A DNA stretch of 33,676 nt, from NCBI GenBank assembly GCA_017999835.1, contig JAGNLA010000017.1, positions 1-33,676 of the forward strand, in the 5' to 3' direction. Source of the stretch: Caldisericia bacterium (GTDB lineage Bacteria > Caldisericota > Caldisericia > JAAYUI01). The notes under the pieces were generated by a model. That model was not told the DNA's origin and did not search any database. It was given only the letters and a program-made list of their open reading frames with translations. The first letter of the stretch is position 1. Each line of letters opens with the position of its first letter. Positions 1 to 33,676 of this stretch are shown piece by piece. A program made the translations under genes and the position numbers.

Positions 1-90
1 CTTGCAGGAGCTGCACTTGAGCTTCTGTCTTCTTACTTTATACAGTTTTGTGTTGCCACACCTTGGGCATGTTTTCATAGTCACCACCAT
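1..90 (-). CDS. Transposase N-terminus, cut by window edge (IS1595/ISXO2-like)
   Basis: Only the first 30 codons are in the window; the gene continues beyond base 1. The peptide starts at the ATG at 90 (a second ATG lies at 78) and contains a zinc-ribbon pattern, CPRCG followed after about 15 residues by KCSSCK. This is the usual start of IS1595/ISXO2-type transposases, where the ribbon precedes the DDE-like nuclease domain. Related zinc ribbons occur in other transposases (IS1 InsA for example), so the family is tentative. A mobile element at the border of the RHS locus fits its rearranged state. Confidence 0.5.
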   Translation of the reverse strand, partial: MVVTMKTCPRCGNTKLYKVRRQKLKCSSCK

Positions 91-269
91 TGTAATGCAT
101 TTGGTGGCTAATTTGGAGAATTACCCTAAAATTATTTACTCTGAGTAATTCAAGTTAATCAGGATTAATCGAAACATTATCGTATATATGTTTACATATA
201 TTTTACAATTTGACATTTCGTTCGTTTGAATTATTAAGAGATATAGTAAGTGAGTTTTAGGAGGATTCA
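91..269 (+). promoter_or_regulatory. RHS gene promoter region with dyads
   Basis: The gap between the divergent transposase and the RHS gene holds a sigma70-like promoter: TTGACA at 210-215, 16 bases, then TATTAA at 232-237. A strong Shine-Dalgarno AGGAGG at 259-264 sits five bases before the ATG at 270 and fixes that start. Just upstream of the -35 box is an 8-bp inverted repeat, ATATATGT (184-191) and ACATATAT (194-201), a candidate operator. A second dyad, TTACTC-T-GAGTAA, lies at 136-148. The promoter is inferred from matches to consensus; the binding protein is unknown. Confidence 0.5.
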
Positions 270-3161
270 ATGAGGAATAGGGTCACTATTTTGGTTTTGG
301 TATTTGTTCTAATGTTTTCAACACTGGGAGTGTCAAAGACAATTTTTGCAGAAGAGAAACCAAGAACAGTGCCACCATCTGCCGCCCCGGTAGACGGAGA
401 AAAGGTTGCACCTCCAACGGAAAGAAAAGACATCACACCAGAAGGTGCAGAAACCTACAAGAAATTCCTCAATCCTTCAGGCACAATAACGCTCCAGATA
501 TTCCCGACTGTTGCCGATCATGCATCCCCACTCAACTCAAACAGTGTACAGGCGGCACTGCCAACAGCGTATCCGGTAATCAAAGACAACATATCCTTTG
601 TAAACACCAACGGCTCAATACAGTCGTATCCATTCCCATCTGCAAGCTTCTATATCCAGAACTCACAGTACACAGATCCTAATCCTCCGTATCTTCCGGT
701 TGCCAAACAGGCCGAATCATTTGTAACATATGCTTATGCAGGTGGGGTGCCAGCGAAGATGTCAATTACCGAGGCAAAACTTATCTGTTCATCCTGGAAC
801 AATGGCTGTGCAAGCCCATTGACTGTTGACATCCACAATGTTGGTGCGTCATGGTCATCAACAACTATGACCTGGGCTACAAAACCAACAATGGATTCCT
901 CAACCCTTATCACAACACTTACATACCCGACATATTCAGTTGCAAATGTGCTTTCAGCAGTTTCGACGGCATACAGTGCAGGGACAGATTGTGGTTTCGG
1001 TTTTACCATCTCCACTCCCAACGACACAGACTGTGGCATCATAGGTTCGTACCCAACACTTGAAATAACCTACGCTCCGCTCCAGGGTGGTTCACCCTCA
1101 GGCAATGACCTGTCTTTTGGCAATGGTGCAGGTTCAATATCGGTCAACTCCTGGACAGGTGCAACATACCTTAGCCAGTATGACCTTGGCTTCTCTGCCA
1201 AGGGTGGGTTGTCTGCCTCATTTGTCAGGACATACAACTCAGATGACACGGTCAACTATGGTCTTGGTGTTGGTTGGACTTCAAACCTCCACCAAACTGT
1301 TGCCATTGACTCAGACACAAACAATGTAACCTGGCGTACAGGTTCAGGCGAATACAAAGCTTTCAGGTACCTTGGAAACAGCACTTGGCAGGCGCCAGCA
1401 TTCTCCAGGCTCACCTTTGCCACAGAAACAATAAACCTGGTCAATTACTATACAATCACTGATAAATACGGCAAGAAGCTGTGCTTTGATACAACAACCG
1501 GCAAGCTTGCCATGATTACAAACCGTTACGGAAACACTGTCGTTGTTGCGTGGAACGGCAACAATCTCGCAACTGTTACAGACTCAGCAACCAACCGTGC
1601 GCTGACATTTACATACGACCAGTACGACAGACTCACAGACGTTGTGGATCCTGTAAGCAGAACCGTCTCCTACACGTATGATGTCAACAACAGACTGACA
1701 AACGTCACAGATCCGGAATCCGGTGTCATTGATTTCACGTATGACGCCACAACAGGCAAACTCTATGTAATTGCCAACCAACTGGATAAAGCAACAACCG
1801 TTACCTACAACAATGGTTCTGCGCAAGCTATCTTTGACTCAATAAGCCAGAATCCAATTGCTACATACACCTACAACTCAGGGACAAACACAACCACCAT
1901 TACAAACATCAACAGCGCATCCTCGACAATGACCTGGAACAATTATGGTTATGTCACAAGCATTGCACTCCCAGGCAGCATCTCGGTTTCCTACACCAGA
2001 AACGACATGATGCAGATCACCTCAGTCACCGACCCAAGGAGCAACAGCACAAGCTTTGGGTATGACACAAACGGCAACCTCATCTCAATAACAAGACCAG
2101 GCAGCATCTCACAGTCATTTGCATACGATGTTAGCAACAACCTGACCTCATACACTGACGCTCGAGGCAACACAACAACCTTTGCCTACACAAACAACCT
2201 CCTCGCCTCAGTTACCAATGACCTTGGCCAGTCAACAGCGTATTCATACACAAGTGGTTTACTTACCGGCACAACAACCCCAAGCCCGACAGGCTCAGGC
2301 ACGGCAACATGGGGCTTAAACTATGACGCTTCCAATTATCCAACAGTTGTCACCTCCCCTGCCGGCAGAGAGTACGAGTACACAACAGATGACACCGGTT
2401 TGGTGGAAACCTACACCGACCCAATGGGCAACACCTGGACATATACATACAATGACAAGGGTCAACTCCTTACGGCCACAAGCCCACAAAACACCGTATG
2501 GTCATACACTTACGACGCAGTAGGCAGACTCACTCAAGAAACAGACCCTCTCGGTGGCGACACTGTCTATACATATGACTTTAATGGCAATCTGACAAAG
2601 ATAACAAACGATCTTGGCAAAGAAGTTGAAATGCACAGACGTGCAGACGGCAAGATTGACTGGGTTGACGACCCAATGGACAAACGCACAAGCTACACAT
2701 ATGACACCCTTGGCAGGGTGACAAAGGTCACCAACCCAACAGGTGAAGAGACAGAGTTTACGTATGACAACAACTCAAACATCCTGACAATCACTGACCC
2801 AAGAGACAAAGTCACAACACTTGCATACGACAGCCTCAACAGGCTGACAACCGTGACAGACGCCAAGAGCCATGCAACAACAGTAGATTACAACAACAAC
2901 GGAGCCGTCACAAAAATAACCAATGCCCAGAGCAAGTACACCGAATTTTATTATGACGACCTCAACCGCATGTGGAAGCTCTTGGAGATGAGTGGACAAG
3001 AACATGGAACAACGCTGGCAAACTCCTCACCCTCGATGGTCCGACAACAGCAGCCCAAGAATTCGTCTACAACATCGATGGCCTCATGGCCAACTCTGAA
3101 GACTCAAATGCCAAGAGCCAGACATACGAGTACAACCTCAACGGCAACATCACCTCGGTAA
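270..3161 (+). CDS. RHS/YD-repeat secreted protein, N-terminal part (frameshifted)
   Basis: This is the first half of a giant RHS repeat protein. Residues 1-27 form a Sec signal peptide (basic start, hydrophobic core, cleavage near FAEE). Residues of about 105-265 resemble a DNRLRE/CBM-like beta domain (SWSSTTMTWATKPT). Residues of about 275-435 resemble the DUF6531 region that opens many RHS proteins. From about 440 on there are dozens of YD repeats of the type TDPxGNxTxYxYD. The real reading frame is lost near 2972; the last 60 or so residues are out-of-frame, low-complexity sequence. One extra G at that point would join it smoothly to the next entry, giving one protein of about 2060 residues. 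RHS proteins form hollow beta shells that carry a C-terminal toxin; the Sec signal suggests a WapA-like secreted form. Confidence 0.85.
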   Translation: MRNRVTILVLVFVLMFSTLGVSKTIFAEEKPRTVPPSAAPVDGEKVAPPTERKDITPEGAETYKKFLNPSGTITLQIFPTVADHASPLNSNSVQAALPTAYPVIKDNISFVNTNGSIQSYPFPSASFYIQNSQYTDPNPPYLPVAKQAESFVTYAYAGGVPAKMSITEAKLICSSWNNGCASPLTVDIHNVGASWSSTTMTWATKPTMDSSTLITTLTYPTYSVANVLSAVSTAYSAGTDCGFGFTISTPNDTDCGIIGSYPTLEITYAPLQGGSPSGNDLSFGNGAGSISVNSWTGATYLSQYDLGFSAKGGLSASFVRTYNSDDTVNYGLGVGWTSNLHQTVAIDSDTNNVTWRTGSGEYKAFRYLGNSTWQAPAFSRLTFATETINLVNYYTITDKYGKKLCFDTTTGKLAMITNRYGNTVVVAWNGNNLATVTDSATNRALTFTYDQYDRLTDVVDPVSRTVSYTYDVNNRLTNVTDPESGVIDFTYDATTGKLYVIANQLDKATTVTYNNGSAQAIFDSISQNPIATYTYNSGTNTTTITNINSASSTMTWNNYGYVTSIALPGSISVSYTRNDMMQITSVTDPRSNSTSFGYDTNGNLISITRPGSISQSFAYDVSNNLTSYTDARGNTTTFAYTNNLLASVTNDLGQSTAYSYTSGLLTGTTTPSPTGSGTATWGLNYDASNYPTVVTSPAGREYEYTTDDTGLVETYTDPMGNTWTYTYNDKGQLLTATSPQNTVWSYTYDAVGRLTQETDPLGGDTVYTYDFNGNLTKITNDLGKEVEMHRRADGKIDWVDDPMDKRTSYTYDTLGRVTKVTNPTGEETEFTYDNNSNILTITDPRDKVTTLAYDSLNRLTTVTDAKSHATTVDYNNNGAVTKITNAQSKYTEFYYDDLNRMWKLLEMSGQEHGTTLANSSPSMVRQQQPKNSSTTSMASWPTLKTQMPRARHTSTTSTATSPR

Positions 3162-6100
3162 CTGATCCTCTTGGGAATGAGAGCACCTTTGAGTATGATA
3201 CCCTCAACCGTCTGACAAGAGCATACGACCCGGCAAACAACTATATCCAAAATACATATGATGCAGTTGGCAACGTCACAACATTCCGTGACAGGAGAGG
3301 CAACGAATGGGACTATGAGTATGATTCAATCTACCGCCTCACAAGGATAACCGACCCGCTCAACAATGTCCGTGAGTACGTCTACAACGACAACTCCATG
3401 GTCACCCAGGTCAAGAAACCACCGACAGCCAACCCACCAACCGTTAACTTCGGTTACGACAATGCCAGCCGTGTCAACAGCTTCACAGACGAGCTTGGTC
3501 ACTCAGCCTCAGTCACCTACACAAATGGCATTGTCTCCTCAGTGACTGACAGAAAGAGTCAGAGTTTCAGTTTCACATATGATGATGTTGGCCTTCTGAC
3601 CCAGATATCCATGCCAAACAGCCAGAACATCACCTTTGAATATGATTCCCTCAACCGTATGACTCACTTTACTGACCTTGTCGGAACATCTGACTTTACA
3701 TATGACGACATAGGCAGACTCACCTCCACTGACGACCCGTACGACTTCACCCACACACTCACCTACAATGCAGAGTCCATGATAACCGGGCTGTCAGCTG
3801 AAGGTGACTCCAGATCCTACACCTGGGACACCTCAGGCAGGATGTCCACAGCCACCCGCTCCTCCCAGACAACATCCTACACCTACAACGATGCCTCATG
3901 GGTAACGCGTATTGACTATCCAAACTCCACCAACACCAACTACACCTACAACACCCGTGGCTGGATGACAGCAATTGAGCTTAAGGACAGCAACAACAAC
4001 ACAATCTTCAACCTGCCCTACGCCTATGATGCCAATGGCAACGTCACCAGCGAGACAGTTGGCGGTGACTCAATATCCTACACATATGATGCACTCAACC
4101 GTCTCACTTTCATTGACCGCCCAGGCACAACCAACGACACAACCTACACATACGACCCAAGGGGCAATCGTACCCAGATGCAAACAGGCTCAGTAATTAA
4201 CTACCTCACCTTCAACGCAGCAGACGAACTGACCCGTGTTGACAGGCCAAGCAACGCATATGACACCTACACCTATGACAACAACGGCAACTGCACCACA
4301 ATCAATGTATTCTACCCACAGCCACTGCTTGCCAGTAAAGACTCCCAATCCTCCTCCCGCAACAATACCGTAAACAACTCCAACCTCCTTATGACCCACT
4401 ACCCTTCTGACTACGCTCCAAAGCCAATATCTAAGTGGCACTACCTCTCACCCTATCTCCCAAGTGTAGCTGACATATCACTTTTGGATGCTACCATATA
4501 CTCAATGCTACCCAACAAAGCCAACTGGGACAGACAGGAGAGATGGAGAAAGCCATGCATGCCAATGCAGGACCCGGATGAGACCACAAACCTCACCTAT
4601 TCTTCCGACAACAACCTCACCCATGTTGACCTCACCAATGGCAATGACATAGACTTCAAATATGACGCAGCAGGCAGAAGAGTGGAGAAGACATTCACAA
4701 CCTACGTAACCAGTGGCACCACAACCACAACAACAGTCACCACATACAAGTACCACTACATAGGCTCACAGATAACAACCATTGAAATAGACCAGACACA
4801 GACAGTAGATGATGGTGAAGGAGACCCAGTAACTACCACCACCAAAGACGATGAGATGCGCATACACCTTGGTGCCAACTCCCGTCCAATATCCTTTGAG
4901 TACTACATTGAAGACCAGAACACCCAGCAGACAACCAGCGCTACCTACTACTACCACTATGACCTGCATGGCAATGTGATAAGGGTCACCAACTCCTCAG
5001 GCACAACTGTAATTCAGTACACCTACGACCAGCTGGGCACGATTGTGTCTGAAACCAACCCCAACTCCATCTACAACCCATTCACCTACATGGGTGAAGC
5101 ACAAATAATCCATGATGATGAGTTTGACACCTCAGGCACCACTCCCAAGACCGGCCTCTACTCCTCAGGCTCAGGCTACTACAACCCACACACAGGGACA
5201 TTCCTTGGTGGTTCAGGTGCACCAGCATCTGCAAACCCCTCATCTACATCTGCTGAAGAACCGACAGCACAGAGCACCAAGCCTGCCTCACAGCTTGGAG
5301 CACATGCAGCAATATCATCCACAGCTGGCAGTGTTCCATCTTCAGCAGGTTGTGCCTCATCTACTGATGTCTCTCCGGCTGACCCACTTGAGGGGATAGA
5401 TCAAGGAGGAGAAGCATCGGAACCTGAATTAGAAACTCTCGAGTTGGAACCTCCTCCATACATGCGTTATGATGATTTTCCAATATTTAAGATTATAAGA
5501 AGATGGAGATTCTACGGACAAGATATCGGTAGTGATTCTGGTGACACATTCTTTAGCCACAGTTCAAGCCAAGATCCTGGAAATCAAACAATAGGAGATT
5601 ACTGGGATGAGATAGTTATTATATATCCCAAAAAAGAAAGCCAGACTGCAAACAATAATCCTTGGATAGGATACGAAGACAAGAAGAAAGCATATGATAA
5701 GCTTTCCAAGGAAGAAAAAGATAAGAATAGAAAAGAATATAGAGAAAAGTACGGTCTTACAGAAGAAAAAGGCTATAGCGACGATTATATTGATATGTTG
5801 ATAGCGATGAATCTTGAGTGGATGATATGGACAGATATATGGGGTAAAGATAGAATTGGTGTGGTTGGATACCAATTGAAAGGGCAGGCACCAAAATTCT
5901 TCCATAATGGACAGCTTAACGATCCTGACTACGGAAAGCAGGTAGATACAAGCAACCCAGATGATGTGTGGTTATTTGGGTGCCAAACAATAGGTCTATT
6001 TCTTTGTGGTAATAAAGATAAACTGCATTGTAATGTTTTTGGGGGACAAAATGTTTCTATACTTATAGTTGGTGGTGAGATGAACGTAAATAGTGAGTAT

Positions 6101-6451
6101 AAAGATTACAACCATATGCTTGTCATTAAGTTTTTGTTGAAAACAGATGGTTCAGCTTATACAAGCAAGCCTTTGCTACCAAAAGGTTTAGGAGCGCCAG
6201 CGTGTGGGCATGTTGACGGTGAATTGGTTAAATCTGGCAATGTCATTGTTACAACAGTCAATGGCGAATTTAATGTCTATAATGATGGTAAATGTACCGG
6301 AAGAGGGTTATTGGATAAAGAAGGCTATTTCTATAAAAAAATATTTTTCAATCCTAGCCTTGGTAATGATTTCTATCCATTATGGTGGTTTATTTATGAT
6401 ATCACAATTTATCCAGGATTAAGGATTAAAGTAAAAAGATGTAATCCATGA
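2972..6451 (+). CDS. RHS protein, C-terminal part: core plus tip 1
   Basis: This is the second half of the same RHS gene; the GTG at 2972 is probably not a natural start. YD repeats continue from TWNNAGK through about 4300. They are interrupted by an unusual stretch without YD repeats (about 4305-4575) and then resume. The conserved RHS core end runs from about 4750 to 5290 and includes the FTYMGEAQ, TGLYSSGSGYYNP and FLGGSG segments. Those correspond to the usual RYYDPxxGRFLxxD end of RHS cores, although the exact hallmark is altered. After a Ser/Thr/Pro/Glu-rich linker, about 340 residues form a unique C-terminal tip containing lysine-rich KKAYDKLSKEEK and several Cys residues. I do not recognise the tip; by analogy it is the toxin/effector domain. 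The exported propeller gene follows 22 bases later and is the likely partner. Confidence 0.8.
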   Translation: MEALGDEWTRTWNNAGKLLTLDGPTTAAQEFVYNIDGLMANSEDSNAKSQTYEYNLNGNITSVTDPLGNESTFEYDTLNRLTRAYDPANNYIQNTYDAVGNVTTFRDRRGNEWDYEYDSIYRLTRITDPLNNVREYVYNDNSMVTQVKKPPTANPPTVNFGYDNASRVNSFTDELGHSASVTYTNGIVSSVTDRKSQSFSFTYDDVGLLTQISMPNSQNITFEYDSLNRMTHFTDLVGTSDFTYDDIGRLTSTDDPYDFTHTLTYNAESMITGLSAEGDSRSYTWDTSGRMSTATRSSQTTSYTYNDASWVTRIDYPNSTNTNYTYNTRGWMTAIELKDSNNNTIFNLPYAYDANGNVTSETVGGDSISYTYDALNRLTFIDRPGTTNDTTYTYDPRGNRTQMQTGSVINYLTFNAADELTRVDRPSNAYDTYTYDNNGNCTTINVFYPQPLLASKDSQSSSRNNTVNNSNLLMTHYPSDYAPKPISKWHYLSPYLPSVADISLLDATIYSMLPNKANWDRQERWRKPCMPMQDPDETTNLTYSSDNNLTHVDLTNGNDIDFKYDAAGRRVEKTFTTYVTSGTTTTTTVTTYKYHYIGSQITTIEIDQTQTVDDGEGDPVTTTTKDDEMRIHLGANSRPISFEYYIEDQNTQQTTSATYYYHYDLHGNVIRVTNSSGTTVIQYTYDQLGTIVSETNPNSIYNPFTYMGEAQIIHDDEFDTSGTTPKTGLYSSGSGYYNPHTGTFLGGSGAPASANPSSTSAEEPTAQSTKPASQLGAHAAISSTAGSVPSSAGCASSTDVSPADPLEGIDQGGEASEPELETLELEPPPYMRYDDFPIFKIIRRWRFYGQDIGSDSGDTFFSHSSSQDPGNQTIGDYWDEIVIIYPKKESQTANNNPWIGYEDKKKAYDKLSKEEKDKNRKEYREKYGLTEEKGYSDDYIDMLIAMNLEWMIWTDIWGKDRIGVVGYQLKGQAPKFFHNGQLNDPDYGKQVDTSNPDDVWLFGCQTIGLFLCGNKDKLHCNVFGGQNVSILIVGGEMNVNSEYKDYNHMLVIKFLLKTDGSAYTSKPLLPKGLGAPACGHVDGELVKSGNVIVTTVNGEFNVYNDGKCTGRGLLDKEGYFYKKIFFNPSLGNDFYPLWWFIYDITIYPGLRIKVKRCNP
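4534..5310 (+). repeat. RHS core segment, reference copy of a five-copy dispersed repeat
   Basis: This part of the RHS gene recurs, whole or in part, at 7873-8365, 10583-10884, 11095-11249 (minus) and 13505-13827 (minus). An 82-bp block is identical in three copies: 5061-5142, 8102-8183 and 13595-13676 (reversed). Identity at synonymous positions across that block, next to clear synonymous divergence on its flanks, suggests recombination or gene conversion. Each displaced copy begins within a few bases of the stop codon of a partner gene, at a different point in the core. Confidence 0.85.
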
Positions 6452-6473
6452 GGTAAAGGAAGGCTGGAGAAAG

Positions 6474-7859
6474 ATGCTGAAAGCAATACTGGCAATAATA
6501 ATGACTATAGCATTGAATGGGCAAGCAAAAAGTGATGCATATGTGACAATCTGGTCACAAAATACTGAAGACTATAATACGATACCCTTTCAAATGACAA
6601 TAGATGATAATAACATTTACAGTTACAAATTGAATTACGTTTTCTGCATTGATAAAAATACAGGTAGAATTCTATGGACAAATAAAACAAACAATACGTT
6701 CTATCAAAACACAACTCCTATTATTTACAATGATAAGGTCATATACAATGGAGAGAATATTATCTGTTTAAACAAGAATAACGGTAACTCGATTTGGACA
6801 GTAGACATGTCGGTGGTTTCTGAACCAATTCGGATATCTAACAAATATTATTTTCTGAACAACAGAAAAAAACTTGTGTTGCTTGATTTAGATAAAGTAG
6901 AAACAATCGAAGAGTGGTTATTGGATGAGCCAGTATTAAATATGCGCATTATTGATGATGACGTTATCTTCACAGATTTAAATAAAGGGCAATTATCGAG
7001 ATACAACTTGACAACTAAAAGATATCTTTGGAAGAAATATGTAGATAACAATCGCATCTCTTCACCGTTGGTACACGACAACAAAATGCTTATCGTACTT
7101 ATAGGCAATGCCAAATGTATTTCACTTGTCAACGGCGATTTGCTTTGGGAAACAAAATATCATGGCGGTTCCATGTACCCTATCTTATATAACGATAAAA
7201 TCTTTGTTGGGTCAACGTGCATAGATTTTCTAACAGGCAAAGTAATCTGGGATCATGGGTATTATGTGTGTAATTCTGTAATCTTAGATGAAAAATTATA
7301 TGTTTTTTCTCCATGGTGCCTAACAATTCACGACATCCATAATGGTGACAAGGTTTGGTCTGAAAATATTGCATCGCCACCAGGCGTAGGTATTAAATAC
7401 TATTCTAAACCTGTCGTTTCAGATAATAGAATTTATATCGCCTCGGTCGAGGGATACCTGGAGTGTTATGGTAAAATGTGCAATCGGATATCCTTCTCAC
7501 TCGGTGAAAATGAATACAGTTACGGCGATAATAAAGTTTACTTTAATGTTGCTCCTTTTGTTAGCAAAGACGATAATAAAATATACATAGATGCCATAAA
7601 TGTCCTCGGTGAGCTTGACATTAAAGTTTGGTATGCAAATGAAGATTATTATTACTGCACAAGAAAGAATGCTACAATTGCAACATTGATCGGTAAGGGG
7701 ATGAAAAAAGAACACGAATCATACGTTTCTGCATATATTACCAGAATTGACAATCGCATTATGATTTCCTTGGATGATTTGAGAAAAATTTCGAAATGCC
7801 GTATAGTATACGACAGCACGCAAAAGAAATATTTAATTGCTGCTGGAGACAATGTATAA
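6474..7859 (+). CDS. Exported PQQ-like beta-propeller protein A with stalk domain
   Basis: The 461-residue protein starts with a Sec signal peptide (about residues 1-22). It has at least six propeller blades marked by GxxxW motifs (GRILWTN, GNSIWTV, GDLLWET, GKVIWDH, GDKVWSE), typical of PQQ-like/quinoprotein beta-propellers. The last 110 or so residues resemble a copper-amine-oxidase N-terminal (stalk) domain, with a degenerate RIMISLDDLRKI...YD motif. The SD GGAG lies seven bases before the ATG. It follows the RHS tip 1 gene by 22 bases and is homologous in layout to propeller B at 13827-15245. Position directly downstream of the tip suggests an immunity or co-secreted partner; this is inference. 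No catalytic function is claimed. Confidence 0.75.
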   Translation: MLKAILAIIMTIALNGQAKSDAYVTIWSQNTEDYNTIPFQMTIDDNNIYSYKLNYVFCIDKNTGRILWTNKTNNTFYQNTTPIIYNDKVIYNGENIICLNKNNGNSIWTVDMSVVSEPIRISNKYYFLNNRKKLVLLDLDKVETIEEWLLDEPVLNMRIIDDDVIFTDLNKGQLSRYNLTTKRYLWKKYVDNNRISSPLVHDNKMLIVLIGNAKCISLVNGDLLWETKYHGGSMYPILYNDKIFVGSTCIDFLTGKVIWDHGYYVCNSVILDEKLYVFSPWCLTIHDIHNGDKVWSENIASPPGVGIKYYSKPVVSDNRIYIASVEGYLECYGKMCNRISFSLGENEYSYGDNKVYFNVAPFVSKDDNKIYIDAINVLGELDIKVWYANEDYYYCTRKNATIATLIGKGMKKEHESYVSAYITRIDNRIMISLDDLRKISKCRIVYDSTQKKYLIAAGDNV

Positions 7860-9438
7860 ATCATACTTTCTTGTTACAACCACCAAAGACGATGAAATGC
7901 GCATACACCTTGGTGCCAACTCACGTCCAATATCCTTTGAGTACTACACTGAGAACCAGAACACCCAGCAGACAACATCTGCCACCTACTACTACCACTA
8001 TGACCTTCATGGCAATGTCATTCGTGTCACAAACTCCTCAGGCACAACAGTCATCTCCTACACCTATGACCAGCTGGGTACTATTGTCTCTGAAACTAAT
8101 GCCAACTCCATCTACAACCCATTCACCTACATGGGTGAAGCACAAATAATCCATGATGATGAGTTTGACACCTCAGGCACCACACCAAAGACTGGCCTCT
8201 ACTCCTCAGGTTCAGGTTACTACAACCCTAAGACAGGGACATTCCTTGGTGGTTCAGGTGCACCAGCATCCTCAAACCCAACATCCACCTCTGCTGAAGA
8301 ACCGACAGCACAGAGCACAAAACCTGCCTCACAGCTTGGAGCACATGCAGGAATTGCTGCTGTTGCTGGTGGTGTACCCTCTACCAAGACTGTAGCTGCA
8401 TCCATTGATGTCGAACCTGAGCCAACCACAACAAATGCTCCGGTAGTGGAAGAAGCGATAGCACCGGTGCAATGCACGGCTTCTTTTGTTGATCTTAGTT
8501 GGGGTAATGAAGCTCGAAGGTTGAATGAATCAGATGAAGAATACGAAGAAAGATTGAAACGGTCTTGGGAAAACCGTACGAGATGGGCAGCCGCCATGAA
8601 GGAAGCTGAGGAGAAGAGAAGACAGAAAGAAGATGTAAGAGAGAATCCTGGAGGTGGTAGTGGCTCAGTTGAAAGAAAACTCCCTACGTTTGAGATTATC
8701 GATGAGGGATCCATTGATCCTGGCGTTAGAAAAATCAACGAAGACAGAGGCAAAGAGAATCTAATTCAACCGAGTCGTCAGCTATTGGCAGACGTTGCGC
8801 AAATGGCTCTTGAGTATCAGATAGCAAATGATAAGGACCCCTCAGATGATGCTTCACAATACACTTGGGTAATTCGTAATAGTCAAGGTGAAATAATTGC
8901 ATGCCAAACCAAAAGTAAATATGCTGGGGATCCACAACAAGTATTCTTGTTTGATGTAGACCCAACAACCGGTGAAAGATTAAGTAGTTCTCCTGTAAAC
9001 TGGTGGGATCAAAGTGCTAAAGTTGCTGCATGGAACAAGATATGCGATCTTGTTCAAAATGGTAAAATCAATAATATCTCATTTTATGATACTAAAGGAA
9101 ATAAAACTTGGGGTTGCATAGGTATGCAGATCGATGATGCAGGTGGTTGGAGAGGCATATTCACAGATAAATCTGGCAATATATCTGTTGGTGAAGGTAA
9201 CATTAATGATTTTGCTATGAAGGATATGCCAATTGATCGCAATGGCAATATGGCTCGAATGATAACATGGGTTCATGAAGGAACCGATGCATCTGATCCA
9301 TATGCCTTTGCAGTATATACTACTGGTGGTTCCTATAACGGTGCATTAAGATGTAATTTATATAGTTTTTCACCTTCACTTTGGGCTCATAATCGATATG
9401 TTATATCAGGCAATGGCGGTTTTTGGTTAGTACCCTAA
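7852..9438 (+). CDS. Orphan RHS core plus tip 2
   Basis: A displaced RHS 3' end without signal peptide, N-terminal domains or YD shell. The open frame begins at 7837; the ATG at 7852 overlaps the last codons of propeller A (stop 7857-7859), which would allow coupled translation, with only a weak GGAG nearby. The first 11 or so codons are unrelated to the core; the core match starts at about 7873 and runs to about 8365. A charged linker (EEYEERLKRSW, EAEEKRRQKED) leads to a new C-terminal domain. That domain contains WNKICDLVQNGK, SFYDTKGNK, GCIGMQIDD and WRGIFTDKSG, and a similar series occurs in tip 3. The tip family is not one I recognise. It may be a silent donor for tip switching or an independently made effector. 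The stalk A gene follows 22 bases later. Confidence 0.65.
   Translation: MYKSYFLVTTTKDDEMRIHLGANSRPISFEYYTENQNTQQTTSATYYYHYDLHGNVIRVTNSSGTTVISYTYDQLGTIVSETNANSIYNPFTYMGEAQIIHDDEFDTSGTTPKTGLYSSGSGYYNPKTGTFLGGSGAPASSNPTSTSAEEPTAQSTKPASQLGAHAGIAAVAGGVPSTKTVAASIDVEPEPTTTNAPVVEEAIAPVQCTASFVDLSWGNEARRLNESDEEYEERLKRSWENRTRWAAAMKEAEEKRRQKEDVRENPGGGSGSVERKLPTFEIIDEGSIDPGVRKINEDRGKENLIQPSRQLLADVAQMALEYQIANDKDPSDDASQYTWVIRNSQGEIIACQTKSKYAGDPQQVFLFDVDPTTGERLSSSPVNWWDQSAKVAAWNKICDLVQNGKINNISFYDTKGNKTWGCIGMQIDDAGGWRGIFTDKSGNISVGEGNINDFAMKDMPIDRNGNMARMITWVHEGTDASDPYAFAVYTTGGSYNGALRCNLYSFSPSLWAHNRYVISGNGGFWLVP
7873..8365 (+). repeat. RHS core repeat copy B
   Basis: This segment matches the main RHS gene from about 4840 to 5310, beginning at ACCACCAAAGACGATGA and ending near the SQLGAHA codons. 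Many differences from the main copy are synonymous, while the block 8102-8183 is identical. It starts 14 bases after the propeller A stop codon. Confidence 0.85.
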
Positions 9439-9460
9439 TAATAATCATGCGAGGTGGCAA

Positions 9461-10579
9461 ATGAAAAAAATAATCACAATCTTGATGATATGCATAATAA
9501 GTTGTTATTCGGGGTTTGCGACCCCGAAACAAATACAATCGGTTAGAACGAGCAATAACAACCTAATCCTTAGAATTATGACAGACTCTAATGTTATCAT
9601 TGACGGTAGCAAGATATCGTACATAAAACTTGAAAAACCTCTACCACTGCTTGAGTACCATAGCGATAATCGATTGATGATATATAAAACCGGGGTAATA
9701 GAAAATAAGAACAATAAACAAGTATTTGGCCTTATTATGGATGAATATGGAAACCCTGTACAAATCGATTACACTCTTGATGACTACCCAAAATGGCTAT
9801 CTAATATCATTGATAACAAACTCGAGTTGTACGTTGATGGTATGAATTTGGCTGCGATTTCATTTGTCGACTATTCAAAAAACAAAGCTGAGCAAGTGAT
9901 TACACGAACTTTCTTCAGTTTCCCTTCGACATACTTGATCACGCGACAAGAAAACATAACAAAACTAAATGATCGTACACTTGTAGTTTCAAAAATCAAT
10001 TTTGAGAATGACTATTTCAATGTTGACAAGGGGAATCTTAAACAATCTTCCTCGGAGCCTTTTAATCCTGATATTATGTCCAAGAATAACGATTATGTTG
10101 TTGGGATTAATGATATCCTAGCTCAGCATTGTTATCAGCATCTTGACACAAAATTGAAGGGATATCTTTGTCTCTTTGCAAACAAAAAGAAGGTTATTCT
10201 TCAGGGATATGAAACTGAATTCAATGAATCGTTGACAATTAAAAATTCCACTGCAATGGTATCGATGTATAATATATTTAAGTCAACGGACTGCGCTATT
10301 GTACATGACACAAAAGAGCGAATTTGGGATATATACTTGTATATCAACAAGAATTTATCTACACCTCTAGAGAGCATTCACATTCGAATACCCGATGGCA
10401 GCAACAAATACTATATTAATGAGAAAGAATTTACTTTCTCTGAAGCGCCCATCATTGATACAAGTTATGGCTGGAATTACACTTCAATGATACCATTGAA
10501 AGATGCGTTGGCAGCCATAAAGCTAAATTATTATTATCGAGCAAGCGATAAATCATTTTTGATTGAGAGGTTTAGATAG
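9461..10579 (+). CDS. Exported stalk-domain protein A, tip 2 partner
   Basis: The 372-residue protein starts with a Sec signal peptide (MKKIITILMICIISCYSGFA) and has an SD GAGGTGG before the ATG. The body is mostly beta-like with no motif I recognise. The C-terminal 60 or so residues (YYINEKEFTFSEAPII...MIPLKDALAAIKLNYYYRASDKSFLIERF) have the layout of a copper-amine-oxidase-type stalk domain. This end closely resembles the C-terminus of stalk B (11269-12414), which follows tip 3. Homologous partners sitting behind homologous tips argue for toxin-immunity or effector-partner pairs, here with an exported partner. Displaced RHS core begins four bases after its stop. Confidence 0.7.
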   Translation: MKKIITILMICIISCYSGFATPKQIQSVRTSNNNLILRIMTDSNVIIDGSKISYIKLEKPLPLLEYHSDNRLMIYKTGVIENKNNKQVFGLIMDEYGNPVQIDYTLDDYPKWLSNIIDNKLELYVDGMNLAAISFVDYSKNKAEQVITRTFFSFPSTYLITRQENITKLNDRTLVVSKINFENDYFNVDKGNLKQSSSEPFNPDIMSKNNDYVVGINDILAQHCYQHLDTKLKGYLCLFANKKKVILQGYETEFNESLTIKNSTAMVSMYNIFKSTDCAIVHDTKERIWDIYLYINKNLSTPLESIHIRIPDGSNKYYINEKEFTFSEAPIIDTSYGWNYTSMIPLKDALAAIKLNYYYRASDKSFLIERFR

Positions 10580-10582
10580 GTT

Positions 10583-10884
10583 CCCAGATAACAACCATTG
10601 AAATAGACCAGACACAGACAGTAGATGATGGTGAAGGAGACCCAGTAACTACCACCACCAAGGACGATGAGATGCGCATACACCTTGGTGCCAACTCCCG
10701 TCCAATATCCTTTGAGTACTACATTGAAGACCAGAACACCCAGCAGACAACATCTGCAACCTACTACTACCATTATGACCTGCATGGCAATGTGATAAGA
10801 GTCACAAACTCCTCAGGCACTACAGTAATCCAGTACACATATGACCAGCTGGGTTCCATTGTCTCTGAAACCAACCCTAACTCC
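10583..10884 (+). repeat. RHS core repeat copy C, truncated
   Basis: This segment matches the main RHS gene from about 4768 (CAGATAACAACCATTGAAAT) to 5072, then switches abruptly to cysM-like sequence at the codons for N-S-I-E. It has no tip of its own. The frame from 10672 remains open through the junction and gives a chimeric ORF ending at 10983. Confidence 0.85.
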
Positions 10885-10983
10885 ATTGAGTGTGGTTGTG
10901 TCGTGGCTATCTTCCCTAACAGAGGGAACAGATACCAGTCGACAAACCTGTTCAAGTCGTTCTGCTCAAAATGCCCACCATGA
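10672..10983 (+). pseudogene. Chimeric ORF: RHS core fused in frame to cysM tail
   Basis: The first 70 or so residues are RHS core (MRIHLGANSRPISFEYY and onward). From about 10885 the frame encodes ECGCVVAIFPNRGNRY and ends FKSFCSKCPP, a diverged copy of the cysM C-terminus found at 15383-15478 on the other strand. The copies differ at many synonymous and some replacement positions (DRGDRYL versus NRGNRYQ), so the duplication is not recent. There is no SD and no tip. I regard it as a recombination scar rather than a working gene. Confidence 0.6.
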
Positions 10984-11094
10984 GACATCTGACACAAGCC
11001 ATTTTCGAAGGTAATCACCAGACTATCATGATAAATGAACCGAGTTGTAAGGTGAACGCATAGTGGTCATAATGTTGGAGATTTCACGATGATT
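10885..11094 (+). repeat. Inverted copy of cysM tail, intergenic region and propeller gene start
   Basis: After the cysM-like stop (10981-10983), sequence similar to the cysM-propeller B gap continues in the same order. ACCAG...ATCAT, AAATGAACC, AACG(C/T)ATAGT, TTGGAG and finally ATGATT at 11089-11094 line up with the corresponding elements around 15240-15330 on the minus strand. A divergent stretch of about 45 bases follows the stop. The copy breaks off after two codons of the propeller gene and joins an inverted RHS fragment. It therefore forms an imperfect inverted repeat with 15240-15478. Confidence 0.65.
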
Positions 11095-11249
11095 GAATGT
11101 CTTCTCCACTCTTCTGCCTGCTGCGTCATACTCGAAGTCTATGTCATTGCAATTCAACATGGGTGAGGTTGTTGTCAGATGAGTAGGTAAGGCTTGTGGT
11201 CTCATCCGGATCCTGCATTGGCATGCATGGCTTTCTCCATCTCTCCTGT
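11095..11249 (-). repeat. RHS core repeat copy E, inverted and degenerate
   Basis: Read on the minus strand, this matches the main RHS gene from 4534 (ACAGGAGAGATGG) to 4696 (GAGAAGACATTC), covering the DPDETT and SSDNNLTHV codons. A small deletion after CACCCATGTTGA breaks the frame. It begins about 19 bases after the stop of stalk B, repeating the pattern of a core fragment directly behind each partner gene. The other 20 or so bases up to 11268 show nothing else. Confidence 0.8.
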
Positions 11250-11268
11250 AAAAAAGTATTGCTTCCTC

Positions 11269-12414
11269 TCAGTTTCGATAATTTTGGAATCTTTCGATTA
11301 AAAGTGATTTGTTTGTCGGTCTATAATGATGTTTCACATTGAAGAATCTTTCTATATCCACTAAAGCAATCATAACAGACTTTGAATCCTCATGTTCATA
11401 TGGAGGTGCCGACAACTCAACTTTCTCTCCATCCAAATGCGCAATGTTTGACTCAATTGAGAATTTCAACTCTTTAAGTTTTATGTTCTCTTCACTTTCG
11501 CGAATCAGCATCTTGAAAATATAATAATTCCCGTTTGCATGCACTTCTAGAGCACCGCCAAGCTGAAAAGCCACCAGATAAGCATCTACATATAATTTCT
11601 GATCAACCATTTCGGCACTTGGATATAAAGTACCACGCACCACACCATTTGATGTGATAATAGCTTCGGGGAAATTATCATTTAAGCACATTTCAAGAAA
11701 TCCAAGCCCTGCGTTTTCTGTAAAGAAATAACTCGAATCTGTGTTAGTGCAGAAGTTTCTCCAGCCTAGCAACTTCTTGTTCTTTATATCAGGAAAATTG
11801 TCTGGGTTTATGGGTTCACTCATTGTAGTTACATAACCGTTGATACAATATTTCTCAACCTGGTAATACAAATCTTCATCGATAATGAATATTGAGTTAC
11901 AGTTATCTTCTAAATAACTGTTATCGCAATCAATATCAATGAAATCATTTCTACCCTTTTTTATTGCACCATTGGAATCGCAAAAAACCCAATATATTTC
12001 CGAGCCAACAAGTTTCGAAATGATGTTTATCTGAAGCTTTTTATCGTAACCTGAGATTTTCATGTTTAATGAATTATTGAACAGGAAGCGTGCATAAAGA
12101 TTGACCTCTTTTTTATCATTGAGATTGACGAATTCAGGGTCTCCATTTGAATCCAAAACTGGCATGTTGTAATTTCTACCATCGTTGTCTTTGACAACCT
12201 TAATTTTCGTCATTTGGACAGAGTTATCATCAATTTTTAGAATTTGAATTGGTTTTTCAAATTCTATCACTTTATCATCGTTAGCACCTGAAACAGTCGT
12301 GGAGTAGGCGTTTATCGTGAACTTTATCAGTCTCTCTGTTTTAGTGTTGACTGCTCGAAAAGATACTAAAAAGAAAACCAGCGACAGTATTAGAGCAATT
12401 TTTGTATACTTCAT
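11269..12414 (-). CDS. Exported stalk-domain protein B, tip 3 partner
   Basis: The 381-residue protein has a Sec signal peptide (about residues 1-22, MKYTKIALILSLVFFLVSF) and an SD AGGGGG shortly before the ATG at 12414. It starts 18 bases after the stop of the tip 3 gene. Its C-terminus (AHLDGEKVELSAPPY...MIALVDIERFFNVKHHYRPTNKSLLIERF) is clearly related to the end of stalk A and fits a copper-amine-oxidase-type stalk domain. The N-terminal 250 residues have no recognised motif. Its role as an immunity or companion protein for tip 3 is inferred from position and from the matching stalk A/tip 2 pair. Confidence 0.7.
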   Translation of the reverse strand: MKYTKIALILSLVFFLVSFRAVNTKTERLIKFTINAYSTTVSGANDDKVIEFEKPIQILKIDDNSVQMTKIKVVKDNDGRNYNMPVLDSNGDPEFVNLNDKKEVNLYARFLFNNSLNMKISGYDKKLQINIISKLVGSEIYWVFCDSNGAIKKGRNDFIDIDCDNSYLEDNCNSIFIIDEDLYYQVEKYCINGYVTTMSEPINPDNFPDIKNKKLLGWRNFCTNTDSSYFFTENAGLGFLEMCLNDNFPEAIITSNGVVRGTLYPSAEMVDQKLYVDAYLVAFQLGGALEVHANGNYYIFKMLIRESEENIKLKELKFSIESNIAHLDGEKVELSAPPYEHEDSKSVMIALVDIERFFNVKHHYRPTNKSLLIERFQNYRN

Positions 12415-12432
12415 ATTCCCCCTGTTCCCAAG

Positions 12433-13830
12433 TTATTTTATCTTCTTTAACCTACCATTATTTAAATCGTAGTAAAAAACACCATTTGCAGATTTCTTTA
12501 ACAAAGGATTGGTATAATAATTCTTTGATCGATCAAAACTTTGTGCTCTACCTGTAGAATCACGTATAGTTGTGTCCGTTACCCCAACAGCTTTATGAAA
12601 AGAACCATTGATGTATCTTCCAGCAGACGCTACAGTATTGCCATTACTTTCACGTCTAGTAGTAATAAAATCACCAGCAGAAAAATCTCCCTCCTCTAAA
12701 GGTTTTTCTTCCCCTACTTTACTGGGATCTGCATCTTGTTCATCATACATAAAATCATGTATTTCGCTTGTTCCTCCAGGATAATCATTTGTTTCTCCAT
12801 ATGTAGTTTTATTTTTTAATCCAAAATCTGCTGCACTCCCATTTGTCCTTACGCTTGTTGTAAACTGTTTACTTTTATCTTTTATTTCTGAATTATATGC
12901 AACAAAAATACCGGTCCAGGTTCCATCGCTCATCTTCATTCCTATCGATCCACTGCAGGGTTTACCATCGGAATCAAAAAACCTAGCTTTGCCTTTGCCC
13001 TTGTCAACATTTTTGCATATCTCATTCCATCTGTCTTGCTTCTTTTTCTTATCTGTTATTTCTTTACCGGCTTTATCATAAATATGTAATTCGCCATTTT
13101 TATCAACTCGAGCGACAACTTTCCCTTTTTCGTCAGTAATTACAGTTGTATCGCCTTCTTGACCGCCCATACTTTCTGGACCATCTTTCTTTTTATCATC
13201 ACTTTTTGAATCAGAAATAGCAACTGTAGTAGAGCTATCCCCAGAAACTTTATAGGTTATCGGCGGCAACATCTGTGGAGGCGCATCGGTATCGTCGGTA
13301 AATGAAGGGCCACAGTTATCATCCGAGTTATTTTCCTCTTCTGGCATCTGCGATTCTAAATTTGTATTCAGTTTGTTCTTAGAAGAAACATCTATGATCG
13401 GTGTCACAGTGGATTCTTGGGCTTCTTGCGCCATTTCTGCAGCCTGCATCAAAGGTCGAGATACTCTTGCCATAAAGGCCTCAGGAGAATTTGACACAGG
13501 ATTCATATCTGTTGGTGCACCTGAACCACCAAGGAATGTCCCTGTGTGGGGGTTGTAGTAGCCTGAGCCTGAGGAGTAGAGGCCGGTCTTGGGAGTGGTG
13601 CCTGAGGTGTCAAACTCATCATCATGGATTATTTGTGCTTCACCCATGTAGGTGAATGGGTTGTAGATGGAGTTGGCGTTGGTTTCAGCAACAATTGTGC
13701 CCAGCTGGTCATAGGTGTACTGGATTACTGTTGTGCCTGAGGAGTTTGTGACTCTAATCACATTGCCATGAAGGTCATAGTGGTAGTAGTATGTGGTGAC
13801 TGTTGTGGTGGTTGTGGTGTTAGCTTTCAT
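12433..13830 (-). CDS. Orphan RHS core plus tip 3
   Basis: A displaced RHS end on the minus strand. The frame is open from 13866, but the better start is the ATG at 13828-13830, which overlaps the propeller B stop as ATGA, so translation could be coupled. The core match (TTTTTVTTYYYHYDLHGNV to FLGGSGAP) lacks an internal segment present in the main copy. The tip diverges at about 13505. A Gln/Glu/Asp-rich linker precedes a C-terminal domain with RWNEICKNVDKGK, RFFDSDGKPC, GSIGMKMSDG and WTGIF. That series parallels tip 2 (WNKIC, SFYDTKGNK, GCIGMQIDD, WRGIF), so the two tips share a domain. I know no family for it. Stalk B follows 18 bases later. Confidence 0.65.
   Translation of the reverse strand: MKANTTTTTTVTTYYYHYDLHGNVIRVTNSSGTTVIQYTYDQLGTIVAETNANSIYNPFTYMGEAQIIHDDEFDTSGTTPKTGLYSSGSGYYNPHTGTFLGGSGAPTDMNPVSNSPEAFMARVSRPLMQAAEMAQEAQESTVTPIIDVSSKNKLNTNLESQMPEEENNSDDNCGPSFTDDTDAPPQMLPPITYKVSGDSSTTVAISDSKSDDKKKDGPESMGGQEGDTTVITDEKGKVVARVDKNGELHIYDKAGKEITDKKKKQDRWNEICKNVDKGKGKARFFDSDGKPCSGSIGMKMSDGTWTGIFVAYNSEIKDKSKQFTTSVRTNGSAADFGLKNKTTYGETNDYPGGTSEIHDFMYDEQDADPSKVGEEKPLEEGDFSAGDFITTRRESNGNTVASAGRYINGSFHKAVGVTDTTIRDSTGRAQSFDRSKNYYTNPLLKKSANGVFYYDLNNGRLKKIK
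13505..13827 (-). repeat. RHS core repeat copy D, inverted
   Basis: Read on the minus strand, this begins two bases before the end of the propeller B gene (CACCACAACCACCACAACAGTCACC matches main positions near 4716-4742). It jumps over about 200 bases of core and resumes at TACTACCACTATGACC through GGTTCAGGTGCACCA. The block 13595-13676 is identical to 5061-5142. Confidence 0.85.
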
Positions 13831-15245
13831 TTTGTAATAGTAGCTGTCTTGGTTTTTGTATCCCATTTCAGTTTTAGGTTGAATGCATCAGTGAGTTTGC
13901 GCAGAGGGACAAAGATTGTATTGTTGACCTCGATACAACCGTCAATTACATTGTTGTCTTTTGAATCTGATTTTGTTTTTAGCAGCCTCACCACTTTGTC
14001 ATTATATATGCAGTTTTTGTATTGTTTCGTGCTGAACCCACCAACTCTTCCACCTAAAGGCTCAATGATTGTAACTGGATTAATGTATAAAGCACCGTTT
14101 TTTACAAACGGCTTATCGTCAATGAACACTTTTTGCTTGCCAACTAAAGAATAATTACTGCCAACGGTGACTGAGACAGTGCTGACGTTTGCACCGAACT
14201 TGTAAATGGCAGAACCAGTTGTCATATAGATGTTGCCTTTGTGATATATGGGAAACGACGAAATGCTTCTGTCATCGCCCAACTCTTCTAGTCTGGTGTC
14301 TTTGCAGGTTATTTCACCAGTATCGAGCTTGAATATGACATAGTCACCATTATCGAGAAATGCAGTTATGCGATCGTCACACAGGCAGTTTACAGAAGAA
14401 AAGTCAATCTGGTCATTCTTCCAAAGGATTTTGCCGTTGTTTTTGTCCAAACAAACCTTGCCTGCCACAAGTTTGTTGCCAGAAATGAGCATGTTTGACT
14501 GGAAATCGATGTTTTGTGACCAGACGATTGTGCGTTTAACAAGGTCGTAGCAATTGACCATTACCTGTTTATCTTTTCTGGAATAGTAGTAGAGCATGTT
14601 GCCATCAAAGAGAGGGACGGGTTTAAAATGGCATGGTTCAGGCAATAGTTCTGACAAGAAAATATCATTGTTTACCAGATCTAAAATAACTATGTGAGTG
14701 TAATTGACAAATACAGCAAAGTTTTTATTTCTGAATACTATCCTGTCTTGGCCTACGCTATCTTTCAATGGGATTGTTCTGATAAATGTGCCTTTTTCTA
14801 GATCGATGAGGCAAATCTTATCGAAAAAATTGATGATTGAAATGTTATTCACCGGATTTGAAAGATCGGATTTCGGTTTACAACTAACAAACCATTTCTG
14901 CTTTCCTGTTGCTTTGTCGTAACCATAGATGCCCATTGTGGTAATAAATGAAATAGTTGTTTTTGTAAGCTTCGGGTTGTTGTCAACATTCCTAAAAACA
15001 GCATTATACGGTTCGAACTCTGTCTTTATACACCACTTTGTTTCTCCTGTTTCTATGTTAATGCAGAAAAGACCGTTGTAGTCTGATGTGTACAAATATC
15101 CGTTGTCAATTACCAAACCAAAATGATGATCCCCCGCTGTTTTTGACCAAACAACACCAAAATAGTCATAATCCACTGCGTGTACAGAGGAAATTAACGT
15201 CAGAAACAACCCAAAAACTACGAAAGGCAAAAATCGTTTGATCAT
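13827..15245 (-). CDS. Exported PQQ-like beta-propeller protein B with stalk domain
   Basis: The 472-residue protein has a Sec signal peptide ending VHA (about residue 23) and an SD GGAGG (15253-15257) eight bases before the ATG. Propeller blades carry GETKW, GKQKWFV, TIVWSQN and GKILWKN motifs. The last 100 residues form a clear copper-amine-oxidase-type stalk domain (KVFIDDKPFVKNG..., then NNTIFVPLRKLTDAFNLKLKWD). It is the counterpart of propeller A and precedes an orphan core-tip, as propeller A does. In the array logic it would be the partner of a tip that has been lost between it and cysM. Its stop overlaps the start of tip 3. A conserved TATAGT box lies upstream. Confidence 0.75.
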   Translation of the reverse strand: MIKRFLPFVVFGLFLTLISSVHAVDYDYFGVVWSKTAGDHHFGLVIDNGYLYTSDYNGLFCINIETGETKWCIKTEFEPYNAVFRNVDNNPKLTKTTISFITTMGIYGYDKATGKQKWFVSCKPKSDLSNPVNNISIINFFDKICLIDLEKGTFIRTIPLKDSVGQDRIVFRNKNFAVFVNYTHIVILDLVNNDIFLSELLPEPCHFKPVPLFDGNMLYYYSRKDKQVMVNCYDLVKRTIVWSQNIDFQSNMLISGNKLVAGKVCLDKNNGKILWKNDQIDFSSVNCLCDDRITAFLDNGDYVIFKLDTGEITCKDTRLEELGDDRSISSFPIYHKGNIYMTTGSAIYKFGANVSTVSVTVGSNYSLVGKQKVFIDDKPFVKNGALYINPVTIIEPLGGRVGGFSTKQYKNCIYNDKVVRLLKTKSDSKDNNVIDGCIEVNNTIFVPLRKLTDAFNLKLKWDTKTKTATITK

Positions 15246-15382
15246 TTTTAAACCTCCAGCAACACATCTACTATACGTTTATCTTGCAGTTTGGTTCATT
15301 TGTATGATGGACTGGTTTTTCTTCAAATCAAATCAAATTGTCCATGATTATTTAGTCAGGAACTTGCCAGCACTGGAAAACC
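15246..15382 (-). promoter_or_regulatory. cysM-propeller B intergenic region, candidate promoter
   Basis: The 137-base gap contains TATAGT about 25 bases upstream of the SD GGAGG on the minus strand. The same layout (ATAGT box, TTGGAG, ATGATT) is kept in the diverged inverted copy at 10984-11094, which supports these elements as functional or recently so. No convincing -35 box or terminator for cysM is visible. Confidence 0.35.
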
Positions 15383-16294
15383 TCATGGTGGGCATTTTGA
15401 GCAGAACGACTTGAACAGATTGGTAGACAGGTACCTGTCGCCTCTGTCAGGGAAGATAGCCACAACGCAACCGCTCTCAATGGAGCTGGCAATCTTGAGA
15501 GCGCCAACCATTGCGGCTCCACTTGACATGCCGACAAACAGCCCTTCTTTGAGTGCCAGCTGTCTTGTGGCTTCGAATGCTTCGTCATCGTTGACAGAGA
15601 TGACCGAATCGAGCAAATTTGGGTCATAGATGCCAGGTTTTTTTGATTCGGTCATATTTTTCAATCCCTGAATTTTGTGACCAACAACCGGTTCTACTCC
15701 ACAGATCCTTACGTCCGGTCTTATCTCCTTTATGAATCTGGATACGCCCATCAGCGTTCCGGTGGTTCCCATGCCTGCGACAAAATGAGTGATGCAGCCA
15801 TCGGTTTGCTTGAGTATTTCTGGACCAGTCGTGCAGTAATGGGCTTTCCAGTTCCACTGGTTGTCAAACTGGTTTGGGTGGAAGTATTTCTCTTTGTCTG
15901 TGACAGCAATTTCCTCAGCTTTGGCGATTGCGCCATCAGTGCCAAGCTTTGCAGGCGTCAGTATTACGTGCCCTCCAAGCGCCTCGAGAATTTTCACTCT
16001 TTCAATGCTTACGCACTCAGGCATGCACAGCGTTACACTGTAGCCCATGGCAGCGCCGATTGTCACCAGCGCGATGCCCATGTTGCCTGAAGTGGCCTCA
16101 ATAATGGTCTGGCCTTGTTTAAGCTGGCCATTCCTTACGGCAGTCTGGATCATCGAAAAAGCTGGACGATCCTTAATTGAACCTCCAGGGTTTGCGCCTT
16201 CAAGCTTGCCAAAGATCTTAACGGAAGGTTTCTTTGGATTGAGGCTTGAAATCTCAATAAGCGGAGTGTTTCCGATAGCTGTCAGTATGCTCAT
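15383..16294 (-). CDS. cysM: Cysteine synthase, CysM-type (O-acetylserine sulfhydrylase)
   Basis: This PLP enzyme makes cysteine from O-acetylserine and sulfide or thiosulfate in the cytoplasm. The 303 residues cover the whole fold-type II family. PLP lysine K41 lies in GGSIKDRPA, the TSGNMG substrate loop in IEATSGNMGIAL, and GMGTTGT binds the PLP phosphate. AHYCTTGPEI and THFVAGMGTTGTLMGVSRF are closer to CysM than to CysK. The C-terminus ends CSKCPP and is duplicated as a scar at 10885-10983. It diverges from metH across a 213-base gap and sits beside methionine genes. CysM versus CysK assignment is by motif only. Confidence 0.88.
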   Translation of the reverse strand: MSILTAIGNTPLIEISSLNPKKPSVKIFGKLEGANPGGSIKDRPAFSMIQTAVRNGQLKQGQTIIEATSGNMGIALVTIGAAMGYSVTLCMPECVSIERVKILEALGGHVILTPAKLGTDGAIAKAEEIAVTDKEKYFHPNQFDNQWNWKAHYCTTGPEILKQTDGCITHFVAGMGTTGTLMGVSRFIKEIRPDVRICGVEPVVGHKIQGLKNMTESKKPGIYDPNLLDSVISVNDDEAFEATRQLALKEGLFVGMSSGAAMVGALKIASSIESGCVVAIFPDRGDRYLSTNLFKSFCSKCPP

Positions 16295-16507
16295 GTTCCT
16301 GACATTATTAAGAAGAAACAGCTTAATTTCAAGTCAATACCTCACAAATCATTTCTGGTTGAGCATTTGTTGCAAATCTTGATATTTGACAATGAAAATG
16401 CTAGAAACTTAAACTTATATACACATGAAACTTGCCAGCATGTCAGGATTGTGGACACACAAAGCAAAAATGCGTCTGTTTCCTGCAATGGCAGAAAGGA
16501 GTTTTGG
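16295..16507 (+). promoter_or_regulatory. Divergent cysM/metH intergenic region
   Basis: The gap has TTGACA at 16386-16391 followed by a weak -10 candidate (TTAAAC at 16409, or TTATAT at 16415). An SD AAAGGAG lies at 16495-16501 before the metH ATG. I looked for SAM, SAH and cobalamin riboswitch signatures and saw none. The promoter call is tentative. Confidence 0.3.
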
Positions 16508-19500
16508 ATGGAAGAAGGAATAATTAAACTACTCAAAGAGCAAATCCTTGTGCTTGACGGCGCAATGGGGACGATGATTTTGGGGCTTGGCCTGACTGAA
16601 AATGATTTCAGAGGTGACATGCTCATGTGCAGCCAGACAAACCAGAAGGGCAACAACGACCTTCTTTCATTGACAAAACCCGCTGCCATAAAAAATATTC
16701 ACAGGCAGTACCTTGAGGCTGGCGCAAACATCATCAAAACCAATACCTTCAACGCAAACAGGATTTCGATGTCTGACTACGGTCTGGAGGATTTGGTTTA
16801 CCAGATGAACCTCCAGTCGGCAAAGCTTGCCAAAGAATGTGTTTGCGAGTTTGAGAACCTGACAGGGACAATAAACCACTTTGTCGCAGGGTCAATTGGC
16901 CCAACAAACAAATCCTGCTCGATGTCTTCAGATGTAGAAAACCCAGGCGCGCGGCAGATGACCTTTGACCAGCTGTCTTGCGCCTACCTTGAGCAGGCAA
17001 AGGGACTGGCAGACGGTGGCGTTGACCTGTTTTTGGTTGAGACTGTGTTTGACACGCTCAACTGCAAGGCAGCCCTCTATGCCATAAGCCAGCTCAAAAA
17101 ACAGACCGGCAAGGTCATTCCGGTCATGGTCTCAGCAACCGTTTCCGATTCGAGCGGACGGACACTGTCCGGACAGACGCTTGAAGCGTTCATCATATCT
17201 GTCTCCCACTTTCCACTTTTGAGCATTGGGCTCAACTGCGCGTTTGGTGCGCAGCAGCTGAAACCGTTTGTTGAGGAATTATCGAATAAAACAAGCCACT
17301 TCGTCTCTGTGCACCCGAACGCAGGCTTGCCAAACAGCTTTGGCGGTTATGACCAGACACCGTCTGTGATGGCTGGCTACGTTTTGGAGTATATCGACAA
17401 CGGCTGGGTCAACATTGTCGGTGGATGCTGTGGCACAACTCCTGACCACATCAGGGAGATTGCCAAGCTGGCAAAATCTGGCAAACCCAGAGTTCTTCCA
17501 AACCTTCCACAGCAAACACAGCTTGCCGGGCTTGAGCCTGTGACAATATCGAAAGAAACTAATTTTGTAAACATCGGCGAACGCACAAATGTTGCCGGTT
17601 CAGCAAAATTTGCCAGGCTCATCCGCGAAGGCAAACACCAGGAAGCGCTTCAGGTGGCAAGAAGTCAGGTCGAAGGCGGAGCCCAGGTCATCGACATCTG
17701 CATGGACGAGGCTTTGCTCGACTCCAAAAAAGCCATGACTGACTTTCTCAATCTGATCGCCTCCGAGCCGGACATTGCAAAAGTTCCAGTCATGATCGAT
17801 TCCTCCAGCTGGGAGGTTATAAAATCCGCTCTAAAGTGTGTCCAGGGCAAACCTATCGTCAACTCCATAAGCTTGAAGGAAGGCGAGGCTGTGTTCCTTG
17901 AGAGAGCACGAATAATTCGAGAGCTTGGGGCATGCGCTGTTGTCATGCTGTTTGACGAAAACGGCCAAGCGGACACCTATCAAAAAAAGATTGACGTTGC
18001 CAACAGGAGCTGCAAGCTGCTGACAGAAGAAATCGGTTTTCCTGCCGAAGATATAATCATCGACCCAAATGTGCTGGCAATCGCCACTGAAATTCATGAA
18101 CACAATAACTACGCGGTAGACTTCATCGAGGCTGTCAGATGGGTGAAGCAGAATCTGCCTTTTGTCAAAACAAGTGGTGGCATAAGCAACCTCTCTTTCG
18201 CATTCAAAGGGTACGACGCCATCAGGGAAGCCATGCACTCGGTTTTCCTGTATCACGCAATAAAGGCTGGTCTGGACATGGGTATTGTCAACCCAGCCAT
18301 GCTAAAGGTTTATGATCAGATAGAGCCACAGTTGCTTGAACTGGCCGAGGATTTGGTTCTCAACAAAAGAAACGATGCAACCGACAGACTTGTTTCCTAT
18401 GCTCAAAGCATTTCTGCCACCAAACAGGAAAAAACAACCCAGAAAGACACACCCCAGCTGCCATTGCTTGACAGGATCAAAAGAGCCATGGTCACCGGAA
18501 TGGACGACAACATCGAAGCCGATGTCCTTCAGGCAAGGGCAACCTTTCCGAGGACTCTCGACATTGTCGAAGGTCCCCTTATGGAGGCAATGGACGAGGT
18601 CGGAAAGCTGTTTGGCGCTGGCAAGATGTTCCTGCCACAGGTGGTCAAAAGCGCTAGGGTGATGAGAAAAGCTGTCAATGCCTTAGTCCCGTTCATTGAG
18701 TCCGAGAGCGGTTCTGGCATATCAAAAAAAGCTGGTAAAATCGTTCTTGCAACCGTCAAGGGCGACGTGCATGACATAGGCAAAAACATCGTCAGTCTCA
18801 TTCTTTCCTGCAACAACTTTGAAGTGGTGGATCTTGGTGTGATGGTGTCTGCTGAAACCATCGCCGAAAAAGCAGTTTCCGAGCAGGCTGATGCTGTAGG
18901 ACTTAGCGGGCTTATCACCCCGTCGCTTGAGGAAATGGTTCACGTGGCAAGGGTGTTTGAAGACAAGCATATAAAAACGCCTCTGCTTGTAGGAGGAGCA
19001 ACAACATCACCAGCCCACACGGCTGTCAAGATCGCAACAGCCTGCAGCAACACGGTCGTGCACGCAAGAGATGCTTCCCAAGTGCCTGTAATCCTATCAT
19101 CCATTCTCTCCAAAAACCTCGACTACCTGGACAGTCTGAGGACAAAGCAGGCGATGCTTCGCAAACAATATTCAAACCCTTCAAATGCCCAACATTGCCT
19201 TTCCATAGAAGAAGCTAGGGAAAACAAACTGCCTTGGATTATGGATAACGCAAGGCTGCCACATGCAAGTTTTCCAGGAGTGGCAAAGACCGAACATCTG
19301 AAGATTTCGCAAATCCGGGAACTCATCGACTGGAAGTTTTTTGTTCATGCCTGGAGTCTGAACCTTCAAAATCCCGATTCAGGCGGGCAAGCTGAAAAAC
19401 TCATTTCCGAAGCGAACATTCTGCTTGACAGGATGGAGGAAAGCAGGCTCATCGAGCTTTTCTCAAGGTGGGCGATATTGCCTGCCAACTCGGTTGGCGA

Positions 19501-20116
19501 TGATGTGGAAATTCTTGGCAGCCAAAAACCAAGGTTTTTGCGGTTTCTTCGCAACCAGCAGTCAAGAAATGACAATTTGCCAAACCTGTGCCTTGCCGAT
19601 TTTATTGCACCAGCTGACTCGGGTTTTATGGATGCAATTGGAATTTTTGCTGTCACGGCAAAACTTGACAGGGAAGCATTCGGTAACGACCCCTACGAGC
19701 AGATAATGGCAGGACTCCTTGCTGACAGGCTGGCAGAAGCACTTGCCTGTTTTGCTCATCAAACAATATCAGAGAATTGGCCTGATGACTCAAACGACAA
19801 GCCAAAATTAGCTGGCATAAGGTCAGCCCCTGGATATCCATCCTGCCCTGACCACTCTGAAAAACAGGCCATCTTTGACCTTCTGAACGCACCACGAGAA
19901 ATTGGCATTGGTTTGACTGAGAATTTTGCCATGACTCCGGTTTCCTCAGTTTGCGGGTACATTTTTGAAAACTCAGACGCAACAAACTTCGGTGTTGGCA
20001 TGATTTGCGCTGACCAGCTAGAAGACTATTCAAGACGGAAAAACATCGCCATGTCCAGGCTTTCCAAGTGGATTGCCCAGGGGATCGATGTCTTGGAAAC
20101 CGAGGTGGAACAGTGA
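16508..20116 (+). CDS. metH: Cobalamin-dependent methionine synthase
   Basis: The enzyme transfers a methyl group from 5-methyltetrahydrofolate through cobalamin to homocysteine, giving methionine. The 1202 residues are full length (about 1227 in E. coli). Domain order: homocysteine module (1-320) with zinc cysteines C244, C307 and C308 (GLNCAF, GGCCGT); pterin module (about 350-610, FVNIGERTNVAG and later IDPNVLAIA); cobalamin module (about 645-870) with DVHDIGKN, where H755 is the lower ligand to cobalt; activation module (about 890-1202) with RSAPGYPSCPDH from residue 1105. The frame is open from 16367, but the SD AAAGGAG seven bases before the ATG at 16508 and the protein start MEEGIIKLLKEQILVLDGAMG fix the start. 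metF overlaps its stop, so the two are co-translated. Confidence 0.95.
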   Translation: MEEGIIKLLKEQILVLDGAMGTMILGLGLTENDFRGDMLMCSQTNQKGNNDLLSLTKPAAIKNIHRQYLEAGANIIKTNTFNANRISMSDYGLEDLVYQMNLQSAKLAKECVCEFENLTGTINHFVAGSIGPTNKSCSMSSDVENPGARQMTFDQLSCAYLEQAKGLADGGVDLFLVETVFDTLNCKAALYAISQLKKQTGKVIPVMVSATVSDSSGRTLSGQTLEAFIISVSHFPLLSIGLNCAFGAQQLKPFVEELSNKTSHFVSVHPNAGLPNSFGGYDQTPSVMAGYVLEYIDNGWVNIVGGCCGTTPDHIREIAKLAKSGKPRVLPNLPQQTQLAGLEPVTISKETNFVNIGERTNVAGSAKFARLIREGKHQEALQVARSQVEGGAQVIDICMDEALLDSKKAMTDFLNLIASEPDIAKVPVMIDSSSWEVIKSALKCVQGKPIVNSISLKEGEAVFLERARIIRELGACAVVMLFDENGQADTYQKKIDVANRSCKLLTEEIGFPAEDIIIDPNVLAIATEIHEHNNYAVDFIEAVRWVKQNLPFVKTSGGISNLSFAFKGYDAIREAMHSVFLYHAIKAGLDMGIVNPAMLKVYDQIEPQLLELAEDLVLNKRNDATDRLVSYAQSISATKQEKTTQKDTPQLPLLDRIKRAMVTGMDDNIEADVLQARATFPRTLDIVEGPLMEAMDEVGKLFGAGKMFLPQVVKSARVMRKAVNALVPFIESESGSGISKKAGKIVLATVKGDVHDIGKNIVSLILSCNNFEVVDLGVMVSAETIAEKAVSEQADAVGLSGLITPSLEEMVHVARVFEDKHIKTPLLVGGATTSPAHTAVKIATACSNTVVHARDASQVPVILSSILSKNLDYLDSLRTKQAMLRKQYSNPSNAQHCLSIEEARENKLPWIMDNARLPHASFPGVAKTEHLKISQIRELIDWKFFVHAWSLNLQNPDSGGQAEKLISEANILLDRMEESRLIELFSRWAILPANSVGDDVEILGSQKPRFLRFLRNQQSRNDNLPNLCLADFIAPADSGFMDAIGIFAVTAKLDREAFGNDPYEQIMAGLLADRLAEALACFAHQTISENWPDDSNDKPKLAGIRSAPGYPSCPDHSEKQAIFDLLNAPREIGIGLTENFAMTPVSSVCGYIFENSDATNFGVGMICADQLEDYSRRKNIAMSRLSKWIAQGIDVLETEVEQ

Positions 20117-21066
20117 GCGTCATCGACATCATCCAAAAAAACAAAGGCACGCTGTTCACCTTCGAGCTGCTCCCGCCACTTAAAGGGCACAGCATAGAAA
20201 AAATCTATGCAGCCATCGACAGGCTGATGGAGTTTGCACCTGCATACATCAACTTTACCACTCATAGGAACGAAACCAAGTATATTGAGCGTCCGGATGG
20301 ACTGCTTGAGAAAAAGATTGTAAAAATCAGACCTGGAACCATTGCTCTGGCTGCAGCAGTCAAGTACAAGTACAACATCACGGTTGTGCCACATCTTTTG
20401 TGTGGTGGGTTTTCCAGAGAAGAGACTGAAAACGCCCTCATTGAGATGAATTTTCTTGGCATAGACGACGTTCTTGCACTACGTGGCGATCCACAGAAGG
20501 GTTTAAGAAGATTTGTTGCCGAAAAGGACGGCCACGAGAACGCCAGCGGACTTGTTGGCCAGATTGTTGCCATGAACTCGGGCAAGTACGTTGAGGACAC
20601 GCTTGAAGACACAACACCAACCAACTTTTGCGTTGGTGTAGCCGGTTATCCTGAGAAGCACTTTGAGGCGCCAAACAGGCAGGCTGACATAGAGAATCTT
20701 AAGGCAAAGGTTGACGCAGGCGCAAGCTACATTGTCACCCAGATGTTTTTTGACAACTCAAAGTTTTTAAGGTTTGAAAAAGAGTGCAGGGATGCTGGCA
20801 TAACCGTGCCAATCATTGCAGGCATAAAACCAATCTCAATGCTGAATGACATCAAGCTTCTGCCGCAGACATTCCACATAGACATTCCAAATGAGCTTAC
20901 AAACGAAATAAAAAGATGCAGAACCGACCGGGAGGCAAGGGAAGCAGGCATCCAGTGGGCAGTTGCCCAGTCAAAAGAACTGATGAAAGCTGGAGTGCCT
21001 GGCATCCACTACTACACACTCGGCAGGTCGGACAACATCGCAAGGATTGTGAAAGCCTCTTTCTAG
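20113..21066 (+). CDS. metF: 5,10-methylenetetrahydrofolate reductase
   Basis: This flavoprotein reduces 5,10-methylene-THF to 5-methyl-THF, the methyl donor for MetH. The GTG at 20113 overlaps the metH TGA (GTGA) with GAGGTGG a few bases upstream, so I prefer it to the longer frame from 20068. Motifs of the TIM-barrel family are present: FTFELLPP with the catalytic-type Glu, LRGDPQKG, GYPEKHFEAP and TQMFFDN. The length of 317 residues is normal for bacterial MetF. It forms a two-gene unit with metH and converges on metA with a 3-base gap. Confidence 0.93.
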   Translation: MSVIDIIQKNKGTLFTFELLPPLKGHSIEKIYAAIDRLMEFAPAYINFTTHRNETKYIERPDGLLEKKIVKIRPGTIALAAAVKYKYNITVVPHLLCGGFSREETENALIEMNFLGIDDVLALRGDPQKGLRRFVAEKDGHENASGLVGQIVAMNSGKYVEDTLEDTTPTNFCVGVAGYPEKHFEAPNRQADIENLKAKVDAGASYIVTQMFFDNSKFLRFEKECRDAGITVPIIAGIKPISMLNDIKLLPQTFHIDIPNELTNEIKRCRTDREAREAGIQWAVAQSKELMKAGVPGIHYYTLGRSDNIARIVKASF

Positions 21067-21069
21067 AGG

Positions 21070-21945
21070 TTACCTGGCAACATAATGGGCAAGCCAGTTG
21101 GAATAGAGTATCCGACCGGCTTGTTCCCATATGTTGTTTACAAATCCATCAGGATCATTGTCCACAAAGTAATTCTCTGGTATGGCCGTTTCCAGTCCTT
21201 TTTGCCTGTCTCTCTGGTACTCGTTTTTCAGTGTGCCGGTGTCGTATTCCGGATGACCTGAGATAAAAAACATCTGCCATTTCCTTGCCAGGGAGAGCAA
21301 GACACCGGCTTTGTCCGATTTGCACAGAACCTCGAGGTTTGGGTTTGATTCAATATCAAACCTAGTGTTTTCCGTATACCTTGAATGTGGAGCAGCAAAA
21401 CCGCTCGAAAGCCCCACTGTAATTGGGTGATTTTGGCTGCAAATCTCATGTGAAAAAACACCAAAGAGTTTCTTTGGCAACAATTTTTTCCCTATCCCAA
21501 AGTAACGGTATATGGCAGCCTGTGCTCCCCAGCAAACAAACATCGAAGACTTCACGTTATCAGGAATCCAGTCCAGCAACCGGCTCAACTCCTCCCAATA
21601 ATCAACGTGTTCAAACTCCAGCAGCTCCACGGGCGCGCCTGTCACAATGATTCCATCAGGTTTGTTGCCATAAAGCCACGTAGAAGGCTTGTAGAACCTC
21701 TCAATGTGGCCGCTGTCAGTGTTTTGGGATTGGTGCGTCTCCATGCGCACAAGCTCCAAACCCACGGTTTCAGGTGAGTGACTTAACAACCTTGCAAACT
21801 GAGTCTCAGTCTGAATTTTTGTAGGCATGAGGTTGACAAGCGTAACTTTGAGCCTGGGTTTTGAGTCTCCTTTTGGCAGGACATGCCTGCCCTCACCCTC
21901 AAGTTGAGCAAAGGCAGGCAGATTCTTGTCGATTACCACTGGCAT
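21070..21945 (-). CDS. metA: Homoserine O-acetyltransferase, MetA family
   Basis: The enzyme activates homoserine for methionine synthesis. The 291-residue protein has the MetA class I glutamine-amidotransferase-like fold with catalytic Cys138 (MFVCWGAQAA), His231 and Glu233 (ISGHPEYD). In the TGAPVE loop, E107 occupies the position where Bacillus MetA has Glu and E. coli has Gly. In published work that Glu marks acetyl-CoA rather than succinyl-CoA use, so O-acetylhomoserine is the predicted product. This agrees with MetY upstream. The ATG shares one base with the metY TGA (TGATG). It is the last gene of panB-metY-metA. Confidence 0.92.
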   Translation of the reverse strand: MPVVIDKNLPAFAQLEGEGRHVLPKGDSKPRLKVTLVNLMPTKIQTETQFARLLSHSPETVGLELVRMETHQSQNTDSGHIERFYKPSTWLYGNKPDGIIVTGAPVELLEFEHVDYWEELSRLLDWIPDNVKSSMFVCWGAQAAIYRYFGIGKKLLPKKLFGVFSHEICSQNHPITVGLSSGFAAPHSRYTENTRFDIESNPNLEVLCKSDKAGVLLSLARKWQMFFISGHPEYDTGTLKNEYQRDRQKGLETAIPENYFVDNDPDGFVNNIWEQAGRILYSNWLAHYVAR

Positions 21946-23243
21946 CAGCTTGGTCCCAGCCTAGCAAGCGCCTGGTCCAGATCGCCAATGATGTCATCAG
22001 TATTCTCAAGGCCAACTGAAAGCCTGACCATGTCAGGCGTTATGCCGCATTGAGCCTGCAAGTCGTCAGTCAGCTGGGCGTGAGTTGTGCTGGCAGGATG
22101 GAGGGCAAGCGACCTGGCATCACCGACATTTGCCAGATGGAGGAAGAGCCTGAGCGAATTGATGAACCTTTCGCCAGCCTCCCGCCCACCTTTGACGCCA
22201 AAAACCACCATCCCGCCGAAACCATTTTTCAAGAGCTTGCTTGCTGTCTTGTGAGATGGGTCAGACTCAAGCTCGGGGTACCTGACCCAGGCAACCTTGG
22301 AGTGACTCTCAAGGAACTTTGCCACTGCTAAAGCGTTTCGGCAATGCCTTGCCATGCGCAGATGGAGCGTCTGGCAACCCTGGGCAAAAATCCAGGCGTT
22401 GTCAGGTGAAAGGCAGGCCCCAAGGTTTCGAAGCGGAACAAGTCGGAATCGTGTAGCAAAAACTGACCCTGCCAGATTTTGCGGCAAGTCTTTTGCCCAA
22501 GTCAGACCATGATAGCTTTTGTCCGGTTTGTTGAAAAGTTCGAATCTTTTGTCGCTCCAATCAAACTTTCCGGCGTCTGTGACAATCCCACCAATTGCAG
22601 ACCCATGTCCGCCAATCCACTTGGTGAGTGAATTGATGACAACGTCTGCGCTGTGCTCAATTGACCTGAGCAAGGCTGGCGTAGTGAATGTTGCATCGAC
22701 TACCAGAGGGAGACCGTGTTTTCCTGCAATTTCCGAAAGCGCGTCCAAGTCAGCCACGTCCAGCGAAGGATTGCCGATTGTTTCGGTGTAGATAAAGCGG
22801 GTTTTGGCGTTTATCAGTTGCTCAAAGGATTCGGGTTTTCTGACATCGGCAAAACGAGCTTTGATGCCAAAGCTTGGCAGGATTGCGTCAAACATGGTGA
22901 AGGTTCCGCCATACAGGCTTGACGAGGACACAAATTCGTCTCCAGTCTGGGCGATGTTGATTACAGAATAAAAAATAGCGCTTGTGCCTGAAGAGACGGC
23001 AACAGACGCCGTTCCATTCTCAAGCTGTGTGATTTTTTGCTCCAGCACGTCGTTTGTTGGATTACCAAGCCTGGAATAGATGTAGCCTTGCTCCTTGAGG
23101 TTGAACAAATCTGCAGCATGCCTTGCATTTTTGAACACAAACGAGCTTGACCGACAAACATTCAATCCCACGGCAAGAGTGGATGGGTCTGGTGAAAGTC
23201 CACAATGCACGGCTATTGTATCGGTTTTGGTGGTATCAGTCAT
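21945..23243 (-). CDS. metY: O-acetylhomoserine sulfhydrylase
   Basis: This PLP enzyme converts O-acetylhomoserine and sulfide to homocysteine (direct sulfhydrylation). The 432 residues match the Cys/Met-metabolism PLP family at MetY length. Visible are YSRLGNPT, SSGTSAIF, the GNPS loop, DATFTTP, and PLP lysine K208 in NSLTKWIGGHG. The C-terminal LALHPASTTHAQL and IRLSVGLE-type motif (VRLSVGLENTDDI) are also typical. Its ATG overlaps the panB stop as ATGA and its stop overlaps the metA start. The pairing with an acetyl-type MetA supports MetY over cystathionine gamma-synthase. Confidence 0.93.
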   Translation of the reverse strand: MTDTTKTDTIAVHCGLSPDPSTLAVGLNVCRSSSFVFKNARHAADLFNLKEQGYIYSRLGNPTNDVLEQKITQLENGTASVAVSSGTSAIFYSVINIAQTGDEFVSSSSLYGGTFTMFDAILPSFGIKARFADVRKPESFEQLINAKTRFIYTETIGNPSLDVADLDALSEIAGKHGLPLVVDATFTTPALLRSIEHSADVVINSLTKWIGGHGSAIGGIVTDAGKFDWSDKRFELFNKPDKSYHGLTWAKDLPQNLAGSVFATRFRLVPLRNLGACLSPDNAWIFAQGCQTLHLRMARHCRNALAVAKFLESHSKVAWVRYPELESDPSHKTASKLLKNGFGGMVVFGVKGGREAGERFINSLRLFLHLANVGDARSLALHPASTTHAQLTDDLQAQCGITPDMVRLSVGLENTDDIIGDLDQALARLGPS

Positions 23244-24130
23244 TTTACCGCCTTCACTTTGTCTTCCGAAAGCAACGCCAAAAGCTCATCATACTGAGTG
23301 TCACTGATTCCAAAGCAGTTGCATGGCTCTGGAAATTGCCTGTTTTTCACTTGACCGACAAAATCTTTAAGCCCATCGCAGATTACCTGTCCGGCGTTGC
23401 CAAAGACTTTTGCCATTTTTGGACGAAACCTTGGGTAGAGTCCAAACATGTCGTGGTAAATGAGGAGCTGCCCATGGGCGAAAGGTCCTGAGCCAAGGCT
23501 GATTATCGGTATGGAGGCATTTTGGGTGATCAACTGACAGACCCGATCAGGTACCATTTCCAGCAGAATGCCCATGCAGCCAACATCCTCAAGCGCTTTT
23601 GCGTCGTCAATGATTTTCTTTGCCTGATTGCTGGTTTTGCCTTGAAGCCTGAAACCGCCTTGTGCTGACGCACTCTGCGGTTTGAGTCCAAGGTGACCCA
23701 TGACAGGGATTCCTGACCTGACTATCCCTTCAATCTGGGGCAGCATCTCCGACCCTCCTTCGAGCTTGACTCCATCACATCCGCCTTCGGCCATGAACCT
23801 GCCGGCGTTTCTGATGGCTGTCTCAACCGAAGGGTGGTAGGACATAAACGGCATGTCTCCAATCAACCAGGCATTTGGCGTACCTTTCCTGACAGCCTGG
23901 ACGTGGGGAATCATGACGTCGACTGTGACAGGCAGGGTTGAGGTGTAACCAAGGATGGTCATCCCCAGACTGTCGCCGACTGAGACTATCTCTATTCCTG
24001 CCTGCTCCATGAAATACGCGCTCGGGTAATCGTAGCAGGAGAGCATGGTTATCGGCTCCCCCGAATTTGTTTTTTTGAGAAGATATTGAATTGTCACCTT
24101 TTCTCTGGTGGCGTTGTTTTCTTTTTCCAT
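23240..24130 (-). CDS. panB: 3-methyl-2-oxobutanoate hydroxymethyltransferase
   Basis: PanB makes ketopantoate from alpha-ketoisovalerate and 5,10-methylene-THF, the first step to pantothenate and CoA. The 296-residue protein has metal-binding Asp53 (VGDSLGM) and Asp92 (GDMPF), Glu191 in LLEMVP, GHLGLKPQSASAQGGFRLQGK, and FAHGQLLIYHDMFGL. An SD-like AAAGGA precedes the ATG at 24130 at a rather long spacing of 11 bases. It is the first gene of panB-metY-metA. Sharing a folate one-carbon donor with the MetF/MetH branch, and CoA with acetyl-CoA-using MetA, may explain the grouping. An intrinsic terminator lies between its promoter and its start. Confidence 0.93.
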   Translation of the reverse strand: MEKENNATREKVTIQYLLKKTNSGEPITMLSCYDYPSAYFMEQAGIEIVSVGDSLGMTILGYTSTLPVTVDVMIPHVQAVRKGTPNAWLIGDMPFMSYHPSVETAIRNAGRFMAEGGCDGVKLEGGSEMLPQIEGIVRSGIPVMGHLGLKPQSASAQGGFRLQGKTSNQAKKIIDDAKALEDVGCMGILLEMVPDRVCQLITQNASIPIISLGSGPFAHGQLLIYHDMFGLYPRFRPKMAKVFGNAGQVICDGLKDFVGQVKNRQFPEPCNCFGISDTQYDELLALLSEDKVKAVK

Positions 24131-24170
24131 TTTTTTGTGTTTCCTTTCGAGCTGGTTTTGACGCCTGGAA

Positions 24171-24204
24171 AAGAAAAAACCGCTTCCTTTACATGGGAAG
24201 CGGT
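24171..24204 (-). terminator. Intrinsic terminator in the panB leader (possible attenuator)
   Basis: On the minus strand ACCGCTTCC (24204-24196) pairs perfectly with GGAAGCGGT (24187-24179) around an 8-base loop and is followed by TTTTTTCTT. It lies about 40 bases upstream of the panB start and downstream of the leader ORF, so it would stop transcription before panB unless prevented. Confidence 0.75.
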
Positions 24205-24206
24205 CT

Positions 24207-24267
24207 GGTGGCTGCAGCTGCGCAGGAACTCAAGCATCAGGGAGTGCCAGGCAATCCTGCAGCCACC
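24207..24267 (-). promoter_or_regulatory. Long dyad in the panB leader
   Basis: A perfect 11-bp inverted repeat, GGTGGCTGCAG and CTGCAGCCACC (24257-24267 and 24207-24217), encloses 39 bases and ends three bases before the terminator hairpin. Its upstream arm lies inside the last codons of the 69-codon leader ORF, so a ribosome there would open it. This geometry resembles ribosome-dependent attenuation. The signal sensed is unknown. Confidence 0.45.
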
Positions 24268-24446
24268 GTGCGCATTATCATATCCGACTCAAGAATGTCG
24301 AGTTTTGTTATGTTCGTGCGCAGTATTCTGGCTGTCAGTTCCGCACTGGACCAAAAGTTTGAGCTTGTTTCAAGGCTGGAGGCGCTTTGGCAAAACTGGT
24401 TGGGTGAACAGATTTTTTTTGTTCGCTTGCGTATTTCGGTTCGCAT
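24237..24446 (-). CDS. Leader ORF upstream of panB, 69 codons
   Basis: A small ORF with a strong SD (AAAAGGAGG, about eight bases before the ATG at 24446) placed just downstream of a good promoter. The product (MRTEIRKRTKKICSPNQFCQ onward) has a basic start, two Cys, a Ser-rich middle and an amphipathic second half with VAAGLPGTP at the end. I recognise no family. Its last codons form one arm of a dyad preceding the panB terminator, so its translation may matter more than its product. It could also be a genuine small protein. Confidence 0.5.
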   Translation of the reverse strand: MRTEIRKRTKKICSPNQFCQSASSLETSSNFWSSAELTARILRTNITKLDILESDMIMRTVAAGLPGTP

Positions 24447-24479
24447 CTGCCAAGGCCTCCTTTTTTATAATTGGGAACG

Positions 24480-24507
24480 TTTATAGCATCGTTTGAAGAA
24501 ATGTCAA
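24480..24507 (-). promoter_or_regulatory. Sigma70-type promoter for the panB operon
   Basis: On the minus strand there is a perfect -35 TTGACA (24507-24502), a 16-base spacer and a -10 TATAAA (24485-24480). The predicted start of transcription lies near 24473, about 27 bases before the leader ORF ATG. Confidence 0.65.
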
Positions 24508-24656
24508 TGAGCAATCCGTTGGGTTTTCTCTTTTGGCTTGAGTTTTTCTTTCAGGATTTCGGTTAGCATGTGATGATGATATCGAATGATTTGTAAAACA
24601 TCAATTGGAATAAGTGTTATCTCGATGCGCTTGGCTGTTCCGACGTTGACTCCTGG
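24504..24656 (-). pseudogene. Coding remnant, 5'-truncated
   Basis: An open stretch of 50 codons on the minus strand reads PGVNVGTAKRIEITLIPIDV and continues to KEKTQRIAH before a stop at 24504-24506. Composition and periodicity look coding, but it has no start beyond an internal Met and is preceded by an in-frame stop at 24657-24659. I take it as the tail of a gene whose 5' part is gone. The family is unknown. The panB -35 box overlaps its stop. Confidence 0.3.
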
Positions 24657-24691
24657 TTAAAGGGCATTATATTTAATAAATAAAAGCAAAA

Positions 24692-25008
24692 TTATCCTTG
24701 CATTTCCTTTTTCATTATTTTCTTAAGATTGTCTGTTAACGACTTTATCTCCTTATAATCCTTTCTTTCCTCCAAATCCCTTACTACATCAATCACAGAA
24801 AGCAGCCCATTTGAGATTTTCCAAATTTCTGTAATAATATTATGGACAGCATCTGAAATATATATATATCATATGCAAGAAGATAATTATTCATTTCAAT
24901 ATTGCTATTCTTCGCTTTTTGTATTGCTTCATTATTAGATATTCTTTGGGTTCCCAAAACATCAAAAAAGAATCCTATATTTCCTTCGTGAATTCGTTCT
25001 AAATTAAA
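24692..25008 (-). pseudogene. Coding remnant with frameshift in a TA-repeat tract
   Basis: On the minus strand, frame 1 reads FNLERIHEGNIGFFFDVLGT, then NNEAIQKAKNSNIEMNNYLL and AYDIYI. After the alternating TA tract at about 24857-24869 another frame continues SDAVHNIITEIWKISNGLLS through KKIMKKEMQG to a stop at 24692. Together this is about 105 codons of coding-like, helix-rich sequence. No start codon is present; an in-frame stop lies at 25009-25011. The dinucleotide tract suggests replication slippage. The family is unknown. Confidence 0.4.
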
Positions 25009-25120
25009 TTAGGGCATTACATAAATGACAAACCAAACATTTAAGCACTAGATGAACTATAATATCACTATTCTAGTATTTTAGATAGTAAACGCTCTAT
25101 AAAGAGCAAAAGGAGAAAAA

Positions 25121-25354
25121 ATGTTAGAAGTAAGAATATATGAAAATGACAAAATGATTTGGTCACGTAATGAAAATGGAAAAGTCTGTGCGTGTTTAAA
25201 TGTTTATAGGGATAGCACTTTTGAAAAATTTAAGCCAATTCTTCAGAACACAATATGTCATGTAGAACGTGAACTAATTCAGCATTATGTATTGGAATTA
25301 ATTCAGGGTTATGTAACTGATAGAGTGATTAATAGCGCCTCCATCACTATATAA
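25121..25354 (+). CDS. Small hypothetical protein, 77 aa
   Basis: The ORF begins with a good SD, AAAGGAG, six bases before the ATG. The product (MLEVRIYENDKMIWSRNENG onward) starts with a beta-strand-like segment and ends with a helical region (HVERELIQHYVLELIQGYV). It has no signal peptide or membrane segment. I do not recognise it. It converges on the DUF1883-like gene, with a 57-base overlap at their 3' ends, so its last residues may be an extension of an older frame. A GCTC-TATAAA-GAGC hairpin lies just upstream of the SD. Confidence 0.45.
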   Translation: MLEVRIYENDKMIWSRNENGKVCACLNVYRDSTFEKFKPILQNTICHVERELIQHYVLELIQGYVTDRVINSASITI

Positions 25355-25573
25355 ATCGATAACAGTGTTCCAGTTGGCATCTGTATCTACCGTAACGACT
25401 ACCGACAATAATTTGTTGTTTTGTATTAGGTTATAAAAAGGTGATCCTTCTTTATAACGTAAGAAGTTATAATCGTCCATAACCATAATACGACATGGAC
25501 AATCTACGGTAATTTTAATAGAATCTCCTGCTTTGAGAAATTTCTGTTCGTGTACACAATAAATATCTTCCAT
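25298..25573 (-). CDS. Small DUF1883-like protein, 91 aa
   Basis: The sequence (FLKAGDSIKITVDCPCRIMV, MDDYNFLRYKEGSPF, VTVDTDANWNTVIDLYSDGG) resembles the DUF1883 domain. That domain typically has a conserved LMDxxNFxxYKxG segment followed by a G/N-W-x-V-x-D strand. Such domains occur alone or joined to TIR domains; no TIR domain is present here. No clear SD is visible before the ATG at 25573. It overlaps the convergent small gene at 25121-25354. The assignment is from motif memory and should be treated as moderate. The location beside a transposase remnant suggests accessory DNA. Confidence 0.45.
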   Translation of the reverse strand: MEDIYCVHEQKFLKAGDSIKITVDCPCRIMVMDDYNFLRYKEGSPFYNLIQNNKLLSVVVTVDTDANWNTVIDLYSDGGAINHSISYITLN

Positions 25574-25592
25574 GCGACATAATGTAATACAA

Positions 25593-26470
25593 CTAGGTTG
25601 TTTGTCAATAAGTTTCTAACCAATCTATTTATCAAGATTAACCAACCAGCATCGAATATTGAACTCTCTTGCCAACTATTCCTTTCAATGCCTGATTAAA
25701 TCTTTCACCATCTGAATCTTTCCTTGTATTCCATCTATAACAGAACTCATCACAGTACAAACCTAGATATTTGACTGAGACGTGATGGAAAACTCCACCA
25801 ATGCCCTTTTTCAGTAATGACCAGAAAGATTCAATCCAGTTTGTTGAAATATCACCACGAACATACTCACCACTCCTGTGATTAACCACGTCATGACCGA
25901 AGTCAAAGTACTTTCCAATTCCGTTGTAAGCTGGCCATTCATCGGTGAGGATTTTTGAAAAAGTATCTACGTTGTTAACTATAAACTCTTGAAGTGTTTT
26001 AGAGTCTACATGCTTGACTGGCTTGACCTTTGCCTTGCCGTTACGTTGTACAAGTCCAATAACCGGAGTCTTTGTTTGTGAACCACGACCACGCTTGCCC
26101 TTACCCTTACCACCAACATAGGTTTCATCGGCTTCAACATAACCAAACAGTTTGCAAAAGTCAGGGGATTCTTTCATAGCTTTACGGATTTTGTGTTTAA
26201 TGACCATGCAGTGCGATATGAACCAATTCCTAGTTGTCTTTGGAGTTGAAGGGCTGAAATTCCCTTCTTTGATGAACAAACGAGGTAGACATACTTTGAT
26301 TGGAAGGCGTGAGTCTGTAATGATTGTATTTACGGTTACAGTGAACTGCTTATGACAATCTGAACATTTATGAAGGCCTGAGCGGAAAACCGTGGAAAGC
26401 CAGGCAATCATCGCGCTCTCCCCGCTACACCTCAAGGTGGGACGAGTTACTCATAGTCAAAACAACTTAG
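25593..26470 (-). mobile_element. Candidate IS1595-type insertion sequence remnant
   Basis: The transposase remnant is bracketed by imperfect inverted ends. CTAGGTTGTTTGTCAATAAG at 25593-25612 resembles the reverse complement of 26450-26470, CTAAGTTGTTTTGACTATGA. The first 11 bases match at ten positions. I could not identify a target-site duplication, and the ends are a suggestion only. Confidence 0.35.
25638..26435 (-). pseudogene. IS1595/ISXO2-type transposase, frameshifted
   Basis: The C-terminal two thirds is a recognisable ISXO2-like DDE-type domain: GYVEADETYVGGKGKGKRGRG, then ILTDEWPAYNGIG, and VNHRSGEYVRGDISTNWIES. The N-terminal half keeps part of the zinc ribbon (GLHKCSDCHKQFTVTVNTII). 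Between about 26205 and 26275 the reading frame carries nonsense (GNFSPSTPKTTRNW), whereas the neighbouring frame encodes KKGISALQLQRQLGIGSYRT, the normal family sequence. Two compensating frameshifts therefore remove an essential stretch. The start is also degraded. It is probably inactive unless these are sequence errors. Confidence 0.75.
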
Positions 26471-26529
26471 AAGAGGCAATATTTTGAAATATCCCCCCAA
26501 CTTTCTGAGCTCACCTTATAAAAACAAAA

Positions 26530-26709
26530 TCAATCCCCGTCATGATTACAACCTGGTGGATAATCATTATTTTCACAAACACAATCACAATCGTAACAAT
26601 GACAACAAATGCTAGAACCTTGGTGGTTCTGATGGGTAGCATAATCATCTTTTTTTACATATCTCTCTTTATTTTTTGTATTATAGTAGAGATTAATAAT
26701 TCCTTTCAT
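26530..26709 (-). CDS. Cysteine-rich RiPP precursor peptide candidate, 59 aa
   Basis: This short gene overlaps the 3' end of the radical SAM gene by 17 bases and has an ideal SD (GGAGG, six bases before the ATG at 26709). The product has a polar leader-like part (MKGIINLYYNTKNKERYVKK, then DDYATHQNHQGSS) and a Cys-dense end, ICCHCYDCDCVCENND, followed by YPPGCNHDGD. Six Cys fall within 11 residues and a seventh follows. Size, leader-core layout and tight coupling to an rSAM-SPASM protein with a recognition domain fit a ribosomally made, modified peptide. It is not the SCIFF pattern. The modification (thioether or other) cannot be told from sequence. A metal-binding peptide is an alternative. 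Confidence 0.75.
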   Translation of the reverse strand: MKGIINLYYNTKNKERYVKKDDYATHQNHQGSSICCHCYDCDCVCENNDYPPGCNHDGD

Positions 26710-28003
26710 ACGTAGCCTCCTTTACATCAAAAATAAATCTTCTATCTTTCAATATTCCTAGCAATCTATCTGCTTCTATATAAGTAGTGCCGAGTTTGTT
26801 TTTTATTGAACCGATATCGATTTTCGTACTGGTTATTAGGAGTTCATAAAGTGAATTCTCAATAGGTAGCCATGCAGAATTTTGTAGATAAGCAATATAA
26901 CCAAATTTCTCTTTTCTATACCTTATAAACTTACTTATTAAAAACTCATTTGATCCATTTGATTCGAATAGCTTCTTAACCATATTTGTTGATATTATTT
27001 TTGTGCACATCGGGTCTTCAGAATCAGCAGATCCACAAACATTTTTACTATTTGCTCTGCAGCCGCCATGGCAAGCATACGGAAAAGCTTGGCATTTTTT
27101 CTTACAGTAATAGGGGATAAGACTATCATCCCTGTATTTTTTCATTTTGTCCCAAGCTTTTTTGAGACCATCGAAAATTGAACCGAATGATTCTTCACTT
27201 TGTGGACAAGGCCTAATATCACCATTTGAACCAATAATAATTGAAGATTTTCCTGAACCACATCCTCTATTTCCAAAGTACTCCCTTTGTTTATCAGTCT
27301 TAAAACCACAAGTTGGGCAAGGGACGAGAGTATCTATTCTCAAACCAAATTTTTCGTGAGCCAGTATTGCTTTATCAAACATTTCCAATATTTCTTCATG
27401 AGATAATGAATATTTTGTAAAGTCTTTTTGCCATAATGGCCAGGATGGCCTTGTAACACAGAACGATTTTGCACCTAATTTACATGACAATTCTGCTGTC
27501 TCTAAAACTGTCTCTTTGTTAAGTTTCGAACCGACCATACTTATTGAGATACCTAGACCATTTTCTTTTGCAAAACTTATCCCATTTATTACTCTTTCAA
27601 ACGAACCATCTATTCCAGTAATTTTATCGTGAACAAATCTATCGGACGACACAAGTGAGATGAGGAGGCCATTTATACCTAAATCTTTCAAAATTCTAAT
27701 ATGATCGCTATTGAGCATTGATGCATTTGTGTTTAAACCAAGAGAGACCCCTGAATTCACAAGAATCATTAACGAATCGTAATAATATTCCAAGACAACA
27801 AGTGGCTCTCCACCAGTTAAACAAACATCAAAAATTTTGTTTTGCAATATTTCTCTAACAACAACTTTTTGTTGCTCTTTGTCAAGGTAATTAATTGTTA
27901 TGTCTTTATCGCGCCAGTAATTATAACAATGCATACACTTTTGATTGCACCAAGATGTTAACTCCCATTGGATACTCACAGGTGCAGATAGTTTTTTATA
28001 CAT
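26693..28003 (-). CDS. Radical SAM/SPASM peptide maturase with C-terminal RRE
   Basis: The 436-residue protein has the radical SAM cluster motif CNQKCMHC (C19, C23, C26), GGEP at 64-67, and a Cys-rich SPASM region at about 229-333 (C229, C232, C248, C266, C300, C304, C311, C315, C323, C333). SPASM regions usually bind auxiliary iron-sulfur clusters. Residues of about 358-426 (RYRKEKFGYIAYLQNSAWLP through LLGILKDRRFIF) look like a PqqD-type RiPP recognition element. Such enzymes modify ribosomal peptides; the Cys-rich peptide gene overlapping its end is the obvious substrate. Base composition is clearly more AT-rich than the flanking genes, suggesting transfer. No strong SD is visible at the ATG at 28003. 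Confidence 0.85.
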   Translation of the reverse strand: MYKKLSAPVSIQWELTSWCNQKCMHCYNYWRDKDITINYLDKEQQKVVVREILQNKIFDVCLTGGEPLVVLEYYYDSLMILVNSGVSLGLNTNASMLNSDHIRILKDLGINGLLISLVSSDRFVHDKITGIDGSFERVINGISFAKENGLGISISMVGSKLNKETVLETAELSCKLGAKSFCVTRPSWPLWQKDFTKYSLSHEEILEMFDKAILAHEKFGLRIDTLVPCPTCGFKTDKQREYFGNRGCGSGKSSIIIGSNGDIRPCPQSEESFGSIFDGLKKAWDKMKKYRDDSLIPYYCKKKCQAFPYACHGGCRANSKNVCGSADSEDPMCTKIISTNMVKKLFESNGSNEFLISKFIRYRKEKFGYIAYLQNSAWLPIENSLYELLITSTKIDIGSIKNKLGTTYIEADRLLGILKDRRFIFDVKEATYERNY

Positions 28004-28046
28004 AAGTTAAAGTCTAATAACTTAATATTAATTAAAGTTTAAATTT

Positions 28047-28718
28047 TTATATTTTAATTGTCAGCAACGGCTTTGCAAACAAATCTTTCTTGGTCATCCC
28101 TCTTCGTTTTGCAGCTTTATTCCAGCCTGAGTTGCCCATCATGCAATAAAGCCAGGCAGGCAGAGGCTGTGCTACCGTTTCAAGATATTCTGAGCAGGTA
28201 ATTCCATTTGCCAGAATGTTTGCAAACAAGTCTAGAGTCTTTTGGAGTCTTGAAACCATGCTGCCATGCTCCTCAAGCTTCATCGGTTTTCTGGAAGTTA
28301 GAGCAGCTCCACAACCGACCGAGACACCACCAACCCAGACCAAACCAGATTGTCTTGCAAAATTTTTCAAAATCTCCAAAGCCGAGTTGTTGTGAAGCGG
28401 CTCCGGAAAACCCGAATTGCTTATGGCGGCAACTTTCTTGCCTGAACCTGGAAAGGATTTCGACAAAATCTCGCAAGCTTTGGTCAAGCACGCTGGCAAC
28501 GAGTCAACATAGAGCGGAAATGTGAGAAACAGCAAATCCGCGTTTTTTGCGCTATCTATTAATGTTTTTGTTCCACTATCAGTCATCAGCGCCAACGCTG
28601 CGTTGACTTTGGATATCGAATGACCTTTGGCTATGAGTTTGTCGCAAACATGATTGCCAATTTTTTCCGATGTGCTGTGGTTTTGCTTTGGGCTGCCTAT
28701 AATCATGAGAACTTTCAT
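28047..28718 (-). CDS. Flavodoxin-fold NAD(P)H oxidoreductase-like protein
   Basis: The 223-residue protein opens with MKVLMIIGSPKQNHSTSEKI, the FMN-phosphate loop of the NADPH-dependent FMN reductase/flavodoxin-like family. It also has the FLTFPLYVDSLPACLTKACE segment that usually follows the second strand of the fold. The last 60 residues (EYLETVAQPLPAWLYCMMGN and onward) form a helical extension of unknown role. The ATG shares one base with the stop of the Fe-S flavoprotein gene (TGATG), so the two are translationally coupled. The partners and substrate are unknown; supplying electrons to the downstream radical SAM enzyme is possible but unproven. Confidence 0.7.
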   Translation of the reverse strand: MKVLMIIGSPKQNHSTSEKIGNHVCDKLIAKGHSISKVNAALALMTDSGTKTLIDSAKNADLLFLTFPLYVDSLPACLTKACEILSKSFPGSGKKVAAISNSGFPEPLHNNSALEILKNFARQSGLVWVGGVSVGCGAALTSRKPMKLEEHGSMVSRLQKTLDLFANILANGITCSEYLETVAQPLPAWLYCMMGNSGWNKAAKRRGMTKKDLFAKPLLTIKI

Positions 28719-29269
28719 CAGAGCACCTCTTTCAAGGATTTTTCGAGTGCTGACGCAACCTTTGCTTGACCGTCAATAACAACAGATGACCACTTGGGGG
28801 GTTGCATGTTCAGGACATTTCTTCGGGTCAGATTCAGAAAACACTCGGCTGACAGGGGATCGGGTGTTTCCTGATAGCCTATCATTAAATTTGCCGGCAC
28901 GTTTTCGTATCGCTGGAAGTGGTGAATTTCGCCTTTTATCCTTTTGAAGTATGGCAGAAGAATTGGGATCGACCTGTCGAGCATTTTTTTTAGCTCTGAC
29001 GAGTATCCGCCAAACGTCACAGGCGACAGATCCACAACGAGGTTGCAGTTGACCATTTTTCTGGTTATGTCTGTTGCATCATCACTTATTACGCAAATAC
29101 CAGGCGTTTTCACCCAGCAACCGAAACAACCGATGCATGGCTTGATGTGTTTTTCGGACAAGCAAATCCAATCGAGGCTGTGTTCCTTGAGCTTTGCCCT
29201 CAGTTCCGATTCTATCAACGCTGAAAGCTCGGTTTTCTCAATCTTCCCATCAAGCACGACTATATCCAT
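28718..29269 (-). CDS. Iron-sulfur flavoprotein-like NAD(P)H reductase
   Basis: The frame is open from 29344, but the ATG at 29269 with GAGGTG a few bases upstream is the better start, giving 183 residues. HIKPCIGCFGCWVKTPGIC (C45, C48, C51, C59) is the compact cysteine motif seen in iron-sulfur flavoproteins of the flavodoxin-reductase family. DLSPVTFGGYSSELKKMLDR matches the usual PVYFGxxSxxLKxxxDR segment. The canonical N-terminal GSPR phosphate loop is absent, so FMN binding may differ or the N-terminus may be shortened. It forms a coupled pair with the next gene. Confidence 0.7.
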   Translation of the reverse strand: MDIVVLDGKIEKTELSALIESELRAKLKEHSLDWICLSEKHIKPCIGCFGCWVKTPGICVISDDATDITRKMVNCNLVVDLSPVTFGGYSSELKKMLDRSIPILLPYFKRIKGEIHHFQRYENVPANLMIGYQETPDPLSAECFLNLTRRNVLNMQPPKWSSVVIDGQAKVASALEKSLKEVL

Positions 29270-29322
29270 TTTCACCTCAGATGAATGCTTTGACACAAAT
29301 AATTGTATTTTGTTTTTCAATG

Positions 29323-29350
29323 AAAAACCGGATGCAACGCGCATCCGGTT
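29323..29350 (-). terminator. Terminator after the ABC transporter operon
   Basis: On the minus strand AACCGGATGC pairs with GCATCCGGTT (29341-29350 with 29326-29335) around a 5-base loop and runs into a T-rich stretch. It closes the abrB-like/ABC unit and separates it from the flavoprotein genes. Confidence 0.75.
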
Positions 29351-29368
29351 CGGTTTAAATTCCAGCGT

Positions 29369-30592
29369 TTATCTGGTGATAATTTTTTTGAAAAGCGGTA
29401 CAGCAATTATCAGCGTCACAGCTCCAAAAAGCACGAGAATCACAAGCTCTTTTGCCACATCACCGATGCCGGCGCCTAAAATCATGACTTTTCTTAAAGC
29501 GTCAACGGCATAAGTCAACGGCACACATTTTGAAATCACCTGCATGAAAGCAGGCATTTGCTGAATTGGAAAGAACACACCGGACAGAAACAGCATCGGA
29601 AACTGAACCATTGACAGAACCTGCATGGCTGATTCCTGCTGAGCAGCCGAGGCTGAAACGAGAATACCGAGTCCGACAAACGAGAAAATGCCAAGTATGA
29701 GGATGAACGTGACTAAAAAAAGGCTACCATTGATGTGGACTCCAAACAAAACCATCGCCAACAACAATACCAGCGCTCCCTGAATCAGGCCTCTTACTGA
29801 TTGAGAAAGGGCTTTGCCCATGATGATTGACAGTCTGCTGATTGGTGCAATAAGAATTCCATCAAGAGTGCCGTGTTCCCTTTCCACCGAAACGGAAGCA
29901 GCAAGTCCAGTCAGGACGGCTGTCAAAACAATCATTGCAATGATGCCTGGGGCGACAAAATCGAAATAGTTGGTTTCGCCTTCAATCAAACCCTTGACTT
30001 CAACACTTATCGGCGTGATGTAGGACGATGCATCGGACTGACCGGATGTCGGCATCTGTTGAATGGAGGTGTCAGGTTTTCCGGATTGTGAATTTCTTGA
30101 AAGCAGCGTTTCAACTTTTTGACTGCCAATTTTTTGTCCAAACATCTCCACAACTTTAGACAATACGGATGTTGTTGTCTTTGAAATCTGCGGGCTGGAC
30201 TGGTCTTCGATGATGGTGATCTTTGCCTGTTTTGAAGAGGTGATAACATTCGAGAAATCCTCAGGAATGATAAGAGCTCCATTTACATCCTGTTTTTTAA
30301 TCGCTTCTTTCACCTGGTCAACGGTTTTGTATTCTTTGACGATGAAAGCCTTGTTTCCTTTTGTCATTTCAATGTTTGACAGGGCTTCCTTTAGTTGATT
30401 GCCAACTTTCGGATCACTGTTGACGATGCCAATTGGGATGTCCTTTATGCTTGACTGGTTTGGGAAAATGAATCCTGTCAATATCATCATGAATATCGGC
30501 ATGATCAAAAACACGACCAGCCTCATCTTGTCTCTTGGGAACTCTGTCAAATCTTTTTTGCAAATCTGCCATATATCGCTTAAAGTTCTCAT
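29369..30592 (-). CDS. ABC-2 type transporter permease
   Basis: The 407-residue membrane protein has one N-terminal transmembrane segment (LVVFLIMPIFMMILTGFIFP), a large extracytoplasmic region of about 190 residues, and five further hydrophobic segments toward the C-terminus. The ABC-2 hallmark region ASVSVEREHGTLDGILIAPI follows the second membrane segment. This matches the YhgE/DrrB-like ABC2_membrane_3 family that exports drugs, lipids or peptides. It starts five bases after the ATPase stop, and the two would form the transporter. Substrate unknown; the nearby peptide locus makes it a possible exporter, but a terminator lies between them. Confidence 0.85.
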   Translation of the reverse strand: MRTLSDIWQICKKDLTEFPRDKMRLVVFLIMPIFMMILTGFIFPNQSSIKDIPIGIVNSDPKVGNQLKEALSNIEMTKGNKAFIVKEYKTVDQVKEAIKKQDVNGALIIPEDFSNVITSSKQAKITIIEDQSSPQISKTTTSVLSKVVEMFGQKIGSQKVETLLSRNSQSGKPDTSIQQMPTSGQSDASSYITPISVEVKGLIEGETNYFDFVAPGIIAMIVLTAVLTGLAASVSVEREHGTLDGILIAPISRLSIIMGKALSQSVRGLIQGALVLLLAMVLFGVHINGSLFLVTFILILGIFSFVGLGILVSASAAQQESAMQVLSMVQFPMLFLSGVFFPIQQMPAFMQVISKCVPLTYAVDALRKVMILGAGIGDVAKELVILVLFGAVTLIIAVPLFKKIITR

Positions 30593-30597
30593 TTGCT

Positions 30598-31416
30598 CTA
30601 CCTCACTCTGCTCACAGGCCTGCTGCCTGGAGGGCCATGCCTGACGTTAGAAACTGCTTTACCAAGTGCATCTCTTATTTCTTTGCCTGTGACATTAAGG
30701 AACACATCGCCAAGTGTCGGCTTTTCCACGTCTTTAACCAGTTTCTTAAGCTCATCGACAGTGTCCATGGCCACGACCTTGCCATGGTCTATAATGGCAA
30801 CACGGGAGCTGAGAGCCTCAGCCTCAACCATGTCATGAGTGGTCAGAATAATTGTTGTTCCCTTTGCATTCAGCTCCTGAATGAATGTCCTGATCATGTA
30901 GGTTGTCTGTGGATCAAGTCCCAACGTTGGTTCATCCAGAAACATTATCTCCGGTTCAGTCAGCAGAGCCCTTGCAATGTTTATTCGCTGTTTCATGCCG
31001 GTTGAAAATGTTGAAACCTGCGCGTTTCTCCACTCTTCCATCCCGAGACGTTCAAGCCATCTGTTGGCTCTTTCGACAATCAGACTTGTCGGCATGTGGT
31101 TGAGTCTGCCGAAAAATAGCAGGTTTTCCATGGCTGTCAAGTAATCGTAAAGAATGATTTTTTCTGCAACAAGACCTATCTTTGCCCTGACTTTGTCCTG
31201 TTGGGTCTTTATGTCGAAACCTGCAACTGTTGCTGTTCCGGACGTTGGTGTCAGGAGAGTTGTCAGCATCCTTATGGTCGTGGATTTGCCAGCGCCATTC
31301 GGGCCAAGGAATCCAAAAATCTCGCCTTTTTTGACATCCAGTGATATGGCATCAACAGCGGTAAATCTCCGAAACATTTTTGTCAGTTTGTCCGTTTTGA
31401 TTATGCTTTCACTCAT
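30598..31416 (-). CDS. ABC transporter ATP-binding protein, DrrA-like
   Basis: The 272-residue ATPase has Walker A GPNGAGKST (38-46), signature FSTGMKQR (137-144), Walker B IMFLDEPT (157-164) and switch His194 (LTTHDMVEAE). The GMKQR form of the signature is common in DrrA/CcmA-type exporters. Its ATG overlaps the stop of the AbrB-like gene as ATGA, and the permease follows five bases after its stop, so the three form one operon. The C-terminal 40 residues are typical of the family's regulatory tail. Confidence 0.92.
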   Translation of the reverse strand: MSESIIKTDKLTKMFRRFTAVDAISLDVKKGEIFGFLGPNGAGKSTTIRMLTTLLTPTSGTATVAGFDIKTQQDKVRAKIGLVAEKIILYDYLTAMENLLFFGRLNHMPTSLIVERANRWLERLGMEEWRNAQVSTFSTGMKQRINIARALLTEPEIMFLDEPTLGLDPQTTYMIRTFIQELNAKGTTIILTTHDMVEAEALSSRVAIIDHGKVVAMDTVDELKKLVKDVEKPTLGDVFLNVTGKEIRDALGKAVSNVRHGPPGSRPVSRVR

Positions 31417-31640
31417 ATCTGCTCCATAATATCCTTAATTTCCTTGCTTCTGCGCTCAAGAATTTCTGACATCTGCCTTATTGCAGAAACCTTCTGCAGA
31501 ACTATCGCCTCATCCTTCATCCCAAGCACAAGGAGCTTTTCGCCCTTTTCAAGTTTGAACACTGCCCGTGCTTCGGCAGGAATGACGATTTGTCCTCTTT
31601 CACCAACCGTGGCGCTACCAAAGAAAACCATTTCTCTCAT
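31413..31640 (-). CDS. AbrB/SpoVT-type transcription regulator
   Basis: A small swapped-hairpin DNA-binding protein (SATVGERGQIVIPAEARAVFKLEKGEKLLV) with a helical C-terminus. The frame is open from 31691, but the ATG at 31640 with AAAGGG five bases upstream gives a 75-residue protein that begins right at the fold, and a 14-bp palindrome lies before it. It is the first gene of the ABC exporter operon and probably controls it, perhaps including itself. Related proteins also act as antitoxins, but no toxin gene follows. Confidence 0.85.
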   Translation of the reverse strand: MREMVFFGSATVGERGQIVIPAEARAVFKLEKGEKLLVLGMKDEAIVLQKVSAIRQMSEILERRSKEIKDIMEQI

Positions 31641-31650
31641 ATCATCCCTT

Positions 31651-31706
31651 TCATACATGTATGATTTGAATGATTTATACGATATATCCAATTAATATGA
31701 TGTCAA
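31651..31706 (-). promoter_or_regulatory. Promoter and palindromic operator of the abrB-like operon
   Basis: On the minus strand TTGACA (31706-31701) is followed after 16 bases by TATCGT (31684-31679); TATAAA (31679-31674) overlaps as an alternative at 21 bases. Just downstream is the perfect 14-bp palindrome TCATACATGTATGA (31651-31664), between the likely transcription start and the SD. This is a natural site for autorepression by the AbrB-like protein, which is inference. Confidence 0.5.
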
Positions 31707-31742
31707 CTGCTGGATTTAATTATTTTTCATACCCAGACCCTA

Positions 31743-31771
31743 TTGACACAAGCTCATTTGTTTGATAAAAA
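31743..31771 (+). promoter_or_regulatory. Promoter of the mini-ORF/rsgA leader
   Basis: A perfect -35 TTGACA (31743-31748) lies 17 bases from TAAAAA (31766-31771), a four-of-six match to the -10 consensus. Transcription would begin near 31778, about 23 bases before the mini-ORF. Confidence 0.5.
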
Positions 31772-31800
31772 GAAGGAAATACAACAACGAAAGGAGGCGC

Positions 31801-31857
31801 ATGATGAAGAAAGATGATTATTACTATTGTTTTGTTGCCTCCGGGTGGTATTGCTGA
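31801..31857 (+). CDS. Mini-ORF, Tyr/Cys-rich peptide of 17-18 aa
   Basis: The product is MMKKDDYYYCFVASGWYC. A strong GGAGG (31793-31797) is three bases before the first ATG and six before the second, so the second ATG may be the real start. A promoter stands 30 bases upstream and an intrinsic terminator starts 21 bases downstream. This is the layout of a leader peptide in an attenuator or of a short independent transcript. Tyr (four), Cys (two), Phe and Trp dominate, as in peptides that sense amino acid or tRNA supply. rsgA downstream is not an amino acid gene, so the role is open. Confidence 0.55.
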   Translation: MMKKDDYYYCFVASGWYC

Positions 31858-31878
31858 CTTTTAACCATTGTCAATAAC

Positions 31879-31910
31879 AACCGCCCGGACTTTTAAAGGG
31901 CGGTTTTTTT
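31879..31910 (+). terminator. Intrinsic terminator after the mini-ORF
   Basis: AACCGCCC (31879-31886) pairs perfectly with GGGCGGTT (31898-31905) around an 11-base loop and is followed by an uninterrupted T run. It lies between the mini-ORF and the small basic ORF/rsgA, so it either ends a short RNA or attenuates rsgA. Confidence 0.85.
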
Positions 31911-31929
31911 ATTGCACAAAGGAGAAAAG

Positions 31930-32109
31930 TTGAAATACAAAGAAAAAACAAAGTCCTCCAGCAAGAGGATGAGTTACGAAAAAAAACTAAGATTACAGCA
32001 ATCTTTCCCAAAAAGAAGCCACAAGGCAGAAAGGATGATAGATGAGCTCAAACATCCGACAAGGACAAATATATCGGAAGAACCTGGGCAAATATCTGGT
32101 CAAAACTGA
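31930..32109 (+). CDS. Small basic ORF overlapping rsgA start
   Basis: With a TTG start preceded by AAAGGAG, this gives 59 residues rich in Lys, Arg and Ser (MKYKEKTKSSSKRMSYEKKL, then PKRSHKAERMIDELKHPTRT). It has no known motif and would overlap the rsgA start by 68 bases in another frame. It may be a real small RNA- or ribosome-binding protein, a translated leader that couples to rsgA, or chance. The good SD favours translation; the overlap argues for caution. Confidence 0.35.
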   Translation: MKYKEKTKSSSKRMSYEKKLRLQQSFPKRSHKAERMIDELKHPTRTNISEEPGQISGQN

Positions 32110-33007
32110 CACAGACAATGTCTTGTGCACGGTTCCAGGCAACATGAAAAAAGACCTGGTTTTCAATGAAGCTGATGCCTCATCGGTATCCAAAAAAGTG
32201 GTTTCAATTGGAAAGATAAAGGTTTCCGACCCTGTCGCCATTGCAGATTTTGTAGAGTTTGAGGATTTTGAAAACGGCACTGGGCAGATAACAAAGATTC
32301 TGCCAAGAAAATCAAAACTGAGCAGGAAAGATCCAGGCCCAAGGCCTGTTGAACAGGTTGTGGCAGCCAACATCGACCAGGTGGTCATCTTTTTTGCAGT
32401 CAATGAGGAAACAAAGAATTGGCCTATGCTTGACTGGTTGCTTGCCGAGGTTGAAATGACCCAGCTGCCCGCAATTGTTTTGATGACCAAGACTGACCTG
32501 ACCGACGTCAGTTCGATAGAAAAAGAAGCAATCTGCTACAAAAACATGGGCTACAAACTCATCCTGACAAGCACAGTCAACGGACTTGGTTTGGAAGAGG
32601 CAAAGCTGGTTCTAAAAGACAAAACCTCGGTTTTCATAGGAAAATCTGGTGTTGGAAAAAGTTCGCTGCTCAATGCAATCCAGCCTGGTCTAGGGCTCAA
32701 AGTCGCCGAGATCAGTAAGCACATCCAGGAAGGCAGGCATACGACCACCCATCTTGAGATGTTCGACCTGGACTTTGGCGGCAAGATCATCGACACCCCG
32801 GGCTGGCGAACAATCAACTTCTGGAACGAAGATGAATTCAACTTCGACTGGTGTTACAGGGATTTTCGACCTTTCATTGGCAAGTGCAAATTTAACAACT
32901 GCACGCACTCGGCTGAACCGGACTGCGCGGTCAAAGACGCTGTTTCAAAGGGCGAAATTCTAAAAAGAAGGCACGACAGTTACCTAAAGCTGATGGACAA
33001 CCGTTGA
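32042..33007 (+). CDS. rsgA: Ribosome small subunit-dependent GTPase RsgA
   Basis: RsgA checks late assembly of the 30S subunit in the cytoplasm. The 321 residues contain an OB-fold N-terminus (about 1-85). A circularly permuted GTPase follows, with motif order G4 (MTKTDL, 148-153), G1 (GKSGVGKSS, 200-208) and G3 (DTPGW, 251-255). A zinc motif comes last, with C282, C287, H289 and C295 (CKFNNCTHSAEPDC). G4 has TKTD instead of the usual NKxD, which may be worth noting. The ATG at 32042 is chosen because the OB fold starts directly after it; the SD (AAGGATGAT) is weak. It lies downstream of a terminator and an overlapping small ORF. Confidence 0.93.
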   Translation: MSSNIRQGQIYRKNLGKYLVKTDTDNVLCTVPGNMKKDLVFNEADASSVSKKVVSIGKIKVSDPVAIADFVEFEDFENGTGQITKILPRKSKLSRKDPGPRPVEQVVAANIDQVVIFFAVNEETKNWPMLDWLLAEVEMTQLPAIVLMTKTDLTDVSSIEKEAICYKNMGYKLILTSTVNGLGLEEAKLVLKDKTSVFIGKSGVGKSSLLNAIQPGLGLKVAEISKHIQEGRHTTTHLEMFDLDFGGKIIDTPGWRTINFWNEDEFNFDWCYRDFRPFIGKCKFNNCTHSAEPDCAVKDAVSKGEILKRRHDSYLKLMDNR

Positions 33008-33027
33008 AGCAAACAAGTTTGACAAAT

Positions 33028-33058
33028 CCTCCATTTTTATCAACAATAACAATGGAGG
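33028..33058 (+). promoter_or_regulatory. Hairpin covering the ribosome binding site of the last gene
   Basis: CCTCCATT (33028-33035) is perfectly complementary to AATGGAGG (33051-33058), which contains the SD of the gene starting at 33065. The 8-bp stem with a 15-base loop would hide the SD, suggesting translation controlled by temperature, a ligand, a protein or an antisense RNA. There is no T run, so it is not a terminator. Confidence 0.5.
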
Positions 33059-33064
33059 TTTGCC

Positions 33065-33676
33065 ATGAATCTTGATACCGAGAGTCTTTGGAAAACGCTG
33101 GACAGCATCAACGAGGATTTCTTTTTTGGTCGTGACATTTCAAAAAAGGATCGGCTGGAGGCAGCCAGATGGATTGCCTCCAGGCAGGGTTTGAAAGGCT
33201 CTTACTATAAAATGTTTGCGCCAACCGAGTCTGATTTTGAACTCTCAAAAACATTCACCGGAGAAAAGATCGCATCGTGGGCGGCAACCGCCCACATAAT
33301 CAGCGAAGAGGCATTGAGATGCCTGACAAAACTTGACGTCAACGACGAGTCGGTCAAGTCGGCCTACCAGCTCGCAAACGACGACATGGTCACAAGACTA
33401 GGAGATTCCAGAAACGGGAAGTACTGCTGTGGAACCTGCTCGGTGGCATTCTGGCGAAACCTCAACGTTGGAGGATTCAATTATCAGGAAGAGCGCTTGA
33501 GATCAGGTTTGACTGAGCTCAAAAAGAGCAGGCTCGGAACAGGAAAATGGCGCTTTTTCCAATTCTTCTGGACTTTATCAGCACTAGTCGAAATCGACAC
33601 GAAAGAATCGGTTGAAGAGATGGAATACTCTGCACCAGCCATTGAACGGACACTTAAGAAATCTGCACAAGACCCG
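33065..33676 (+). CDS. Hypothetical protein, N-terminal 204 residues, runs off the window
   Basis: The frame is open from the ATG at 33065 to the end of the window. GGAGG six bases upstream supports the start. The product (MNLDTESLWKTLDSINEDFF onward) appears soluble and helical. It has a short cysteine cluster, KYCCGTCSVAFWRNLNVGGF, at about residues 120-139. No signal peptide or known catalytic motif is seen, and I do not recognise the family. The codon use matches the neighbouring rsgA. Confidence 0.7.
   Translation, partial: MNLDTESLWKTLDSINEDFFFGRDISKKDRLEAARWIASRQGLKGSYYKMFAPTESDFELSKTFTGEKIASWAATAHIISEEALRCLTKLDVNDESVKSAYQLANDDMVTRLGDSRNGKYCCGTCSVAFWRNLNVGGFNYQEERLRSGLTELKKSRLGTGKWRFFQFFWTLSALVEIDTKESVEEMEYSAPAIERTLKKSAQDP

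Follow-up and report, generated by a model that had tools for sequence, protein, structure and literature searches.

A candidate radical SAM/SPASM maturase with an overlapping cysteine-rich peptide gene in a low-GC patch of a Caldisericia genome

Introduction

Does a radical SAM (rSAM)/SPASM enzyme encoded on a Caldisericia contig modify the short cysteine-rich peptide whose gene overlaps the end of its own? The two genes occupy positions 26,530 to 28,003 of a 33,676-nucleotide stretch of contig JAGNLA010000017.1 (assembly GCA_017999835.1), which we call the window and to which all coordinates refer. A sequence-only reading had described them as a candidate RiPP system, i.e., a maturase carrying a PqqD-like C-terminal domain together with a Cys-rich precursor unlike SCIFF or other known patterns. 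Here we ask whether the peptide gene is real, what the enzyme resembles, whether its last domain could be an RRE, where the pair may have come from and which explanation fits its anatomy best.

Results

A short gene with a dense cysteine cluster

The putative precursor gene lies at 26530..26709 on the minus strand and encodes 59 amino acids (MKGIINLYYNTKNKERYVKKDDYATHQNHQGSSICCHCYDCDCVCENNDYPPGCNHDGD). Its arrangement is as the sequence-only reading had described it: both open reading frames are present, the peptide gene and the 3′ end of the rSAM gene share 17 nt, with the peptide start falling inside the last rSAM codons, and a strong Shine-Dalgarno sequence (AAAGGAGG, 26716-26723, minus strand) sits within the rSAM 3′ end, 6 nt before the peptide ATG. 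The Cys-rich end of the product was likewise borne out, as all seven Cys (positions 35, 36, 38, 41, 43, 45, and 54) fall within the last 25 residues. The peptide may accordingly be divided into a putative charged leader (residues ~1-33) and a putative Cys-rich core (residues ~34-59, ICCHCYDCDCVCENNDYPPGCNHDGD), and a small terminator-like hairpin (AGAACC-ACCAA-GGTTCT, 26614..26630, minus strand) is found inside the gene at the presumed boundary between the two. Searches of NCBIfam (to E = 1) and of Pfam (to E = 10) gave the peptide no match to a precursor model, SCIFF included, in agreement with the earlier claim that its Cys spacing differs from known patterns; rSAM/SPASM RiPP pairs are a known kind of system, into which this peptide would enter as a precursor that, judged by its sequence, none of these models describes.

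Several lines of evidence bear on the reality of so short a gene. AGGAGG placed 4-9 nt ahead of ATG, GTG, or TTG occurs only seven times on both strands of the 33.7-kb window. Chance occurrence was evaluated by simulating 1,500 islands of 3.5 kb that kept the dinucleotide make-up, searched on one strand: four of them contained an ORF of 50 or more codons with AGGAGG and nine an ORF of 50-80 codons bearing seven or more Cys, while the two features never came together (0/1,500). GC contents at codon positions 1, 2, and 3 are 0.42, 0.33, and 0.20 in the peptide gene and 0.39, 0.36, and 0.27 in the rSAM gene, and the antisense frame of the peptide gene, which is also free of stops, shows the reverse order. 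Synonymous codons of the peptide gene tend toward those of the rSAM gene, weakly, as 6% of composition-only simulations match this tendency. Because the Shine-Dalgarno sequence and Cys cluster together were unreached in the simulations and codon-position GC resembles that of the rSAM gene, we take the 59-codon gene as real.

An unnamed SPASM-type enzyme

The overlapping gene (26693..28003, minus strand) encodes a 436-aa radical SAM/SPASM protein, recognized by the Pfam models Radical_SAM (2.6e-24) and SPASM (7e-4), the latter with a score of 20.2 bits, slightly below the cut-off of 21.5. The rSAM domain begins at about residue 8 and contains the CX3CX2C motif (C19, C23, C26) and GGEP at residues 64-67. 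A SPASM-like series of Cys follows as C248-X12-G-X4-C266, C300-X3-C304-X6-C311-X3-C315, and C333. Compared with the published seven-Cys SPASM motif, CX9-15GX4C-gap-CX2CX5CX3C-gap-C (PMC5715301, PMC6231123), the C248-C266 part fits, whereas the middle part reads CX3CX6CX3C, with one additional residue in two of its gaps, and C333 supplies the last Cys. The rSAM gene start has no clear Shine-Dalgarno sequence, which we count against the RiPP-pair reading.

Against NCBIfam, the best match over the whole rSAM-SPASM part is GeoRSP (TIGR04303; 110.8 bits, cut-off 400), followed by the heme b synthase AhbD (105 bits) and NirJ2 (91 bits), and the PapB ranthipeptide maturase model NF047865 scores 60.1 bits with a cut-off of 340. 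Because none of the models reaches its cut-off, the protein is, as far as its sequence tells, an unnamed SPASM-type enzyme, and the named families leave its substrate undecided. Viperin-like proteins were considered and rejected, as the PADLOC matches of 56 bits reflect the common rSAM core and the enzyme has a SPASM-like part and an adjoining peptide. The best sequence matches in the PDB are SkfB, PqqE, and 5wgg (CteB). An AlphaFold model of the full-length enzyme, built with 15 distant sequences, reached a pLDDT of 71.5; Foldseek with the predicted core returned SkfB, SuiB, and PqqE as top matches, and VIA-align 2 gave Z scores of 22.8-25.9 for the predicted core against SuiB, CteB, anSME, SkfB, and PqqE, with about 3.1-3.7 Å over 277-315 residues for SuiB, CteB, anSME, and SkfB. 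Likeness of a predicted fold shows no function by itself, and the set matched by the model is rich in peptide-modifying enzymes.

The C-terminal extension

Residues 342-436 (26696..26980, minus strand) form a C-terminal extension with helices in the model, possibly an RRE-like winged helix. Read by eye, residues ~357-422 could comprise a beta hairpin and then three helices. The full-length AlphaFold model contains three consecutive helices at residues 379-418, of low-to-moderate confidence and without a confident beta sheet, and a model of the domain alone (pLDDT 53) was too poor for a structure search. The domain matched nothing in Pfam or NCBIfam, neither hmmsearch nor hhalign recognized it with a profile built from 30 PqqD domains, taken from 30 loci, and as a query against 386 genomes it yielded only short unrelated matches. 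The anatomy continues to be read best as a RiPP maturase with a Cys-rich precursor, but the PqqD-like or RRE character that had been given to the last ~95 residues is unconfirmed by Pfam, NCBIfam, the PqqD profile, and AlphaFold.

Because RREs are known to evade PF05402 (PMC7470986), the missing PqqD match is inconclusive and does not disprove an RRE. One review places the RRE of rSAM maturases generally at the N-terminus and notes a C-terminal one in proteusin epimerases, which have the radical SAM cluster only (PMC8326336). A C-terminal RRE on an rSAM protein is not impossible in this class, since an rSAM protein encoded by another genome of the class (L067/L021) has a weak PqqD match at that end (22.5 bits, cut-off 23.4). 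The gene at that locus (L067, 155-1680 of G019:C1) has a 34-codon, Cys-containing ORF (MMYKPVITKTSEEVGLMTAVGGGILCICSRAVEM) with a strong Shine-Dalgarno sequence at its start and is followed by an ORF for an MFS-like transporter, and we note the locus as a candidate RiPP cluster in its own right.

Genomic setting and composition

Both genes belong to a low-GC patch at 24.5-28.0 kb, mostly of 30-37% GC and 44% over part of an insertion sequence, flanked by housekeeping genes of ~46-51% GC in a chromosome of ~47%. GC3 is 0.27 in the rSAM gene and 0.20 in the peptide gene, compared with 0.53-0.57 in host genes; by computed GC, the composition of both genes is foreign relative to the host, and the rSAM gene was probably acquired from elsewhere. 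Downstream of the peptide gene, at a distance of 95 nt, lies the remnant of an IS1595-family transposase gene (25638..26435, minus strand; NCBIfam 5e-49) with an atypical, possibly frame-damaged N-terminus. The genome contains no second copy of this ORF, and no clear terminal inverted repeats were found around it. The patch also holds a DUF1883 gene on the minus strand and a 77-aa ORF on the plus strand (25121-25573), whose 3′ ends overlap by 57 nt; the 77-aa ORF has a good Shine-Dalgarno sequence (AAAAGGAG).

Upstream, a gene for an FMN_red/flavodoxin-fold protein (28047..28718, minus strand; Pfam FMN_red 7e-7) stops 43 nt ahead of the start of the rSAM gene. It is the second of two such genes and is absent from 50 relatives. 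The other (28718..29344, minus strand; Pfam FMN_red 1.8e-9) has host-like GC and a CxGCxGCW motif, and its product is a possible reductant. Further upstream on the same strand are genes for an ABC-2 type permease, a possible exporter (29369..30592, minus strand; Pfam ABC2_membrane_3 5e-57), an ABC transporter ATPase (30598..31416, minus strand; recognized by eye in its sequence), and an AbrB-like protein. All five upstream genes are near the host in composition, and the FMN_red proteins and ABC transporter could provide electron supply or export for the pair. No dedicated leader peptidase was recognized in the window, which we again count against the RiPP-pair reading.

Elsewhere in the window (270-15245), YD-repeat (Rhs-like) genes are interleaved with low-GC orphan genes. 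Two further, shorter ORFs there (7837-9438 and 12433-13866) start with the same repeat sequence and have different tails, an arrangement that resembles an array of displaced Rhs tips.

Searches for relatives

Genome samples searched with the enzyme comprised 61 and then 386 genomes from across the bacteria, 49 from the same class, and 245 and 395 from two further phyla, about 1,020 distinct genomes in total. No ortholog was found in them; no match exceeded ~102 bits, no alignment reached the C-terminal domain, and an empty search over a genome sample does not prove absence from nature. A scan for sequence patterns in 84,980 species, which sees close relatives only, returned one unrelated rSAM protein (L004). 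Viral contigs gave nothing, whether searched by protein or by motif, and plasmids gave generic matches such as PqqE only. Searches with the peptide covered 60 relatives as well as viral contigs, plasmids, phages, and PDB sequences, and yielded nothing credible. As neither gene had an ortholog in these searches, the pairing is supported by its anatomy and not by co-occurrence.

A second Cys-rich rSAM system, unrelated to the pair described here, exists in the same genome (L066, 2-2316 of G000:C21). There, an rSAM gene with an N-terminal PqqD-like match adjoins a long ORF with a weak match to TIGR04222 (2e-4), whose C-terminal tail consists of CHSA repeats and ends in CVSGF. Similar CHSA tails beside rSAM genes occur in two relatives (L017 and L018, of the same family as L066).

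Discussion

The explanation that we favor, at a probability of roughly 58%, is that the locus encodes an orphan rSAM RiPP pair in which the enzyme modifies the overlapping Cys-rich peptide, most likely by forming Cys thioether links; the 59-aa peptide would thus probably be the enzyme's substrate. The N-terminal ~33 residues would serve as a leader, perhaps bound by the C-terminal domain of the enzyme. The radical SAM cluster would generate a 5′-deoxyadenosyl radical that abstracts hydrogen from one residue of the core; a Cys of the core, held by an auxiliary SPASM cluster, could then attack the radical site, forming one or more thioether links with a loss of 2 Da each. Because Asp sits at Cys+4 in three CX3D spacings (C36-D40, C38-D42, C45-D49), Cys-Asp chemistry like that of freyrasin/PapA is the possibility to consider first, with the proviso that a count of three CX3[D/E] is not significant given the composition of the peptide (P = 0.10). 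PapB, an enzyme that forms Cys-Asp thioethers, uses CX3D as its link motif (PMC9413430). Sequence does not separate a sactipeptide from a ranthipeptide or a metal-binding peptide.

Known systems resemble the proposed pair in part. PapA-PapB (freyrasin) and the ranthipeptides, as well as CteA-CteB (SCIFF), likewise combine an rSAM/SPASM maturase with a short neighboring peptide whose many Cys lie near the C-terminus, and the three Cys-X3-Asp spacings recall PapA in particular. Unlike these systems, however, the peptide here matches no precursor model and the enzyme has no N-terminal RRE. GeoRSP (TIGR04303) is the best NCBIfam match of the enzyme but far below cut-off, and neither the separate PqqD-like protein nor the separate SPASM-like protein of a GeoRSP-like locus (L035) accompanies the rSAM gene here. 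The predicted fold of residues 1-335 is like that of SkfB, SuiB, and PqqE; in SkfB and SuiB an RRE is fused to the enzyme, at the N-terminus in the case of SkfB, and PqqE works with a separate PqqD (PMC8326336), whereas any RRE of the present enzyme would be C-terminal. That position, if an RRE is present, would be shared with the radical SAM proteusin epimerases, from which the enzyme differs by its SPASM-like motif.

The same Cys cluster would also suit a metal-binding or redox peptide, co-transcribed with the rSAM gene and left unmodified by an enzyme that acts on another protein or a small molecule. The dense CCxCxxCxCxC arrangement, with its Asp and His, recalls a metallothionein, SPASM enzymes mature enzymes and hemes too (anSME, AhbD, NirJ), and the AhbD and NirJ2 scores lie near that of GeoRSP (111 bits). 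However, the overlapping frames and rSAM-like composition suit an enzyme and its substrate at least equally well, and the low-GC patch offers no other candidate substrate except the DUF1883 protein and the 77-aa ORF, so that we consider an unmodified peptide unlikely.

Because the pair adjoins an IS remnant, decay is also possible: the ORF would be real, but enzyme or peptide would have become non-functional, or partner genes would have been lost, after IS activity. The atypical N-terminus of the nearby transposase, a low-GC patch severed from any partner genes, and the failure to find relatives speak for such a history, yet the rSAM ORF is full-length with intact catalytic motifs and the peptide gene retains its start, Shine-Dalgarno sequence, and stop, leaving decay with a small chance. 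Least probable is a spurious peptide ORF beside an enzyme whose substrate is encoded at a distance. The absence of a peptide homolog from the searches, the partly simple, TGT-rich sequence of the gene, and its weak synonymous codon signal speak for such an ORF; the Shine-Dalgarno sequence and Cys density that 1,500 simulations failed to reach, and the GC at codon positions shared with the rSAM gene, make it very improbable.

Returning to the orphan RiPP pair, a bolder version of it, which we consider less likely than not, holds that the locus represents a new RiPP family: a SPASM-type maturase with a C-terminal leader-binding domain would install several nested links in the CCxCxxCxCxC core, and the compact product, a thioether or metal-binding peptide, would differ from SCIFF and PapA. 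Proof of a C-terminal RRE and of nested links would set the locus apart as a new variant among rSAM/SPASM RiPP pairs. As a single instance without relatives it carries limited weight for now; it illustrates how orphan pairs on small low-GC patches escape family models. Should enzyme and peptide act together as suggested, they would add to the known precursors one outside the NCBIfam and Pfam models, with an unusually dense Cys core and interleaved Asp, and the peptide would be a useful substrate for learning what guides SPASM enzymes in selecting donor and acceptor residues.
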